Positions 1-64,000 of a DNA stretch of 64,000 nucleotides are shown piece by piece; position 1 is the stretch's first letter; each line of letters begins with the position of its first letter. The stretch comes from Acidobacterium sp. (GTDB taxonomy: Bacteria; Acidobacteriota; Terriglobia; Terriglobales; Acidobacteriaceae), in NCBI GenBank assembly GCA_003131625.1, contig PKVY01000059.1, forward strand, positions 62,001 through 126,000, written 5' to 3'. The notes below the pieces were generated by a model. The model worked only from the letters and a program-made list of their open reading frames with translations, did no database searches and was not told the origin of the DNA. Position numbers and translations under genes: made by a program.

Positions 1-70
1 AGTCGGCGATGGTGCCGTCCATGTCGAAGAGGTAAGCGCGGTGGGGGCCGGGGGGGATTTGCAGGGGCAT
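1..70 (-). CDS. HAD-family hydrolase, N-terminal fragment
   Basis: Only the first 23 codons lie in the window. From the ATG at 70 the reading runs MPLQIPPGPHRAYLFDMDGT and then IAD. The DMDGT stretch is HAD motif I, which carries the nucleophilic aspartate and the general acid/base aspartate of phosphatases and phosphoglucomutases. The rest of the gene is to the left of position 1, so substrate and subfamily cannot be given. The gene points away from the repeats at 142-287. Confidence 0.6.
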   Translation of the reverse strand, partial: MPLQIPPGPHRAYLFDMDGTIAD

Positions 71-141
71 GGGCTGGTTTGATTGTAACGAGCGTGCGGC
101 AAGTAAAAGGCGAGCCAACTACGAGCGAGAACCGAGCAAAG

Positions 142-287
142 GCGGCGCGCTTCGCGCGTATCCCACATCTGCCAAAGGCAGGCAGATATGGGGCACCCAG
201 ATTCGGTGGCGGGTCGGGCGAGAAGCGGCGCGCTTCGCGCGTATCCCACATCTGCCAAAAGCAGGCAGATATGGGGCACCCGGATTC
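142..287. repeat. Two 63-bp direct repeats between genes
   Basis: Positions 142-204 and 225-287 are the same 63-bp sequence with two mismatches, 83 bp apart start to start. Each copy contains the near-palindromic stretch atctgccaaaggcaggcaga, which could fold into a hairpin, and the unit starts with an inverted gcgcgc/ttcgcgcg motif. It lies between the HAD gene and the substrate-binding protein and looks like an interspersed extragenic repeat family, not a coding sequence. Confidence 0.75.
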
Positions 288-290
288 TTT

Positions 291-1862
291 TCAGGGCTGG
301 AGGGTGGCGGTGCGGAGGAAGTCGAAAGTGCCGGAGGGGTTGGGGTGGATGTTGGCGAGGCGGCGGTTGTGGACGATGACGGAGTCGAGGTACCAGAGGT
401 TGAGGGAGGGCAGGTCGCGAGCGGCGAGTTGCTGGATGAGGACGTAGTCGGCGATTTGCTGCTGGCGGTTAGTGGTTGAGGTGGCGTCGGAGATGAGACG
501 GTCCATTTCGGGGCTGGAGTAGAAGCCGCGATTGGCGCCGCGGGGCGGGAAGGTGGAGCTGGAATACGCGTAGCGGAAGATGTCGGGGTTCTCGTTGCCG
601 CCGATCCAGCGGGAGGGGGCGAGCTGAAAGGCTCCGCGGGTGAGGTCGGAGTAGAAGGTGGCGAACTCGTAGCTACGGAGGTCGAGGGCGATGCCGACCT
701 GCGCGAGCTGCTCCTGGATGGCGACCGACATGACGCGGACGGTTTCGTCGTTGGAGGTTTTCATGCCGATATGGAAGCGGACGCCGCCGGGGCCGCGACG
801 ATAGCCGGCCTGATCGAGGAGGGCGTTGGCGGCGGCGGGGTCGAAGGCGTGGGGCGGAGTTGCGGTCCAGGCCCAGTGCTGGGGTGGAAGGGGACTTTCG
901 GCGAGGCGCGCTTCGCCGCGGTAGAGCGCCTGGATGATGAGCGGGCGGTTGATGGCGAGGGCGATGGCGGTGCGGACGCGCGCGTCGCGCAGGAGCGGGT
1001 CGCGCACATTGAAGACGATGTAGTTGAGGACGGTGCCGGGGCCGTCTTCGATAGCAAGATGCGGATCGCGATGCAGGGCGTAGACCTCGTCGGCGGGGAG
1101 CGCGTTGCTTTCGACGTCGGCGGAGCCTTTTTCCAGCTCGAGGGCGCGTGTTGTGGCGTCGGGGATGACGGCGAAACGGACGCGCGGGATGTTGGGGAGT
1201 GCGTCCCAGTAGCTGGGAGCGCGGGCGATAACGACATCGCGGTCGAGCTGCTGGCTGACGAAGGCGAAGGGGCCGCTGCCGTTGGGATGCTGGCCGAAGT
1301 CGCGTCCGCTGCCGTACGGGACGATGCCGATGGCTCCGTCGCAGAGATTGAAAGGGAGCGCGGGGTCGGGCGCTTTGAGGTGGAAGACGACGGTGGCGGG
1401 GTCGGGGGCGTCGATGTGGTCGAGGGTGGTGAAGGAGCCGGCTTTCACGGAAATGACGGTGCCGTTGAGGATGGAGTCGATGGTGAACTTGACGTCGCGG
1501 GAAGTGAGGGGGCGGCCGTCGTGGAAGCGGGCGTCGGTGCGGAGATGAAAGATCCAGGTCCGCGGGTCGGGGGTTTCCCAGCGGATGGCGAGGAAGGGCT
1601 GGAGGCCGAAGTGCTCGTCACGGCGGACGAGGGCGTCGAAGAGGAGGGAGTCGATGTGCTCGGCCTGGGCGTCGACGCCGATGCGGGGGTCGAGGTTGGT
1701 GGGGCTGGATTCGATGAGCATGGTGACGGTGTTGGGGTCGGGATTTTTGGCGCAGCCGGAAAGCAGGGTGCAGGGTACAGGGGACAGGGTGCAGAGAACA
1801 GCGACAAGCAAACGCGCGGTCCTTCGCGCGTTGCGCTCAGGATGACAACCCAGGCTAAACAT
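291..1862 (-). CDS. ABC transporter substrate-binding lipoprotein (SBP family 5)
   Basis: Predicted 523-aa periplasmic solute-binding protein of the peptide/nickel family 5 (OppA/DppA/MppA-like), which captures oligopeptides for an ABC importer. The N-terminus has a hydrophobic stretch and a lipobox (LLSG followed by Cys37), so it should be a lipoprotein. Family features include the early NLDPRIG segment, FHDGRPLTSRDVKFTIDSI and the ALAINRPLIIQAL region. The start ATG at 1862 overlaps the anmK stop by 8 nt. Residues 6-16 are encoded by a degenerate extragenic repeat, so a later start is possible, but the lipobox lies after any plausible start. No permease or ATPase is seen in the window. Linkage with anmK suggests muropeptide uptake, which is inference. 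Confidence 0.85.
   Translation of the reverse strand: MFSLGCHPERNARRTARLLVAVLCTLSPVPCTLLSGCAKNPDPNTVTMLIESSPTNLDPRIGVDAQAEHIDSLLFDALVRRDEHFGLQPFLAIRWETPDPRTWIFHLRTDARFHDGRPLTSRDVKFTIDSILNGTVISVKAGSFTTLDHIDAPDPATVVFHLKAPDPALPFNLCDGAIGIVPYGSGRDFGQHPNGSGPFAFVSQQLDRDVVIARAPSYWDALPNIPRVRFAVIPDATTRALELEKGSADVESNALPADEVYALHRDPHLAIEDGPGTVLNYIVFNVRDPLLRDARVRTAIALAINRPLIIQALYRGEARLAESPLPPQHWAWTATPPHAFDPAAANALLDQAGYRRGPGGVRFHIGMKTSNDETVRVMSVAIQEQLAQVGIALDLRSYEFATFYSDLTRGAFQLAPSRWIGGNENPDIFRYAYSSSTFPPRGANRGFYSSPEMDRLISDATSTTNRQQQIADYVLIQQLAARDLPSLNLWYLDSVIVHNRRLANIHPNPSGTFDFLRTATLQP
1764..1852. repeat. Degenerate word repeat inside a signal peptide
   Basis: Positions 1764-1795 carry overlapping copies of cagggtgcagggtacagggg-type words. 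Positions 1813-1852 carry a ggtccttcgcgcgttgcgct / aggatgac element of a kind often seen between genes. Both are read through as the first residues and signal peptide of the substrate-binding lipoprotein. Confidence 0.5.
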
Positions 1863-3051
1863 AGGTGATGTGGCCGAGGATGGCGGGGCGGGTGGCGCCG
1901 GTGGCGGAGGGGATGTTGCCGGGGCGGCGATGCCAGGTTTGGTACGCGAGGAGGGCGAAGGCGGCGGCTTCTTTGGCTTCGGCGGGGAGGCCGGTGGCGT
2001 CGGTAGTGGTGACGGTGCAGTGGATGGGCGCGAGGCGGTCGCGGAGCTGGGCGAGGAGGGTGGCGTTGCGCGCGCCTCCGCCGGAGACGAGGACGTCGAT
2101 CTGGGCGTTATGGGTGAGGGGCAGAACCCAGCGACGGATGGCGTCGGCGATGCTTGCGGCGGTGAGGGCGGTGGCGGTGGCGATGGCGTCTTCGGGTCGC
2201 CTGCTGATTTTGCGGCAGGCGGCGAGGAATCGCCGGGCATAGGCTGAGCCGAACTGCTCGCGTCCGGCGGACTTGGGTGGGGGTTGGCGGAAAAACTTTT
2301 CTTTGAGGGCGGAGCGGAGGACGGGCTCGAGGATTTTTCCGCGCGCGGCGGTGCGGCCGTTGCGGTCGCAGGGCTTGGCGAAGAGCTGCTGCACGAGGGC
2401 ATCGATGATCATGTTGCCGGGGCCGGTGTCGAACGCGATGATGTTTTCCTGGGGCGCGGCGGCGGGGATGACGGTGAGGTTGCCGATGCCGCCGATGTTC
2501 TGGAGGACGCGAGCGCGGGTGGGGTGCGCGAAGAGGACGTAGTCGAGGAGGGGGACGAGGGGCGCGCCCTGGCCTCCGGCGGCCATGTCGGCGGGGCGGA
2601 AGTTGGAGACGACGGGGACGCCGGTGGCGGCGGCGATGAGGGCGGGCTCGCCGAGCTGCCAGGTACAGGCGATGCGGCGGCCTGCGTAGGGTGCGGGGAT
2701 GCCCTGGTGGTAGATGGTCTGGCCGTGGCAACCGATGAGGGCGGGCTTGATTTTGGTGGAGTCGATGGTGGCGCGGACAGCTTCGGCATAGGCGAGGCCG
2801 AGACGCCAGTGGAGGCGGGCGAGCTCGGCGGTGGAGGTAGATTGGGCGTTCATCGCGGCGAAGATGGCGCGGCGGAGGGGTTTGGGGAAAGGGAAGGCAC
2901 GGTGGGCGAGGAGGGTGAGGCTGGATCCCGACGCATGTTTCGCGTCGTGCGGTGCAATTTTGGGCGTTATCCGCACCAAGGCAATGTCGATGCCGTCAGC
3001 GGAGGTTCCGCTCATGACGCCGGCGACGATCATCGATTTGGGTTGGGGCAT
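1855..3051 (-). CDS. anmK: Anhydro-N-acetylmuramic acid kinase
   Basis: AnmK phosphorylates and opens 1,6-anhydro-N-acetylmuramic acid to MurNAc-6-phosphate in cytoplasmic peptidoglycan recycling. The family signature GVMSGTSADGID sits at the N-terminus (phosphate-binding loop). Further family segments are NIGGIGNLTVIP, FDTGPGNMIIDAL and VSGGGARNATLLAQL. The length of 398 aa compares with about 370 for E. coli AnmK. The ATG at 3051 is chosen because the MSGTS motif normally lies within the first 15 residues. An ATG at 3090 would add 13 residues, and neither has a strong Shine-Dalgarno sequence. The downstream gene starts within its last codons, suggesting translational coupling. NagZ, encoded at 5.8-7.0 kb, makes its substrate. 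Confidence 0.95.
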   Translation of the reverse strand: MPQPKSMIVAGVMSGTSADGIDIALVRITPKIAPHDAKHASGSSLTLLAHRAFPFPKPLRRAIFAAMNAQSTSTAELARLHWRLGLAYAEAVRATIDSTKIKPALIGCHGQTIYHQGIPAPYAGRRIACTWQLGEPALIAAATGVPVVSNFRPADMAAGGQGAPLVPLLDYVLFAHPTRARVLQNIGGIGNLTVIPAAAPQENIIAFDTGPGNMIIDALVQQLFAKPCDRNGRTAARGKILEPVLRSALKEKFFRQPPPKSAGREQFGSAYARRFLAACRKISRRPEDAIATATALTAASIADAIRRWVLPLTHNAQIDVLVSGGGARNATLLAQLRDRLAPIHCTVTTTDATGLPAEAKEAAAFALLAYQTWHRRPGNIPSATGATRPAILGHITYV

Positions 3052-3258
3052 TCGGGGGCTTATTTTACAGCCAGGAAGTGCGCGGGACATGCGTTGTGGT
3101 CGAGATTATCGGGTCTCGATGCGTTCCGAGAGCAGGGAATTGAGGGTGCTTCCCCCACGCTCGATGAGCGCATTGGCGATGGTGCGCTTGTTGAGGGGAG
3201 TCCGAAATCAGGCGCCTTCACTTCCGCACTGGCCGAGGCACCCACAGGCCTGGGCAGC

Positions 3259-4671
3259 TTACGCAGACTCCCCGGCGCTGGTGGTGCTTCGCGGCAGAAT
3301 GGAGGTGATGAAATCGACTATATTCGTCGCCATTCTCGGGTCCCGGTTCGCCAATGCAACCAGCACGTAGCCGCCATGAGGCAATATGTGCATCTCGGCA
3401 TTGATGCCTGGCCCACCGCCGCCGTGACCGTATCCTCCGTCCGGCAGGACATAGAATCCCATTCCATAGTCATTGCGCAAGGCGCTTCCGCGCGTTGCTT
3501 CTGTCAGGAACTCGGTGCTTAATAGTTTTCCGGATTGCAGAGCCAGGGCGAAAAGAAAGAGGTCGTGGACCGTGGAGTATCCTCCTCCGGCAGAGGTGCC
3601 GGACCATGGCAGCGTGTTCGTGTTAGGCACAAGTCCGTCCGGTCCGTGCGTATAGCCGATAGCGCGGCCGTCGACCCGGTCCGTCTCCGGACGGGCGATG
3701 GTGTGGAGCATTCCGGCGGGGAGATAGATGTGTTCCCGAATATAGGCCTCATACGGCTCTCCGGTCACAAGCTCAACGATGCGCCCCAGCAGGATGAAAC
3801 CGTAGTTGGAGTACTCCCAGCGCGTCCCCGGCTGGAAGGCGAGAGGCCGGTTGCCGAAGAGACGGACATAGTCTGCCAGCGTACGTGTCTCCTGTCGATG
3901 CGCCTCATAGTCCGGCGTAAAAATGTCTCCGGTACCACCGGTGTGATTCAGCAGTTCGCGAATGGTCACGCGGGCCGCGAAATCTTTGTTGGGATAATCG
4001 GGCCACCAGGTGACGATCGGCTTGTCGAGCGTAAGCTTCCCCTGCTGCGCAAGCTGAAGAATGGCGACCGCGGTGAACATCTTGTTCATGGATCCGATGC
4101 AGAACTGGGTGTCAGGCGTATTTCCTGTGTGGCTGGCAACATCCGCCACGCCCCATGCCTCAGCGAGAACAATTCTTCCGTTGTGCGCGATGAGGACGGC
4201 TCCGGAGAATTCGTCCGGGCCGGTCAGGGCTTTCACGTGATCTCGCACTTGCGCTGCCAGATCCCGGTCGCTGACGGCTGGATTCGCCGAGCTTTCCGGG
4301 GGCGGAATCGGATGCCCCATGAGCGCGGCCACGACCGGAGGATTTGTGGCGGCGAGATCCATGGTCGACTCCGACCAGGCCCCGCGGTTCTCCTTCATCC
4401 GCGCGACCAGATGGGTATCGGTTTCTTCCAGTACCTTGTCGATGGTCATGCCTCCGGTCATCTGGCGCAGCCGGAAGTCGCCTGAGACGCGATCCTCGGT
4501 TCCGCCTTTCCCATATTTCTGCCAAAAGGCGGAGATGCGGGCCGCGTCGCCGGAATTGAAGGCATCCAGCCACTGCCGAAAAATGTGAAGAACGGGAGTC
4601 TCGGAAGCAGGCGCGGCAGCCAAAGCCGCCGCGAAGAGCAAGAGCGAGAGAAGGGCGATGCCGCGTTTCAT
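3259..4671 (-). CDS. Exported serine hydrolase, beta-lactamase/PBP fold
   Basis: 470-aa exported protein. A signal peptide (about residues 1-21, cut after ALAAA) is followed by an NTF2/SnoaL-like domain (about 25-110) and a class C beta-lactamase-like domain. The catalytic motifs are SMNK (Ser194, Lys197), the tyrosine motif YSN near 287 and the late HGGGGPG motif in place of KTG. Such proteins are DD-peptidases or esterases of unknown substrate and are usually not antibiotic resistance enzymes. The second of two adjacent ATGs (4671) fits the GGAGAA ribosome site better than 4674. The gene is divergent from the LysR gene at 4742 with only 70 bp between, so that regulator is its likely controller. 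Confidence 0.85.
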   Translation of the reverse strand: MKRGIALLSLLLFAAALAAAPASETPVLHIFRQWLDAFNSGDAARISAFWQKYGKGGTEDRVSGDFRLRQMTGGMTIDKVLEETDTHLVARMKENRGAWSESTMDLAATNPPVVAALMGHPIPPPESSANPAVSDRDLAAQVRDHVKALTGPDEFSGAVLIAHNGRIVLAEAWGVADVASHTGNTPDTQFCIGSMNKMFTAVAILQLAQQGKLTLDKPIVTWWPDYPNKDFAARVTIRELLNHTGGTGDIFTPDYEAHRQETRTLADYVRLFGNRPLAFQPGTRWEYSNYGFILLGRIVELVTGEPYEAYIREHIYLPAGMLHTIARPETDRVDGRAIGYTHGPDGLVPNTNTLPWSGTSAGGGYSTVHDLFLFALALQSGKLLSTEFLTEATRGSALRNDYGMGFYVLPDGGYGHGGGGPGINAEMHILPHGGYVLVALANRDPRMATNIVDFITSILPRSTTSAGESA

Positions 4672-4674
4672 CAT

Positions 4675-4741
4675 TTCTCCGGTATAGCGGAGACACCCAG
4701 TATTTGTACAATGGATAAACGCGATAGCGGTTATTCACGTC
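4675..4741. promoter_or_regulatory. Divergent promoter region with LysR-type palindrome
   Basis: The 67-bp gap between the serine hydrolase and the lysR gene holds an imperfect 20-bp palindrome at 4715-4734 (ATAAACGCGATAGCGGTTAT, 16 of 20 positions symmetrical). LysR proteins usually bind such a site next to their own start and control the divergent neighbour. Promoter boxes were not assigned. Confidence 0.45.
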
Positions 4742-5680
4742 ATGAATATCGGCGGCATCGACCTCAATCTTCTGCTCGCTTTCGAAGCGCTCATCGAGGA
4801 GCGCCATGTCGGGCGCGCCGCAAGACGGCTTGGGCTCAGCCAGCCAGCCTTCAGCAACGCCATTGGCAGACTGCGCAGTCGGCTCCAGGACCGCTTGTTT
4901 GTGCGTTCGGCTCAGGGAATGAGGCCCACTCCGCGTGCTGAGCAACTGGCCGACCCCATACGATCTGCTCTTGCTCAGCTTCGGCAAACGTTTGAGGCGC
5001 CAAACACGTTCGATCCCTCGACCAGCACGCTCCGTTTCCGAATTGGGTTGAGCGACGATGTTGAACTCCGTCTCGTGTCCCTGTTGTCACGGATCATGCT
5101 CTCCGGGGAGTTGCAGATGCAGACGCGGCGGCTCGAATGGCTGTTTACGGTGCCCGAGGCAGAGCTTCGCAACGGAACGCTCGACCTTGCTATCGGTTAT
5201 TTTCCCGATGCGCGATATCTGGCACCCGGTCTGGTCATGGAACCTCTCTCCCAGGAAGGCAACGTCGTCATAGCACGGTGCGGACATCCGATGTGGAGGC
5301 GCCGCCTCACGGTCGAAAGATTTGCGAAGCTGGACCACGCCGCAGTGATCTATCGCAACCAGCGATGGGGACTCATCGATAACGAACTGGCCTCGCGAGG
5401 AAGGCGGCGCCGTTTGCGGCTGGCACTTCCTCATTGCCTTTCCGTATTGCACGCCGTGGCATCGAGCGATCTTGTGGCATGCATCCAGGAATCGGTCGTC
5501 GAGGAGTTTGGCAAGGATCTCAATCTGCGCTCCTGTCCGGAGCCACTGGGGTTGCCGCCCTTCGTTCTGCGCATGGTCTGGCACCGGCAAAGAGACAACG
5601 ATCCGGCGCAAGTGTGGCTTCGCAAGCTCATCGTTTCTAAGCTTGGCCACAAAGCTCCTACAACCTTCCAGGCGCATTGA
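4742..5680 (+). CDS. LysR-family transcriptional regulator
   Basis: 312-aa LysR-type regulator. The N-terminal winged helix-turn-helix reads LNLLLAFEALIEERHVGRAA, followed by RRLGLSQPAFSNAIGRLR and the wing RLQDRLFVRSAQGMRPTPRA, which matches the NodD/NahR-like subgroup. Residues from about 90 form a substrate-binding domain (SBP_bac_3/LysR_substrate type) that senses a co-inducer. It is divergent from the exported serine hydrolase at 4671 and most likely regulates it. No other target is visible, since the next gene to the right converges on it. Confidence 0.92.
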   Translation: MNIGGIDLNLLLAFEALIEERHVGRAARRLGLSQPAFSNAIGRLRSRLQDRLFVRSAQGMRPTPRAEQLADPIRSALAQLRQTFEAPNTFDPSTSTLRFRIGLSDDVELRLVSLLSRIMLSGELQMQTRRLEWLFTVPEAELRNGTLDLAIGYFPDARYLAPGLVMEPLSQEGNVVIARCGHPMWRRRLTVERFAKLDHAAVIYRNQRWGLIDNELASRGRRRRLRLALPHCLSVLHAVASSDLVACIQESVVEEFGKDLNLRSCPEPLGLPPFVLRMVWHRQRDNDPAQVWLRKLIVSKLGHKAPTTFQAH

Positions 5681-5812
5681 GCGCAGCCGGAACAGTTCTC
5701 AGTTTCCGATTTCAGGCCCAAATGCGCTCGTTGAGGCGCCATCGGGGTCCGATTGCCAGCTGGATCGCCGACAGCCGGGAGTTTCGATGCGGGCGTGGTT
5801 CGGCAGGCGATT

Positions 5813-7021
5813 CTATGCCTGTGCGGCCCAGGGTTCGGGGTCGGCGGAAACCGCGGGAGCTTCGCCCACCTGGGCGGCGAAGGCTTTCACTTCGTCGCGG
5901 ATGCGATCGAGACGGGCGGGCGAGAGATTCTGGCGGCGGGCGGGCTGGAGCCAGCGTTTCTTGGAGCGGTAGATTTTGCGCCATGCGCTGGCGACCACTT
6001 CGCGGAAGGCGGGGGAGCGCTCGGCTTCTTTGATGAGGGCTTCATAAGCGCGCTGGACGAGCGAGGGGTCGCGGCAGATTTCGATCATCTGAATGCCGGC
6101 GAGGAGGGCCTGGACGGTGGCTTCCTCGATGGACATCTGGGAGAGGATGCCGCCCATCTCCATGTCGTCGGAGAGGATGACGCCTTTGAAGCGGATCTGG
6201 CGGCGGAGGACGTTGGTGACCCAGTAGTGAGAGACGGTGGCGGGAGCGGGATCGCGGCCGAGCCAGGGGTAGGAGGCGTGGGCGACCATGGCGAAGGGCA
6301 GGTGAGCGGCGACGGCCAGCCAGGGCGCGAGGTCGGAACGCCACATGAGTCGGGTCATCCGATGGATGACGGGCATGGACTGGTGGGAGTCGATGGCGCC
6401 GCCGCCGAGTCCGGGAAAATGCTTGCCACAGGCGAGTATGTCTTCTTTCTGCATGCCGGCGAGAAAACCGCGGGCGTAGTCAATGACCCGCCACGGAGCG
6501 GCGGAGACGACGCGCGTGCGGAGGATGGAGGCGGACTCGGGGAGCGCGAGGTCGAGGACGGGAGCGAAGACGGTGTTGAAGCCGAGAGTGCGGGCTTCGC
6601 GGGCGATGAGCAGGCCATGCTGGCGGAAAAGGTTGCGCCTGCCGGTGGCAAAGACAGCGGAGGCCGAGGGCATGGGAGCGATGACGTCTCGGAGGCGATC
6701 GACGAGGCCGCCTTCAAGGTCGACGCAGCGGAGGAGAGGGGTGGCGCCGATGCGGTTGGCCTCGCGCAGCAAGGATGCTACCTGCGGGGCCTGCTCGATA
6801 TTGCGGCGGAAGAGAATGATGCCGCCGGGGCGGATGTGGTGGAACCAGGCGCGCTCTTCAGCGGAGAGCGAGGTCCCTTCGACGCCAGCGATGAGGATCT
6901 GGCCGGCCTGCTCGGCGAGCTCCATATTGCGGCGGCGGGGCATGAAGACGCGCGGCTGGCGACGGCCATCGGTGCGGGCTTTGGGGGCGGAAGTGGGTTT
7001 TTGTCTGCGCCGTCGGCTCAT
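5813..7021 (-). CDS. nagZ: Beta-N-acetylhexosaminidase, glycoside hydrolase family 3
   Basis: 402-aa GH3 enzyme of the NagZ type, which removes GlcNAc from GlcNAc-1,6-anhydroMurNAc peptides in the cytoplasm during cell-wall recycling. The substrate loop reads KHFPGLGGGAIDSHQSMPVI and carries the His-Asp acid/base dyad; canonical NagZ has KHFPGHGD, so the loop is slightly altered. The nucleophile motif is SDDMEMGG. No signal peptide is seen. The very basic first 30 residues may be over-called: ATG codons at 6943 and 6928 are alternatives. It starts 13 nt after mutS ends and is probably co-transcribed with it. Confidence 0.9.
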   Translation of the reverse strand: MSRRRRQKPTSAPKARTDGRRQPRVFMPRRRNMELAEQAGQILIAGVEGTSLSAEERAWFHHIRPGGIILFRRNIEQAPQVASLLREANRIGATPLLRCVDLEGGLVDRLRDVIAPMPSASAVFATGRRNLFRQHGLLIAREARTLGFNTVFAPVLDLALPESASILRTRVVSAAPWRVIDYARGFLAGMQKEDILACGKHFPGLGGGAIDSHQSMPVIHRMTRLMWRSDLAPWLAVAAHLPFAMVAHASYPWLGRDPAPATVSHYWVTNVLRRQIRFKGVILSDDMEMGGILSQMSIEEATVQALLAGIQMIEICRDPSLVQRAYEALIKEAERSPAFREVVASAWRKIYRSKKRWLQPARRQNLSPARLDRIRDEVKAFAAQVGEAPAVSADPEPWAAQA

Positions 7022-7034
7022 GGGCTAGTCGCAA

Positions 7035-9800
7035 TTAACTCGTGCTGGCTTTCATATCCCCGATTTCGGCTTTCAGTTCTTCCAGGAGGTTCAGCGCCTG
7101 AAGAGGTGTAAGTGTGTCGATGTCGGTCTCGGCCAGACGATCGAGGATGCGCTGCGAAAGCGGAGTGAACATGGTGAGTTGGAGCGACGGTTCCGTCTCC
7201 ACAGCAACATTATGCCGCTCGGAACGCTCGTGCAGGCGCAACACCTGACGGGCACGCAAAATAACGGCCGGGGGCAGGCCGGCGAGGCGCGCGACGTCGA
7301 TTCCGTAACTCCGATCCGCGGGGCCCTGCTCTATGCGATGCAAAAAAACGATGCCGTGGGGAGATTCCTGGATGGCTACGTGCAAATTTTTCAGGCGGGG
7401 AAACTCATCGGCGAGCATGGTGAGCTCGTGGTAGTGGGTGGCGAAGAGGGCGCGGGCGCCGATGTGGCGCTGGAGATATTCGAGGGTGGCCCAGGCGAGG
7501 GCGAGGCCGTCGAAGGTGGAGGTGCCGCGGCCCATTTCGTCGAGCAGGATGAGGGACCGGGCGGTGGCGGTGTTGAGGATGGTGGCGGTTTCGGTCATTT
7601 CGACCATAAAGGTGGAGCGGCCGCGGGCGAGGTTGTCGCTGGCGCCGATGCGGGTATAGACGCGGTCGACGATGCCGTAGGTCATGCGGTCGGCGGGGAC
7701 GAAGCTGCCAGTTTGGGCGAGGATGACAAGGTGCGCGGCCTGGCGGAGGTAGGTGGATTTGCCGCCCATGTTGGGGCCGGTGATGAGGAGAAGGTTGGGG
7801 GCCGAGGTGTTGTCGCTCGCGTCGAGATAGAGGTCGTTGGGGACGAAGCGGGTGTCGCCGGCGTTGTCCATGAGGCGCTCGATGACGGGATGGCGGCCGG
7901 CGACGATTTCGAGAATGGGCGCAGGGTCGATGCGGGGGCGGGTGTAGCCGCGGAGCGCTGCGAGATGGGCGAAGTTGGCGACGAGGTCGATTTCGGCAAC
8001 GGCGGCGCTGGTGCGGCGGATGCGGCTGGCGTTGTCGACGAGGCGGCGGCGGAGATCGGCGAAAATGCGTTTTTCGATTTCGACGGAGCGCTCCTGTGCG
8101 GTGAGGACTTTAGTTTCGTAGTCCTTGAGCTCAGGGGTGGTAAAGCGCTCGGCATTGACGAGGGTCTGCTTGCGTTCGTAGTCGGCAGGGACGGCGGCCA
8201 GGTTGGATTTGGTGATTTCGATGTAGTAGCCGAAGACGGAATTGAAGCGGACTTTCAGCGAGCCGATGCCGGTGCGGCGGCGTTCGCGGTCTTCAATGGC
8301 GGCGATGGAAGCGCGGCCTGATGAGCCGATGGAGCGGAGGTCGTCGAGTTCGGCGTCGATGCCGGCGGCGATGACTCCGCCTTCGGAGAGGGTGAGGGGT
8401 GGTTCGGGGACGAGGGTGGAGAAGATGGCGGCGCAGAGGTCGTCGAGGGGGTCGAGGGTGGTGCTGGAGTGGGTCCAGAAGGGCGAGCGTTCGGCGCTCG
8501 GCGTTCGGCGTTCAGGGGCGCTGGGTGCGGCGTCTTCTGCGACGGCCGGTGACACTTCGTTTTTTTTGCTGGATGACAGCAATGCGGCGGATTTGCGGAC
8601 GTCGGGGAGGTGTTTGAGGGAGGCGGCGAGGGCGAGGACGTCGCGGGGGCCGGCGCTGTCGAGGGAGATGCGGGCGAGGAGGCGGTCGAGGTCGAGGATT
8701 CCCGAGAGGGAGCGGCGCAATTCTTCGCGGCGGATGAGGTCGGCGCGGGCGGCGTCGACGGCCTGGTAGCGGGATTCAATGGCGGCGGGGTCGATCATGG
8801 GGCGCAGGAGCGAGGCGCGGAGCATGCGCTTGCCCATGGGCGTGCAGCAGGCGTCCATGGTGCGAAAGAGGGTGACGTCTGAGCCGGATTCGGAAAAGAG
8901 CGGCTCGACGAGCTCGAGATTGCGGGCGGTGACCTGATCGAGGTGGAGGCACTCGGCGCGGGCGTAGAAGCGGAGGGAGTCGACGTGGCTGACTTCGGAC
9001 TGCTGCGTGGAGCGGACGTAGTGGACGATGGCGCCGGCGGCGATGGCTGCGGCGGGATGACCGGCGAGGCCGAAGCCTTCGAGGGAGCGGCTGCCGAGCT
9101 GGCGCTCGAGGAGCGGGATGGCGAAGTCGGCGGAGAAGGCCCAGTCGTCGACGGGGGTGCGAGTTTTGATCTGGGCGAGGAGCGGGGCGAGGGTGGCTGC
9201 GTCGGGCGTTGCTCCGGAACCTGGGCCGAAGGGGCCGCGGGTTGAGGGAAAGATGAGTTCGGTGGGCGCGAGGCGGAGGAGTTCTTCGAGACATTGCGCG
9301 GTCGGGGCCTGACTGGAAAGCCCGGGACCGGAGAATTCTGTCGCGCGGAAATCGCCGGTGGAGAGGTCGAGGAAGGCGAGTCCGGCGGCGTTGTCGGTGA
9401 GGTGGACGGCGGCGAGGTAGTTGCTTTGCTCGGCGGCGAGGGAGGGATCGAGGGCGGTACCGGGCGAGAGGACGCGGGTGACCTCGCGGCGGACGATTTT
9501 TTTTGTGAGCTTCGGGTCCTCCATTTGGTCGCAGATGGCGACGCGATAACCCTGGCGGAGCAGGCGGGCGATGTAGTTCTCCGCGGCGTGATACGGGACG
9601 CCGCACATGGGGACGTTGCGCTCTTTGTCGCGGGCGGTGAGGGTGAGCTGCAGCTCGCGGGAGGCGGTTTTGGCGTCGTCGAAGAAGAGCTCGTAGAAGT
9701 CGCCGAGGCGAAAGAAGAGCAGGGCGTCGGGGTGCTGGCGTTTGGCGGCCAGGTACTGGCGCATGAGCGGAGTGTGGGTGTCGGTCGTCGCCTCTGGCAC
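7035..9800 (-). CDS. mutS: DNA mismatch repair protein MutS
   Basis: About 921 aa. MutS recognises mismatches and short loops and recruits MutL. The mismatch-binding motif is FFRLGDFYELFFDDA (the FxE phenylalanine region), followed by connector, lever and clamp domains and the ATPase with Walker A GPNMGGKSTYL, then DEMGRGTSTFDG and a C-terminal LLEELKAEI helix. Homology begins at DTHTPLMRQYL, so the GTG at 9800 is the preferred start. The frame is open to 9932, but that stretch is encoded by degenerate repeat words. A low-complexity insert of repeat origin lies in the lever/clamp region (encoded near 8481-8560, reading PERRTPSAERSP). nagZ follows 13 nt downstream. Confidence 0.95.
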   Translation of the reverse strand: MPEATTDTHTPLMRQYLAAKRQHPDALLFFRLGDFYELFFDDAKTASRELQLTLTARDKERNVPMCGVPYHAAENYIARLLRQGYRVAICDQMEDPKLTKKIVRREVTRVLSPGTALDPSLAAEQSNYLAAVHLTDNAAGLAFLDLSTGDFRATEFSGPGLSSQAPTAQCLEELLRLAPTELIFPSTRGPFGPGSGATPDAATLAPLLAQIKTRTPVDDWAFSADFAIPLLERQLGSRSLEGFGLAGHPAAAIAAGAIVHYVRSTQQSEVSHVDSLRFYARAECLHLDQVTARNLELVEPLFSESGSDVTLFRTMDACCTPMGKRMLRASLLRPMIDPAAIESRYQAVDAARADLIRREELRRSLSGILDLDRLLARISLDSAGPRDVLALAASLKHLPDVRKSAALLSSSKKNEVSPAVAEDAAPSAPERRTPSAERSPFWTHSSTTLDPLDDLCAAIFSTLVPEPPLTLSEGGVIAAGIDAELDDLRSIGSSGRASIAAIEDRERRRTGIGSLKVRFNSVFGYYIEITKSNLAAVPADYERKQTLVNAERFTTPELKDYETKVLTAQERSVEIEKRIFADLRRRLVDNASRIRRTSAAVAEIDLVANFAHLAALRGYTRPRIDPAPILEIVAGRHPVIERLMDNAGDTRFVPNDLYLDASDNTSAPNLLLITGPNMGGKSTYLRQAAHLVILAQTGSFVPADRMTYGIVDRVYTRIGASDNLARGRSTFMVEMTETATILNTATARSLILLDEMGRGTSTFDGLALAWATLEYLQRHIGARALFATHYHELTMLADEFPRLKNLHVAIQESPHGIVFLHRIEQGPADRSYGIDVARLAGLPPAVILRARQVLRLHERSERHNVAVETEPSLQLTMFTPLSQRILDRLAETDIDTLTPLQALNLLEELKAEIGDMKASTS
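8481..8520. repeat. Word repeat inside mutS
   Basis: Tandem copies of a gcgttcgg-type word (gttcggcgctcggcgttcgg) are translated in frame into a PERRTPSAERSP linker that MutS proteins normally lack. It is the same class of degenerate repeat seen between genes elsewhere in the core region. Confidence 0.5.
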
Positions 9801-9828
9801 GGAAGGGTCAGGATACCGCGTCGGGAGA

Positions 9829-9862
9829 GCAGAGTTTAGAGTTTGGAGTTTAGAGTTTAGGA
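9829..9862. repeat. Word repeat upstream of mutS
   Basis: The words gagtttagagtttggagttt and tagagtttagg form four imperfect 7-8 bp units just upstream of the preferred mutS start. The open frame through it is probably not coding. Confidence 0.5.
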
Positions 9863-10072
9863 ATGGGCGGGAAAGAGACCATGAAGGGGCGATTGCCGGA
9901 GCGAACGCGGGAGAAGTCGAACGAGGCTGCACGCTCGAGAGGCGAGTCCCTTGTTGAGTTCTTCAGGAACTCGCCGCTCGTCAGAGCTGATATCGATTGG
10001 GAGCGCCAAGAAGACAAGGGGCGGGACGTCAATCTCTCGATCCGAACCACGCTGCGAAAATCCTCAGGCTGA
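9863..10072 (+). pseudogene. Possible remnant of a type II antitoxin gene
   Basis: A 69-codon frame whose second half (GESLVEFFRNSPL, then DIDWERQEDKGRDVNL) resembles, from memory, the C-terminal tail of Phd/VapB-type antitoxins. There the tail wraps the toxin. The N-terminal DNA-binding part is not recognisable and no PIN-domain toxin frame follows before nfo at 10147. If real, it is a decayed antitoxin. It may also be a chance frame. Confidence 0.25.
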
Positions 10073-10146
10073 CCGGCACTGCGTGATTGAGCAGAGCGTG
10101 GCTGCATTCCGCAGACGCGTGCCCTGCGCGGCTAGACTAACCGCTA

Positions 10147-11034
10147 GTGGCGAAGCGGCGCATTGGGATTCATTTGTCGACGTCGGGCGGGGTTTTTCGC
10201 GCGGCGGAGCGGGCGCACGAAATTGGCGCGAATACGTTTCAGATTTTCTCGTCGAGCCCGCGGATGTGGCGGGCGCAGCGGCTGGATGCGAGCCACTGCG
10301 AGCAGATGCGGCGGCTGCGCAAGGAGTACGACTGCGCGCCGCTGGTGATCCACACGAGCTACCTGGTGAACCTGTGCAGCCAGACGGAATTATTCCGGGA
10401 AAAATCGATTGTTGCGTTTCGCGGCGAGGTGGAGCGAGCGCTGGCGCTGGGCGCGGAGTATCTGGTGCTGCATCCCGGATCGTGGAAGGGGCTGACGCGT
10501 GAGGAGGGCTTGCGGCGGGCGGCGGAGTCAATTGCGCGGGCGGTGGATGGGGTGCGGTTCGACGACTGCGATTTTCGCGTGCTGATCGAGAACACGGCGG
10601 GGGCGGAGTTTTCGCTGGGCGGGAGTTTCGAGCAGGTGGCGGAGCTGATTGAGAAGCTGCGGCCGGTGGTTCCGGTGGGCGCGTGCCTCGACACCTGCCA
10701 TTGCCATGTGGCTGGCTACGATCTGGTGAGCGGCGAGGGATACGAGGAGACGGTAGAGCGGGTTCGGGACAGCACGGGGCTGGAGACGGTGCGGGTGTGG
10801 CACATGAATGACGCAAAAGCTGTACGCGGGTCGAGGCTGGATCGGCATCAACATATAGGCGATGGGACGATGGGGCTGGAGCCGTTTCGCCGCCTGCTGA
10901 ACGATGCTCGATTTGCGCATTGCGCGTTTATCGCGGAGACGCCGGTGGACGAACCGGAGGATGACCGGAGGAATGTGGAGACGATGCTGGCGCTGGTGGC
11001 GAGGCCGGTGAGGAGTACCCGGACGGCTTACTGA
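10147..11034 (+). CDS. nfo: Endonuclease IV (apurinic/apyrimidinic endonuclease)
   Basis: 295-aa AP endonuclease of the AP_endonuc_2 TIM-barrel family, which nicks DNA 5' to abasic sites in base-excision repair. Zinc-ligand segments occur in the family order: HTSYLVNL, VLHPGSW, LIENTAGAEF, CLDTCHCHVAGYD, VWHMNDAK, DRHQHIGDG and FIAETP. The start is GTG at 10147, giving MAKRRIGIHLSTSGG, which matches the usual N-terminus (GxHxSxxGG). Length is normal. The short gap to leuS (32 nt) suggests one transcript. Confidence 0.95.
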   Translation: MAKRRIGIHLSTSGGVFRAAERAHEIGANTFQIFSSSPRMWRAQRLDASHCEQMRRLRKEYDCAPLVIHTSYLVNLCSQTELFREKSIVAFRGEVERALALGAEYLVLHPGSWKGLTREEGLRRAAESIARAVDGVRFDDCDFRVLIENTAGAEFSLGGSFEQVAELIEKLRPVVPVGACLDTCHCHVAGYDLVSGEGYEETVERVRDSTGLETVRVWHMNDAKAVRGSRLDRHQHIGDGTMGLEPFRRLLNDARFAHCAFIAETPVDEPEDDRRNVETMLALVARPVRSTRTAY

Positions 11035-11066
11035 CGCATCAATTTACAATCAAGACTGAGTCCGTT

Positions 11067-13715
11067 ATGGCGACAAAAGAACAAGCACAAGCCGCCCAGC
11101 AGGGGGGCAGCGGAGAATCCTCATCTTTCGAGGCCAGGTACAATTTCGCCGAGATTGAGGCGCGCTGGCAGGCGCGATGGGAGTCGCAGCCGGAGCTGTA
11201 TGCCGCCGAACCGGCTTCGTCGACGAAGCCGAAGTACTACGTGCTGGAGATGCTGCCGTACCCGTCGGGGCAGCTGCACATGGGCCACGTGCGCAACTAC
11301 TCGATTGGCGATGTGCTCGCGCGCTACATGTGGATGCAGGGGCACAACGTGCTGCACCCAATGGGCTGGGACGCCTTCGGGCTGCCTGCGGAAAATGCCG
11401 CGCTCAAAAACAACACGCCGCCACGGCAGTGGACGCTGGGCAACATCGCCGCGATGAAGCGGCAGATGAATCGACTTGGGCTGAGCTACGACTGGCGCAA
11501 CGAGATCACGACCTGTTTGCCGGATTACTACCGCTGGAACCAGTGGTTCTTTTTGAAGATGTACGAGCGGGGGCTGGCGTATCGCAAGAAGAGCAAGGTG
11601 AACTGGTGTCCGCAGTGCGCGACGGTGCTGGCCAATGAGCAGGTGGTGAACGGGTGCTGCTGGCGGCACGAAGAACAGCCGGTGGAGCAGCGCGATCTGG
11701 AGCAGTGGTTTTTGCGCATCACGAATTACGCGCAGGAGCTGCTGGACGACTTAGCGAAACTGGATGGCTGGCCGGAGAAGGTCCGCACCATGCAGCGCAA
11801 CTGGATCGGGCGCAGCGAAGGCGCGGAGATCGGGTTCGACCTGGAGGACGCGAGCGACGCAACGGAGGACGAGGAGAAGGCGCGCAAAGCGGGAACAGCG
11901 ATGTTGCCAGCTCGCGAGGGCGTGAAGGGAACGGGGAAGAAGATCGCTGTGTTCACGACGCGCGTGGACACGATTTACGGGGCGACGAGTTTGCAGCTGG
12001 CGCCCGAGCATCCGCTGGTGAAGGAGATGGCGGCGGCCAATGCGGAATTAGCGGACGCGGTGGCGGCTCTGCTCGATCAGCAGAGGAAAGCGCGCGAGGC
12101 GGGCGACGTCGGGGAGATTGAGAAGCACGGCGTCTTCACGGGGCACTACGCCATCAATCCGTTCAACGGCGAGCGGCTGCCGGTGTGGGTGGGCAACTAC
12201 ATCCTGCTGGACTACGGGACGGGCGCGATCATGTCGGTTCCGGCGCACGACGACCGCGACTACGATTTCGCGAAGAAATACGGGCTGGAAATCAGGATTG
12301 TCATCCTGCCGAGAAAGCAGGGCGAGGCCTCGGAGAATGGCGAGCGCGAATCGCCGTTGCCCTACACCGAGGAGGACAGCCTGTTGATCAATTCTGGCGA
12401 GTTTAGTTCGCTGGGGAACAAGGAAGCGCAGCACAAGATGGCGGCGTCTGCCGAGGAGCATGGATTTGGCAAGGCGACGGTTACGTATCGGCTGAAGGAC
12501 TGGGGGATCAGCCGGCAGAGGTACTGGGGCACGCCGATTCCGATGCTGTACTGCGCGAAGGACGGAATCGTACCGGTTCCGGAGAGCGAATTGCCGGTAC
12601 TGCTGCCGGACAACGTGGAAATTACGCAGCAGGGCGGGTCGCCGCTGGCGCGGATGCCGGAGTTCGTCAATGTGAAGTGCCCGAAGTGCGGAGGACAGGC
12701 GCGGCGCGAGACGGACACGATGGATACCTTCGTCGATTCGTCCTGGTATTTCTATCGCTACACGGACGCGCACAACAGCAGCGCTCCATTTGCAACGGCG
12801 ACCGTGGCGTATTGGTTCCCGATCGACCAGTACATCGGCGGCGTGGAGCACGCCATCCTGCACCTGATCTATTCGCGGTTCTGGACGAAGGCGATGCGCG
12901 ATCTGGGCCTGGTGCGCAATGACGAGCCGGTGGGGCGGTTGTTCACACAGGGGATGGTGATCCGCAACGGCGCGAAGATGTCGAAGTCAAAAGGCAACGT
13001 GGTGTCGCCGGATGAAATGATCGGAAGTTTTGGCGCGGACTCTGCGCGGATGTATTCCTTGTTTGCTGCGCCGCCGGATCGCGATCTGGACTGGCAGGAG
13101 GATGGGGTTGCGGGGGTGAGCCGGTTCCTGGGCCGGGTTTATCGCTTTGCGATGAAGTATGCGGATCGCGCGAAGGCGGCGGAGAGCGGCCGGAGTGCGG
13201 AGCTTTCGCCGGAATCGCAGGGGCTGCTGCGCAAGCTGCACCAGACGATCCGGAAAATCACGGAGGATTTTGCGGGACGCTGGCATTTCAACACGAGCAT
13301 CGCGGCGATTATGGAGCTGGTGAACACGTTGACGGCGGCGGAAACTGCGATCGGCGCGGGGAAGGTTCCCGACGCAGTGCTGGCGGAAATTCTCCGCAGC
13401 CTGACGCTGCTGCTCGCGCCGTTCGCACCTTATCTGGCGTGTGAATTGTGGGAACGGATCGGCGAGAGGGGTGAATTGCTGCGTGCGCCGTGGCCGAAGT
13501 TCGATGAGGCGCTGGCACGCGAGGAGCAGATCGAGATCCCGGTGCAGATCAACGGGAAGCTGCGCGCGGTGGTGCGGGTTGGGGCCGATGCCGATGAGGA
13601 CATGGTGCGCGAAGCGGCGCTCGCCGATGAGAAGATCGCAGCTCTGCTCGCCGGCAAGGAGATTGTGCGCATCATCGTGGTGCCGCGCAAGCTGATCAAC
13701 ATTGTGGTGAAGTAG
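11067..13715 (+). CDS. leuS: Leucyl-tRNA synthetase
   Basis: 882-aa class I synthetase that charges tRNA-Leu. The HIGH motif appears as HMGH in PYPSGQLHMGHVRNYSIGDV, and KMSKSKGNVVSPDEM is the KMSKS loop. The CP1 editing domain lies between (TTRVDTIYGAT; VPAHDDRDYDFA carries the editing aspartate). Zinc-ribbon cysteines occur at WCPQC and CPKCGG. The first 25 residues (EQAQAAQQGGSGESSS) are a non-conserved extension. Length is typical for bacterial LeuRS. Confidence 0.97.
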   Translation: MATKEQAQAAQQGGSGESSSFEARYNFAEIEARWQARWESQPELYAAEPASSTKPKYYVLEMLPYPSGQLHMGHVRNYSIGDVLARYMWMQGHNVLHPMGWDAFGLPAENAALKNNTPPRQWTLGNIAAMKRQMNRLGLSYDWRNEITTCLPDYYRWNQWFFLKMYERGLAYRKKSKVNWCPQCATVLANEQVVNGCCWRHEEQPVEQRDLEQWFLRITNYAQELLDDLAKLDGWPEKVRTMQRNWIGRSEGAEIGFDLEDASDATEDEEKARKAGTAMLPAREGVKGTGKKIAVFTTRVDTIYGATSLQLAPEHPLVKEMAAANAELADAVAALLDQQRKAREAGDVGEIEKHGVFTGHYAINPFNGERLPVWVGNYILLDYGTGAIMSVPAHDDRDYDFAKKYGLEIRIVILPRKQGEASENGERESPLPYTEEDSLLINSGEFSSLGNKEAQHKMAASAEEHGFGKATVTYRLKDWGISRQRYWGTPIPMLYCAKDGIVPVPESELPVLLPDNVEITQQGGSPLARMPEFVNVKCPKCGGQARRETDTMDTFVDSSWYFYRYTDAHNSSAPFATATVAYWFPIDQYIGGVEHAILHLIYSRFWTKAMRDLGLVRNDEPVGRLFTQGMVIRNGAKMSKSKGNVVSPDEMIGSFGADSARMYSLFAAPPDRDLDWQEDGVAGVSRFLGRVYRFAMKYADRAKAAESGRSAELSPESQGLLRKLHQTIRKITEDFAGRWHFNTSIAAIMELVNTLTAAETAIGAGKVPDAVLAEILRSLTLLLAPFAPYLACELWERIGERGELLRAPWPKFDEALAREEQIEIPVQINGKLRAVVRVGADADEDMVREAALADEKIAALLAGKEIVRIIVVPRKLINIVVK

Positions 13716-13721
13716 GCGGCT

Positions 13722-14708
13722 ATGCCTGCGGCCGGATCTGGAGATGCGGGCGCAGCCGCGCCAATTGTGGAGAAAACCAGGCGAGGCGAGGCCCGCGGGA
13801 CGCAGTCGTTTGTGCACATCCTGGCGCTGTGCTGGCGGCGCCCGTCGCTGCTCGGGCTAGAGCTGTTGTGGCGCTGGAGTTACGGCATCCCGCTGCTGGT
13901 TGTCTTGTGGTTCGCGGGGCAGCATATCTGGGCGGAAACGGCCGCGAAGCTTGAGGCTACCGGCGTCTTTCAGTTTTCGCTGCAGGATTCCATGCAGGGA
14001 GCGGTGCAGGTATCGGACGCCATCGATGTGCTGAAGGCGCCCGTGCTGCATATTGCGGCGTGGCTGCTGCCTCTGTCGATGATGGCCTGGGCTGTGGCTG
14101 CGGGGTTGGGGCGCAGCTCGGTTTTGCGAGCGTATCGGCCGGAGACGCCGCGACGCTGGGCAGCGATGATCGTGCTGCAGCTGCTGCGCATTGTCGCGCT
14201 GTTCGGGACGCTCGTTGTGTGGTTTGTTGCGATTCGGTGGGCGGCGCTTTTCGCGCTGGGGAGCGGCGCGGCCAGCGACGCGGGGGACGAGCCGAATCTG
14301 GTGCTTTACTGCGCGCTGGTGATCATTTTTTCGCTCGGGATTTTCGCGGTTTGGGCGCTGCTAAGCTGGATTTTTTCCATCGCGCCACTGCTGGCGGTGC
14401 TTGAAGGGCGCGGTATCGCGAACAGCCTGGTGCGGAGTTTGCGGCTGGGGCCGCTGCGGAGCAAGCTGGTGGAGATCAATATGGTGATGGGCATTGTGAA
14501 GCTGGCGCTGATTGTGCTGGCGATGGTTTTCTCGGCGACTCCGCTGCCGTTCGAGGAGGTTGTGCATGGCGCGTCACTGTACGCGTGGTGGGCGGTAGTG
14601 ACGGTGCTGTATCTGGTGGCGTCGGATTTTTTTCAGGTGGCACGGGTGGTGGCGTTTGTGGAGCTGTGGGGACTCGCCGTCCAGGTGGACACGCCTTCGG
14701 CGCCATGA
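13722..14708 (+). CDS. Polytopic membrane protein of unknown function
   Basis: 328 aa starting 6 nt after the leuS stop, so probably co-translated with it. After a 40-residue hydrophilic start there are about six hydrophobic segments: near residues 45-65, 105-130, 145-175, 190-225, 250-270 and 280-300. The pattern RRPSLLGLELLWRW and the repeated amphipathic loops recall DUF4013-like membrane proteins, but no family motif is certain. No catalytic residues stand out. It may be a lineage-specific protein of Acidobacteriota. Confidence 0.75.
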   Translation: MPAAGSGDAGAAAPIVEKTRRGEARGTQSFVHILALCWRRPSLLGLELLWRWSYGIPLLVVLWFAGQHIWAETAAKLEATGVFQFSLQDSMQGAVQVSDAIDVLKAPVLHIAAWLLPLSMMAWAVAAGLGRSSVLRAYRPETPRRWAAMIVLQLLRIVALFGTLVVWFVAIRWAALFALGSGAASDAGDEPNLVLYCALVIIFSLGIFAVWALLSWIFSIAPLLAVLEGRGIANSLVRSLRLGPLRSKLVEINMVMGIVKLALIVLAMVFSATPLPFEEVVHGASLYAWWAVVTVLYLVASDFFQVARVVAFVELWGLAVQVDTPSAP

Positions 14709-14771
14709 ACCTTCCGCGAAGGGGCTCGGGACATTCCTTTACAGCGAAATTAATCCCTGCCACACTGACTA

Positions 14772-16322
14772 GTGCCCACACCGTCGATCGTGATCCTCGA
14801 TTTCGGCTCGCAATATGTTCAATTGATCGCGCGTCGCATCCGCGAGCAGAATGTTCACTCCGTGGTTCTGCCGTGCACAGCGAAGATCGAGGAGATTCGA
14901 GCGCAGAACCCCGTCGGCATCGTTCTTTCCGGAGGACCGTGCTCGGTGTACGACGCCGACGCACCGCCGGCCGATCCGGCGATTCTGGAGATGGGGCTGC
15001 CGGTGCTGGGAATTTGCTACGGCCTGCAGTTCATCACGCATCATTTGGGCGGGCGCGTGCGGTCGGCGGTGAAGCGGGAGTACGGGCCCGCGGACGTCGA
15101 GGTGATCGACACGGCGAATCCGCTTTTTGCCGAGCTGCCGGCGTCGCTGCACGTTTGGATGTCGCACGGCGATGAGGCGCTGGATCTGCCGCAGGGATTT
15201 CATCTAACGGCGAGGACGTCGAACGCGGTGGCGGGGATGGCGAACCCGGAGCGGCGCATCTGGGCGGTGCAGTTTCATCCGGAGGTACACCACACGCAAC
15301 AGGGCACGGCGCTGTTGCGGAATTTTGTCTTCAATATATGCCACGCGAGCCCGGATTGGACGCCAGAACACTTCATTCACAGCACGGTGGCGGCGATTCG
15401 CGAGAAAGTCGGCACCGGGCATGCTCTCTGCGCACTTTCGGGCGGCGTGGATTCGTCGGTGGCGGCGGTGCTGGTGCATCGCGCGATCGGCGACCACTTG
15501 ACGTGCGTGTTTGTAAACAACGGGGTGCTGCGGAAGAATGAATTCGAGAAAGTGCAGCAGAACCTGCGCGACAAGCTGGGGCTGAAGCTGGTTGCGGTGG
15601 ATGCGAGCAAGCGTTTCCTGCTGAAGCTGCGGGGCGTCACCGATCCGGAAGGCAAACGCAAGATTATCGGCAACGAGTTCATCGCGGTCTTCGACGATGA
15701 AGCCAACCGCATCGCAGAAGAAACCGGCGGAGTGGAGTGGCTGGTGCAGGGCACGCTGTATCCGGACGTGATCGAGTCGTCGCCGGTGAAGGGACCGTCG
15801 CAGACCATCAAAAGCCATCACAACGTGGGTGGGTTGCCGGAGGATATGACGCTGCAGCTGATCGAGCCGCTGCGGGATTTATTTAAGGATGAGGTGCGGC
15901 GGATTGGGCGCGATCTGGGCATGCCGGAGGACATTTTGCAGCGGCAGCCGTTTCCTGGACCGGGGCTGGCGGTGCGCATTGTGGGCGAGGTGACGGCGGA
16001 TCGCGTGGCGTTGATCCAGGACGCCGATGAGATTGTGGTTTCGGAAATCAAGAAGGCGGGGCTCTACCAGCAGATCTGGCAGTCGTTCGCGGTGCTGCTG
16101 CCGGTGAAGAGCGTGGGCGTGATGGGCGATCAGCGGACGTATGCGTACACCTGCGCGATTCGCGCCGTGCATTCAGAAGACGGGATGACGGCGGACTGGG
16201 TTCCGCTGCCGTACGAGGTGCTGAAGACGATTTCCAGCCGGATCGTAAATGAGGTGCGCGGGATCAATCGGGTGGTGTACGACATTACATCGAAGCCGCC
16301 GGGCACGATTGAGTGGGAATGA
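14772..16322 (+). CDS. guaA: GMP synthase (glutamine-hydrolysing)
   Basis: 516 aa. It converts XMP, glutamine and ATP to GMP. The class I glutamine amidotransferase domain has the nucleophile in LGICYGLQ and the His-Glu pair in [10 protein letters not shown]. The ATP-pyrophosphatase P-loop is [13 protein letters not shown]. The C-terminal dimerisation domain holds [18 protein letters not shown] and ends in [13 protein letters not shown], the invariant C-terminus. The start is GTG at 14772. No purine riboswitch is visible in the 63-bp leader. Confidence 0.97.
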
Positions 16323-16325
16323 AAA

Positions 16326-16373
16326 GCAGGGAATAGGGGATAGGGTATAGCGATCAGCGTTCAGCGATCAGGT
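16326..16373. repeat. Word repeat downstream of guaA
   Basis: The run gggaataggggatagggtat is followed by gcgatcagcgttcagcgatc. Two different short words are each repeated in tandem. Similar words occur at 21059-21090. Confidence 0.6.
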
Positions 16374-16479
16374 ATTTGCGCCATTCTCCGCTTTCGGCGG
16401 CTTGTTTGAGCAAGGCATATTTCCCTCTGATATTCTGCATCCTCCGTTACGAATCCCTGTCACGTGAGGCTGTGCCCAA

Positions 16480-19455
16480 ATGAAGATCCGCTGCCGCCTG
16501 ATTGTTTTTCTGCTTGCTTCCCTTCCCTGCCTGGCGTCCTCTCCGGTGTTTGCGCAGACGGCGCTGAGCCCGACCTACGCACGCGATCCGCAGCAGGCGA
16601 TCGATCAGGACTACACGGATCACATTAAGAAGTACACGACGGAGCCGTACTTCAATTCGCCGCTGACGGATTATCTGCCGGCGTCGAAGATGGTGCCGAC
16701 GCCGGCGAAGGTGCTGGGGGATGTTTCGGGCGCGCCAAATATGCTGCCGTATGCCGAGGATGTGTACAAATATTTCCGGCTGCTGGCGGCGAGCACACCG
16801 CGGGTGAAGGTGTACACCATCGGGCACACCGAAGAGGGCCGCGAGATGATCGCGGCGGCGATCGCGGACGAATCGGTGCTGGCGAAGCAGAAGGACAACG
16901 ACGCGCGGCTGGCGAAGCTGGCCGATCCGCGGACGATCCACCTGGACGACAAGGTTGCGGCCGATCTGGTGAAGCAGTCGTTTCCGATTTACTACATCAC
17001 GGGGACGATCCACTCGCCGGAGACGGGCGCACCGACGGCGCTGATGGAGCTGGCGTACCGGCTGGCGGTGGATGATTCGCCGTACATCAAATACATTCGC
17101 TCGCACATGATCGTGCTGATCACGCCGGTGGTGGAGGTGGATGGGCGCGATCGCATGGTGGACATCTATAAGTGGCACCTGGCGCACCCCGGCGAGAACT
17201 GGCCGCGGCTGGTGTACTGGGGGCACTACGTCGCGCATGACAACAATCGCGACGCGATGGGGATGACGCTGGACCTGACGCGCAATGTGCTGAACACGTA
17301 TCTCGACTGGCATGCGCAGGTGCTGCACGATCTGCACGAGTCGGTGCCGTTTCTCTACGACAACACGGTGGGAGATGGGCCGTACAACGCCTGGATCGAT
17401 CCGATTCTGGCGGGCGAGTGGGCGGAGATGGGCTGGAACAATGTGCAGCAGATGACGGAGTTTGGGATGCCAGGCGTTTTCACGCACGGCGACTTCGACA
17501 CGTGGAGCCCGGGGTACCTGATGTTTCTCGCCGCGATGCATAACGGCATCAGCCGGCTCTATGAGACGTTTGGGAACGGAGGAGCGGATACGGAGAAGCG
17601 GATTCTTGCGCCGGATGAATATCAGCGGACGTGGTTCAAGCAGAATCCGCCGCTGCCGGTGGTGGAATGGTCGCAGCGCAACAACAACAATTACGAAGAG
17701 ACGGCGCTGCTGACGACGATTTCGTATTTCGCGCAGAACAGCCAGCAATGGCTGGAGAATTATTACCTCAAGGCGAAGAGGTCGATTGAGAAGCCGGAGA
17801 GTGCTGGGCCGGCGGCGTACGTGATTGGGCCGGATGGGCAGTCGACGAGCCGGCGCGCGGAGCTGCTGCGAGTGATGGCGCTGCAGCATGTGGAGGTGAG
17901 CCGGCTTTCTGAAGCTGTGACGGTTACAAATAAGCCGGTGGCGAAGAAGTCGGACGATAAGGACAAGGCCGATGCGGCGAAGACACAGACGTTTCCGGCG
18001 GGGAGTTATGTGATCCGGATGGATCAGCCGTATTCGCGCATTGCGGATGCGCTGCTGGACCGGCAGTATTGGGCACCGGACGATCCTCAGAAGCATCCGT
18101 ATGACGATACGGGGTGGTCGTTCCCGGATTTATTTGCGGTGCCGACGGTGCGGGTGACCGATGCGTCGATTTTGAAGGCGAAGATGGAGGCGGTGACGGA
18201 CGCGGGGGTTGCGGCGGGATCGGTGGATGGGTCGGGCGATGTGGCGGCGATCAACAATTCCGGAGAGATTACGCTGCTGGGGCTGCGCTATGCACTGAAG
18301 GACGCGAAGGTTTCGGTTGCCGAGCAGGCTTTCGATGCGGGCGGGAAGCATTTCGGGGCGGGATCGCTGATCGTGCAGAATGCGGGCGCGGATGCGCTGA
18401 AGGCCGCGATCAAGGATGCGGATGTGGAGGCGGTGAGCCTGGGTGCTGCGCCGTCGGTGGCTATGCATGATGCGCCGGCGCCGCGGATCGCGATGATGCA
18501 CACGTGGGGCGGAACGCAGACCGAGGGATGGTGGCGTGAGGCTCTGGACAAGCTGCACGTGCCCTATGAGTACATCAGCACGCAGACGGCTTCGCACGAG
18601 GGCGATTTGCGGGCGAAGTATGACGTGATCATTTTTGCGCCGGTGGGGCGGTCGTCGACGCAGCAGATCGTGAACGGGATGCCGATGTGGGGGAATGCGC
18701 TGCCGTGGCAGAAGACGGACCTGACGCCGAACCTGACGATTGATTCGACGGAAGACATGCGGCCTGGGCTGGGACTGGACGGCGTCGCGCACCTTCGGGA
18801 TTTTGTGGAGAAGGGTGGGCTGCTGATCGCTTCGGAAGACACAGCGCAATTTGCGATCGATGAGGGGTTGGCGCCAGGGGTGTTTGTGAATCATGCCGCT
18901 AATCTGCACGTAGTGGGCAGCGTGCTCGGCGCAACGTTTGTCGATCATAAGAATCCTGTGGCGTGGGGCTACGGCGAGAACCTGGCGGTCTACAGCGCGG
19001 ACGGAATGGCGTTCACGATCGGCAACATGACGGTGCCGCGGCACATCGAGACGGACAAGGACTACCATCGCGCGACGGGGCGCGGCGGACCGCAGGAAGA
19101 GGACGTTCCGCAGGGGCGCGCCGCTGTTGAGCCTGAACCGCTGCCATCGCCGAAGGCGTGGGAGGCGACGCCTCTGAATGAGGAGGAGGCGCGCGACAAT
19201 CCTTACCTGATTCCGGAGCCGTACCGGCCGGATGTGATTCTGCGATTTGTGTCGGCGAAGGGGCTGCTGTTGTCTGGATTGCTGGAGGGCGGCGGGCAGA
19301 TTGAAGAGAAGCCGATCGTGGTGGACGCGCATTTCGGCAGCGGGAATGTGCTGCTGTTCGCGAACAATCCGATTTATCGCGGCGAAACGATCGGGAGCTA
19401 CCCGCTGGTGCTGAATGCGATTCTGAACTTCGATCACCTCGCGAAAGCGAAGTAG
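16480..19455 (+). CDS. Secreted M14-family zinc carboxypeptidase
   Basis: 991-aa exported peptidase. Residues 1-26 form a signal peptide ending in VFAQ. The M14 zinc motif HSPETGAP (HxxE) lies near residue 180, and family-consistent segments DLHESVPFLYDN and VEVDGRDRMVD follow. The second half (from about 480) contains segments such as AYVIGPDGQS and a later part resembling a ThuA/class I amidotransferase fold, with no catalytic triad evident. Such enzymes trim C-terminal residues from peptides outside the cytoplasm, supporting a scavenging role. Large two-part proteins of this type are common in Acidobacteriota, which is recollection. Confidence 0.85.
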   Translation: MKIRCRLIVFLLASLPCLASSPVFAQTALSPTYARDPQQAIDQDYTDHIKKYTTEPYFNSPLTDYLPASKMVPTPAKVLGDVSGAPNMLPYAEDVYKYFRLLAASTPRVKVYTIGHTEEGREMIAAAIADESVLAKQKDNDARLAKLADPRTIHLDDKVAADLVKQSFPIYYITGTIHSPETGAPTALMELAYRLAVDDSPYIKYIRSHMIVLITPVVEVDGRDRMVDIYKWHLAHPGENWPRLVYWGHYVAHDNNRDAMGMTLDLTRNVLNTYLDWHAQVLHDLHESVPFLYDNTVGDGPYNAWIDPILAGEWAEMGWNNVQQMTEFGMPGVFTHGDFDTWSPGYLMFLAAMHNGISRLYETFGNGGADTEKRILAPDEYQRTWFKQNPPLPVVEWSQRNNNNYEETALLTTISYFAQNSQQWLENYYLKAKRSIEKPESAGPAAYVIGPDGQSTSRRAELLRVMALQHVEVSRLSEAVTVTNKPVAKKSDDKDKADAAKTQTFPAGSYVIRMDQPYSRIADALLDRQYWAPDDPQKHPYDDTGWSFPDLFAVPTVRVTDASILKAKMEAVTDAGVAAGSVDGSGDVAAINNSGEITLLGLRYALKDAKVSVAEQAFDAGGKHFGAGSLIVQNAGADALKAAIKDADVEAVSLGAAPSVAMHDAPAPRIAMMHTWGGTQTEGWWREALDKLHVPYEYISTQTASHEGDLRAKYDVIIFAPVGRSSTQQIVNGMPMWGNALPWQKTDLTPNLTIDSTEDMRPGLGLDGVAHLRDFVEKGGLLIASEDTAQFAIDEGLAPGVFVNHAANLHVVGSVLGATFVDHKNPVAWGYGENLAVYSADGMAFTIGNMTVPRHIETDKDYHRATGRGGPQEEDVPQGRAAVEPEPLPSPKAWEATPLNEEEARDNPYLIPEPYRPDVILRFVSAKGLLLSGLLEGGGQIEEKPIVVDAHFGSGNVLLFANNPIYRGETIGSYPLVLNAILNFDHLAKAK

Positions 19456-19457
19456 GG

Positions 19458-19482
19458 GTTCACCACAGAGGACACAGAGGAG
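19458..19482. repeat. Word repeat between M14 gene and lpxI
   Basis: The sequence ttcaccacagaggacacaga contains two copies of cacagagga-type words. This motif is frequently met in gene gaps of unrelated bacteria. Confidence 0.5.
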
Positions 19483-19511
19483 CTTAAGGGCGGCCCGCAG
19501 CAGGAGTCTCG

Positions 19512-20417
19512 TTGACCGAATCCAAAGACAAGCTGGGCCTGATCGCCGGTAACGGGCGGTTTCCGTTTCTGCTGCTGGACGCGGCGCGCGCGCATGGGAC
19601 CGAAGTCGTGGTCGCGGCGATCAAAGAAGAGACGGACCCGGAAATGGATGCGCGCGCGGCCGCGGATCCAGGGGTGCGCGTTCACTGGCTGTCGCTCGGC
19701 GAGCTGTCGCGGCTGATCGAGACGTTCCAGCGCGAGGGTGTTCACAAGGCGGTGATGGCCGGGCAGGTGAAACACAAGCAGATTTTCTCGAGCATTCGGC
19801 CGGACTGGCGGCTGGCGAAGCTGCTGCTGTCGTTACGAACGAGGAACACGGACATGCTGCTGGGAGCGGTGGCGAAGGTGCTGGGGGATGAGGGGATCGA
19901 GCTGATTGCTTCGACGGCGTACCTCGAACCTTTGTTGGCGCAACCTGGGGTGCTGACGGCGCGCGCGCCGAATGAGCAGGAGGAGCGCGACATCGCTTAT
20001 GGGCGGGAAATGGCGCGGGGGCTCGCGGCCTTCGATCTGGGCCAGACGGTGGTGGTGGCGGCGCAGGCCTGCATTGCGATTGAGGCGATGGAGGGGACGG
20101 ACGCGACGATCCAGCGGGCCGGAGAACTGATGCTGAGCCTGGGCGATCCGGCGTCGACTCTACACCCCAGCGAACAAAGTTCGCCGGGGACCCCGTTGCT
20201 TGACCGCAGCCTGACGGTGGTGAAGGTGGCGAAGCCGAAGCAGGATCTGCGGTTTGACGTTCCGGTCATTGGCATTCACACGATTGAAACGATGCGAGCG
20301 GCGGGGGCAACATGTCTGGCGCTCGAGGCGCATCGGACGCTGATCTTCGACCGGGACGCGGTTCGGGCGGAGGCCGACGCCGCCGGGATTGCGGTAATCG
20401 CCCTCGAAAACGGATAA
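19512..20417 (+). CDS. lpxI: UDP-2,3-diacylglucosamine pyrophosphatase LpxI
   Basis: 301 aa, DUF1009 family. LpxI hydrolyses UDP-2,3-diacylglucosamine to lipid X in lipid A synthesis, replacing LpxH in several phyla. Family segments: LGLIAGNGRFPFLLLDAARA at the N-terminus, VMAGQVKHKQIF, LRTRNTDMLLGAVA and the C-terminal FDVPVIGIHTIETM with ATCLALEAHRTLI. The start is TTG at 19512, chosen because the motif block begins 8 residues later and an AGGAG site lies just upstream. Residues near 215-230 (PASTLHPSEQSSPGTPLLDR) look like a lineage-specific insert. Confidence 0.9.
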   Translation: MTESKDKLGLIAGNGRFPFLLLDAARAHGTEVVVAAIKEETDPEMDARAAADPGVRVHWLSLGELSRLIETFQREGVHKAVMAGQVKHKQIFSSIRPDWRLAKLLLSLRTRNTDMLLGAVAKVLGDEGIELIASTAYLEPLLAQPGVLTARAPNEQEERDIAYGREMARGLAAFDLGQTVVVAAQACIAIEAMEGTDATIQRAGELMLSLGDPASTLHPSEQSSPGTPLLDRSLTVVKVAKPKQDLRFDVPVIGIHTIETMRAAGATCLALEAHRTLIFDRDAVRAEADAAGIAVIALENG

Positions 20418-20510
20418 TGGTCGGGCACGCATATTAGTTCACACATACGCAGTCCCCACAGGCAAATCTGGCACGGACACCAGGGCTCGTCACGAATAAG
20501 GAGAGATGTT

Positions 20511-21068
20511 ATGTCGAAGATTTCCGCGATTGCCGTTGGCGTCGCCGTCGTTTTGATCGTCGGGGGCATCGCCCTCCAGCGCGGCTTTGCCGCCGATAAC
20601 GCACCGATGCCGCAGGAAGGGCAGGCCGCGCCCACGTTCACGCTGCCCAATCAGGAAGGCACACCCGTGGACCTGGCCAGCTACAAGGGCAAGTGGGTGG
20701 TGCTGTACTTCTACCCCAAGGATATGACCACGGGCTGCACGATCGAGGCGCATAACTTCCAGCGTGACCTGGATAAATACAAGGCGCTGAATGCGGTGAT
20801 CCTGGGCGTGAGCGTCGACACGGTCGACAGCCACAAGCAGTTCTGCACGAAGGACTCGCTGACGTTTACGTTGCTGGCTGACCCGGATAAGAAGGTTGTG
20901 CAGGAGTACGGGTCGCTGGGGAACTTTGGACCGATGGTGATTGCTATGCGCAATACCTTCCTGATCGGCCCCGATGGAAAGATTGTGAAGGTGTGGACGA
21001 AGGTGGATCCGAACGTGCACAGCGACGCGGTGCTGGCGGTGCTGTCTGGCCTGGAGAACAGGGGATAG
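20511..21068 (+). CDS. Membrane-anchored peroxiredoxin, BCP/PrxQ type
   Basis: 185-aa thiol peroxidase that reduces peroxides with thioredoxin-like donors. The N-terminal segment AIAVGVAVVLIVGGIALQ is a membrane anchor or signal peptide, placing the enzyme outside the cytoplasm. The thioredoxin fold has the peroxidatic cysteine in DMTTGCTIEAHNF and a second cysteine in QFCTKDSLTF. The five-residue C-x4-C spacing usual for BCP is absent, so the resolving residue may differ. The start ATG at 20511 follows an AAGGAGAG ribosome site. Confidence 0.88.
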   Translation: MSKISAIAVGVAVVLIVGGIALQRGFAADNAPMPQEGQAAPTFTLPNQEGTPVDLASYKGKWVVLYFYPKDMTTGCTIEAHNFQRDLDKYKALNAVILGVSVDTVDSHKQFCTKDSLTFTLLADPDKKVVQEYGSLGNFGPMVIAMRNTFLIGPDGKIVKVWTKVDPNVHSDAVLAVLSGLENRG

Positions 21069-21090
21069 GGTATAGGGTTTAGGGTATAGA
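21059..21090. repeat. Word repeat downstream of the peroxiredoxin gene
   Basis: The run ggggatagggtatagggttt with agggtatag lies at and just after the peroxiredoxin stop. The first eight bases encode its last residues. Confidence 0.6.
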
Positions 21091-21120
21091 ACCCCTGCCG
21101 AGAGCGGGGTTGGCGAAAGT

Positions 21121-21495
21121 TCAGGGCATAGGTTGCAGTTTCTTCAGCAGGGCGGTGAGCATCTTGCCGACCTCGTAAGAGACTGCCTCCACCTTCCCCG
21201 CTGCTGACTCCGCCGCATAGCCCAATTCCTTTGCGATTACGAGCTGTGTCTGTAGTTCCAGGTTGGAGCCTTGAGCGATGCCGAGGAAGTGCCGGTATTG
21301 TTCTCTGGAGAGCCGTCCATAACCCTCCGCAATGTTGCTCGGAATGGATACGCTTGCCCGCCGGAGCTGATTTGTCAGCCCGTAGATTTCGTCTCGGGGA
21401 AAACTTCGCGTGACTTCATAAACGGCAACGCACAGTTGGATGGCTCGCTGCCAAATGATTAGTTCTCGATGAGATTGAACCGGTTGGCGACGCAT
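21121..21495 (-). CDS. Four-helix-bundle protein (23S rRNA intervening-sequence family)
   Basis: 124 aa. It matches the small S23/four-helix-bundle family by HRELIIWQRAIQL at the start, then RRASVSIPSNIAEGYGR and LQTQLVIAKELGY. The founding members are encoded inside 23S rRNA intervening sequences, but most are stand-alone and of unknown function. An ATG at 21510 would add five residues. It converges on the peroxiredoxin gene. Confidence 0.88.
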   Translation of the reverse strand: MRRQPVQSHRELIIWQRAIQLCVAVYEVTRSFPRDEIYGLTNQLRRASVSIPSNIAEGYGRLSREQYRHFLGIAQGSNLELQTQLVIAKELGYAAESAAGKVEAVSYEVGKMLTALLKKLQPMP

Positions 21496-21577
21496 ATCGC
21501 CGTTGTACATGCCTGGCGCGAATTACACAGCCTGCCTTTGGTAACGAATATCCTGACCTGAAACCAAAAAAAACAGG

Positions 21578-22624
21578 TTACGGGCCGTCTTTGACGGGCG
21601 TGATGGGGTGCTTGTTTTCGGGGGCGTTTGGGGAGACGCCGAAGTCCCATACGTCGAGATTGATCACACCCGGGGCAAGGATCTCCATCAGCGCGTACTC
21701 GCCGATGGGCAGAGGATCTTTGGGGGTGAGCTTCATCCAGTGTTTGCCGGTGAGAATCTCCGCTTTGGTGGGGATGATGTCCTCGGACTGCGTGGCACTG
21801 CCGGCACGGCTGATGCGCAGAGCGCCGATGACGCGCTCGCCCGGTTGCACATCGACGCGGACGATGGCGTAACGGCTGTCGGGGGAGCTGTATTCGTTTT
21901 TGTCCGGCAGGGCACCGTGCGTGTTGACCATCAGAGCATCCTCGGGCGCGACTTCCTCGGCGTTGCCCGCGTCGAGGCTGACGTAAAGGGCGGGGTCGTC
22001 GACGTGAAGGCGGATCCTGGCAGCCTGGCCATTGATACGGACCGGTTCCTTCGCGCCACTGAAGGAGCCGATGGCCGCACGCAGCACGTTGTGGCTGGCG
22101 TCGCGGTTGACGTTGCCGGTGCTCTGGTCGAGGTGAATCAACTCGGGGATGCTCTGGAAGTTATCGAGGACGAAGATGCCGTCCCGATCGGGCAGATGCA
22201 GACCCGGCGCCACCAACGGAGTGCGGGCGCGCTGATCGGCGCGTTCGGCGGCGACTGCGGCGTCGATGGCGGCGGCTTCCTTCTGCTCTTCCGCGGGAGT
22301 AACGGCACCGGGGGTTTCAGCCGCGGGCGAGGGCTGTGCACCTGGCTCATGCTCCTTATTCCATTTGTCGGTGGCGGGCCAGTCAATCAGGTTATACGGG
22401 ATCTCCTCCCACTGGGCGCGCTCGGCGCTGTAATAGCGGACGCGGTCACCGTGGACTTGCCACTTGGTGACGATCTGATATGAGCCGTCTTTGAGAATGA
22501 GGCGCTTGCCGCTGATGTGCTGCGCGGACGCGGAGGGCTCGAACCCCACGAGGAGATTCATGGGCGAGCTCGGCGCGAGAGCCAGAAGCAACAGCGCTGC
22601 GGGAAGGAGGCGGGCGGCTTGCAT
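21578..22624 (-). CDS. Exported hypothetical protein
   Basis: 348 aa not matched to a named family. A signal peptide-like hydrophobic stretch covers residues 3-35 (LLPAALLLLALAP, cut near SASAQ). Residues 38-75 (GKRLILKDGSYQIVTKWQVH, then RYYSAERAQWEEIPYNLID) resemble a small beta domain often seen at the N-terminus of acidobacterial envelope proteins. Residues 90-150 are a proline/alanine-rich linker, and the remainder is beta-rich. Its likely place is the periplasm. Confidence 0.7.
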   Translation of the reverse strand: MQAARLLPAALLLLALAPSSPMNLLVGFEPSASAQHISGKRLILKDGSYQIVTKWQVHGDRVRYYSAERAQWEEIPYNLIDWPATDKWNKEHEPGAQPSPAAETPGAVTPAEEQKEAAAIDAAVAAERADQRARTPLVAPGLHLPDRDGIFVLDNFQSIPELIHLDQSTGNVNRDASHNVLRAAIGSFSGAKEPVRINGQAARIRLHVDDPALYVSLDAGNAEEVAPEDALMVNTHGALPDKNEYSSPDSRYAIVRVDVQPGERVIGALRISRAGSATQSEDIIPTKAEILTGKHWMKLTPKDPLPIGEYALMEILAPGVINLDVWDFGVSPNAPENKHPITPVKDGP

Positions 22625-22838
22625 TGCTTCCCATTAGATATGGACAGGGGGGCATCCGTCACCCGCTGATCGCGGACTTATCGGTGGGGCACGCATGTGT
22701 GCCAAAGAGGGCTGTGTTGCCGCGCTGGAAGGACGGACGTAGACTGGGTTTCCCCAAAGCAACTTGATTTGATCGACACCCCAGACGCGGGAGGAATACC
22801 GGTGCTGACGCCGTCACAGACGGGCGCGGGAGCGGTTA

Positions 22839-24779
22839 ATGCGTAGGCTCGTCCTGCTGGCGTTGTGGCTCGCGGCGCCGGTGGCGCTGGCGCAGGTGGA
22901 TGCCACGCAATGGCGCACGGGGACAGCGGACCTGACCCGCGGGTGGCTCGAACATGACGGCGACAATCCAGCGTGGGCGCAGCCGAACTTCGACGACAGC
23001 GGGTGGCGGAAGGTCAGACTCGACGATCTGGGCGCGGCGACGCTGGGTACGCGGTGGTACCGGCTGCACGTGCAGCTGGCACCGAACCATCCACATCTGC
23101 ATATCCTGATCGCGGGTGGCGAGGGGACGTACGAGATGTACGTCAACGGACGGCTGGTGGAAGGCACGCAGATTCGGTCGCTGTTTGGGGTGAAGAGGCC
23201 GACGGAGCGCGTGTACGCCGTGCGCGATGAAGACGAGGCGCTGACGATCGCACTGCGGACGTCGGCGAATCCCACGTACACGGGCTGGTTCTTGCCGCTG
23301 TTTCTGACGGCGTCGCTGGGTTCGCCCGCCCCGATCGACAACGAGCGGCGAGCCATGGAGAGCGAGCGGCTGTACGCGGCGCTGCCATCAATTGCGATCA
23401 ATCTGGCTCTGGTTCTGGCGGGGATTGGGGTTTTCGCGCTGTATCGCAGCCAGCAAAAGCACCTGGAGTATTTGTGGCTGGGGCTATATCTGTTCCTGCT
23501 GGGGATTTCGAACCTGCTTCTGTACTGCTCGACGTCGGGCTTAATCTCGCTATCGTGGAATAACCTGTTGGGCGATCCGCTGATTTATGTGTTCACGATC
23601 ATGCAGATCGAGTTCACGTTCAGCTTTGCAGGGCAGAGGGTGGGGCGGGCGTGGCGGACGTACGAATGGGCGCTGCTGACGCCGATCATTCTTGCAGCCA
23701 TGGTGGTCGCGGGGCGATTCCCCAGCAGCCGGTATGTGCTGATCGAGGCGATGGCGATCCTTCCGGCGGCCTTGCTGCTGCCGGCGCGGCTTTTTGTCTG
23801 GTACCGGAGAGGAAACCGCGAAGCGGGATGGCTGATTCTGCCCAGTTTGCTGCCCGCCGCGACCACTGCGCTGTACAACGTTGGATCGGTTTCGATCTAC
23901 ACGGGATGGGGGCGGGCGGATTTCCTGGCCGATCCGATCCCGGTGGGGCCAATTCCGCTGCAGCTCTCTGATCTGGGGGATTTGCTGTTTGTGCTGGCGA
24001 TCGGGGTGGTGATGTTCTTCCGGTTCACGCGCGTGAGCAGAGAACAGGCGCGGGCGACGGCGGAACTGGATGCGGCGCGGACGATTCAGCGGCGGCTGGT
24101 GCCGGAGATTCTGCCAGAGATCGAGGGATACGAGGTGGAGGCGGCCTATTTTCCGGCGGAAGAGGTGGGCGGGGATTTCTATCAGGTGCTGGAGTCGAAG
24201 GGCGGGGGGAAGCTGGTGGTGGTCGGCGATGTGAGTGGCAAAGGGCTGAAAGCGGCGATGACGGGCACGCTGGCGATGGGGGCGCTGCGAGCGCTGGCAA
24301 CGGAGGGCCTGGGACCGGGGGCGCTGCTGATGCGGCTGAATCGGCAGCTGGCAGAGACCGGCGATGAGGGATTTGTGACGTGCGTGTGCGCGCGGATCGG
24401 CCCGAAGGGCGAGGTGACGCTGGCCAACGCGGGACATCTGCCGCCGTATCGCAACGGCGAGGAGTTATTGCTGGAGCCCGATTTGCCTCTGGGGATCGCG
24501 CCGGAGGAAAAGTATGCTGAGCATACCTTGCGACTGGAGCCGGGCGACCAGATGACTCTGCTTTCCGATGGCGTGGTGGAAGCCAGGGATGCGCGTGGGG
24601 CGCTGTTTGGATTTGAGCGGACGCGTGAGATCAGCGCGCAATCGGCGGCGGCGATTGCGGAGGCCGCGCTCAAGTACGGGCAAGCGGACGACATTACGGT
24701 GGTGACGGTGATGCGAACGGGGAGCGAGGAGGCGGTCCTCGCGGAGACAATGCACGCCGCGGTGACGGCGCGGGGGTGA
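22839..24779 (+). CDS. Membrane sensor with SpoIIE/PP2C serine phosphatase domain
   Basis: 646 aa. It begins with a signal peptide (residues 1-18, cut at ALAQ), then an extracytoplasmic jelly-roll-like domain (about 20-165: TRWYRLHVQL, YEMYVNGRLVEGTQI). About seven hydrophobic segments lie between 180 and 400, and a short helix (SREQARATAELDAARTIQRR) leads into a SpoIIE-type PP2C phosphatase. Metal-binding motifs are GGDFYQV and VGDVSGKGLKAAM, then LSDGVVEARD and ADDITVVTV. Such proteins dephosphorylate anti-anti-sigma factors in partner-switching pathways; no partner is encoded nearby. It is the last core gene before the tRNA fragment at 24794. Confidence 0.88.
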   Translation: MRRLVLLALWLAAPVALAQVDATQWRTGTADLTRGWLEHDGDNPAWAQPNFDDSGWRKVRLDDLGAATLGTRWYRLHVQLAPNHPHLHILIAGGEGTYEMYVNGRLVEGTQIRSLFGVKRPTERVYAVRDEDEALTIALRTSANPTYTGWFLPLFLTASLGSPAPIDNERRAMESERLYAALPSIAINLALVLAGIGVFALYRSQQKHLEYLWLGLYLFLLGISNLLLYCSTSGLISLSWNNLLGDPLIYVFTIMQIEFTFSFAGQRVGRAWRTYEWALLTPIILAAMVVAGRFPSSRYVLIEAMAILPAALLLPARLFVWYRRGNREAGWLILPSLLPAATTALYNVGSVSIYTGWGRADFLADPIPVGPIPLQLSDLGDLLFVLAIGVVMFFRFTRVSREQARATAELDAARTIQRRLVPEILPEIEGYEVEAAYFPAEEVGGDFYQVLESKGGGKLVVVGDVSGKGLKAAMTGTLAMGALRALATEGLGPGALLMRLNRQLAETGDEGFVTCVCARIGPKGEVTLANAGHLPPYRNGEELLLEPDLPLGIAPEEKYAEHTLRLEPGDQMTLLSDGVVEARDARGALFGFERTREISAQSAAAIAEAALKYGQADDITVVTVMRTGSEEAVLAETMHAAVTARG

Positions 24780-24793
24780 GCGGGAGTGACCGC

Positions 24794-24866
24794 TGGTGCC
24801 CGGAGGGGGACTTGAACCCCCACGGAGTTTTAAGCTCCTGCGGATTTTAAGTCCGCTGCGTCTGCC
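24794..24866 (-). tRNA. 3' fragment of tRNA-Leu(UAA), element attachment site
   Basis: On the minus strand this reads from a D-loop remnant (GGCAGACGC) through the anticodon arm GCGGA-CTTAAAA-TCCGC (anticodon UAA), a long variable arm, the T arm GGGGGTTCAAGTCCCCC, half the acceptor stem and the CCA end. The 5' acceptor strand (expected GCCCGG) and first part of the D arm are missing, and AT-rich foreign sequence begins at 24867. This is what integration into a tRNA gene leaves behind. It marks the left edge of accessory DNA. It cannot make a full tRNA as it stands. Confidence 0.8.
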
Positions 24867-25875
24867 GATACACATATGATAATAAACGTTTTATATCGCT
24901 ACAGTGCACATGGTGTGCAAGTAGATGTGTAAGTTTTTCTCTTTACAGATTGCGCCTTTCCTCCCCATAGTCGCGGATTCCTCGACAATGGCGGAATTTT
25001 CATTCCTATCGGAACCGACGAGAAATTCGGTGATTTATACCTCACCGAGAATCTAGGTTTCCCAGCCGATTCCGTGCGTCGCGAGGTGTTCTTCAACCGC
25101 GTAAAATCGCCAACACATCTGCTTGCGCCTTTATCAGCGGCATCAGTCTGTCGAGGCTAAGCAATCCCGTCCAAGACGGGAGAGCCTGCAAAAAATGCCG
25201 GCCGCAAAGAGTCCGGTATGACCGGGAAGATTTGAGTTTCGGATCGGTCAGGACCACGTCGGGAAGCTCGACGAAATCCATCATCGTGACAAGCGTCGGG
25301 GCCACGGAGCTGTCAATCTCACAGGTTGCTCTCACGGGCGCGAATTCCGGAGATTCTTGGGAAACCAATCACCTGCACAGGTGGAACGTTTAACCCGAAG
25401 CAGCCTGTTCGATCACGGTCACTTTTAAACCCGCGGCCAAAGGTTCGCGATCCGCGACCTCGGTCGTCACGGACAACGCCACGAACAGCCCCGCAGTCGA
25501 TCTCCCTCTCCGGCAGCGTCAATTAGCGTCGTGTACGGCAAATCCCGGCGGCTCACTCGCCGGGATTTATCCGCATGTCGATTCACCCCGTCAGGCGGAT
25601 TTGGGTCCTCACCGCATCCACTGACGGCCAGGGCGATAGCGTTTCTAGATTTTGGATCGTTCGGGATGGTCCTACAAACGTTCTTCTTGTTCAATGAAGA
25701 AGATTTGTATTCGATCTGTGCCCCTAAGCCTTTAGAGCCATGAGTGATGTGAGGCAGACTTCGCATGGAGTTGGAACGATCGTCACTTGTGAGATTGCGG
25801 CCATCCTCATTGTTGTCCTTTGTGGCTACAGGGTAGTTGGGGGCTTGCGCCAGACCGATCAATCTCGGTTGAACA
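24867..25875. other. About 1 kb without a convincing gene
   Basis: The stretch holds only short frames (up to 131 codons) on the minus strand, without family motifs or good ribosome sites. It is AT-richer just after the tRNA fragment. It may be a decayed integrase or other element gene, because integrases usually sit next to the attachment site, but no integrase motif (RxxR or tyrosine box) was found. Confidence 0.5.
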
Positions 25876-28800
25876 TCAATAAGCGGTGGAAGTAATGGTG
25901 AAGGCAGCCCAGAAAAAGGGTGCAGACGTGGGCTGGTTGCGCATGATCTTTACTTGGCTTCTGCGTAATGCCTCGCGTGGGTCGAGGTTTTCGCGGAGCA
26001 TTCCGCTGTAGAACGCGATCATGAGTTCTTTCGTGGTCTCATCATCCACGCTCCAAAGCGTGGAAACAACGTGCTTAGCTCCAGCGCTGAGGAAAGCATG
26101 GTTGAGGCCGGTCACACCCTCCCCGCTGAGGTTGTCGCCGGCCGCTGAGTTGCAAGAGCTGAGCACCACGAGATCAGATCGCAAATCGAGGTTTGCGATG
26201 TCGTGGGCTTTCAAGTAACCGAAGACCGGCTGACCGTATTGATCAACAAGTGAGAGAACAATTCCGGAAAAAGTCGGAATGCTTTCATCGAGTATGCCGT
26301 GCGTGGCCAGATGCAGAATCCTGTACTCGCTCAACGGTGCGGCGAAAAGCGTTTGCAAGTTAGCATCGAAATCAAGGTAGATAGCCGTGCGCTCAGGGCC
26401 AGCGAGGGCGGCAATTGCCTTGGCTTCATCGCGCGTGCCGAGTAGGCGTTTGAGCGCTGGAGCGATCGACAGGAGACTGCTGTTCCCGGGTGAATCCCTG
26501 ATGCTGTGCACGCGAGGATCGTTAGGATCAAAGACTGGATCCGCAAGTATCGCCACGTCGCCTCGGAAGGAAACCTGCTCAGACGGCTCACGCGGCGCCA
26601 AAAGAACTGAGATTGAAGGCGTCAGAACGACTTGGTGATCTATGGCAATTGGCTGCCGTCCGCCTTCGCAGCCACTCTCAGGTAAGGCCGCGAATGGCAG
26701 CAGGTCAAGCTCGCCATCGGGCACAATCGTCAGATCTTTCATGCGCGTCGTAAGAAATGGCGCTAGCAGGATGCAGGACAGATTGGCGGCAACGTGCGGC
26801 AGATTCCTGTCGGCAGCTTCGACGCGCTGGCGATGCTCCTCAAAGCGTTCCCGGGCTCGTGGAATTCGCGCTGTTGCTAGCTCGCGCCACTTTCTTACGG
26901 CTGCTTCGATAATGCGTCTCGCCGGCAGAACATAGCTGTCGATCTTGCCCCTGTCGATCACCCAAACATAACTGTGTTCTGTTCCCAGAGCGTACTCTAC
27001 CAAAGTGGAATCGAGGTTCCGGCTCCTCTCCACGATTTCGACAGCCGAGAGCGTCCGGTTTGAGAGCAAGGCAGAGTCGGCAGCCGTGGTCTTCTGCTCG
27101 TCTTCCGCACGTTCTAGCGAATCGATCGCTTGGGTAAGCGCGGCTGCATTGGCGTCCAGTTCGCGTTTGTGTCCGCCTTCCAACATCAGTTTGAGCCGCT
27201 GGTCGTACGCGCGATCGACAGCACGATGCAATTCGAATGATGCTTGGAAGAGAGAGCCCGATGCTGCGCTTCGCTTTTTCCCAAGGGCATCGGAATCGCG
27301 TGTCGCCAAGGCGTCAAGCAGCGTGAGCGCCCTGCCCGACTCGCTGACTTCAAGCGCCTGCGCAGCGGGGGCCGTGGAAGATGGTTTCCGTTCCTGATCG
27401 CGCATCAGAACTTCGATGAGGAGTTCGTGACACTGGCGCACGTGGGCAAAGTAAGCGGCCTGCAAATCCGCGTTGCGCACTGCGCGCCTTTGCGCCTCGA
27501 TACCGTCGAGCGCAGTCCGGAGATCGCGTTTGGCGTCTTCGTTTCGTTCTGCATCGAATTCGGACTGCGCAATCCTGTAGTGAGCCTCGATCTGCACTTC
27601 GGGGTCCGCGGCAGACCGGCTGAGCGGCAGTACCGCTTCGAATAGGCGGCGGGCCTTGTCCCGGTGACCCAGGAGTTCGAGGACACCTCCCCAGTCCATG
27701 AGCGCGCGCGCCTGGAGCCCCGGATTGCCTATGCTGCCGCTCAGGTCGGACGCGCGCCGGAAGCTTGCAATCGCCTGCTCATTCTGGCCCAGCGCGTGCT
27801 GAACGTCCCCGAGCCGCAGGAATGCAGTCGCGGTCCATTTCAGGTGATGAAAGGGCTCGAAAAGCGTAACCGATTTCTGGCAATTTCCCAGAGCTTCGTA
27901 GAGGCGGCCCGCGCGCATTTGGAATTCGCACAGTTGGCTCAATTCGTACGACACGCCTGCTTCTCTGGCTTTGCCTTCGATTTTGCGCGCAATCTGCATG
28001 GCCTGCTCTGTGTAGGCAATCGCATCTGGGATTTGGTTCAGCGCGCCATAGTCGTCGGCGATGTCCGTCAGCAAATACTCAAGATAGGTGAGTTTGCCGG
28101 ATTGCTGGATCAGGGGAATGATGCTCGACTGCCGCACCAGAGCGATGTAGGGATCACCGCTGAATTGCTGGTTGTTGGCCATATCCGATAAGCCGATGGC
28201 CGCGTCACGGCTGTCCCCAGCTCTTTGAAACAGGACTTCGGCACGCTGCAGCAGGCCAAGTGCGTTCGTCATCTTACGTTCGTCCTGCTCGATCCAGGCA
28301 CTGCAACGGAGAGCCCGCGCCAGTGTCTCCGTGGCATGAGCATGAGTGCTTAATCGGACTGCTTTCTCGATATCGACATTCTCGGCGGAAGCAAATCTCC
28401 AATACTCTGACTCGGCTCGGTCTGCCAGCGAATCGGCCTTCAGCCACTCGTCGCTCAATGCGCTGCTCTGGCGTATGGCTTCCTCGGCATAGCGGCCGGC
28501 CGATTTACTGTCCTCCCGCTCCAGATAAAGCTGCGCCTGGAGATTGGCAACCCATGCCCGAAAGAAGGCCCTCCGAGCGCAAAACATCCGGGCGCGCTCC
28601 AGCGCGGCGAGTGCGGCTGGATAATCGCTCAGCTCAAGCCAGGCCTGCGACTCTCCGGCTAGTGCGAGCAACTCTCCTCCCCGATCGCCGACTGCCGCCC
28701 ACGCCTTCCCTGCTTGCCTGAAGCGCGCAATGGAGGCTCGCACCGGCGCTTCCTGCGGCGAGCCAGCGAGCGACCGCGCGGCAGCAAAGGCGGCTTCCGC

Positions 28801-29244
28801 CTCTCGAAGCCCTTTGACGCTCGCAGCAGAGAATGTCTGAAGCTCGAGGCGAAACGACGCCCCATCGGCATCGTCCGCGGCGGACCTCATGCGAGCAACC
28901 AGCCGGTATTGTCCTGTCTCAGCGCAAGGAAATGAAAGGGCCAGCCATTGAGGCAGCTCGACCTCGGACCCGCTGAGTTGTTGGCCGCCTGGTGAGAGAA
29001 CGGCGAACTCGAGCCCGGGAGCGCTGGTTTCGATCAAGATTTCGGCTTCGCGCCCGCCTGTGGCGTCGAGCCTTAGGACCAGCGAATCTCCCCTGTTGAG
29101 ACTGAAGAAAGTCGGCACGTGCGGAAGCAGGGTGCCACTAGGTTCCTGCGCTCCGATGCCTACCGAACCTGCAGTTAAGAAGAAAAAAATGACAAAGTAG
29201 CGCAATGAGCGGAACTCTTCGCAGTGCTTCCGGGGAAGCCACAT
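25876..29244 (-). CDS. TPR-CHAT caspase-like peptidase with N-terminal signal/anchor
   Basis: 1122 aa. Residues 14-34 (LRYFVIFFFLTAGSVGIGAQ) form a signal peptide or anchor. Residues 40-150 are a beta domain like those preceding many extracellular peptidases. About 160-650 are tetratricopeptide-type helical repeats (for example ALNQIPDAIAYTEQAMQIAR). The C-terminal 300 residues form a CHAT domain with the catalytic dyad His982 (HLATHGI) and Cys1031 (LSSCNSAAGD). CHAT enzymes are caspase-fold proteases, some activated by partners binding the repeats, as in TPR-CHAT/Csx29 and gasdermin systems. It is the third gene of an operon with the GHQSS-repeat protein (19 nt upstream) and the C11 peptidase. 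Export would separate it from that cytoplasmic peptidase. Confidence 0.9.
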   Translation of the reverse strand: MWLPRKHCEEFRSLRYFVIFFFLTAGSVGIGAQEPSGTLLPHVPTFFSLNRGDSLVLRLDATGGREAEILIETSAPGLEFAVLSPGGQQLSGSEVELPQWLALSFPCAETGQYRLVARMRSAADDADGASFRLELQTFSAASVKGLREAEAAFAAARSLAGSPQEAPVRASIARFRQAGKAWAAVGDRGGELLALAGESQAWLELSDYPAALAALERARMFCARRAFFRAWVANLQAQLYLEREDSKSAGRYAEEAIRQSSALSDEWLKADSLADRAESEYWRFASAENVDIEKAVRLSTHAHATETLARALRCSAWIEQDERKMTNALGLLQRAEVLFQRAGDSRDAAIGLSDMANNQQFSGDPYIALVRQSSIIPLIQQSGKLTYLEYLLTDIADDYGALNQIPDAIAYTEQAMQIARKIEGKAREAGVSYELSQLCEFQMRAGRLYEALGNCQKSVTLFEPFHHLKWTATAFLRLGDVQHALGQNEQAIASFRRASDLSGSIGNPGLQARALMDWGGVLELLGHRDKARRLFEAVLPLSRSAADPEVQIEAHYRIAQSEFDAERNEDAKRDLRTALDGIEAQRRAVRNADLQAAYFAHVRQCHELLIEVLMRDQERKPSSTAPAAQALEVSESGRALTLLDALATRDSDALGKKRSAASGSLFQASFELHRAVDRAYDQRLKLMLEGGHKRELDANAAALTQAIDSLERAEDEQKTTAADSALLSNRTLSAVEIVERSRNLDSTLVEYALGTEHSYVWVIDRGKIDSYVLPARRIIEAAVRKWRELATARIPRARERFEEHRQRVEAADRNLPHVAANLSCILLAPFLTTRMKDLTIVPDGELDLLPFAALPESGCEGGRQPIAIDHQVVLTPSISVLLAPREPSEQVSFRGDVAILADPVFDPNDPRVHSIRDSPGNSSLLSIAPALKRLLGTRDEAKAIAALAGPERTAIYLDFDANLQTLFAAPLSEYRILHLATHGILDESIPTFSGIVLSLVDQYGQPVFGYLKAHDIANLDLRSDLVVLSSCNSAAGDNLSGEGVTGLNHAFLSAGAKHVVSTLWSVDDETTKELMIAFYSGMLRENLDPREALRRSQVKIMRNQPTSAPFFWAAFTITSTAY

Positions 29245-29263
29245 CGAACGCTACCTCACGGAG

Positions 29264-29656
29264 TTATGGTTGAACGGGGCCTGGAGGAGTGGTTGCTGCC
29301 CGGCGAATATTGCCATCCGAGTCGTATGTGCCGTCCACATCGGTGCCGTCCCCCTCGTCATCACTATCGGAACCGATGTCCCCAGTTTGCGACGCGGTTA
29401 ATACTCCAGCCGGCCAACGAACTGTCAGGTTCACTTCTGCGTCGCCTGCCGGGCCGAATGTCTCGACAGTTGCGCGGAGCACCACACCCGCTGTTCCCGC
29501 ACTGAGTTGATATTGTCCTTCTTCGGGGTGGTGTCCTGAGCTTTGGTGTCCCGAGCTTTGGTGTCCCGAGCTTTGGTGTCCCGAACTTTGGTGTCCCGAA
29601 CTTTGGTGCCCCAAGTGGCCCGGTGCGATCCTCTTTGTGCTGCCGATGCGTGCCAT
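29264..29656 (-). CDS. Small GHQSS-repeat protein, candidate peptidase substrate or regulator
   Basis: 130 aa with no known family. Residues 16-40 are five perfect GHQSS repeats after a basic start (MARIGSTKRIAPGHL). Residues 48-85 form a beta-like segment (YQLSAGTAGVVLRATVETFG). Residues 91-112 are strongly acidic (DIGSDSDDEGDGTDVDGTYD) and recall calcium-binding loops. A dibasic NIRRAATTPPG tail ends the protein. An ATG with a GAGGAG site lies at 29656. It is encoded between a C11 peptidase gene (60 nt upstream) and the CHAT peptidase gene. Clostripain-family enzymes cleave after arginine, so the RR site is a plausible cut site. That role is inference. Confidence 0.7.
   Translation of the reverse strand: MARIGSTKRIAPGHLGHQSSGHQSSGHQSSGHQSSGHQSSGHHPEEGQYQLSAGTAGVVLRATVETFGPAGDAEVNLTVRWPAGVLTASQTGDIGSDSDDEGDGTDVDGTYDSDGNIRRAATTPPGPVQP
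29537..29611 (-). repeat. Five tandem 15-bp units encoding GHQSS
   Basis: The plus-strand unit is tgagctttggtgtcc with one- or two-base variants (gag/gaa, tcc/cct), five times without gaps. Because protein identity is kept while codons vary slightly, the repeat is probably selected at the protein level. Confidence 0.9.
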
Positions 29657-29716
29657 TTCTTCTGCTCCTCGGTAGAGTTTTGGGATTCTGTGCTTCGTTT
29701 TCGTTCTTGCAATGCT

Positions 29717-31093
29717 TCAGTGGGCATTGGTGAGAGGAACCACCAGTGCATGCTGTCGGCGCAGTTCCGCGGCTGCGTCGTGCATTGCCACCAGAAATTT
29801 ATCCCAACCTGTGCTCACTGCGAACCTGCTTTCCGGGTAGCCTCTGCGCAAGTACGCGATCGATCGCTCCCTTTCCATCATCTTAATGTTCGTGAACTGG
29901 ATCCATGATGGAAACCAGATTGACAGACCGTTCGATTGCATGAGCTTTATCTTGCTCCCCTTTGGCGAATAGTCCCAATCGACAACGAACTTTTCCAAGT
30001 CCTTGATTGTCTGGTCGCAGGCCTTGTCTACTTCCGGGTCCCGCAATGTGATCTTCAAAAACCTGCAGAAGCAGCCAAGATCGAGGAACCCGTCCGGATC
30101 ATAGATCGGGGAGTAATTCCGCGCTTCAAGAATATTCACGACTCCCCCGGGCTTCGAGACCGCCTTAGTAAGTACGCCAGCCAGGTACTTGATGGCTTGC
30201 TGTAGCTCGCCCATCAGAGATAGCTCAAGGGTAGAGATCGCCAGATAATCATCTCTGTCACCGGCGTAGGACGCAATGAATCCCTTCTGGACTATCGCCG
30301 CAGCCGCTTTGGCATCATTCGGCGGATTTGCCACGAGCCCTTTCAGGATTGGGCCCAGAGGCCAGTCCCGATACGGTAGCGCCGTTTGCGATGCAATGCC
30401 AATCTCTGCGCAATCGGCTAGTTCACTCCAGGCTTCGGCCATCGCCATATTGCATGAGGCCAGTCCCAAAATGGCCGGCTTCTTGGTTTCCGGAAGCATC
30501 CGGGAGGCAGCCCTGATGGACCCGGCGACCTGCGCATTTGTAGGGTTCGTCCCGAGAGAATCGTCAGGAAGCAAGGTGACAATGCGTTCCGCCTCAGGAG
30601 ACAGCGGCGCGAGGGACAGGCCTGACAGCTGGGCCCTGAAATCTGTCCCTGATATCGGCCGGATTCGAGGCGCAACCATCTCCAGCGCCTGAACGCCTTG
30701 CCTATCCGTGTGTGAATGCAGCCCGGGGGGCATGAAATCGTCGATTCCATATCCATGCCCGCACAGCACGATCATCGTTTTCTGCGCCGGGCACGCGTTC
30801 GCAGACCACTTGAGGAAATCCGCAATGGACCGCAAGTTGAGCGAAGTCCCTGAAACCGTCGGCGATATCGCCAGCGGAGCCGACGCCGAGGGAACCTCCG
30901 GCAATATATAGCGCCGGGTCTTACTGTGCGGCAAGTTCATTTGCGCCGTCACATAGACATGGTCACTTGACCCCACATACGCCATCTGCACCAGGTTCTT
31001 AATCGCCCACGCGCGTGCTTGAGCCTCGGGTACGTCCGCAGCAAAGTAGACATACAGAGCCCACTCTTTGAGAGGCTTCGGTGTGTCAGTCAT
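29717..31093 (-). CDS. Clostripain-like cysteine peptidase (family C11)
   Basis: 458 aa, no signal peptide, so probably cytoplasmic. The caspase-like catalytic dyad is His113 in IVLCGHGYGIDDF and Cys214 in LGLASCNMAMAEAWSELA, with ASQTALPYRDWP completing the substrate pocket. The C-terminal half is helical with LMQSNGLSIWFPS, a typical C11 segment. Known C11 enzymes (clostripain, PmC11) are calcium-responsive, self-processing and arginine/lysine-specific. It is the first gene of the three-gene operon with the GHQSS protein and the CHAT peptidase, and an AAGGA ribosome site lies upstream. It is divergent from a sigma factor gene. Confidence 0.88.
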   Translation of the reverse strand: MTDTPKPLKEWALYVYFAADVPEAQARAWAIKNLVQMAYVGSSDHVYVTAQMNLPHSKTRRYILPEVPSASAPLAISPTVSGTSLNLRSIADFLKWSANACPAQKTMIVLCGHGYGIDDFMPPGLHSHTDRQGVQALEMVAPRIRPISGTDFRAQLSGLSLAPLSPEAERIVTLLPDDSLGTNPTNAQVAGSIRAASRMLPETKKPAILGLASCNMAMAEAWSELADCAEIGIASQTALPYRDWPLGPILKGLVANPPNDAKAAAAIVQKGFIASYAGDRDDYLAISTLELSLMGELQQAIKYLAGVLTKAVSKPGGVVNILEARNYSPIYDPDGFLDLGCFCRFLKITLRDPEVDKACDQTIKDLEKFVVDWDYSPKGSKIKLMQSNGLSIWFPSWIQFTNIKMMERERSIAYLRRGYPESRFAVSTGWDKFLVAMHDAAAELRRQHALVVPLTNAH

Positions 31094-31371
31094 GTCCTAT
31101 CCTTCGATCCCAACCAGCAAGAGGGAGAAGATGTAGCGGATAATAGCACGCATTACCGCGCGCACTAATCGATTTTTGGATTCAGCGCAAAGCGCCATCG
31201 AATGCCCTTAATGGAGATTGGGCAAAGGAGAATCCAAGAGACAAGCAGATCGAAAAAATAGACAACAGGTGAAGCAGATGCCACAATACGCTCGTCGCCT
31301 AATGCAGCTTGACGCCACATCCGCGGTCAAACCCGCGCTGGGCTGCGCCGTACCTTGGGTTCTCGATCACC
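31094..31371. promoter_or_regulatory. Divergent control region of peptidase operon and sigma factor
   Basis: The 278-bp gap between the C11 gene and the sigma factor gene must contain both promoters. It is AT-richer than its flanks (attaatcgatttttggattc-like stretch near 31165 and gatcgaaaaaatagacaaca near 31250). No clear -35/-10 pair was assigned. Confidence 0.4.
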
Positions 31372-31953
31372 ATGAAGACATCCGCCGAGCTCGACAATCT
31401 GCTCCTCTGGCTAGGACAGGACGCGGCTACGGGCGCCAGGCGTTACGTGGAACTCCGCCGGAAGCTCGTGACGCTATTTGCATTTCGGGGTTGCGAAGCG
31501 GCCGAAGAACTGGCCGACGAGACCATGGACCGCACGGCACGTACAATTCTCAAGCCAGGATTCTCATTTGAAGGCAATCCGATGGCTTACCTGCACGGCG
31601 TTGCGCGGAACGTGCATCTTGAGTACTTGCGCCGGAACCGCACGGTGAGCCAAGAGCTGTTGCCTGAACTTGCCGATTGTGTTGCTCAGCCATCTTCCGG
31701 CACTTCTGAGGTCGAGCAGCAACATAAATGCCTTGATCAATGTTTGGCGCGCCTGCCCAGAGAGAAGCGGTCCCTGTTGCTGCGTTACTATCGGGGTGAA
31801 AAATCGGCTAAGATCGACGCAAGGATGCAACTTGCTCAAGAAGAAGGGGTTGAAGTAACTACGTTGCGGATTCAACTCTTTCGCTTGCGGAAATCCCTTC
31901 GTCGCTGTGTAGAACGTTGCACCAGGTCCATGGAAATGGAAATGCGATTCTAA
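31372..31953 (+). CDS. Sigma-70-family (ECF-like) sigma factor
   Basis: 193 aa. Region 2 covers residues 20-95 (AAEELADETMDRTARTIL, then NPMAYLHGVARNVHLEYLRR, the -10 recognition helix). Region 4 covers about 115-180 (CLARLPREKRSLLLRYYRG, with VEVTTLRIQLFRLRKSLRRC as recognition helix). The ATG at 31372 is chosen because an upstream in-frame codon would add 21 non-conserved residues. The following gene encodes a membrane protein 27 nt downstream, the usual place for an anti-sigma factor. The divergent peptidase operon is the obvious candidate regulon. Confidence 0.82.
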   Translation: MKTSAELDNLLLWLGQDAATGARRYVELRRKLVTLFAFRGCEAAEELADETMDRTARTILKPGFSFEGNPMAYLHGVARNVHLEYLRRNRTVSQELLPELADCVAQPSSGTSEVEQQHKCLDQCLARLPREKRSLLLRYYRGEKSAKIDARMQLAQEEGVEVTTLRIQLFRLRKSLRRCVERCTRSMEMEMRF

Positions 31954-31980
31954 GCACTCTAATCGTATACGCGATTCGAA

Positions 31981-32874
31981 ATGTTCACGGACGAAAAATA
32001 TCGCGCGTTCATTCTGCGGATGGCCGATGCTGAAACTGAGGCCGCTATCGAGGAAGGAATTCTCGACGGCCGGATTGACCCAGATCACCTTCGACAGATT
32101 GAGGAAGAGTTGATCGACGATCATCTCTTTGGGCTTCTTTCGACAGAAGAAGAGCCCATTTTTCGCTCGGAGTTTCTCTCAGCCCCTGAGCGCCTCCGTA
32201 AGCTAAATTTTGCCGCTGTTTTGAAGGAACATGCTACCCGGCAGACGCCGGAAGTAAGGCGCAGCACTGTCTTTGGGAAGCTTCGTGGAATGGTAGCAAA
32301 GCCCTGGCTTCTTCCGCCTGCTACGGCCATGATTTGTGCGGTACTGGCCATCGTATGGCTCGCGGACCGCAATTTGAGCTTGAGCCACGAGTTGAGCCAG
32401 CTGACCCATGAGAACGACGAGCATCAGCGGGTAATCGCATCCATGCAAGCGGAGCAGCAGCTCCGTGCTAGTCATTCCTCCCCTTCTATTCGTCCGACCG
32501 AGACTCTGCCAAGTCCGGTGGCCATCGAAGATCAGACATCCATTATCGAATTGTCTCCGGGAGTAAACCGTGGTCTCGCCGTCGTACCCGTATTGAACCT
32601 TAAGAAACGAGCAAGCACCGTCACCATCGTGTTGGAACTTCCATTCGCGCCAGAGGCCACCGTCCGCGAAGAATTGCGAAACTCGAATAACAAACAAATC
32701 TGGAGCCAGCAATTCTCCGACCCCTCCGGCATCTCGACCCATGGACTTTCCACCATCGTGCTTCCGGCACGGCTATTCGCCACCGGCGAATACCGCTTGC
32801 GCGTCGAAGCAGACGCCGACGGAGATGAGCCCCCGAGCAGGGCAATCTATTTGTTTCGCGTCCGAAAAGACTAA
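31981..32874 (+). CDS. Single-pass membrane protein, possible anti-sigma factor
   Basis: 297 aa. Residues 1-100 are hydrophilic, acidic and helical (the position of an anti-sigma domain, although no zinc motif HxxxCxxC is present). One transmembrane segment lies at about 110-130 (LLPPATAMICAVLAIVWLA). It is followed by a short coiled coil (LSHELSQLTHENDEHQRVIA) and an extracytoplasmic beta-rich domain ending YRLRVEADADGDEPPSRA. That order fits an anti-sigma sensor, supported only by layout and position after the sigma gene. Confidence 0.65.
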   Translation: MFTDEKYRAFILRMADAETEAAIEEGILDGRIDPDHLRQIEEELIDDHLFGLLSTEEEPIFRSEFLSAPERLRKLNFAAVLKEHATRQTPEVRRSTVFGKLRGMVAKPWLLPPATAMICAVLAIVWLADRNLSLSHELSQLTHENDEHQRVIASMQAEQQLRASHSSPSIRPTETLPSPVAIEDQTSIIELSPGVNRGLAVVPVLNLKKRASTVTIVLELPFAPEATVREELRNSNNKQIWSQQFSDPSGISTHGLSTIVLPARLFATGEYRLRVEADADGDEPPSRAIYLFRVRKD

Positions 32875-33105
32875 CGTTCTTCGATTCCCTCTGTTCGCCC
32901 CATCTCACACTGGGCCAAACTGCCTCCAATTTCTATTCCTCCATCGAATCTTTAGAACAAAAATTCTTTTGTAATGCTTTTCCCCTCCTTGCATATCTGA
33001 GTAAAGACTCTTCCCGCTGAACCTCATAGGGCGGTGCAAGCAGTCTTCTATTTCTCTCCGGAGAAGGACACCACCTGCATTTGCTTGTTTCCTTGGAGGT
33101 TTTTA

Positions 33106-34632
33106 ATGTCGCAACGGATTCGTTTCTCTCTCCTCTCGATCACATTTCTCTTCGCCCTCAGGTCCACAGCACAGGCGCAACCAAACCCACCCACTAATGT
33201 TGCGCCAACCCCTAGCAATGGATCAGCCCAGGTCTCCTGGGACGCAGTTCCGGGCGCCGTGTCCTATAAAATTTATTGGTCCAAGACTACGCCAGTCACT
33301 AAGCAAAACGCAGAGAGTCCAAGCCCCATCAACGCTGCTGGCACTCAAGCAGCAGCGGCCCCACTGGCCAACGGTACTAAATATTACATCGCCGTGACTG
33401 CGGTCAATCCATCCGGCGAATCCGATCTCTCCAATGAAGTGGGCGTAACCCCTGTCGCGCAGGCAGACGCTCACAACGCGAACCAGCCAAGTACCACAGT
33501 TTCCGCGCCAGTGCAACCTAGCACAAATGTTGGCCAGTCCAGCGACACCAATGTACAGAACCCAACGATGACGTTTGTTCCCTTCAACCCATCCAGCGAG
33601 CCTGTCGTGGCTCAGACGAACAACTTGCCGAATGGCACCATCACCTTCGATAGCGCAGGCGTGGAAAAGCTAGTGAAGGATTCTTGCGCTGGTTCTACAG
33701 CTGCCATGGAAAGCAGTTCCACTTACGTCGTAATCAATGTCATACACCTGACTGGAGGCGCCGATGCGCAGCGCGTCGACTCCAACAACTGGTACATTTA
33801 CAGCCCTCACAAATCTTTCGTGACAGGTTTCGCAGGAGGATGGAAGCTTGCCGATTTCGACGGCGCAACGCGCCTTTACGGAGCGCGAAAAATTCTCCTG
33901 GTTTCCATCGTGGAACATGATTTGACCGCCTACGGCCCTGGCCTCGGTCCTGTCGTTGATTACAGCCTCACCATCACCAAGCAGCAAGCCACCAACGTGT
34001 CGGATGCAGTTCAGCTTCTCGGTCTTGTTTTCCCCAATAAAGCCGCGGCCGGAAACCCTGGAGACCATCCAAACTACTGGGCCTGCAGCACAGTTCCCGT
34101 CGCCTACAAGACTTCGACGATTAAAGTCAGCCTCTCTTACACCGCAGCCAACAATAGCCCTTACACCGCGTCGCAAACCTTCGTCAACGAGGCAAAGGAA
34201 CACTGGGATGTATCCTTCGCTCTACCTGTCAAGAAGGCGAGCGCTCTCCAATACAACTCCACGGCCAACACGGTTACCGCATCGCAGATCAACAAGTCAG
34301 CGCTCTATGCGGTCTTCGATTTCTATCCCTACCCTGTCGACCTGAAGAACAGCAAGTTCAACTTCATTCCAGGCATCTTCGCTGGCGTCGCAATGAATTC
34401 GCAGCCCTTACACTCGCTTATCTTCGGCGCTTCCGTGGGAACGAAGTTCGCGCAATTCTATGCCGGCGCCCTGCTTCTTAAGCAGCAGAACCTGTCCGGT
34501 CTCTCCACAGGCGGCACGGGAAGCCCGGCACAGGTCGCGAGCGAGACCAGCTACGTATATCAACCACAATTCAGTGTCGGGATTAAGATCTCGATTTCCG
34601 CCACTGCCTCAGCTCTCAAGGGTTCAAAATAG
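33106..34632 (+). CDS. Secreted fibronectin type III-domain protein
   Basis: 508 aa. A signal peptide (residues 1-24, cut near AQAQ) precedes one FN3 domain (about 25-115: PPTNVAPTPSNGSAQVSWDA, then YYIAVTAVNPSGESDLSNEV). Residues 120-160 are a Thr/Ser/Pro linker. The remaining 340 residues match no family I recognise, and the last 90 (FIPGIFAGVAMNSQPLHSL, GASVGTKFAQFYAGALLL) have alternating strands like an outer-membrane or channel-type domain. The ATG at 33106 follows TTGGAGG. An open frame from 33034 adds only untypical residues. It lies 230 bp after the membrane protein gene. Confidence 0.75.
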   Translation: MSQRIRFSLLSITFLFALRSTAQAQPNPPTNVAPTPSNGSAQVSWDAVPGAVSYKIYWSKTTPVTKQNAESPSPINAAGTQAAAAPLANGTKYYIAVTAVNPSGESDLSNEVGVTPVAQADAHNANQPSTTVSAPVQPSTNVGQSSDTNVQNPTMTFVPFNPSSEPVVAQTNNLPNGTITFDSAGVEKLVKDSCAGSTAAMESSSTYVVINVIHLTGGADAQRVDSNNWYIYSPHKSFVTGFAGGWKLADFDGATRLYGARKILLVSIVEHDLTAYGPGLGPVVDYSLTITKQQATNVSDAVQLLGLVFPNKAAAGNPGDHPNYWACSTVPVAYKTSTIKVSLSYTAANNSPYTASQTFVNEAKEHWDVSFALPVKKASALQYNSTANTVTASQINKSALYAVFDFYPYPVDLKNSKFNFIPGIFAGVAMNSQPLHSLIFGASVGTKFAQFYAGALLLKQQNLSGLSTGGTGSPAQVASETSYVYQPQFSVGIKISISATASALKGSK

Positions 34633-34641
34633 AGGCCCGCC

Positions 34642-35508
34642 ATGTCAATCATCGATCAATCCATTTATCACAGGAAAAGCGGAGAGCCTCTACCCGATGG
34701 CTTTGTACTCACGCCCGGCGGGTATCGCCATCAGTCTCTCGTACATCATGTACCTCAAGGCCACAAGGTGCGCCGCCGCAAGCAGGAACTGCAAATAGTC
34801 CACCGTAGCTCCCAGCGCATCGTTGCCAGGCATAGCATCGCCCCGGAAAATGAACTGAACGTAGTCATTCCTGGCCTCGGGTCCGGCTGGGTCACGTCTG
34901 TTTCCTGGCTCGACCCAACCGGCGACACGATTTCTCAGTTTGCGACCACGTGGACCGTTCCGCCTGCTCCCTCGACAGGCGACCAAGGACAGACCATATT
35001 TCTGTTTAACGGTCTGCAGAACCCCACAGCTTCTAGCCTTCTCCAGCCAGTTCTTCAATGGGGAGCCTCGCAGGCTGGCGGCGGGGCCTACTGGAGCATT
35101 TCCAACTGGTACATCGACGACTCCGGCCACGTAACACATTCCGATTTCCTTCAAGTGCCATCAGGCCAGGTTCTGACCGGTATCGTGGCGCTCAGACAGG
35201 AGTCCGGAGGTCTATGCACATACACAGTCGGGTTTGACGGGTACTCCTATCTCGACTTGGCTGCTAGCGGCGTCGATCCCTCCCCGCTAGCTGTCGAAGT
35301 CTTGGAGTCCTACCAAATCGGCGACTGCACGGAGTACCCGAACACGCCGTCCACGTCCATGTCCTCAATCTTTATCGCCGCCGATGGAACAGAACCGAAC
35401 ATCATCTGGACTCCTCACAGCCAAAATACCGGCTGCCAAGAGCATTGCGTCGTGACAAACACCGCGAACCCAGGCGGAGCCGTCGAAATCTATTACTCCG
35501 GGGCGTGA
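34642..35508 (+). CDS. Tryptophan-rich beta protein of unnamed family
   Basis: 288 aa, starting 9 nt after the FN3 protein stop and surely co-transcribed. The first 60 residues are basic and variable. The remainder carries a conserved-looking pattern, ATTWTVPPAPS, QTIFLFNGLQN, LQPVLQWG and YWSISNWYID, which I recall from unnamed secreted proteins of bacteria and basidiomycete fungi. No signal peptide is visible. A beta-sandwich or lectin-like fold is likely. No catalytic residue set was identified, and a glutamic-peptidase assignment is not supported. Confidence 0.65.
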   Translation: MSIIDQSIYHRKSGEPLPDGFVLTPGGYRHQSLVHHVPQGHKVRRRKQELQIVHRSSQRIVARHSIAPENELNVVIPGLGSGWVTSVSWLDPTGDTISQFATTWTVPPAPSTGDQGQTIFLFNGLQNPTASSLLQPVLQWGASQAGGGAYWSISNWYIDDSGHVTHSDFLQVPSGQVLTGIVALRQESGGLCTYTVGFDGYSYLDLAASGVDPSPLAVEVLESYQIGDCTEYPNTPSTSMSSIFIAADGTEPNIIWTPHSQNTGCQEHCVVTNTANPGGAVEIYYSGA

Positions 35509-35758
35509 CACGATTCGGCCGGCATGACAATGGAAATTCGGAGCGATCTGAGCTGAGACCGCGGATCATTCAGTGTTTTAGTGCATGATCGGTGAGACAC
35601 ATTCTGCGTTTGATCTCGGAGGCGTAGCGAGGGTTGATTCCGATATGAGTAGTCATGGAAGATCCATGTCCTTTGCCTAGCTTTGGGCGGGCATGCGCTA
35701 CCACAAGGGAGGCCGAGGAACATCCTGGGCGTCCTAGATTCGATTGGAGAATACCGCC

Positions 35759-37066
35759 ATGAGTCAAACGAACGACCCAAACAAACCCGCGACCGCTGAC
35801 GACTACAACGCCCAGAAGGCTCTCGACGCCGCGCAGGCCGATGCCCTCGACGCCAAGGCTCGCCTCATTGCATCCCAGAAAGCCCTCGCCAAAGCTCAGG
35901 CTGCCGACGATCCGGCCGCCGCGCAACTGGCCGTTGCCACCCAGGTTGCCAACATCGCCGCGCAGCAAAAGGCGCTATTCGACTCTCGAGCCGCCATCCT
36001 TAAAAACAACTTCACTGTTCCCGAGTCAGGCTTCACGGGCACCGTCACCGCCAATGACAAAGCCGGCACCTTCGAGGCCACGCTTCTGGCCGCGCGCGCC
36101 GCCAACACTGCTGCCACAGGCATCTCCGATCAGATCAAAACCGCGCGCCACGCCAGCGGCAGCATCGTCCTCTACGGCACCTCCGACCTGCCCGACTTCC
36201 AGCCCCTCATCGCCTTCCAGGCGCAGTACAACGCCATCAACCAGACTCTGCTCTCTGCCATCGCCGAAATCGACGCAAGGATGGGTGGCCTCGCGAAATT
36301 CGATATTCATAACGAAGCGGCTTTCACTCCGGCCGTCATCGGCGCCGCTTTCGACGCAGCCAACAAGCTTCTCGGCTACTTCCGCACCGACTACACCATC
36401 CAGGGGGTGTCCGTGACCGCCGATGATGCGCTCCTCGTCAACGCCCTCGCTGATGCCCTGCGCCTGAAGAGCGTTACGGTCACCATGCCCGCTCTCTTCA
36501 ATGCTCCCGCCCTCATGAACGACTCACCCATCGTGCAGAATCTGGTCACTCTAGCCGACCTTCGTTCCAAACTTCAGCAGAAAGTGGACGTGGCCAATGC
36601 GCAGGCCGAAGGTCTCACCAAACTCGCTTCCACCGAAGCCGACGCAGCAAAGAAAAGCGAAGAAACCAACGGCGCCGCCGACCTCAAGGCCCTTGGCGAC
36701 CAAGGCAAAGCCGCCCTCGCCCTCTATGACGGCCTCATCGCCAAACTCACAACCCCCGACGACAAAGCCAAAGTCCCGCTCACCGCCATCATCCAGCAGG
36801 AGGCGGTCCGCGCCGCGCTGAAAGCCGGCGCCAACCTCCTCGTCGCCAAAGTCTCCGCCGCCGGCGGCTCTTGGTACACGAAGAAAAACTTCTGGACCTT
36901 CTTCGGCGGAATGCCTTTCTACACCATGGGCGGCGTCGTCGTTCATTACAACCTCCTCGACGGCCGCACCGGCGCTGTCCTCGCCGCCGGAGCCATCCCC
37001 ATCGATGGGGGCTTCTTCAAAATCGGTAAGCTCCCCGAAGCCCTGTCCAAACCGCCACAGCAATAA
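35759..37066 (+). CDS. Alanine-rich helical protein of unknown function
   Basis: 435 aa. Residues 10-75 are Ala-rich coiled coil (AQKALDAAQADALDAKARLI), followed by mixed regions and further long helices (residues 260-330). The C-terminus is more hydrophobic (FGGMPFYTMGGVVVHYNLLD). The ATG at 35759 follows a GGAGA site. The wobble position is strongly C-rich (ctc, gcc, atc), unlike the G-rich core genes and the genes just upstream, which suggests a different origin. The trypsin-like peptidase starts 14 nt downstream, so the two form a unit. Function unknown; it could be partner, target or inhibitor of the peptidase. Confidence 0.7.
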   Translation: MSQTNDPNKPATADDYNAQKALDAAQADALDAKARLIASQKALAKAQAADDPAAAQLAVATQVANIAAQQKALFDSRAAILKNNFTVPESGFTGTVTANDKAGTFEATLLAARAANTAATGISDQIKTARHASGSIVLYGTSDLPDFQPLIAFQAQYNAINQTLLSAIAEIDARMGGLAKFDIHNEAAFTPAVIGAAFDAANKLLGYFRTDYTIQGVSVTADDALLVNALADALRLKSVTVTMPALFNAPALMNDSPIVQNLVTLADLRSKLQQKVDVANAQAEGLTKLASTEADAAKKSEETNGAADLKALGDQGKAALALYDGLIAKLTTPDDKAKVPLTAIIQQEAVRAALKAGANLLVAKVSAAGGSWYTKKNFWTFFGGMPFYTMGGVVVHYNLLDGRTGAVLAAGAIPIDGGFFKIGKLPEALSKPPQQ

Positions 37067-37080
37067 GAAAAGCCCCGGCT

Positions 37081-38262
37081 ATGGATCAGCGTCAGTCACG
37101 CATCGCCGCCTACGTTCGCGAAATCGCCCGCCGCGATGGCCGCACCCTCGACAGCTTTGAAGTCCGCCCCCCCCAGTTGCCCGCTGTCTCCATCGGTGAC
37201 CTCGTCCTCGGCGTGCGCCTTTCCGGCAAGCCGCGCGACGTTGCTCCGATCAAAGCCCTCGAGTCTCAGCTCCGTCCTCCGCTGGCCATCCTCGGCGGAA
37301 GCAAGCCTGCAGGCGCGAAGCGCACCAAGGCCGCCCGCGCTCCCCACGTCGACCTCCCGCTGGCCGCCGTCTCCCCGGACCTCTCCATCACTCCCGAAGC
37401 CGCCGACGCCTTCCAGCGCGCCCTCGCCGACAAACCCATCTCCTCCCAGGACGCCAATCACCTCGAAAGTGTCATCATTCCCACCCTCCGCCCGGCATTC
37501 GACATCATCGACGAAACCTACGCCCAACTCCCCGGCGACTGGGATCCCTGGAATCGCGCCCGCGCCACCGTCGAGCCTCTCCTCCGCGGCGTCGGCCGCC
37601 TCCAGCTCACCGGCCATCCCAGCTATACCCTCGTCGGTACCGGTTTCGTCTGCGGACCCAATACCATTGTCACCAACCGTCATGTCGCCCAGATCTTCGT
37701 CCAAGGCATCGCCGCCGGAAACCAGCTAACCTTCTCCCCCGGCGTCACCTGCGCCATAGAGATGCTCGCTGAAGTCGGCTCTCCCAAATCTCTCCCCCTT
37801 AACGTCACCCAGCCTCTCGTTGTCTCCACGCTGTGGGACATCGCGCTCCTCCGTGTCGACGCACTGCCCGCCGGCGTTTCCCCCCTGCCCCTGGCCGGCG
37901 CCGCACCCGCCTCCCTTGCCGGAGGTATAGCCACCATTGTCGGTTACCCCTCCTACGACCCCTACGAGAGCTTCGTCGATCAGGCAAACATCTTCCGCGC
38001 CATCTTCGACCGCAAGCGCTTCCAGCCCGGCCGCCTCAACGGCCGCACCGACGTCTCCTCCTTCGGCCGCACCGTCAGCGCCATCGCACACGACTGCTCT
38101 ACCCTCGGCGGCAACTCCGGTTCCGCCCTCATCTCCGCCGAACCCGTCCACGTCGTCGGAATTCACTTCTCCGGCATCACGCACCTCTCCAACTACGCCA
38201 TCCCGACCTGGGAGCTCAAGTCCGACCCCGCATTCGCCGGGCAACACTTCAACTTCGTCTGA
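37081..38262 (+). CDS. Trypsin-like serine peptidase
   Basis: 393 aa. Residues 1-175 are an N-terminal region of unknown function (Pro/Ala-rich, with PPLAILGGSKPAGAKR). The chymotrypsin-fold domain follows with His201 (VTNRHVAQIF), Asp253 (TLWDIALLRVD) and Ser346 (LGGNSGSALI), the complete S1 triad, plus VVGIHFSG as the end of the barrel. No signal peptide is seen, so it is probably cytoplasmic, as with the trypsin modules of bacterial conflict systems. It shares C-rich wobble use with the helical protein 14 nt upstream. Confidence 0.85.
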   Translation: MDQRQSRIAAYVREIARRDGRTLDSFEVRPPQLPAVSIGDLVLGVRLSGKPRDVAPIKALESQLRPPLAILGGSKPAGAKRTKAARAPHVDLPLAAVSPDLSITPEAADAFQRALADKPISSQDANHLESVIIPTLRPAFDIIDETYAQLPGDWDPWNRARATVEPLLRGVGRLQLTGHPSYTLVGTGFVCGPNTIVTNRHVAQIFVQGIAAGNQLTFSPGVTCAIEMLAEVGSPKSLPLNVTQPLVVSTLWDIALLRVDALPAGVSPLPLAGAAPASLAGGIATIVGYPSYDPYESFVDQANIFRAIFDRKRFQPGRLNGRTDVSSFGRTVSAIAHDCSTLGGNSGSALISAEPVHVVGIHFSGITHLSNYAIPTWELKSDPAFAGQHFNFV

Positions 38263-38912
38263 GCTGGTAGGACCTCGCCTCCCCTAGACGGAGACAGGCG
38301 CTGCGGCGGGGAAACGCACAGCGAGAAATCATGCAGCACCGTAACCCCTTCAACTCGCTCGGCTTATAGGCGATTTTGTGGATCGACACTGAAAAACGGG
38401 GCCAAGGTCTAGCGATCTGCCAGAGGCTGTCAATGAGCGTTTAATCGCTTATTTTCATAGACATTGGGACGGACCATTGGGCCTTCGTAGGTCACGCATT
38501 CGAAGCCGCCCTCACGCCATTCGCACTATTTCATGGTGCCCGGAGGGGGACTTGAACCCCCACGACCGGTTAAGGTCTGCGGATTTTAAGTCTCTCAAGA
38601 ATGCCGTAAGTCTATGATAAATAGGCGAAATTTGGCGTAATGTTGAATTTCCGCAAGTGACAGTCTATCAGTAATTTAGCTCAATTCTCCGTAATCAAGC
38701 CAAACTGATGGCTGTACCCGAATCTGTACCCGAATCCTGGACAGATGACACTTTCCAGATCCTATTCCTCGGCCTCCCCCTTGCCTGCTAATCGCAAGGT
38801 AATCCTTCTATTATGAATGGATAGGCATTCAAGAAAATTGACTGAATCCGCTGCGGGTGGCCAGGTTCGATGCCAAGAGCGCCGAGATCTTGCAGGGGGT
38901 TCGGAGGTTGCA
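38263..38912. other. 650-bp element junction without a gene
   Basis: The gap holds the second tRNA-Leu fragment (38534-38592), an AT-rich stretch after it, and a short tandem repeat at about 38711-38737 (two copies of gtacccgaatc with a spacer base). No coding frame with family motifs is seen. The repeat could be an integrase arm site or integrase-gene remnant, but nothing confirms it. Confidence 0.5.
38534..38592 (-). tRNA. Second 3' fragment of a tRNA-Leu(UAA)
   Basis: On the minus strand: GACTTAAAATCCGC (anticodon loop and 3' stem strand), a variable arm, GGGGGTTCAAGTCCCCC, TCCGGGCACCA. The first 31 bases on the plus strand (from tggtgcccgg) are identical to those at 24794. The shared ctgcggattttaagtc core recurs too, but the variable arm differs, so this came from a different allele or element. 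The 5' half of the tRNA is absent. It delimits a 13.7-kb segment together with the fragment at 24794. Confidence 0.8.
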
Positions 38913-40016
38913 GTGAGCGCAAGCCGGAATTCCACCCCGCTATACGAAGCCATCCGCAGTTTGGTGTTGTCGGCTCGTCAGAGCGCCGCGCGCGGCGTTA
39001 ACCTGCTTCAGGTATACACCAACTACGAGATTGGCCGACGTATCTTCGAGCAGGAACAGCAGGGCGCCGACCGCGCTCAATATGGCAAGGAGATCGTCCG
39101 TGAACTGGCTACCCGGCTGACCGGCGAGTTCGGAAGCGGTTTCTCGAAGTCCAATCTTGAATATATGCGCCGGTTTTATCTTGCCTATCCGGGGCGAACA
39201 CCACAGATTGCCCAGACGGCGTCTGGGCAATTCCCAGCTTTCGCAATCGCCCAGACAGTGTCTGGGCAATCCCAGGATGCCAGCGGCCAATCGCAGCCGC
39301 CTTTTTCTCTGAGTTGGTCACACTATGTATTCCTGATCGGTCTCAAAGAGGAGGAACGCAACTTCTACGAGATTGAGGCAGCCCAGCAGGGTTGGACTCT
39401 GCGCGAACTCCGACGCCAATTCGATGCCGGCCTCTATGAGCGGCTGGCTCTCAGCCGCAACAAGCAGGCGATCCGCGACCTGGCACGGCAGGGGCAGCAC
39501 GTCGCCAAGCCGCAAGACCTGCTCAAAGACCCTTACGTGCTGGAGTTTCTCGGCATTGAAGAGAAGGCCCGCTACTCCGAGTCCGATCTGGAGTCGGCCA
39601 TTGTCACCCACATTGAAAACTTTCTGCTCGAATTGGGAAAGGGATTCCTTTTTGAAGCCCGGCAAAAGCGGTTCACCTTCGACGAAGAGCACTTCTTCGT
39701 CGATTTGGTGCTCTACAACCGCCTGCTCCGGAGCTACGTGCTTATCGACCTGAAAATTGGCAAGCTCTCGCATCAGGACCTAGGCCAGATGCAGATGTAC
39801 GTCAACTACTTTGACCGCCACGTCAGGACGGAAGCAGAAAACCACACAATCGGCATCGTCCTTTGCAAGAAGGAGAACTCCGCTCTGGTCGAGATTACTC
39901 TCCCAAAAGATGCCAATATTCACGCTCGCGAATACCAACTCTACTTGCCCAGCAAGGAAGAACTGCAACAAAAGCTCGTGGAATGGACGGGAGAGCAGGA
40001 TGGGCCTGTTGAGTAA
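38913..40016 (+). CDS. DUF1016/YhcG-family PDDEXK nuclease
   Basis: 367 aa. The N-terminal DUF1016 helical domain contains YEIGRRIFEQEQQGADRAQY, then YMRRFYLAYP, and continues after a linker with LSWSHYVFLIGLK. The C-terminal nuclease domain has FVDLVLYNRLLRSYVLIDLK (the PDDEXK core, D...D-x-K), QMQMYVNYFD and GIVLCKKE. Family members are restriction-like nucleases found in defence islands and mobile elements. The GTG at 38913 after GGAGG is preferred to the ATG at 38817, which adds 32 unusual residues. Residues 98-129 are a repeated linker from palindromic DNA. It precedes the BREX-like cassette on the same strand. Confidence 0.88.
   Translation: MSASRNSTPLYEAIRSLVLSARQSAARGVNLLQVYTNYEIGRRIFEQEQQGADRAQYGKEIVRELATRLTGEFGSGFSKSNLEYMRRFYLAYPGRTPQIAQTASGQFPAFAIAQTVSGQSQDASGQSQPPFSLSWSHYVFLIGLKEEERNFYEIEAAQQGWTLRELRRQFDAGLYERLALSRNKQAIRDLARQGQHVAKPQDLLKDPYVLEFLGIEEKARYSESDLESAIVTHIENFLLELGKGFLFEARQKRFTFDEEHFFVDLVLYNRLLRSYVLIDLKIGKLSHQDLGQMQMYVNYFDRHVRTEAENHTIGIVLCKKENSALVEITLPKDANIHAREYQLYLPSKEELQQKLVEWTGEQDGPVE
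39208..39270. repeat. Two near-identical palindromes inside the DUF1016 gene
   Basis: Positions 39208-39230 form a perfect hairpin (ttgcccagac, loop ggc, gtctgggcaa). Positions 39246-39270 repeat it with one G-U pair and loop agt. They encode IAQTASGQ and IAQTVSGQ in a linker between the helical domain halves. A third partial copy reads DASGQSQ. Confidence 0.85.
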
Positions 40017-40145
40017 AACCGAGAGGAACGCGAAACGATGTCGGCACGGGATGACGGCTAGTTGGAAGCTTGCTACACGGGGGCTCGAAGTTCAGTAACC
40101 GGCAGGTAATTCAGCGACAAACTTATCCATTGGAGGACAGCAACA

Positions 40146-40280
40146 ATGCAACGTCCTGATCTGCTGGAGCATAATTGTTCAACGGGTTTCGACACAAAAC
40201 TTCAACACGAAAATAGGAACGCGACTGCTCTCTTTGGGTTCTGTGCACTACCGAGAAGCAGGTCGGCCTTGGAAAAATGA
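40146..40280 (+). CDS. Possible 44-aa leader peptide before the BREX-like cassette
   Basis: The frame starts at an ATG after TTGGAGGACAGCAACA, a good ribosome site, and ends 43 nt before the DUF499 gene. The peptide begins MQRPDLLEHNCSTGFDT and has no family match. It may be a real small protein, a regulatory leader or chance. The rest of the 40017-40323 gap shows no gene and probably holds the cassette promoter. Confidence 0.25.
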   Translation: MQRPDLLEHNCSTGFDTKLQHENRNATALFGFCALPRSRSALEK

Positions 40281-40323
40281 CCTCACGAAATCCGACCCAA
40301 AATGCAGAAATGGTGAACTTGAC

Positions 40324-43110
40324 ATGGCACATCTCGAATTAAGGCAAGAGTTTCAGGGCCGCCACATGCGTGGGACAGCAATTGAGCTGTCGAACCGCCA
40401 GAACACGGGATGGGCTCAAAGCCAGAACGCTTCTGCCATTCTTGAGATCACTTACCCGAGCTCCGATGTACGCAGAGCACTCGAAGCAGTATCGACCAGT
40501 TCATCTGGCAAGTCCGTCGTCATGATCGGCCAACGAGGCAGTGGCAAGTCTCACATCATGGCTTTAATACACTACGCATTTGAGTCCCCGGAGGCAGTCG
40601 AACAATGGGCCAGTAGTTGGGGGACTCGACTTGCTCTGCCTAAACTGGCCGAACTCAAGTTGCAGAGGGGTTTCAAAGCAATCTCTGAAACCCTTTCGAA
40701 CGCGGAATTCCCAGTTCTGTGGGATGTACTCTTTGAGCGGCATCCACGAGGGGCATACTACAGAGGCCGCTTTGAGCAGTCCGGGAGTCTCGTTCCGTCA
40801 AAATCGCTGATCCAAGATATGTTCGGCGAGCAGAAAACCGCACTGATTTTGGACGAACTTCAAACATGGTACGACGGCCTCCACAACGAGCCAGGTCCAG
40901 AGGGGAAGAAGCATCTGCAATGGGCGTTCAATTTCATTCAGATTCTTTCCGAGATTGCAGAAGACCGGCCGGATCTGTTTAGCCTGATAGTTTCAGTTCG
41001 CGATAATACAACGGATGCTTTTCAGCAGATTCATCGAAAAGGTCCAGTTGTCATCGATTTTAAGGGGGAGACCGCACGAGAGGATCGCAAGCGCCTGGTC
41101 TTGCACCGTCTTTTCAAGAATAGGAGCAACATACCGTCAGCCACTATTGAGCAAACGGTTTCAGTGTACGCGAAAGAGCGCAATCGCTTACTTTTCGCCG
41201 AGCGAAGTCCCGCAGACCAGACGAGGCTTGCTGAAGAATGCGTGGAGTGTTGGCCCTACTCCCCGGAATTGCTCAGCCTGCTTGAAGATCAGATTCTTAT
41301 GGCAGCAGCAGCCCAAGACAGTCGAGACTTCATAAGAATGCTGGCGGAGGTTTTTCGTGCGCGGAGCGCTTCCACCTCTATCATCACCCCAGCCGACTTC
41401 TCAATTGACGATGATGAATGTGGCGTAACGACGCTCATTGACTCATTTGCAACGAGTGCTGATCAAGAGCGCCTCCGTGAAAAGGCAATAAGAAATCTGA
41501 GCGCACTGAAAGAAGCAAATGTTGCAGCCCCTCACATGCGGGAAGTGATTTCTAGTATCTGGGTGCGCTCGCTCTCCTCTGTACAAGCCGGAGGCGCTAC
41601 CCGACGCGAGGTTCAGCTAGATCTCACCAGCACAATTCCTGTCGATGACAACGCTTTTACCGCGGAGCTCGCAGAGATCGTCGAGAACAGTTTCAATATT
41701 CACGAAGGAGGCTTGCACGAGAAAAGATATTGCTTCCGTCTTCCCGAGAATCCAGAGTCCAAACTGAAGGCTTGGGCACGCAATGACCGCGCGTTTGATC
41801 CGCAGACAGCCACCGCCCCAGGACTAATGGCGATTGGACGCGACCAAGAATTCCTTTGCAAATTCATAAACCATTATTTGAAAACACCCGACCTTGCAAG
41901 AGAGCTTCCTTCGCAAGTTGTTGTCCTTGATGTGAACTGGGCAAACGCGCCTTGGGCGAACATACAGCAGCAAGAGCAGCCCGCAAGCTGGACTGAAAAG
42001 GGAAAACCCGTCTTGATAGTTCTGCCATGTTCCCCCGGAGATGTTTCTGGGGTATTGGGACCGTGGCTCGTGAACTATGTACCGCAGAACCGAAATATGA
42101 TTCGCTTCTTACTTCCCAAAGCAGACCAACCCGAAATCTATGCGGATCGCAGTCTATTGATTACGGCAAGGTGCGCACTCTTAGCGCGAGAGTGGCAGCA
42201 GACTGAACCTCAGTACCGAGACATGCAAAAGCGATTCGAAGCTGCACTGTCAACAGACCTCAAGAGTCGCTTTGATCGCTACGCTCTTCTGGCAACGTGG
42301 AATTTTCAAACGCCTTCTGCGTGCACATTCCATGTTGATTCCCATGGAGCCACAGGATCGGATATTTCCGCTGGCGTGGAAAGGCATGTGCGAGAGAACC
42401 ACTTTGCTCCAGAGGACTTTGAAAAGATCACATTGGAAGCGGCAGGCCGGGGCGATACCATGCGCCAACTGTTGACGCAGCTTCGAGAGCCACCGTTGCC
42501 TGGAGAACTTGCAATCCCTTACCTTGGCGATCTCCCTATTTTCGAGAACGTTCTTCGTATCGTCGCCAAAGGAAAAATTGCTGTGAATGCGGGCGGACGT
42601 TGGTACGGCCGGGAGCCGGACGAGTCCTATGAAACCGCAGACGTGCGGCTTCGCCAAAGGCTCGGAGCTTTTAGCGGACAGGCCATGCTGGCAGTTCAGC
42701 TTGGTGACGTTTCTCAGGTTGGCGGCGGCGGCGTGGCCGTTCCAGCCAATCCAACGCAGCCAATCCCTCAGCCACTTACTCCATATACGCCACAGCCTCT
42801 GCCTGGCGGAGGAACACCCCCGAGTGGAACACAGCAACCGCCGCCATTTGTTCCTACGCCGATACCTATCCCAGATCCAGTGCCGGCACCTCCGGTTGTT
42901 CGACGCTCTATGGGAGCCAAGACAGGGATTAACCTGCTTGGCGATCTCGAAAAATGGGCGCTACCAGACAACCAAAAGGCAACACAAGCTTCGCTCACTT
43001 TCAATGGGTTGACGGTCAAGGAAATTCGCGACTTGTGCCTGAAGCTTCCGCCAAAGCTACAGGCCGAGCTCCAGGTAATCCTTCCGCCTGAGAATGGAAA
43101 TGCTTCATGA
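40324..43110 (+). CDS. DUF499-family AAA ATPase (BrxC/PglY-like)
   Basis: 928 aa. Walker A lies at residues 69-77 (GQRGSGKSH) and Walker B is TALILDELQTW, followed by SLIVSVRDNTTDAFQQI, typical of large DUF499 ATPases found with DNA-modification defence loci. The middle is mostly helical. Residues 810-880 are a proline-rich linker (QPLTPYTPQPLPGGGTPP), and the last 60 residues are a small helical end (LLGDLEKWALPDNQKAT). The ATG at 40324 is preferred to upstream alternative codons. Its stop overlaps the PglZ-like start as ATGA, so translation is coupled. Role by analogy: ATP-dependent core subunit of a BREX-like phage defence complex. Confidence 0.85.
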   Translation: MAHLELRQEFQGRHMRGTAIELSNRQNTGWAQSQNASAILEITYPSSDVRRALEAVSTSSSGKSVVMIGQRGSGKSHIMALIHYAFESPEAVEQWASSWGTRLALPKLAELKLQRGFKAISETLSNAEFPVLWDVLFERHPRGAYYRGRFEQSGSLVPSKSLIQDMFGEQKTALILDELQTWYDGLHNEPGPEGKKHLQWAFNFIQILSEIAEDRPDLFSLIVSVRDNTTDAFQQIHRKGPVVIDFKGETAREDRKRLVLHRLFKNRSNIPSATIEQTVSVYAKERNRLLFAERSPADQTRLAEECVECWPYSPELLSLLEDQILMAAAAQDSRDFIRMLAEVFRARSASTSIITPADFSIDDDECGVTTLIDSFATSADQERLREKAIRNLSALKEANVAAPHMREVISSIWVRSLSSVQAGGATRREVQLDLTSTIPVDDNAFTAELAEIVENSFNIHEGGLHEKRYCFRLPENPESKLKAWARNDRAFDPQTATAPGLMAIGRDQEFLCKFINHYLKTPDLARELPSQVVVLDVNWANAPWANIQQQEQPASWTEKGKPVLIVLPCSPGDVSGVLGPWLVNYVPQNRNMIRFLLPKADQPEIYADRSLLITARCALLAREWQQTEPQYRDMQKRFEAALSTDLKSRFDRYALLATWNFQTPSACTFHVDSHGATGSDISAGVERHVRENHFAPEDFEKITLEAAGRGDTMRQLLTQLREPPLPGELAIPYLGDLPIFENVLRIVAKGKIAVNAGGRWYGREPDESYETADVRLRQRLGAFSGQAMLAVQLGDVSQVGGGGVAVPANPTQPIPQPLTPYTPQPLPGGGTPPSGTQQPPPFVPTPIPIPDPVPAPPVVRRSMGAKTGINLLGDLEKWALPDNQKATQASLTFNGLTVKEIRDLCLKLPPKLQAELQVILPPENGNAS

Positions 43111-44099
43111 CGACCTCGAATGCGGAATGGATTGACATCATTCTGGGCAAAACTGATGCTGCGACGAAGTGGCAGAAAATCTTCGACGCTTTGCGAGATG
43201 CAGCACTCCTGTCCTCAAAATTGGGCGCTCTGGACCGTGTGACAGTAGCGCCAGACCAGCTTTTAGCAAACTCGGCCTGGAATCTCTGGGATGAATTTCT
43301 TCATCATGCTCCCTTGGCTATCGATGAGCTGAAGAAGTTCTGGGTGGCGCCGAAACCCTCCGGACGGGCAATCCTCATATTGGATGGACTCTCACTGCGT
43401 GAGCTGCCAATCATTGTGAATGCCGCCAAGGAACGAGGCATCGTACCGGTTCGCGTTGAAGCTCGCGGTTCTCAGCTTCCCACGGAAACAGATCGCTTCG
43501 CGGAGGCGCTTGGCGTATCGAGCCGTTCCAAACTACGCAACAACCAGGCTCCCGCCACTTTCCTTTTTAGTGGGCAAGATACCTATTCCACTGTCCTTGA
43601 AAGTCCTTTTGCCGACTGTTTCGGCGAAGTGACATCGCATCCACATCTTTTCTATTGGCACACTTGGCCGGACGAACCGCTCATTCATGGCAATGCTCAA
43701 AAGGACGATGCACTTTCTCTGCTCACCATGCAGACCAAACGCCAACTTGCCGGAGGGGACTTCTGGGCATTCATCGACCGGCTCAGACAAGGACGCAGCC
43801 TAGTCATCACGGCAGACCACGGTTACGCCCATAGCCACTCATTTTCGGACGAAGTGCAGGATTCGGAAACAATCCAGCTCCTTCGCAATACATTCGGCGC
43901 AAAGCGGAACTCTGTAGAATCTCCCAATGCTCCTTGGCCGCGGCACCATCTGCCGCCGCTGGTCGCAAAGTTTTCAGGCCGTCTCGCGGTCATCGGCCAG
44001 CGCAAATGGTCGGTTCAGGGTGGCTTCCCTCACCTTTGTCACGGTGGTCTGTCTCTGCTTGAGGCGGCTGTTCCCTACATTGAACTACCAGAGCTGTAA
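43107..44099 (+). CDS. Short PglZ-like phosphatase domain protein
   Basis: 330 aa. It has the alkaline-phosphatase-superfamily metal motifs expected of PglZ: Asp93 in ILILDGLSL and Asp237-His238 in VITADHGYAH, with HTWPDEP between and a late HGGLSLLEAAVPYIELP. BREX PglZ proteins are usually about 800 aa, so this is a minimal version reduced to the catalytic domain. Translation is coupled to the DUF499 gene (ATGA overlap), and the methyltransferase gene follows 12 nt later. PglZ is needed for BREX modification and defence; its substrate is unknown. Confidence 0.82.
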   Translation: MTTSNAEWIDIILGKTDAATKWQKIFDALRDAALLSSKLGALDRVTVAPDQLLANSAWNLWDEFLHHAPLAIDELKKFWVAPKPSGRAILILDGLSLRELPIIVNAAKERGIVPVRVEARGSQLPTETDRFAEALGVSSRSKLRNNQAPATFLFSGQDTYSTVLESPFADCFGEVTSHPHLFYWHTWPDEPLIHGNAQKDDALSLLTMQTKRQLAGGDFWAFIDRLRQGRSLVITADHGYAHSHSFSDEVQDSETIQLLRNTFGAKRNSVESPNAPWPRHHLPPLVAKFSGRLAVIGQRKWSVQGGFPHLCHGGLSLLEAAVPYIELPEL

Positions 44100-44111
44100 A
44101 GGCCAAATACG

Positions 44112-47100
44112 ATGAAGCGCAAGGCATCTGTACTCGACCAGCCAACCCTCCCCGGCGTTGACATTGAAAGTCAGCCGGCGTTGCATTTTGATGTTGATTC
44201 CGCCAAAGGCATCATCGAAAAGCAAGCGGGGACTTTCAATCTCGGTAAAGCAGTCAAGGTTATCGTTCCCAATTTCTCCGATCGCAAGCGACCCAAGACT
44301 TGCCTGGAAGTGGACTTCCCCATTGTTCCCATCAATGCTCTTTCCCGGCTTGAGGGTAATGCAGGCAAGCCCATCTACCAAATGAGCAAATGGTGGGCGC
44401 GCCGCCGCAGCAGCGTCTTTCGCGCCATGCTGCTGGCCGCCGCCATGGAAGCGCCAACCAAAAAGCATGAGGATGGTACACCGGTGCTCGACGCCGATGG
44501 CATCCCCGTTCCGGATGAGACGGAAGCTGCCAAGGCAGTATGGGATGTGTACTACGCCAACCATCAGAAGGCAGAGAACTTCAAAGACCTCAAGGTGCTC
44601 GACTGCTTCATGGGCGGTGGCACCACGCTGGTTGAAGGCTCTCGCCTGGGCTTCCAGGTCTCGGGTGTGGATCTCAATCCGGTAGCGTGGTTCGTCGTCA
44701 AGAACGAACTCGCCTGCACCGATCCAGAGGATGTAAAGGCGTTCTTTAAGCAGATTGAGGCTGAGGTCAAGCCAGTCATTCAGCCGTTTTATGCCACGGA
44801 GTGTCCCCGTGGCCATGTTGGTCGCTGGTTCCGCAGGGCCAAGGACGGCGCCGCAGCCGTCGAACAAGAGATGCCTGCCGAATTTGATCCTCTTGCTCTC
44901 GAACCGGAAGAGAGAAAGCATTATCGCTACGAGGGACCTGAGACCATCTACACATTCTGGGCGAAGCACGGACCATGCTCCAAGCCCGGATGCGGCCATC
45001 GCACTCCCATTTTTCGCACTCCGGTGATTGCGGAGAAGAAGCTCGGCGTCAAATATGTTGAACTCACTTGTAAAAGCTGTAAAGCGGCCTTTCACGCCGA
45101 GCTTGGCGCGGCGCGCATGGCTCCGTCTGCGGAGCGCGTCGTGCTGGACAATGAGTTTCCGTTCACAGAACTTTCGCAGCCCTTCGCGAAGCGTTTGATG
45201 GATTATGCGAAGGGTTCCGCAGCGGAATGCCTGGAGCGAGCAAAAGAATTGGCAGCGATAGTGGAATTTGAAGAGGGACTCAAGTGCCCTCGATGTGGCA
45301 CATTCGCCGGCGAATTCCTCCGCGATGTACTCACAATGCATAGCACTGCCATTCGCCGGTCACAAATTGATAAGAAGCATTTGAAGATTCAACCGCCGCG
45401 CAACAGTGTCAAGCCGGTATTCACATATCTGCTGATTGATCCCGAATGGCTCAAAGGAGCTTCTGGCATTGAGGATGGTCAAATCCTGGGTGGATATTCC
45501 GACGCACCTTTGGATCAAACGGAAACATGGTTTTTCTCCCGCTTAAAACACCTGCAATTCATTGAGGTGCGTGGGCAAATCAAACTGGATGAGGACACAT
45601 CATCTCAGGACACGGCGCTTGATGAAGAAGCAGAAGCGGAGAGCGACGAGGGAGAATCCGCAGTCGAGATCGAAGAGAGTGATGCGGATCATACTGATCG
45701 CAAAAAATACGGGCTGCCCCGTTTAATTACCCTTGCCAGCGGGCGCGTGATCGACACACGAAAAGGAACAGTGATTGAAAAAGCTACGGTCCAATGCCAG
45801 TACTGTGGACAGAAGGACAGCATCATCGACGGACTGCGGAAAGCACAGCATCCCGCTCCATTGATGCCTTATGCTCTCCAATGTATCTGCCCCGATTGCA
45901 AGGAAGAAGGGTACGTATACGATGGGCGCTACTTTCTTGCACCAAGCACAAAGGACATCAATCGACTGTCGGAGAGTATGCGAATCTGGGATTCGCTCAA
46001 ATCTGGCGATCTCCAAGACTTCTGGCCAAAAGAAGAAATCCCTTACGGGTGGCAGACGCACTACTGGAGCATTCCAGATCACGGCTATACGCACTGGTAT
46101 CGTATGTTCAATCCTCGTCAGCTATTGATCCTCGGAACGCTCTTAAAGAAGATCATGATGACGGAAAATATCAGTACGCCGGTGAAAGAACAGGCTCTTG
46201 GAGCATTTCAGCAATACCTGCGCAATCAATGCATGTTTGCCTTTTGGAACCCTCAACGTGACACGATAGAACCTCACTTCTCGAACAACAATTACGTTGC
46301 AAAGCAACTTGTAGTTGAAAACTGTGTCTTCCCGTCTCTCGGACGTGGAAACTGGACTTCCTGCTCAGAAAAAGTGATCGAGGCGCTAGAGTGGTGCCGA
46401 ATCCCCTGGGAGCCGGTCTTGGTCCCAAATTCGTCGAAGAGTGAAAAGGTGGCGACAGCTGATCCTGTACGCCCTGAAGGCGCATCGATCTTCTGTCATT
46501 CGTCAAGTGAAATCCAAGAACTTGAATCGGGGTCTGTAGACCTTGTAATCACAGATCCTCCATTCGGCGACAACTTCATCTACTCCGAAATGGCGAATTT
46601 CTTTTATGCTTGGCTTCGCATTCCGCTTTCCCTATGGTACGAGCAATTCAGAGGGATCAAAGATTCGCCAAATGCTCAGGAGGCTGTCAAGAACGTCGCC
46701 CATCACGCGGACGATGGCGACGAGTTTTACCAGAACATGATGACAGCTTGCTGGTCTGAGGCTTTTCGTGTGCTCAAGCCAGGCGGTCTCATGGCGTTCA
46801 CCTTTCATCACAGCGAGCCTGCCCAATGGGCAATCGTGCTAGAAGCCTTGATGGATTCGGGCTTTTATATTGAAGCGATCTACCCGGTAACAAGCGATGA
46901 ATCGAAGGGCGAGAACGCCGAATTTGGTTCCAAGAAAATTGAGTACGACATGCTCCATGTATGCCGGAAACGTCTTAACGAACCTACAACCGTGAGCTGG
47001 GCAAAAATGCGCCAGTGGGTTAAAGCCGAGCTGACTCGGCTCAGGCATTTGCTCGCGTCTTACCGCGCGAACGAAATCTCTGACGCGGATGTCCGGGTCA

Positions 47101-47744
47101 TTTTGCGCGGCAAGGCTCTGGAGTTCTTCAGTCGCCACTACGGAAAAGTCCTAACCGCTGCTGATGAACCAATGAAGATCGCACATGCGTTGGCGGGCAT
47201 TGATCAACTTCTCGACGAAGGCTCCGGTGGTGCTGATCGTCCGCCTTCTGTCGTCCAGCCACTCGCGTATCAGTTTTTGCGCCTCTTCTCAGTACGGAGT
47301 TCTTACTCCTCAGACGAAGTCACCAAGAGCCTATTCGGAACGGCGATCCGGCCCAGAGACCTTGCTGAACGAGGCTGGATTGAAGAGCGAAATCGCGTGG
47401 TCATTTCGATTCCCATTGACGCGCGTTTTGAATATCACCGCAAGCGCCCCCGCAAGGAGATGAAAACTGAGATCGATCAGGCACATTTTCTCATTGGCGC
47501 GGCCATGCCCAACAGCGGCATCAATCTCGAAGATGAGCTGACGAAGGACACCTGGATGCTGCGCAAGAGCGTCGATGCTGTTCTTGAGTGGTATGAAAAA
47601 GTGACACTGAATCCAGACGTACGCAACGCTGCGATGCTGGCAAGAACGATCCTCCGTAGCAGCGTCGCAAGACTCCGCGAACGGCCAGGTGCTCTGGAAG
47701 AACAGTTAAGCCTGTTCAATGATTGGGAAGAGTCGGAGTCGTAG
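44112..47744 (+). CDS. DUF1156-type DNA methyltransferase with zinc ribbons (PglXI-like)
   Basis: 1210 aa. The N-terminal DUF1156 part (FPIVPINALSRLEGNAGKPI, then KWWARRRSSVFRAMLLAA) leads into methyltransferase motif I near residues 162-175 (VLDCFMGGGTTLVEGSRLG). The catalytic motif IV TDPPFGDNF (Asp815) is far downstream, giving a permuted or split order as in COG1743 enzymes. Several zinc-ribbon pairs lie between (CSKPGC, CKSCKA, CPRCGT, CQYCGQ, CPDCKEEG). It should methylate adenine (or N4-cytosine) in DNA and mark self in the BREX-like system. It starts 12 nt after the PglZ-like gene. Confidence 0.88.
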   Translation: MKRKASVLDQPTLPGVDIESQPALHFDVDSAKGIIEKQAGTFNLGKAVKVIVPNFSDRKRPKTCLEVDFPIVPINALSRLEGNAGKPIYQMSKWWARRRSSVFRAMLLAAAMEAPTKKHEDGTPVLDADGIPVPDETEAAKAVWDVYYANHQKAENFKDLKVLDCFMGGGTTLVEGSRLGFQVSGVDLNPVAWFVVKNELACTDPEDVKAFFKQIEAEVKPVIQPFYATECPRGHVGRWFRRAKDGAAAVEQEMPAEFDPLALEPEERKHYRYEGPETIYTFWAKHGPCSKPGCGHRTPIFRTPVIAEKKLGVKYVELTCKSCKAAFHAELGAARMAPSAERVVLDNEFPFTELSQPFAKRLMDYAKGSAAECLERAKELAAIVEFEEGLKCPRCGTFAGEFLRDVLTMHSTAIRRSQIDKKHLKIQPPRNSVKPVFTYLLIDPEWLKGASGIEDGQILGGYSDAPLDQTETWFFSRLKHLQFIEVRGQIKLDEDTSSQDTALDEEAEAESDEGESAVEIEESDADHTDRKKYGLPRLITLASGRVIDTRKGTVIEKATVQCQYCGQKDSIIDGLRKAQHPAPLMPYALQCICPDCKEEGYVYDGRYFLAPSTKDINRLSESMRIWDSLKSGDLQDFWPKEEIPYGWQTHYWSIPDHGYTHWYRMFNPRQLLILGTLLKKIMMTENISTPVKEQALGAFQQYLRNQCMFAFWNPQRDTIEPHFSNNNYVAKQLVVENCVFPSLGRGNWTSCSEKVIEALEWCRIPWEPVLVPNSSKSEKVATADPVRPEGASIFCHSSSEIQELESGSVDLVITDPPFGDNFIYSEMANFFYAWLRIPLSLWYEQFRGIKDSPNAQEAVKNVAHHADDGDEFYQNMMTACWSEAFRVLKPGGLMAFTFHHSEPAQWAIVLEALMDSGFYIEAIYPVTSDESKGENAEFGSKKIEYDMLHVCRKRLNEPTTVSWAKMRQWVKAELTRLRHLLASYRANEISDADVRVILRGKALEFFSRHYGKVLTAADEPMKIAHALAGIDQLLDEGSGGADRPPSVVQPLAYQFLRLFSVRSSYSSDEVTKSLFGTAIRPRDLAERGWIEERNRVVISIPIDARFEYHRKRPRKEMKTEIDQAHFLIGAAMPNSGINLEDELTKDTWMLRKSVDAVLEWYEKVTLNPDVRNAAMLARTILRSSVARLRERPGALEEQLSLFNDWEESES

Positions 47745-47777
47745 CTTCGGGAAATCTTGAAGTGAGAGGAGCAGCCC

Positions 47778-48281
47778 ATGCAGGAGATGACAGCACACAG
47801 TTGGAAGCGGCGCGGATGCAGTCTCGTGTGGTCGCCGGATCTTCTTCGAGACTTGATAACAGGCATCGAGGCAACGCCGCTTGATGTCGTTGTCGAATGG
47901 CAGCGTTCCGGATTCCCGGAAGATACACCCGCTGGCGCAAACACCGTGCTTGTCGGAGGGTTGCAAACGGTCCTGAATGTAATGCCGGATGCCGAAGCCT
48001 CTTATGCTTGGTTGCGTACCAATATTCTCCCGTTATGCCGCAAATGGACCAATCATTGGCCTCGCGTTGGCCTTGTATTCGGTATGGATGGTCCGGGCAG
48101 GCGCTTCGAGCTGAATGAAGCTGATGATTTGGTTTACTTTGGCCGCGAGCCGGAACGGAACAACAAGGTTTGTCTGACGCGGGCCATTTGGAATGGCGCA
48201 GCCACCGGCACAGGTGTCTTCAAATTGATGCAAGAAGGCTCACGGGAGATTGGTGGATTCCATGTCGTTAAAGTCTCCTAG
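47778..48281 (+). CDS. Unknown 167-aa component of the BREX-like cassette
   Basis: 167 aa between the methyltransferase and the helicase, 33 nt after the first and overlapping the second by 20 nt, so it is part of the operon. A GAGAGGA site precedes the ATG. The sequence (LVWSPDLLRDLITGIEATPL, HWPRVGLVFGMDGPGRRFEL, TGTGVFKLMQEGSREIGGFH) matches no family I know. It is not BrxA, BrxB or BrxF by motif: no P-loop is present. It has no membrane segment. Its constant position should help find its family. Confidence 0.75.
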   Translation: MQEMTAHSWKRRGCSLVWSPDLLRDLITGIEATPLDVVVEWQRSGFPEDTPAGANTVLVGGLQTVLNVMPDAEASYAWLRTNILPLCRKWTNHWPRVGLVFGMDGPGRRFELNEADDLVYFGREPERNNKVCLTRAIWNGAATGTGVFKLMQEGSREIGGFHVVKVS

Positions 48282-51036
48282 CCTTACCATTGGCGCTCGT
48301 GTTGAGCATCCAGAGCTTGGAGTCGGTGTTTTCACCGGACCTGAGCCGGGCGGATATGCCCGTGTTTTCTTTCAGAGCCACGGTGAACGGCAAGTGTTAT
48401 TGGCGAGTTTATCGCCTGCGTTGACATGGGAAGAAGAGGTCATTGCGAATGTCCGTCCCTCCACTCCCGATGATCTGAAGAGGCTGTGGCTGGCCATCGA
48501 GGCCGAAGAGCTGCCACTCCTGGAGAATGCGGCAACGCTTACAGCCGCGAAGGTGGACCTGCTCCCGCATCAGATTGTCCTGACGCACAAGATTGCGAAT
48601 TCTTCCTCGCGCCGCTTCTTAATCGCCGACAGCGTCGGGTTAGGTAAGACCATCGAGACCGCATTCGTTCTTCGTGAGTTGGCCTCACGCGGTGAACTGA
48701 CCAGAGCATTGATGGTGGTTCCCGCAGGGTTGGTAAACAACTGGCAGCGCGAGTTGAACGAAACATTTCATCTGGACTTCGAGGTATTCGGAAGCGAGGG
48801 CGATGTAACCGACAGGAAGACGAACGCCTTTGCGAAACACAACCGTCTTATCGCAAGCATCGACACATTGAAGCGTCCAACGCGACTCCATAAGCTCCTC
48901 GCAGCGCCCCGTTGGGATTTGATTGTCTTCGACGAAGCCCATCACTTGACGGCCTATCAATCGGGCAAGAAAGTCACGAAGACACAGAACTTCAAACTTG
49001 CGGAGGCTTTGAGGGACCACGCGCGGGATCTGCTCTTATTGTCGGCAACGCCGCACCAGGGGGATCACTTTCGCTTTTGGATGTTGATCCGTCTCTTAAA
49101 TCCATCACTGTTCTTGAGCACAGAGGACATGCTCGCTAATCGCCACCGTCTGAATTCTGTCGTATTCAGGCGAACGCAGGCGGATGCTTGCGACGCCAAC
49201 GGCGATCCTCTATTTACGAGGCGGCAGGTTCATACCGAGGCGTTCCGACTTTCGACTCCAGAAATGTGCTTCTATGAAGCGCTAATGGAATATCTCCGTG
49301 ACGGATACAATCTGGCGGAAGCGAACGGCAATAAGGGAAGAGCTCTCGGCTTCGTCATGACCATCTTTCAAAAAATCGCGGCATCGAGCTTCGCTGCTGT
49401 AGGAGCAACGCTACGGAGGCGGTTGCTCAGTTTGACGATTCACGAGGCAATTGTTTGCGATCAGAATCTAGACGTAGTTGGTCGTGACCGGGCAATTGCC
49501 GATGCCCGCGGCCTCCTCCACGAAATGTTCGGATTGCCCCAAGACCCGCTAGGCCGCGCGGAAGCAGATCGCTTGCTGGCGGACTATCGCCTCAAACTTC
49601 TCCGAAAACTGGGCGAGAAGATTGAGGCCGCAGAACACAGTGATGAGGTCCAGGCCGTCGGTGATGAAGAGTCGGCGGCCATGCTCGTTTCCGTCGCCCT
49701 CCCTGCGGAGCGGCAGCGCATTCGAGATTTGTTGACTCTCATTCCGCCGGGAAATGAGAGCAAGACTCAAGAGCTGCTCCGCGCCCTTGGGGATCTTTGG
49801 GGCATTCATCCCGACGAGAAAATCGTGGTGTTCACAACCTATCTTGGGAGTGTCGATTCGCTTAAAGCTGCAATCGACCAAGCATTTCCTCGTGCAGGTG
49901 TAGAAGTTCTCAAGGGTGGCGACCATGGTGCGAAGGTTGCCGCTGAGCGCCGATTCAAAAGGCAGGATGGACCAAGAGTCCTGATCTGTACTGCAGCAGG
50001 CAGGGAAGGCATCAACCTGCAATTTGCCAGAGTTCTCTTCAATCATGACCTCCCGTGGAATCCGATGGATCTGGAGCAGCGGATTGGGCGAATCCATCGT
50101 TATGGACAAACGCATACTGCGCAGGTATACAACGTTCTCTCCGCGGATACGATTGAGGGTCAAATATTCTTACTTCTTGAAGAGAAGCTTCTGCAAATCG
50201 CAAGAACACTAGGCAAGGTTGACGAGTTCGGCCAGGTGGCTGAGGATTTACGAAGCCAAATTCTAGGGCAGCTCTCCGAACGAATCTCTTACGACAAGCT
50301 CTATCAAGACGCAGTGCGCGATCCCAAATTGGTTAGAACGCGGCAAGAATTGGATGTGGCAATCGAGAATGCCCAGACAGCCCGGCAGGTGGTTTGGGAA
50401 CTGTTTCAGGATCTAGAAGGATTCAGACTTGATGACTATCGAGTGATGGATGACGCCGGGGCTGGAATGACAAGACTGATTCGCTACGTACAAGAATCGG
50501 TCAGCCAGCATGGCGGTTCTTGGCGCCCATTGAGCGAGGATACTTTCGAAGTTGCAGGGATCACGGATACGACCCGCCTGACGCAAATACGAGAAACTGC
50601 GAAAGCTGATGATCAGCTCTCATTGCTGGGTCTTGAGCATCCGATCGTAAAGCGGCTATTTGAAATGGATACTATGCTTCCTGCAAATCGGAGAGGCGTT
50701 TTGGCAACAACAAGTTCGCCGCTCAGTGGAAGGTGCGTCCTGACAATATGGCGTGTGGTTATCCAGAACTCCGAAGGGATGACCACGCGGCGCATCGTTC
50801 CAATCGCTGTTGATGGTTTGGGGCAAAGGAAACGGGACGTTGAAATCAGCGCCCCACCAATTCGGAACCTTTGCGCAGAGTCCGTTCCTTTGATGCAACC
50901 TGAACAGCGCAGAGCTTTGCTCCGTGCGGACCTGCCAGAAATTGTTCGGCGGGACTTAGCTTTCAGGGGGCATCTGTCGGAGTCATCTACAATTTCTTCT
51001 CGATTGCTTGCTTGGATCGAATTTGGAAATGGCTAG
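48262..51036 (+). CDS. SNF2-family helicase/translocase (BrxHII/DrmD-like)
   Basis: 924 aa. An N-terminal small beta domain (RVEHPELGVGVFTGPEPGGY) resembles those of RapA/HepA-type proteins. Motif I is DSVGLGKTIETA (from residue 123), motif II FDEAHH (Asp224), motif III LLLSATPHQGD. The second RecA domain has VVFTTYLGSVDSL, CTAAGREGINLQFA and QRIGRIHRYGQ. The C-terminal 300 residues are helical, ending in FRGHLSESSTISSRL. The ATG at 48262 overlaps the preceding gene by 20 nt. It is the last gene of the cassette; SNF2 translocases occur in type 3 BREX and in DISARM. Confidence 0.9.
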   Translation: MSLKSPSLTIGARVEHPELGVGVFTGPEPGGYARVFFQSHGERQVLLASLSPALTWEEEVIANVRPSTPDDLKRLWLAIEAEELPLLENAATLTAAKVDLLPHQIVLTHKIANSSSRRFLIADSVGLGKTIETAFVLRELASRGELTRALMVVPAGLVNNWQRELNETFHLDFEVFGSEGDVTDRKTNAFAKHNRLIASIDTLKRPTRLHKLLAAPRWDLIVFDEAHHLTAYQSGKKVTKTQNFKLAEALRDHARDLLLLSATPHQGDHFRFWMLIRLLNPSLFLSTEDMLANRHRLNSVVFRRTQADACDANGDPLFTRRQVHTEAFRLSTPEMCFYEALMEYLRDGYNLAEANGNKGRALGFVMTIFQKIAASSFAAVGATLRRRLLSLTIHEAIVCDQNLDVVGRDRAIADARGLLHEMFGLPQDPLGRAEADRLLADYRLKLLRKLGEKIEAAEHSDEVQAVGDEESAAMLVSVALPAERQRIRDLLTLIPPGNESKTQELLRALGDLWGIHPDEKIVVFTTYLGSVDSLKAAIDQAFPRAGVEVLKGGDHGAKVAAERRFKRQDGPRVLICTAAGREGINLQFARVLFNHDLPWNPMDLEQRIGRIHRYGQTHTAQVYNVLSADTIEGQIFLLLEEKLLQIARTLGKVDEFGQVAEDLRSQILGQLSERISYDKLYQDAVRDPKLVRTRQELDVAIENAQTARQVVWELFQDLEGFRLDDYRVMDDAGAGMTRLIRYVQESVSQHGGSWRPLSEDTFEVAGITDTTRLTQIRETAKADDQLSLLGLEHPIVKRLFEMDTMLPANRRGVLATTSSPLSGRCVLTIWRVVIQNSEGMTTRRIVPIAVDGLGQRKRDVEISAPPIRNLCAESVPLMQPEQRRALLRADLPEIVRRDLAFRGHLSESSTISSRLLAWIEFGNG

Positions 51037-51436
51037 GGTGAAACATTGGGTAAGCAAGTCTCAAGCTAACCGCTAACTTCGTTCGTACAATTGCTTGCAC
51101 TCTTTCGGCAATAAGATGCTCGCGTCGTCGGGCCTTGAAGGTTGCTGTCGATACGTTTGCAAATGAGTCAGTGCAATCGCAAAACATCGCCGCTTTCAGT
51201 CTCCGACCTCGAATTGATCCCTGTGTTCAGTATGGCCTCTTTTCCGTGACCCAATGAACGGCGGGCGGATGGCACTTTAGCCGCCGCCGCTTGCCGTCAA
51301 TGACGCTGTTTTGGCTCCCCCATTCCCTGCGGTCACGGTCCCCCCAAAAAGCTATGACTGCTGCGCTTTGCACGGCCGCATTCTTGTGCCTCTCTTGCCC
51401 CGCCGTTGGGGTCACTTCAAGGAAAAGAGGCATAAC
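51037..51436. other. 400-bp gap without a gene
   Basis: No convincing frame is seen. GC-rich inverted stretches occur at about 51259-51290 (cggcgggcgg against ccgccgccg) and near 51398 (ccccgccgttgggg), which may terminate the cassette or structure the leader of the next gene. AAAAGAGG just before 51437 is the ribosome site of the following gene. Confidence 0.4.
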
Positions 51437-51805
51437 ATGACGAACACAGCAACACTCTCCGAAGTTCAGCTCCGCCAGTTCACCGGCTCCGACAACTGGT
51501 ATCGCCACGGCATCAATCGCGCAGTCCTGTATACCGACGGCGCAAAGTTCCTTGCCGACCAGGGCGGCGCCTACTGGCTGCTCGACATCATCGCAATCGC
51601 CCAGCAACATGATGCTCGCGTTTCCGGCGAAGAGTTCCAGGTCTGGAACTTGAAGATTCACTCCGACCGTAGCGCGACCGTGTTCTGCGATGACGGCAAT
51701 GGGAACCCGGTCTACACGCAGGAGATCTCCTTCACGGACTTCCCGCTTGACGAAGTGAAGCTCTACTTCGCCAACAACGTGATTCACCTGCCCAGCGAGT
51801 ATTAG
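51437..51805 (+). CDS. DUF6876-like protein of mobile elements
   Basis: 122 aa. The pattern LRQFTGSDNWYRHGINRAVL, LADQGGAYWLLDIIA, QVWNLKIHSD, and the ending LDEVKLYFANNVIHLPSEY match a small family (DUF6876 from memory) that is common on plasmids and integrative elements, often near parB or ardC genes. Function unknown. It is followed by a strong terminator-like hairpin. It supports a plasmid origin of this part of the island. Confidence 0.75.
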   Translation: MTNTATLSEVQLRQFTGSDNWYRHGINRAVLYTDGAKFLADQGGAYWLLDIIAIAQQHDARVSGEEFQVWNLKIHSDRSATVFCDDGNGNPVYTQEISFTDFPLDEVKLYFANNVIHLPSEY

Positions 51806-51811
51806 CTGGGC

Positions 51812-51848
51812 TGCCCGTGTCGGCAACAACCGGCGCGGGCATTATTTC
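51812..51848 (+). terminator. Rho-independent-type terminator
   Basis: Stem TGCCCGTGTCGG and CCGGCGCGGGCA (12 bp including two G-U pairs) with loop CAACAA, followed by TTATTTC. It lies 7 nt after the DUF6876-like stop codon. Confidence 0.7.
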
Positions 51849-51908
51849 ACTCGGTCATTTGCCGCTCGATGAGGGTTGCCACACCAGACTGTCCGGCGTC
51901 AAGACTTT

Positions 51909-52535
51909 CTACAGATTCATCGGTTGGACGCCAATGGCATAGATGCCCCAGTCTGCCAATACCGCCCGCTCCACGGGTATTCCGAAATGACTGCATACCA
52001 GACACAATGCACTGACCAAAGCCGAATCGGTACGCGCCCCTACGATGACGCGAGAGATCGGGCGCACCAACGGGTAAAACTCAGACTTGGTTATGATCCT
52101 AACTTCCTCTTCATGCTGCCAGTCTCGCCACTTTTGAACCAAGGCTTTCCTCGCCACTGCCTCGGGGGAGGCAGAGTCTATGAACGCGGATAGGAAAATG
52201 AAATCATTGCTGTATGTGACCTCCACGGCCTCAGCATCATCAAGTTCGACTTCAATCGCCACGCCAGAGTAGCCGCTTGCATAGTGCGCCCAGAGCAGAT
52301 GGTTGTTGAAAGTCCTGCTGAGTGAGCAAATCCTGAGTGACTTCATTTCCTTCCCGACTTCCAGACCGTAATCAGAAACCTCATTTCCGCGCCCCGCGTC
52401 GGTGCCGCTACGGAGAAGGTCGCCTTCACGAATGTCATTCAGAACATCGGAGTGACAACAGTACAGCCGTTTTCGGACAAGAATGTCCATGACGAAGTTG
52501 AGCTGTTGGGCCGAACGAAACTTATATGCCTTCAT
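51909..52535 (-). CDS. DUF2971-family protein
   Basis: 208 aa. Family features: KAYKFRSAQQLNFVMDILVR at the start, RKRLYCCHSDVLNDIREGD, ICSLSRTFNNHLLWAHYASG, GVAIEVELDD and a late EEEVRIITKSEF. DUF2971 proteins are of unknown biochemical function and often sit in defence or mobile regions. The ATG at 52535 lies inside the last codons of the upstream 166-aa gene (14-nt overlap), so the two are translationally coupled. It is the last gene of a three-gene operon with a papain-like protein. Confidence 0.82.
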   Translation of the reverse strand: MKAYKFRSAQQLNFVMDILVRKRLYCCHSDVLNDIREGDLLRSGTDAGRGNEVSDYGLEVGKEMKSLRICSLSRTFNNHLLWAHYASGYSGVAIEVELDDAEAVEVTYSNDFIFLSAFIDSASPEAVARKALVQKWRDWQHEEEVRIITKSEFYPLVRPISRVIVGARTDSALVSALCLVCSHFGIPVERAVLADWGIYAIGVQPMNL

Positions 52536-53022
52536 CGCGCTTATCAAGTAGCTCCCGGATTGAGTCATTGAGCGCTTCCTCTATTGCGCCCGGATCAACC
52601 TTGTCTGTGTGGCCTATGCGGAGAATCACATCTTCGCGGTATTCGTTCTTCTCATCCACGCGGCGCACGATGAGCACTAGCGGGTCCCTCGGATGATCAC
52701 CCTTCTTGATACCAGCGGAGCGTGCCTTGAATATCTCCGTAACCAACTCAACCACGCTCTTTGCGAGTGATAGGGCACCCGCTGTCACGGCCAAGTAGAG
52801 CAATAGTTCCGGGCCGCTTTCGTGTTCAACAATCTCAGCGTGTTCCGGCGGCCTTCTGAGCCGTGCGTCAATGATTTTGTAGGCTTCGGGAGAGTGCTCA
52901 CGATGGAAGCATCCCGACTCTACGCGGACTTTTATCGAAACAGCGCGCCCCTTACCCGTTTGTCGGCGTTGAAAGTCACCAACGGTGTGTCGAAAGCCCG
53001 CTAGCCAACGTTCATCCACCAT
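52522..53022 (-). CDS. Unknown 166-aa protein with one hydrophobic segment
   Basis: Residues 70-92 (LLLYLAVTAGALSLAKSVVE) form a likely membrane or buried helix, after a basic region and before a mixed alpha/beta C-terminal part (DPLVLIVRRVDEKNEYREDV). The layout, a hydrophobic stretch followed by a short strand-rich domain, loosely recalls small effector-associated components of bacterial conflict systems, but no family can be named. A GGAGGGG site precedes the ATG at 53022. It is the middle gene of the operon: 15 nt after the papain-like gene and overlapping the DUF2971 gene. Confidence 0.65.
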   Translation of the reverse strand: MVDERWLAGFRHTVGDFQRRQTGKGRAVSIKVRVESGCFHREHSPEAYKIIDARLRRPPEHAEIVEHESGPELLLYLAVTAGALSLAKSVVELVTEIFKARSAGIKKGDHPRDPLVLIVRRVDEKNEYREDVILRIGHTDKVDPGAIEEALNDSIRELLDKRDEGI

Positions 53023-53037
53023 GAGCGTACCCCTCCT

Positions 53038-53643
53038 TCAATCGATTCCAGTGAAGTCCTTTTCCAACCAATCCTTCAAGTCCGGCCACCAAACATCCTT
53101 CACGTCCGGGTCATCAGCCACTTGGAAGCCGTCCTGCTCAAGTAGCCTTTGAGCCGGGATGTCTTGGATTGGACCCCAATATGGCGCAGCCTGGACCCCC
53201 GGAGGCACCATAGGGTTTTCTACGATGCTGTCTGTATTCCCATCAATCAACTCTCTGCCTACACGCACCCATGCGTGTTTCCACGTATGAATCCGCTTGC
53301 CCTTTGCTGAGAGATAAGTCGCCGTGCCGGTCACGGCGAAACTGTTAGACCCGAGATGCCGCAATGCCAGGTTGAGCAGCCCGGCAAACTGAAGGCACAT
53401 ATCGGAACGCCCGCCCACGTTCTCGTCAACCATCTCGGCAACCTTGTCCAAGAGCGCTGCTCGTCTTCCCGGCGTGAGCATGGCTGACTTGTCAATCAGC
53501 GACGTGGAGGGTTTGGCGCGAGAGTCTGACTCTTTCTGTGCCCGGATTCTTGAGATGATGCCTTGGATGAACGGCGGCCTTGAAGCAACATAAACGTCCA
53601 CGGACGCATTCAGGGCCGGTGAAATCTCACGTTTGTTGGGCAT
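53038..53643 (-). CDS. Papain/transglutaminase-like protein
   Basis: 201 aa. A Cys-His-Asp set in the order and spacing of transglutaminase-like folds is visible: Cys83 in RSDMCLQFAGLLNLALRHLG (Cys at a helix start), His123 in HTWKHAWVRVG and Asp134 in ELIDGNTDS. The N-terminal 60 residues are basic and disordered-looking, and the C-terminus is acidic with WWPDLKDWLEKDF. It could be a peptidase, deamidase or crosslinking effector. The ATG at 53643 follows GAGAG; an ATG at 53667 would add 8 residues. It is the first gene of a three-gene operon. The family call rests on the motif pattern only. Confidence 0.6.
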   Translation of the reverse strand: MPNKREISPALNASVDVYVASRPPFIQGIISRIRAQKESDSRAKPSTSLIDKSAMLTPGRRAALLDKVAEMVDENVGGRSDMCLQFAGLLNLALRHLGSNSFAVTGTATYLSAKGKRIHTWKHAWVRVGRELIDGNTDSIVENPMVPPGVQAAPYWGPIQDIPAQRLLEQDGFQVADDPDVKDVWWPDLKDWLEKDFTGID

Positions 53644-53757
53644 GGCGGACTCTCGGGATACTGACACATTGGGCTATGTTCGATATTAGCGCCGTTCTTG
53701 GCATCTTTTCTAGCAACGGCAGCCTCTCGTCTACAATGTGCGTGAGGACGTAAGGCT

Positions 53758-53988
53758 ATGTCTACAGACGAAATCCTAGGAATTGACATTCACGACGCGA
53801 TCATGGGACTCAAGCGGGCCATCGAGAATGATCGGCTGAAAATCAATTCGCTTCTCACAATTCGCGCCTTAGAAAAAGTCAGTTTTGGCGCGGATGGACG
53901 CATTGACCCCTCCACTGTGGGGCCGGAGGTTCGTGCTTCTGCGCGTGCCTACATTGGCGCTCATCCAGATGATTGGGCCACGCGGTAA
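53758..53988 (+). CDS. Small hypothetical protein
   Basis: 76 aa, divergent from the papain-like operon with a 114-bp gap. It begins MSTDEILGIDIHDAIMGLKR and is acidic and helical with no known motif. A GAGGA site lies 10 nt upstream of the ATG. It may be a regulator or immunity-type partner of the divergent operon, but only position suggests this. Confidence 0.5.
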   Translation: MSTDEILGIDIHDAIMGLKRAIENDRLKINSLLTIRALEKVSFGADGRIDPSTVGPEVRASARAYIGAHPDDWATR

Positions 53989-54645
53989 GCGCCTTCACTG
54001 ATAATCTGCAGGCATTTGGCTACTGCAAGAGGTGACCTCTGCCGTAAATCTGCCCGTGCGGGGCAAAGGTCTAAGTTCGCATTTTGACGGTACGGGCGAC
54101 GGTACGGAATAATGATTTCAGGTGCTTTTGGGTGCCACCGATACTCCTAGAATCAACAGGTTACGACCATGGGTCTGGTTGTCACGGCAGAGGTCGGCGG
54201 GATCACTCCCGGAAGACGCCCAATGCGCCAGAATGGATTCTGGATTGTTGCAAATCGCCAATTCACTTTCCGAGCCAGAAATTGAGTTCTGGGTGGTCGA
54301 GCACCTAACCGGAAACCGCACCGTACCCATTGCGACGATCCACAGGCCGCTGTGCAGTCAGGCGGTTTTCCACGCATAAGCGGTGTACCTGTATACGCAT
54401 AAGCGGTGTACCCACGGCGGCTTTCGGCGCATATCCGGTGTACAGCTACGCATATCCGGTGTACGAAGTGCCCGCATTCCATTGATTACAAGAGGCTTCC
54501 AGGACGCCCTGTAATACCTTTAAGTAAACCTATATTGATAGCCTGTAGTAGTGCCCGTGTTCTGTGGAAATGTGCAAATCGTCTCAAAACAAGACGAGAA
54601 CCTCCCCCCCGCAGAGGGGGAAAAGGCGCTACGCGCCGAAAATTA
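53989..54645. other. 657-bp gap around the iterons, with no clear gene
   Basis: The gap between the 76-aa gene and repA has only short overlapping frames (a 38-codon one near 54169 is the neatest) without family signals. Its right part contains the iteron array and an AT-rich stretch (about 54505-54545: taatacctttaagtaaacct and beyond), which together look like a replication origin. Confidence 0.55.
54373..54464. other. Four 16-bp iterons, probable plasmid replication origin
   Basis: The motif cgcataagcggtgtac occurs at 54373-54388 and 54396-54411, and its variant cgcatatccggtgtac at 54428-54443 and 54449-54464, all in the same orientation. Start-to-start spacings are 23, 32 and 21 bp. An AT-rich tract follows at about 54505-54545. 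Iterons next to a RepA-family initiator gene are the classic oriV arrangement. Confidence 0.75.
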
Positions 54646-55689
54646 CTATCGCAGAACTTTGGGGATGTGCGGACCGGAAGGACGCAGGAGCAGGCCATTC
54701 TCATGGCTTTCGATCTTCAATTGTGGATAGACCACGACTACTCTGCGGAACGCTTCAATGGCTTTTGATCGAAAGCAGGAGCGGCCTTGCGGAGTGTCGG
54801 AGTACCCCGCCCCGAAGCTCCGGCGAAACGACTCCCAGGAAATCAGCGTGGGCCGCGATAGATAGCTGACCCGGCGTGTCGCCCAGGCATAAAGATCGAG
54901 CGCCAAAGGCGACCGTTTGAGAGCCCTGACGGCCCTCAGGTCAAGCGGCACCGGGGCAGCGACGAGCTGTTCAAAAAAGTTCACTGAGAGTGTCACGGTG
55001 GACTTTGCCGGTGCCTCACTCAGTAGCCTTTGCGGAGTCCACCAGAGATGGAAGCGGTCCGCCAGGAGGAGATTCTCTCCGCTGCATTGATCCTGCCCGC
55101 TATCATCCTGCGCCCATCGCGTCGAAATGGCAGCGCCGACCAGGCGTTGCATCTGGTTACGGAAGCGCGGGATGGTTCCCCAATGTCCGCCAGTGGCTTG
55201 AAGCCCAAGTTGCGCCATGAAGCGTGAAAGCGAGGGACCAAGCTCAAGCTCTCGATTCGCGGTTAGAATGGCTTCGGTCGTCATCCAAATGAGAATCAGG
55301 CGCGGATAACTACCGTATGGCAAGCCAGTTCCGCCGACATCGGAGATGCGGAGGGTTAGATTGCCGTCCTGACGGACATATTGTGTGCCTGGGTGCTCGC
55401 GGTGCGGCAGAGTGGTTTGTACAAGGAACTTTGCCAAGTATCCGAGCGCGCCGGCATCGCGGGCGCTCTCTGCGGGGATGACTTGCAGAAACGACAGCAG
55501 TGGATGTTCGTGACGAGGGCCTGCGGCTTGTTGCTCGCTCTGGCGAAATCCATCGTGAACGATGGAAGCAGCGTGCGAATGCGGAGTCGCCACAGCCGGT
55601 TTGAATCGTGAGGCTGGCGGCAGCCGGTCGTGACCGGAGATCGGATTGATTCCGAGAATCGCCCTTACGGATGTGAGTTCGGAACCCAC
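54646..55689 (-). CDS. repA: Plasmid replication initiator, RepA_C family
   Basis: 347 aa. The family block (GPSLSRFMAQLGLQATGGHW, then GTIPRFRNQMQRLVGAAIST) is characteristic of plasmid RepA proteins of the pfam RepA_C type. It is followed by FFEQLVAAPVPLDLRAVRAL and ALDLYAWATRRVSYL. It would bind the iterons at 54373-54464, just beyond its 3' end, to open the origin. The GTG at 55689 is chosen, 9 nt after the HTH gene stop; the frame is open to 55791, but that part overlaps the HTH gene. It points to an integrated plasmid. Confidence 0.85.
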   Translation of the reverse strand: MGSELTSVRAILGINPISGHDRLPPASRFKPAVATPHSHAASIVHDGFRQSEQQAAGPRHEHPLLSFLQVIPAESARDAGALGYLAKFLVQTTLPHREHPGTQYVRQDGNLTLRISDVGGTGLPYGSYPRLILIWMTTEAILTANRELELGPSLSRFMAQLGLQATGGHWGTIPRFRNQMQRLVGAAISTRWAQDDSGQDQCSGENLLLADRFHLWWTPQRLLSEAPAKSTVTLSVNFFEQLVAAPVPLDLRAVRALKRSPLALDLYAWATRRVSYLSRPTLISWESFRRSFGAGYSDTPQGRSCFRSKAIEAFRRVVVVYPQLKIESHENGLLLRPSGPHIPKVLR

Positions 55690-55697
55690 TCGTCGAT

Positions 55698-55916
55698 TTA
55701 CCGGATTCCAAGCACGTTGGCAACTTCGGCCGTGCGGAAATAGACGCGTCGGCCAAGTCTCAGGCGAGTTGCATTGATCTTGCTGACCCACTCGCCCGAG
55801 GAGCGCAGCGTAATACGCAAACCATCTGGGGAGCGATCAAGGAGGGTTGCCAGTTGGTTGATACTGAGCAACGGCCCGTACTGCTTTATCAAAGTCTCTT
55901 CCGAAGTCGGTGTCAT
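55698..55916 (-). CDS. Small helix-turn-helix protein (MerR/AlpA-like)
   Basis: 72 aa with a single DNA-binding domain: YGPLLSINQLATLLDRSPDG as the helix-turn-helix core and LRLGRRVYFRTAEVANVLGI as wing and end. The family includes excisionases, AlpA regulators and small plasmid regulators. It lies directly upstream of repA with 8 nt between, so it may regulate repA expression or act in plasmid copy control. Confidence 0.75.
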   Translation of the reverse strand: MTPTSEETLIKQYGPLLSINQLATLLDRSPDGLRITLRSSGEWVSKINATRLRLGRRVYFRTAEVANVLGIR

Positions 55917-56499
55917 GTCTTCTCAGTTCCCTTCTATTCTGTCCGTATCGCTTCCAAGATCCAGTTGTGCCCTAAAGAGTCGTCCTGCTGTCGTTACATA
56001 GTGCAGTGTACATTTCAATAGACGCGCCTCGTTTTGCTTTGGTTTGCCCTGGCAGTCGCTATTCTTCTTTATCCCTAGATATTTTCATCGTCGGATTGTA
56101 TTCCGTAGAACCTCCTTGAAACGACGTTTCCGGTTTATGAAGAGCTGTCTTCGGCGGGAGGAGGTTTCCTCCCTGTCTGCGGCCTGCATTGCAGTCCTTC
56201 GCCACCCTCCTCAGCGGGGCCGTTCCTTCCCCGCAACTCCCCTCCCTGATTGGCTGAAGAGCAACAACAACAACAAAAGCAAAAACAGCTAAGGGGTGTT
56301 TCCCCCTCGCGCCCGCAAGGGGTTTCCCCAGGCTTCCGCGCTCCGCTTGTGCAGCCCTCGCGCCCTTTCCGCTGCGCTCCAAGGGTGGGAGATACCCCTC
56401 CCCTTGCAGTTGCTACCCCCCACCTTCGCCAGGAGGCGTTCGGCATTTGTTTTTCAAATGCCGAGTACCACGAGGCAAAACCCCAAGGAGGAAGTACCC
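55917..56499. other. 583-bp divergent leader between HTH-repA and ardC
   Basis: No gene with family support. It holds promoters for both directions. A hairpin GGAGG-aggttt-CCTCC lies near 56158, a CAA-rich low-complexity stretch (aacaacaacaacaaaagcaa) near 56262, and several aaggggt/tttcccc inverted pairs near 56290-56335. A long structured leader before ardC is likely. Frames continuing upstream of 56500 lack conservation with ArdC. Confidence 0.45.
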
Positions 56500-57501
56500 A
56501 TGAGCAGCGCAGCCGTTACCGTCAACAACCCCGTTCAGTCGTCCACCTATCAACCCAAACAGCAGCAGCGCCAGACAGCAAAAGACGTGATTGCCGAGAA
56601 CGTAAAAGCTCTCATTGCCCAACTGGAGGCTGGGAAGAGCGATGCACTCACCGCTTACCTCGATGCAATGGCAAGGTTCCACAATTACAGCTTTGGAAAC
56701 ATTCTGGCCATTGCCCGTCAGAAGCCGAGGGCAACCAACGTAGCCGGAATGTTCACATGGAACCAGCTTGGACGCCGCGTGAAGAAAGGCGAGAAGGGCA
56801 TCCAGATTCTTGCGCCCATGATCGGCGTTCGACGCAGGAAGCAGGAAGAGATCGAGCAGGATGGAGCCGGAAAGAGCGCCCCTGTATTGGTTGGTTTTCG
56901 CGCCGTCTATGTTTTCGATGTTTCGCAGACTGAAGGAGCCGAGCTTCCCGCACCGGCCACAGTCACCGGCGAGGCGGGAACACACCTTGACCGGCTCATT
57001 GACTTTGTACAGCAGCAAGGCATCGAGCTTGAATACAACGAACGTATCGCGCCAGCGCTGGGCGCAAGCTACGGCGGCAAGATCGTACTTTTGCCGGGGC
57101 AGTCGAAGGCGGAAACTTTCGCAACTTTAGTCCATGAGCTTGGACACGAAATGTTGCACAAGGCCGACCGCCGCACGGCGACAACCAAAGTTGTGCGGGA
57201 GACCGAAGCCGAGGCCATCGCCTTTATCGTGGGCAAAGCCATCGGACTCCAGACCGGCACCGCTTCCGCCGACTACATCCAGCTTTACCACGGCAACGCT
57301 GCATTGCTGGCGGAAAGCCTTGAAGTTATCCAGCGCACATCCGCCGTTATTCTCGCTGCCTTGGAGGAGCCTTCCCCGGAAGACTCCCAAGCGCAGACCG
57401 CTGAGACGGCCACCCCAACCGCAACCGAAGACGCGGCCCCCGAACCCCGGCGCAGCCGCCGTAGCCGCAATGAAGCAGCAACTACGGAGGCAGCGGCTTA
57501 G
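56500..57501 (+). CDS. ardC: ArdC-family antirestriction protein
   Basis: 333 aa. The N-terminal ArdC single-strand DNA-binding domain (about 25-150) contains FHNYSFGNILAIARQKPRAT, then VAGMFTWNQLGRRVKKGEKG. The zincin-like domain carries HELGH (His212, Glu213, His216). The C-terminus is a Thr/Pro/Arg tail. ArdC proteins protect incoming plasmid DNA during conjugation and may act on restriction enzymes. The ATG at 56500 follows AAGGAGG. Confidence 0.9.
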   Translation: MSSAAVTVNNPVQSSTYQPKQQQRQTAKDVIAENVKALIAQLEAGKSDALTAYLDAMARFHNYSFGNILAIARQKPRATNVAGMFTWNQLGRRVKKGEKGIQILAPMIGVRRRKQEEIEQDGAGKSAPVLVGFRAVYVFDVSQTEGAELPAPATVTGEAGTHLDRLIDFVQQQGIELEYNERIAPALGASYGGKIVLLPGQSKAETFATLVHELGHEMLHKADRRTATTKVVRETEAEAIAFIVGKAIGLQTGTASADYIQLYHGNAALLAESLEVIQRTSAVILAALEEPSPEDSQAQTAETATPTATEDAAPEPRRSRRSRNEAATTEAAA

Positions 57502-57527
57502 GCCGGTTGCTTCCACTTCGCCCCCTT

Positions 57528-57554
57528 GCGGACAGGGTTAACAGCCCTGTCCGC
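57528..57554 (+). promoter_or_regulatory. Perfect hairpin between ardC and parB
   Basis: Ten-bp stem GCGGACAGGG / CCCTGTCCGC with loop TTAACAG. No T tract follows, so it may be a processing or attenuation element, or a ParB/replication-protein site, more than a terminator. Confidence 0.6.
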
Positions 57555-57607
57555 TCAGACCTTACCTGTTAGACCAGCCGAAACCCGCTCCCAAGGAGAG
57601 AGCATCT

Positions 57608-59233
57608 ATGACGATTGCAAACACCAATACCGAATACCGCGACCTTCCACTGTCCTTTCTCATCGAGTCAAAGACCAACCCGCGCCGATTCTTTGAAGAT
57701 TCAGCCCTCAATGAATTGGCCGCAAGCATCCGCAGCCAAGGCGTTCTCTCGCCCTTGCTTGTGCGGCCACTGACCGAGCGCAGCTTCGAGATTGTCGCCG
57801 GAGCCAGACGCTACCGCGCCGCCCAACTTGCCGACGCCGATACCGTCCCAGTCCGTATCGTCAACCTCACCGACGCTGAGGCACTGGAGGCGCAGCTTAT
57901 CGAAAACCTGCAACGCCGCGACGTTCACCCGCTGGAGGAAGCGCAGGGATTCCGCGCCCTGCTCAATCTTGACGAGCCGAAATACTCCATTGAGCAGATC
58001 GCGGCGAAGACGGGCAAATCTCTCGCCTATTGCGCTCAGCGCGTCAAGTTGACCGAACTCACCGCCGCCGTTACCGAGGCATTCGCTAAGGACGACATTG
58101 GCGTAGGCCACGCGCTCCTACTCGCAAAGCTACAGCCAGCCGAGCAGGAGCAAGCGCTCTCCGCTTGCTTCCGCGAGGATTGGAACGGCGGCCAGGGCAA
58201 GGCCAAGCGCATCCTGCTCCCTGTCCGCCATCTCCACCAGTGGATTGAGCAGAACATTTTGCTCATTCTGAAAGACGCGCCGTTCTCAAAGACCGACCCC
58301 AACGTCAACCCCGCCGCCGGAGCCTGTGTCGATTGCCCCAAGCGCACTGGAGGAAACGCGCTGCTCTTCGCAGATATTGCCGAGGACGCTTGCACCGACC
58401 CAGCTTGCTACCAATCCAAGATGGACGGATTCGTAGCGCAGACCATCGCGGCCAAGCCGAAGCTGGTACAAATCTCATCGGCCTACGGACCGGCCGCAAC
58501 CGCCGCCGATAGCGGCAGCGCGGCCCTGCCCCGCAACAAGTACATCGAAATCAAGCCGCAGGACCCCAACGCGAAAAAGCACAGGGATTGGCCGGAGTAC
58601 CAGACCTGCAAATCCATGACCGAGGCCATCGTCACCGAAGGCACCGAGAAAGGCGAGATTCGCAAAATCTGCGCTGACCCCGAATGCCCCGTCCACCGCC
58701 CGAAGAAGCAGCGGCCAGCCGGAGACCAGCGCATCAAAGCCGAGCAGGACAAGCAGCGTCGCGAGGAGGCCCTTGCCAACGCCGTAGGCTTGCGCGTCCT
58801 TTCCGCCATTGTTGCCGCAGTGCCGGTACGTCTCACCAAGCGCGACCTCGTTTTCATTGTCGAGCGTTTGCTTCCCCAGTTGGAGGAGCGGCGCATCGAG
58901 GTTCTCGCCCGGAATCGCGGCATCAAGAAGGCGCAAGCATCCGACAGCATCGGAAAGCTGATGGGCACCTACATTCACAAGGCCGAGGAAGGCGAACTCG
59001 GGAGACTTCTAGTCGAGACTGTGATTCTCCACTCGGCCCGGACGCAATCGGAGACTGGCAAGGCGCTCAAAGACGCCGCTCAGCACTACAAGGTGGACAC
59101 CGACGCGATCACCCAGAAGGTAAAAGCGGAGTTTGCCGCGAAGGAGAAGGCGCAAGCCGTCAAGAAGACAGCCGCGAAGGCCCAGCCGAAGCCAGCAAAA
59201 TCCACAGCAGTCAAGAAGGCCAAAGCCGCGTAA
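57608..59233 (+). CDS. parB: ParB/RepB/Spo0J-family partition protein
   Basis: 541 aa. The ParB CTPase/nuclease-like domain has NPRRFFEDSALNELAASIRS, then QGVLSPLLVRP and GARRYRAAQLA, with LIENLQRRDVHPLEEAQGFR (the CTP-binding GERRxRA/ENxQR boxes). A HTH region follows (YSIEQIAAKTGKSLAYCAQR). The middle has a Cys cluster (CVDCPKRTG, CTDPACY), and the end is Lys/Ala-rich. Such long ParB-like proteins are typical of plasmids and conjugative elements. No parA is in the window. AAGGAGAG precedes the ATG. Confidence 0.85.
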   Translation: MTIANTNTEYRDLPLSFLIESKTNPRRFFEDSALNELAASIRSQGVLSPLLVRPLTERSFEIVAGARRYRAAQLADADTVPVRIVNLTDAEALEAQLIENLQRRDVHPLEEAQGFRALLNLDEPKYSIEQIAAKTGKSLAYCAQRVKLTELTAAVTEAFAKDDIGVGHALLLAKLQPAEQEQALSACFREDWNGGQGKAKRILLPVRHLHQWIEQNILLILKDAPFSKTDPNVNPAAGACVDCPKRTGGNALLFADIAEDACTDPACYQSKMDGFVAQTIAAKPKLVQISSAYGPAATAADSGSAALPRNKYIEIKPQDPNAKKHRDWPEYQTCKSMTEAIVTEGTEKGEIRKICADPECPVHRPKKQRPAGDQRIKAEQDKQRREEALANAVGLRVLSAIVAAVPVRLTKRDLVFIVERLLPQLEERRIEVLARNRGIKKAQASDSIGKLMGTYIHKAEEGELGRLLVETVILHSARTQSETGKALKDAAQHYKVDTDAITQKVKAEFAAKEKAQAVKKTAAKAQPKPAKSTAVKKAKAA

Positions 59234-59256
59234 GACTCAACATCCAAGCCTTGCAT

Positions 59257-59287
59257 ACGGGGTCTGCCAGCAGGCCCCGTTCTTTTT
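59257..59287 (+). terminator. Rho-independent terminator after parB
   Basis: Stem ACGGGGTCTGC / GCAGGCCCCGT (11 bp, one G-U pair) with loop CA, followed directly by TCTTTTT. It ends the ardC-parB transcript 23 nt after the stop. Confidence 0.85.
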
Positions 59288-59363
59288 CGCCCGTCTTCCC
59301 ACCCATTGATGTGCTGCCGCTTCGCGCCAGACTTGGTTTGGCCCACCCGACGGGCTTGAAATG

Positions 59364-61226
59364 CTACTGTGTAGCCATTCCGGCCTTAATCAAGAAGCGA
59401 GACGGGTTCTGATGACGAGAGTCTCCCCACGGCATCTGCCGATTCTGCGGATACGTGAGATATAGTAGCCGCTTTGATCGTGTGACTGCTACGAAAGCAT
59501 TGCGGCTCTCCTCCTGCAGCTCACGCCCTCCCGTCGCGCGATAATCAGGGAACGTACCTTCTGCCATGCCAGCGACAAACACAACGTCAAATTCAAGTCC
59601 CTTGGAGGAATGTACAGTAAGCAAGGCAACTCCCTCGCGGGTCGCCTTTTGAGTTGCGCCAAGAGCTTTGCTACTCATAAAACCCGCAATGGTGTGTAGC
59701 GATCCTTCAGCTCTTAGATACTGATCCCACTCTTGCTGAAATACTGTGACGTCTTCGTAGATTGCGCGCCTATCATTTTCGTCGAGGCTGTCTCCGTACT
59801 TCTTTAACTCGTCAAAGGCCGGCATTAAATCGAATCGTGATGAATTTCGTACAATCCTCTCGATAGCTCTTACGACGGCCCCGGATCGCTCACCGGTATC
59901 TGGACTAGATTTAGCCATTGAATCGAGCACCGCCAGAGAGTCGGGTAATCCTGTTGGCTCCTTCACTTTCCACTTCTTTGCGATAGCTGCGAAGTGGAGC
60001 CGATCACTTGGGTTAGCTACCACCCGTAACGCCAACTGAAAATCATCGACTGCCTCAGACTCGTTCTCGTGGTTGGCAGTCAGGCGTTTGTAGAACGGAA
60101 TTTTCCGCTCGCGCAGTTCCTTCTCCACAGCCAACAGCGCAAACCGCGTTCGGCCCAGGATGGCGCATTTCGACGGTTGAATCCCACCTTCTACGTCACG
60201 ATGCCCTTTTTTGAAAAGCCGCTGAAGTTCGTCTGCGATTAGCTTTGCTTCGTCATTCTCGTCGTTCCCAACGAGCAACTGCTTTTCTCCATCGATAGGG
60301 AGCTGCGCCGCAACCAAATACTTAGGGTCAAGCGCGCGCGCAACTTCCACGACCGCTTTCGATGACCGAAAGTTTTCGGTAAGGTCGATGACCTTCGCGC
60401 CAAACTCATCGCGAAAACGATCCATATATTCAGGACTCGACGTATTGAACCCATAGATGGATTGCTTAGGGTCTCCCACCATCAGTACGTTCTTGAAAGA
60501 GTCGCCGCATAGTGCACAGAGGACGGCGTACTGAGCCTCATTGAGATCCTGGGCTTCGTCAATGCAAACAAATTTGTAAAGCCTGCGGTAGAAGTCCGCT
60601 AGCTTAGGATTCCCACTGAGCAGCCGATAAGCTAGTAATAGTAGATCGTCAAAATCATAGGCGTTGCAAGATCGCAGACCTGCATCATAGGCCTCTAGCA
60701 CCGCCTGATCTAGTTCGTCATCGATCATAGCGCAACTGATCGGATGGGCCTTGATTCTGGAGATGTTCTGAAGCCAACCATCAACTCTGCGACCACGCGC
60801 TTTCGCGTCGGGCTCTTGGTCGATCTCTTCTTTGAGCAACGGGTCGTCTTCAATTGCCTTGAGTAGAATGTCCTTGCGGTCCTTGAACTGTTCGAAAATG
60901 TTGGGCATTCCAGTAACACCGACGAGTTTCCCTCGCTCAGCCAACATCTCAGTGCAAAAGCTGTGTAAGGTGCCAATGAACGTACGCTGCTTTGCGTCGC
61001 CCAAGTCAGCAAGGCGTTCACGCATCTCGTCGGCGGCCTTATTCGTAAACGTCAGAGCCAAAACACGAAAGTGTCCAGGAATATTTAGAAGCAGTGATCG
61101 GATACGCTCGGTAAGTACGCGTGTTTTGCCCGAACCTGGCCCAGCTACAACTAGCAATGGTCCATCAACGTGATTGACGACGCTGATTTGCTGGGGTGAC
61201 AGCCTTACTTTCATGATTGTGCTCAT
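59364..61226 (-). CDS. gajB: Gabija helicase GajB (UvrD/Rep-like)
   Basis: 620-aa superfamily 1A helicase. Walker A is VVAGPGSGKTRVL (residues 26-38), motif Ia LALTFTNKAADEM, motif II VCIDEAQDLNEAQ, motif III GDPKQSIYGFN. The C-terminal motifs V and VI are TVHSSKGLEFDVVFVAGMAE and NAFVAVTRSKRLLYLT. The ATG at 61226 overlaps the gajA stop as ATGA, so the two are translationally coupled, as in known Gabija loci. In Gabija, GajB senses or processes DNA ends made during phage infection and works with GajA. Confidence 0.9.
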   Translation of the reverse strand: MSTIMKVRLSPQQISVVNHVDGPLLVVAGPGSGKTRVLTERIRSLLLNIPGHFRVLALTFTNKAADEMRERLADLGDAKQRTFIGTLHSFCTEMLAERGKLVGVTGMPNIFEQFKDRKDILLKAIEDDPLLKEEIDQEPDAKARGRRVDGWLQNISRIKAHPISCAMIDDELDQAVLEAYDAGLRSCNAYDFDDLLLLAYRLLSGNPKLADFYRRLYKFVCIDEAQDLNEAQYAVLCALCGDSFKNVLMVGDPKQSIYGFNTSSPEYMDRFRDEFGAKVIDLTENFRSSKAVVEVARALDPKYLVAAQLPIDGEKQLLVGNDENDEAKLIADELQRLFKKGHRDVEGGIQPSKCAILGRTRFALLAVEKELRERKIPFYKRLTANHENESEAVDDFQLALRVVANPSDRLHFAAIAKKWKVKEPTGLPDSLAVLDSMAKSSPDTGERSGAVVRAIERIVRNSSRFDLMPAFDELKKYGDSLDENDRRAIYEDVTVFQQEWDQYLRAEGSLHTIAGFMSSKALGATQKATREGVALLTVHSSKGLEFDVVFVAGMAEGTFPDYRATGGRELQEESRNAFVAVTRSKRLLYLTYPQNRQMPWGDSRHQNPSRFLIKAGMATQ

Positions 61227-63082
61227 ATCGTTTTCGGCGTCGCCTTCTTCAGACCTTGATCGGCGCTGATGATCTTGAACAGGCTGCAAATAATTGACGG
61301 AAATTGCCGCGCCGGGTCCGGCAAGCTAGATATTTGACGCGCCAGTGGTCGCGCAAGCCGAGTTTTTTCTTCCTTCATCGCGTCACCCGCTGCGCGAATT
61401 CGCCCTCCTGTGCTCAGGTAATCACGGTTGCCCTTGTTCTTTGGGTAGGGAGTACCGTGCCTGTTTCCGATAAAGCTGTCGAGCGAGGCATCATTGCCGG
61501 TGAGCTTATTAAGGGCCAGCTCAACCTCTGGAAGAAAGCCTTCATGTAGCAGCTGCGTTTCGAAGTTTCGTTTGTCGGGGATCACAATGATATTAGGCGA
61601 GTCGGCGATGTTGGGCTGTTTTGCTTTCTTGAGTGCCGCTTCGAGTTGCGCGACAGGCTGTGTCTCGCCATCCCCCATTACATACCATGGAATCCCCAGG
61701 CTCTTGGCCAGCCAAATGAATGGGAAGTAGTCTGTCCCGTTGGCCCGAACGAAGCTAAAGCCGAGCTCGTGGATAGTCGTTCCCCAATACTGTTGAGCCC
61801 AGATTGGCATAGCCTGCTCTTCGGTTTGCCCTTCGAAAAGGACCACTACCCGAGCAAAAAGTATGTCTCCGCGCGATTCGATCACCGAATCTTGGAGCTT
61901 ACGCTTATCGTCTTCTTTTTCGAGTTCGGACAAGTTCAACTCGGTCACCACAGTATCTCCGCCCTTCTTGATGAACAGACGGAGATCTTCGAGTTGAGCC
62001 TGGCCCGCGAAGTAGGGTGAATGTGTGCTCACTACACGTTGTCCAGAGATGTTCTTAATGTGAGAGAACAGGGATCGCTGTGCTTGGGGATGCAGGTGCG
62101 ATTCTGGCTCTTCTAACGCCAGGATTGAATGAACTTGGTCTCCGCCTTTTTTTGCGTTCAGGTTGCGCCACGAGGCGAATGCTCTGAAGACCAGTAATGA
62201 GGCAAGGCTTCTAGTTCCCATTCCATGTCGCGCCAGTGGAAAAGACTGCGCTCCTACGGTCGAAAGCGAAACATCGACGCCCTTGGAAAGATCCCTCAGC
62301 CTTCTCGCAATTGGCGCGATGTCGATGCCGGCGTTGTCAGCGGAGACGACAAATTGAAGATCTTCCAAGTTGGTTTTGAGATGTTTTAGAATCTCGCTTT
62401 TTTCGACGATCTGTTGGTTGATGCCAGAAAGTGCAGCCTCAAGTTCATCCACTTCGGCTTTGGAAAGGCCAAGGTCGTCGGTCATCCGCCTCCAGAACGA
62501 ACCCTGACGGCGAAGGTCGTCTTCGAGGTCGCGCTTGGCGTCAATATAATGCAGGGCGATAGGTTCAAGCTGGGCCGCTGTGAGCGCCTTATCCTGGGTC
62601 GGCGCTGCTAGCCAGTCGTTGAAGGGCCGCCATTCTTTCAAGAATTTACGTTCTACGCCATAATCGCCCTTGGCTAAACTCCATGCCAATGTAGTACGAA
62701 ACGCCATCGACTCTGTGAAATCCACCTCGTCGGGGGCGATGCCTGTACCCCAGAGAGCCGTCCAGAAGCTTCCTTCTGGGAACTTTTCCGCGACCTTCCC
62801 GTGAGTATCGATGGGTCGGATTCTTACGTCGATGATGACTTGACGATCTTTCGGGGGGAACGCCTCACCTGTTGCGAGATGCACATCATCTTGACCGAGG
62901 ATCTTGCGGCCAGCACCAATAGCTGAGAAAAGCGCGTCGAGGAAACTCGTCTTGCCAGCATTATTCGCACCGATCAGCACGGTAAGGTCGCTAAGCCGCA
63001 CCTCGATGTTTGCTAAGGAGCGAAAGTTGCTGACGCGAACCTCAGTAACCGCAATCTCGCTTCCAATGGAATAAATCGGCAT
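61223..63082 (-). CDS. gajA: Gabija OLD-family nuclease GajA (ATPase plus TOPRIM)
   Basis: 619 aa. The N-terminal ABC-type ATPase has Walker A GANNAGKTS (residues 38-46) and Walker B LALEEPESHLHPQAQ, with STHSPYFA as the switch histidine. The C-terminal TOPRIM domain has VVLFEGQTEEQAMP, then VMGDGETQ and IVIPDKRNFE (metal-binding acids). GajA is a nucleotide-regulated DNA nicking enzyme of Gabija anti-phage defence. The ATG at 63082 follows GGGAGA; a longer frame to 63142 is less likely. gajB follows with a 4-nt overlap. Confidence 0.9.
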   Translation of the reverse strand: MPIYSIGSEIAVTEVRVSNFRSLANIEVRLSDLTVLIGANNAGKTSFLDALFSAIGAGRKILGQDDVHLATGEAFPPKDRQVIIDVRIRPIDTHGKVAEKFPEGSFWTALWGTGIAPDEVDFTESMAFRTTLAWSLAKGDYGVERKFLKEWRPFNDWLAAPTQDKALTAAQLEPIALHYIDAKRDLEDDLRRQGSFWRRMTDDLGLSKAEVDELEAALSGINQQIVEKSEILKHLKTNLEDLQFVVSADNAGIDIAPIARRLRDLSKGVDVSLSTVGAQSFPLARHGMGTRSLASLLVFRAFASWRNLNAKKGGDQVHSILALEEPESHLHPQAQRSLFSHIKNISGQRVVSTHSPYFAGQAQLEDLRLFIKKGGDTVVTELNLSELEKEDDKRKLQDSVIESRGDILFARVVVLFEGQTEEQAMPIWAQQYWGTTIHELGFSFVRANGTDYFPFIWLAKSLGIPWYVMGDGETQPVAQLEAALKKAKQPNIADSPNIIVIPDKRNFETQLLHEGFLPEVELALNKLTGNDASLDSFIGNRHGTPYPKNKGNRDYLSTGGRIRAAGDAMKEEKTRLARPLARQISSLPDPARQFPSIICSLFKIISADQGLKKATPKTI

Positions 63083-63113
63083 ACTGCGCAATCTCCCGTT
63101 GCAAAACATCAAA

Positions 63114-63545
63114 TCAGCTTGGCATAAATCCCCGGTGCGCACGAATCTCCAACCGCAGTTCTTCGCGCAGAGCTTTGCTCTTCTTTAGGTGCTTGAAGAA
63201 TTCATCGAGAACGCTGACAACGATGGCGTTGACGCTGACGCCTTCCGCTTCAGCCCATTCCCGGAGTTTGTTGCGGGCTTCTGCGCCGACATGGAGGAGC
63301 TGAGGGTTGGTGAGCTCCATGCCAGCCTTGCGAGTCTGCATGATGTCTACTTTTTCGCGCTCAACATGGCTCAACGCAAAAAGGACGATCCTGGCCAGAT
63401 CGCCCTTTACACGAGACTCTTCTGTGACTGCTTCGCGCAGATCAATGGGGAGGCGCAGCGTCATTCCCGGACGGTCGTCCGTCCACCGCTGCCCCTCGCG
63501 GTTCACTTTCCGCGCCGCCTTCTTCGCTGCCTTCTTGACTGCCAC
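63114..63545 (-). CDS. Ribbon-helix-helix-like DNA-binding protein
   Basis: 143 aa. A basic N-terminus (VKKAAKKAARKVNREG) precedes a strand-helix-helix unit (MTLRLPIDLREAVTEESRVK). A second such unit lies near residues 90-125 (VGAEARNKLREWAEAEGVSV, then NAIVVSVLDEFFKHL). The GTG at 63545 is chosen because GGAAGGG lies just upstream. It overlaps the end of the TrbI gene and lies 31 nt before gajA, so it may control the defence genes or the transfer operon. Confidence 0.65.
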   Translation of the reverse strand: MAVKKAAKKAARKVNREGQRWTDDRPGMTLRLPIDLREAVTEESRVKGDLARIVLFALSHVEREKVDIMQTRKAGMELTNPQLLHVGAEARNKLREWAEAEGVSVNAIVVSVLDEFFKHLKKSKALREELRLEIRAHRGFMPS

Positions 63546-64000
63546 TGGATGCCCTTCCAAAGTTGTTTACAGGTCGCTGTTGAGGCTCACTCCCTGCTCT
63601 CATTGGCGAGTAAGGACCGTTGAATAGGAGATCCTTCTCAACCCTTACAAAGAACCTGTACCCCGGCCTTACGATAATCGTTGGTTGGATGTTCAGGTTC
63701 CTTCGTGTAACCTCTACTCCCAATTGCCCGACTTGCTGGCCGACTGCTTGCCCCACCTGTTGTCCGACGCTGGGCGATTGCAGTACCGAGGAGTTCGTCC
63801 CCTGGCTCAGCTCAATTCCGGCGGAGAAAAGCGAGGTGAGCAATGCGCCGGAGAGGATTCGGCCCCAGTGATTGTCCACCTGGTCTCGGAACCCAGCCGC
63901 GCCAGTGCTGTCGTCCCCTTCAAAGCCGCCGAGCGAAAGGCTACTTCCGTCCGGGAAGATAACCCGCCGCCAAACCGCCTGCAACGCATTTTGCCCATAC
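63442..64000 (-). CDS. trbI: TrbI/VirB10-family conjugation protein, C-terminal part
   Basis: The gene enters from the right edge in frame (reading YGQNALQAVWRRVIFPDGSS). The VirB10/TrbI C-terminal domain follows: SLGGFEGDDSTGAAGFRDQV, DNHWGRILSGALLTSLFSAG, LNIQPTIIVRPGYRFFVRVE. This domain spans the periplasm and forms the outer-membrane channel of type IV secretion systems. The last 55 residues (Ser/Gly/Glu-rich tail) are unusual and overlap the RHH gene in another frame. It shows that the element carries, or once carried, conjugation genes. Confidence 0.85.
   Translation of the reverse strand, partial: YGQNALQAVWRRVIFPDGSSLSLGGFEGDDSTGAAGFRDQVDNHWGRILSGALLTSLFSAGIELSQGTNSSVLQSPSVGQQVGQAVGQQVGQLGVEVTRRNLNIQPTIIVRPGYRFFVRVEKDLLFNGPYSPMRAGSEPQQRPVNNFGRASSGSQEGSEEGGAESEPRGAAVDGRPSGNDAAPPH

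What the first reader, a model, noticed from the sequence alone, without database searches (positions are those of the whole stretch)
25876..32874. Two caspase-fold peptidases flank a repeat protein, divergent from a sigma/anti-sigma-like pair
A C11 clostripain-like enzyme (His113/Cys214), a 130-aa repeat protein and a TPR-CHAT enzyme (His982/Cys1031) form one tight operon. Opposite lies a sigma-70-type factor and a one-pass membrane protein. The layout suggests a proteolytic cascade with its own transcription switch: signal at the membrane, sigma release, peptidase expression, cleavage of a dedicated substrate. I know of no described system with this gene set.
Basis: partly seen in the sequence, partly recalled or inferred. 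Interest (0 to 1): 0.8.

Follow-up and report, generated by a model that had tools for sequence, protein, structure and literature searches.

The report
Caspase-like protease switch on anti-sigma factor
Bacteria of one phylum repeatedly keep a gene switch (a sigma factor and its membrane-bound brake) beside, and sometimes fused to, a caspase-like protease, at times together with a second such protease that often carries strings of near-identical short peptides, which suggests an undescribed protease-controlled stress or defence circuit.

Summary
In detail: C11 peptidase, GHQSS-repeat ORF and TPR-CHAT peptidase in one tight run, divergent from an ECF-like sigma and a one-pass protein. It is one case of a module conserved in Acidobacteriota. 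Of 72 places with this sigma family in 297 genomes, 69 have the one-pass protein within 300 bp, 52 a CHAT within 5 kb (2.6 expected), 14 a C11 within 5 kb (0.13 expected). In five genera the one-pass protein and TPR-CHAT are one polypeptide; in two congeners of the window a differently built fusion lies between an ECF-like sigma and C11. GHQSS is in frame with C11, one TGA away; several relatives carry such repeats inside C11. Units mostly differ between genomes but within a tail vary mainly at third codon positions (83 of 116 variable columns). Best reading: a membrane anti-sigma controlled by an exported CHAT protease, C11 being a partner or downstream protease. All cleavage steps are inferred. 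Closest known: type III-E Csx29/Csx30/CASP-sigma, DegS/RseA, SAVED-CHAT.

The parts
25876..29244 (-). TPR-CHAT peptidase, 1122 aa: N-terminal signal-peptide-like segment, TPR, CHAT with His982/Cys1031
29264..29656 (-). GHQSS repeat ORF (130 aa), read as the detached C-terminal repeat tail of the C11 gene; in frame with it
29529..29612 (-). 15-bp tandem repeat, 5.6 copies, encoding GHQSS; its 3 variable columns are all third codon positions
29717..29719 (-). the single in-frame TGA between the C11 ORF and the GHQSS ORF
29717..31093 (-). C11 (clostripain-family) peptidase, 458 aa, His113/Cys214; Ala at the usual S1 Asp place (residue 212)
31094..31371 (.). divergent intergenic region between C11 and the sigma gene; no shared promoter motif recognised
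31372..31953 (+). ECF-like sigma factor (ATG start chosen; an open TTG start lies at 31309)
31981..32874 (+). one-pass anti-sigma-like protein: N-terminal helical part, TM about 109-125, C-terminal beta sandwich

Best explanation
A membrane-spanning sigma switch run by a caspase-fold protease. Steps: (1) the ECF-like sigma is held by the one-pass anti-sigma-like protein (inferred from near-invariant pairing; about 0.9). (2) The TPR-CHAT protein is exported and acts on, or as the outer half of, that anti-sigma, as in relatives where anti-sigma-like domain, TM, TPR and CHAT are one chain (same pathway about 0.85). (3) On an unknown signal read by the TPR part, CHAT clips the outer part of the anti-sigma, and further proteolysis frees sigma, as in DegS/RseA and as proposed for Csx29/Csx30 (inferred; about 0.45). 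(4) Sigma then drives the module and other genes (inferred; about 0.5; no promoter motif found). (5) C11, without a visible export signal, is the inner or downstream protease. Its tandem peptides are a conserved functional part: either C11's own cleavage substrate, releasing identical 5-10-residue peptides, or a multivalent docking tail (some function about 0.8; self-cleavage about 0.35). In the window this tail is split off as the GHQSS ORF.
For: Neighbourhood: 69/72, 52/72 and 14/72 against 2.6 (CHAT) and 0.13 (C11) expected; 12 of 19 C11 genomes have the sigma against 20 of the other 278 (Fisher 9e-9). C11 lies upstream of CHAT, same strand, next to it (in the window with the GHQSS ORF between), in 13 of 13 modules with both. 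Five fusions in five genera, each with a TM segment at 104-155 between anti-sigma-like domain and TPR-CHAT, all five with His and Cys. A differently built fusion with two HxxxCxxC motifs in two congeners, beside an ECF-like sigma and C11. 65 of 70 unfused one-pass proteins have exactly one TM segment. Tails: third-position variation in 83 of 116 variable columns, P 5e-17; two congeners add 13 of 14. 18 of 19 hand-compiled units hold K/R, 16 exactly one; PmC11 accepts Arg/Lys in P1 (PMC4850288).
Against: No cleavage, binding or expression data. No shared promoter motif in 83 upstream regions. 20 of 72 sigma places have no CHAT and 58 no C11 within 5 kb (a few lie at contig ends). The anti-sigma-like domain matches no curated family in the window; in the two fusions scanned only weak zf-HC2 (0.010, 0.011), and in the one scanned with NCBIfam an anti-sigma model at 2.8e-4, all below cut-offs. 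The window protein's model has mean pLDDT 57.8. Four of five fusions have further, weaker hydrophobic segments. Positive-inside counts are weak: 32 for N-inside, 20 against, 20 ties. GHQSS has no K/R, against self-cleavage, although this C11 also lacks the S1 Asp; L168, L171 and L174 lack it too yet keep K/R. The scan found tandem units at only 7 of 14 module loci, the window's separate ORF included. An Armatimonadetes C11 tail (L216) shows no third-position excess (1, 1, 0).
Confidence: 0.5

Rival explanations
1. CHAT and C11 are only output genes of an ordinary ECF envelope-stress switch; something else inactivates the anti-sigma, and the proteases act on other targets.
For: Gene order varies (four arrangements among 14 modules); 20 of 72 sigma places lack a CHAT within 5 kb; some genomes hold far more CHATs than sigmas of this family (G051: 54 CHAT matches, 5 sigma matches).
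Against: Anti-sigma-like domain and CHAT are one polypeptide in five genera and, built differently, in two congeners; an output gene need not be fused to the sensor.
Confidence: 0.25
2. A defence or suicide cascade like SAVED-CHAT: CHAT activates the C11 protease, which degrades many cell proteins during infection; the sigma pair only adjusts expression.
For: C11 next to and upstream of CHAT in 13 of 13 modules; SAVED-CHAT gives immunity by a proteolytic cascade (PMC11229360, passages); the window carries Gabija, YhcG (PDC-S02) and a DUF1156/SNF2 cluster within 31 kb.
Against: CHATs of the C11 modules begin with signal-peptide-like segments and C11 mostly does not, so they may not share a compartment; no CRISPR-like array in the window; no viral-contig relative of the sigma. 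Defence genes near the other loci were not tested.
Confidence: 0.2
3. The GHQSS ORF is an unrelated small protein and a dedicated protease substrate.
For: A GAGGAG ribosome-site-like stretch lies before its ATG and its post-repeat part has the GC3 of a gene (0.71).
Against: No convincing homologue in 297 genomes; in frame with C11 with one stop between; relatives carry repeats inside C11.
Confidence: 0.15

Closest known systems
Type III-E CRISPR Csx29 (TPR-CHAT) / Csx30 / CASP-sigma (PMC10028731, passages seen)
   Same: A TPR-CHAT protease, a sigma inhibitor and an ECF-type sigma in one locus; cleavage of the inhibitor by CHAT is thought to relieve inhibition of sigma.
   Different: No cas family over its cut-off among the five genes and no repeat array in the window; the inhibitor here is a one-pass membrane protein, sometimes fused to CHAT; the window CHAT scores 13.2 bits against a Csx29 cut-off of 300; C11 is extra.
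DegS/RseA/RpoE regulated proteolysis (as described in passages of PMC10028731)
   Same: Membrane anti-sigma whose cleavage by an envelope-sensing protease starts the release of sigma.
   Different: The candidate outer protease has the caspase fold with TPRs and can be part of the anti-sigma itself.
SAVED-CHAT / PCaspase of type III-B CRISPR (Steens 2024 not held; SAVED-CHAT seen in passages of PMC11417357 and PMC11229360; PCaspase recalled)
   Same: Two caspase-fold proteases encoded together, one of them CHAT (the second recalled).
   Different: No SAVED or cyclic-nucleotide part found in the window CHAT; here a sigma/anti-sigma pair and an export signal.
Metacaspase (C14) operons with sigma-70 genes in Myxococcus, Haliangium and others (PMC3501461, section 13 read)
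   Same: Caspase homologue beside a sigma factor, conserved between genera.
   Different: C14, not C11 or CHAT; the section mentions no anti-sigma and no repeat tail, and a term search of the main text found neither 'CHAT' nor 'anti-sigma'.
Clostripain / PmC11 (family C11; PMC4850288, passages seen)
   Same: Sequence family and His/Cys dyad; a profile of 12 relatives matches clostripain 9cip at 1.3e-35.
   Different: Tandem-peptide tail or insert in relatives; S1 Asp replaced by Ala in the window.

Membership tests
Peptidase family C11 (clostripain) | sequence match over the curated cut-off | tested here: met
   28.6 bits against 25.8; relatives' profile to 9cip 1.3e-35
Peptidase family C11 (clostripain) | His/Cys dyad | tested here: met
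   His113 and Cys214, invariant in 14 sequences
Peptidase family C11 (clostripain) | S1 Asp two residues before Cys (PmC11 Asp177) | tested here: not met
   Ala212 in the window; Asp in most rows listed, His or Asn in three other proteins
CHAT peptidase | CHAT domain with His/Cys dyad | tested here: met
   9.6e-61; His982/Cys1031; dyad kept in 61 of 64 CHAT rows at sigma loci, the other three being partial rows
ECF sigma factor | regions 2 and 4, score over a curated cut-off | tested here: inconclusive
   TIGR02937 39.9 against 42.9; TIGR02989 5e-18, below cut-off; Pfam r2 and r4 below cut-offs
Class I anti-sigma factor (ASDI) | N-terminal anti-sigma domain of four helices that binds sigma | tested here: inconclusive
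   five predicted helices of 11 or more residues before the TM helix, low pLDDT; weak anti-sigma matches only in fusions; binding not testable; definition from passages of PMC7406223
Class I anti-sigma factor (ASDI) | gene beside the sigma gene, often membrane-bound | tested here: met
   69 of 72 within 300 bp; 65 of 70 with one TM segment
Type III-E CASP (Craspase) | Csx29-type TPR-CHAT | tested here: not met
   13.2 bits against a cut-off of 300
Type III-E CASP (Craspase) | CRISPR array nearby | tested here: not met
   no such array in the 64-kb window at the settings used
SAVED-CHAT / PCaspase cascade | SAVED sensor on CHAT | tested here: not met
   TPR, CHAT and a weak C50 match were the families found
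SAVED-CHAT / PCaspase cascade | CHAT cleaves and activates the second caspase | not testable with these tools
   needs purified proteins

The most novel reading that the evidence does not exclude
C11 is a protease that carries its own poly-peptide precursor: a string of near-identical 5-10-residue peptides, mostly private to each genome and held by purifying selection, which C11 (or CHAT) cuts at the basic residue of each unit. The released peptides act as ligands, perhaps for the TPR domain of the exported CHAT on the anti-sigma, making a protease-made peptide signal that drives a sigma factor, comparable in logic to peptide-binding TPR receptors (recalled, not tested).
Probability: 0.2. Interest if true: 0.93.

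Novelty: new variant of a known kind. Interest (0 to 1): 0.76.

Why it matters
It would place caspase-fold proteases in transmembrane gene control outside CRISPR: one polypeptide holding the sigma inhibitor inside and a TPR-CHAT protease outside. It offers a non-CRISPR counterpart for the Csx29/Csx30/CASP-sigma arrangement and gives chromosomal CHAT proteases, of which some of these genomes hold more than 50, a defined candidate substrate to test. The C11 tails, with near-identical peptides kept within a gene but mostly different between genomes, are a separate puzzle that a simple cleavage assay can open.

Tried and rejected
Chance neighbourhood: rejected by counts against genome-wide expectation. 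Membership in type III-E CRISPR: rejected. GHQSS as a conserved substrate family: 20 of 297 genomes gave matches at 0.01 or better, the window's own included; the other 19 are weak (best 2.1e-5, over the repeat part) and I take them as low-complexity matches. Alternative reading frame of the repeat (units KVRDT/KARDT): considered because it has K/R in each unit and scores better over the repeat itself (3.2 against -9.3 bits); but the GHQSS frame scores better after the repeat (-0.1 against -7.3, the other frame meeting stops there), and all variable columns of the GHQSS units fall at its third positions. Kept as a minor doubt. Shared promoter motif: none above shuffles; my gene starts are rough, so this is weak. 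Viral spread: 69 pattern matches in viral contigs, none a relative of the sigma. Sigma tree: the C11 label needs 8 changes (at least 3 forced by well-supported branches), the fusion label 4 (at least 2); the bootstrap had not settled and one C11 locus (G259:C9) dropped out, so 71 of 72 rows were used. Fold search of the low-confidence anti-sigma model: generic Ig-like sandwiches. Third-position control: seven other tandem-repeat ORFs gave 6, 3 and 10 variable columns; one of the seven is itself a C11 tail (L216, Armatimonadetes: 1, 1, 0), and another overlaps the same DNA. Other phyla: searches with the one-pass profile failed and were dropped, so its presence there is untested. Literature: ten searches listed no paper that I recognised as describing this module; most subscription journals are not held. 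Passages of PMC3174227 (Solibacter genome) gave nothing on it.

Limits of method: ORFs were called by a longest-ORF rule, families by profiles grown from window seeds on the fetched loci, TM and signal segments by hydropathy only. The CHAT counts of G051 and G063 are lower bounds (54 of 66 candidates scored). The repeat units were compiled by hand, and some are related to one another.
Full report
Checking the observation. All five ORFs are present at the given coordinates. The CHAT protein carries TPRs and a clear CHAT domain (Pfam 9.6e-61) with His982 and Cys1031 in the expected motifs; the C11 protein matches Peptidase_C11 only just over its cut-off, with His113 and Cys214 as stated. A profile of 12 relatives matches solved clostripain at 1.3e-35, so the family call stands. 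The sigma is ECF-like but below the curated cut-offs shown. The one-pass protein matches nothing over a cut-off.

Phylum. Two contigs of genomes that the genome search lists as 'same phylum' have the exact lengths of named Acidobacteria contigs: G188:C210 and QHZE01000291.1 (6361 bp), G275:C5 and CADECP010000005.1 (260012 bp). I therefore write Acidobacteriota; this is an inference.

A conserved module. In 297 genomes of the phylum (own genome included in each count) the window's C11 has a match in 19, the sigma in 32 at 1e-10 (72 places), and the one-pass protein in 15 at 1e-5. CHAT is in 30 of the 31 other sigma genomes. I fetched the neighbourhoods, built local profiles and tallied. Of 72 sigma places, 69 have the one-pass protein within 300 bp, 52 a CHAT within 5 kb and 14 a C11 within 5 kb. 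From gene counts and genome sizes 2.6 CHAT and 0.13 C11 neighbours are expected (the CHAT counts of two genomes are lower bounds). Twelve of 19 C11 genomes have the sigma, against 20 of the other 278 (Fisher 9e-9). In all 13 modules with both, C11 lies upstream of and next to CHAT on the same strand (in the window with the GHQSS ORF between), while the sigma pair is found before, after, convergent or (window) divergent; the fourteenth module (L136) has a short C11 frame and no CHAT. In the sigma tree the C11 label needs 8 changes, of which at least 3 are forced by well-supported branches.

Fusions. In five genera (genomes G259, G291, G009, G075, G025) one ORF of 1170-1222 aa holds the anti-sigma-like N-terminus, a TM segment at 104-155, TPRs and CHAT; four of the five have further, weaker hydrophobic segments. 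His and Cys are kept in all five. In the window's own genus 3 of 11 other genomes gave a C11 match: in G302 it was weak, with stops, and no module was seen, while G298 and G303 have an ECF-like sigma, then a 1311- or 1226-aa ORF with two HxxxCxxC motifs, a TM, TPR and CHAT, then a convergent C11 (in G303 with a 130-aa ORF between). The G298 sigma passes the curated ECF cut-off, the G303 one does not. HxxxCxxC is the zinc motif (Hx3Cx2C) of many class I anti-sigmas (PMC7406223, passages); the Pfam zf-HC2 match is only 0.09 and in one of the two. These fusions are the main reason to place CHAT in the same pathway as the anti-sigma.

Topology. 65 of 70 unfused one-pass proteins have exactly one TM segment; 36 of 59 CHATs at sigma loci have an N-terminal hydrophobic segment; 17 of 18 C11 have none. 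Among the C11 modules 10 of 13 CHATs pass the test, and the other three look signal-peptide-like by eye. Charge counts around the one-pass TM favour N-inside only weakly (32 for, 20 against, 20 ties). CHAT is therefore probably outside and C11 inside, which speaks against the simplest CHAT-to-C11 cascade.

The one-pass protein. An AlphaFold2 model from three sequences (mean pLDDT 57.8) shows helices at 4-87, a long helix 113-165 and an eight-strand sandwich at 186-296, the part from residue 201 on with block pLDDT 65-89. Foldseek gives generic Ig-like sandwiches; the profile search gives CopC at 0.002 for the same part and, at 0.16, a conserved membrane protein chain 3hug_B for the helical part. 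I recall that chain as the anti-sigma RslA; the call does not say so.

The repeat tails. Several C11 relatives carry near-identical tandem peptides, C-terminal or as an insert: FPELGTKD, KAGQGNPE, SGALEPSDKS, GQEGSKLA, SSTRLGGSG, FPPTMGK and others. The automatic scan of 2318 ORFs flagged 6 of 14 module C11 proteins plus the window's separate GHQSS ORF; degenerate repeats in a few others are by eye. Tailed C11 genes also occur away from this sigma (L040, L042, L046, L193, L198). Over 15 tails the variable nucleotide columns fall 14, 19 and 83 at codon positions 1, 2 and 3 (binomial P 5e-17). Seven other tandem-repeat ORFs give 6, 3 and 10; one of them is a C11 tail of Armatimonadetes (1, 1, 0), which does not fit. 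Two congeners add 0, 1 and 13. The peptide thus seems held by selection within most tails, though it mostly differs between genomes. Of 19 hand-compiled units 18 hold K or R and 16 exactly one (shuffle P about 1.5e-4). PmC11 accepts Arg/Lys in P1, and an Asp two residues before the Cys is thought to be its primary S1 residue (PMC4850288, passages). In the window that Asp is Ala and the unit GHQSS has no K/R; suggestive, but three other C11 proteins lack the Asp and keep K/R units.

GHQSS. Its ORF is in the frame of C11, separated by one TGA and 20 codons without another stop. Its three variable columns are all third positions. I read it as the C11 tail, split off; whether it is made from its own start (a GAGGAG lies before the ATG) or by readthrough is open. 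It lacks the K/R-N motif that I see by eye near the C-terminus of many tailed relatives. An alternative frame is discussed under Tried and rejected.

Outside the phylum. All four genes were found only in L184 (Pyrinomonadaceae) and L196 (same sequence as L128), and three in L206 (Acidobacteriota). Among the 70 others the repeat scan flagged C11 in three (L216; L242 and L262 look low-complexity), one had a weak sigma match (L261) and five a CHAT match (L203, L212, L214, L218, L232).

Mechanism and rivals. The best reading is a membrane anti-sigma controlled by an exported CHAT protease, with C11 as a second protease whose tail is functional. Steps 1 and 2 rest on comparative evidence; steps 3-5 are inference. 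The chief rivals are CHAT and C11 as mere output of an ordinary ECF switch, and a defence cascade like SAVED-CHAT. The second gains some support from the window: Gabija, YhcG and a DUF1156/SNF2 cluster lie 6-31 kb downstream, in the lower-GC part of the window. Whether the other module loci sit near defence genes was not tested.

Against what is known. CHAT, a sigma inhibitor and an ECF-type sigma together are known in type III-E CRISPR (PMC10028731, passages); there the inhibitor is Csx30. Metacaspase (C14) operons with sigma-70 genes were noted in 2012 (PMC3501461, section 13 read). SAVED-CHAT works by a proteolytic cascade (PMC11229360, passages). The PCaspase detail is recalled; the paper is not held. 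The window CHAT fails the Csx29 and SAVED tests. In my ten literature searches I recognised no description of the Acidobacteriota module, the anti-sigma-CHAT fusion or the C11 peptide tails.

Noticed in passing
window 59364-63142 (-): Gabija pair: GajB (2e-244) and GajA (3e-233).
   Followed up: partly
window 38817-51036 (+): YhcG/PDC-S02 nuclease, then a 958-aa and a 330-aa protein without family match at the thresholds used, a DUF1156 methylase and an SNF2 helicase: a BREX/DISARM-like defence cluster by best PADLOC matches.
   Followed up: partly
window 56296-59233 (+): ArdC-like and ParB-like genes, suggesting an integrated element.
   Followed up: no
window 37081-38262 (+): Trypsin-like protein downstream of the sigma pair on the same strand; PADLOC 'nacht' match 5e-12.
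   Followed up: no
window 1-64000: GC falls from about 0.65 to about 0.54 across the window, with the finding at the transition.
   Followed up: no
L054 13675-18528: Second sigma / one-pass protein / CHAT module in the window's own genome.
   Followed up: partly
L216 7030-8499: Armatimonadetes C11 with a WGLPRFGA-type repeat tail, outside Acidobacteriota; its units show no third-position excess.
   Followed up: partly
L032 6598-11303: CHAT and C11 frames overlap, possibly a CHAT-C11 fusion or a frame break.
   Followed up: no
G275:C11:112874-116635: A C14 caspase domain lies about 2.5 kb from a sigma of this family that has no CHAT nearby.
   Followed up: no
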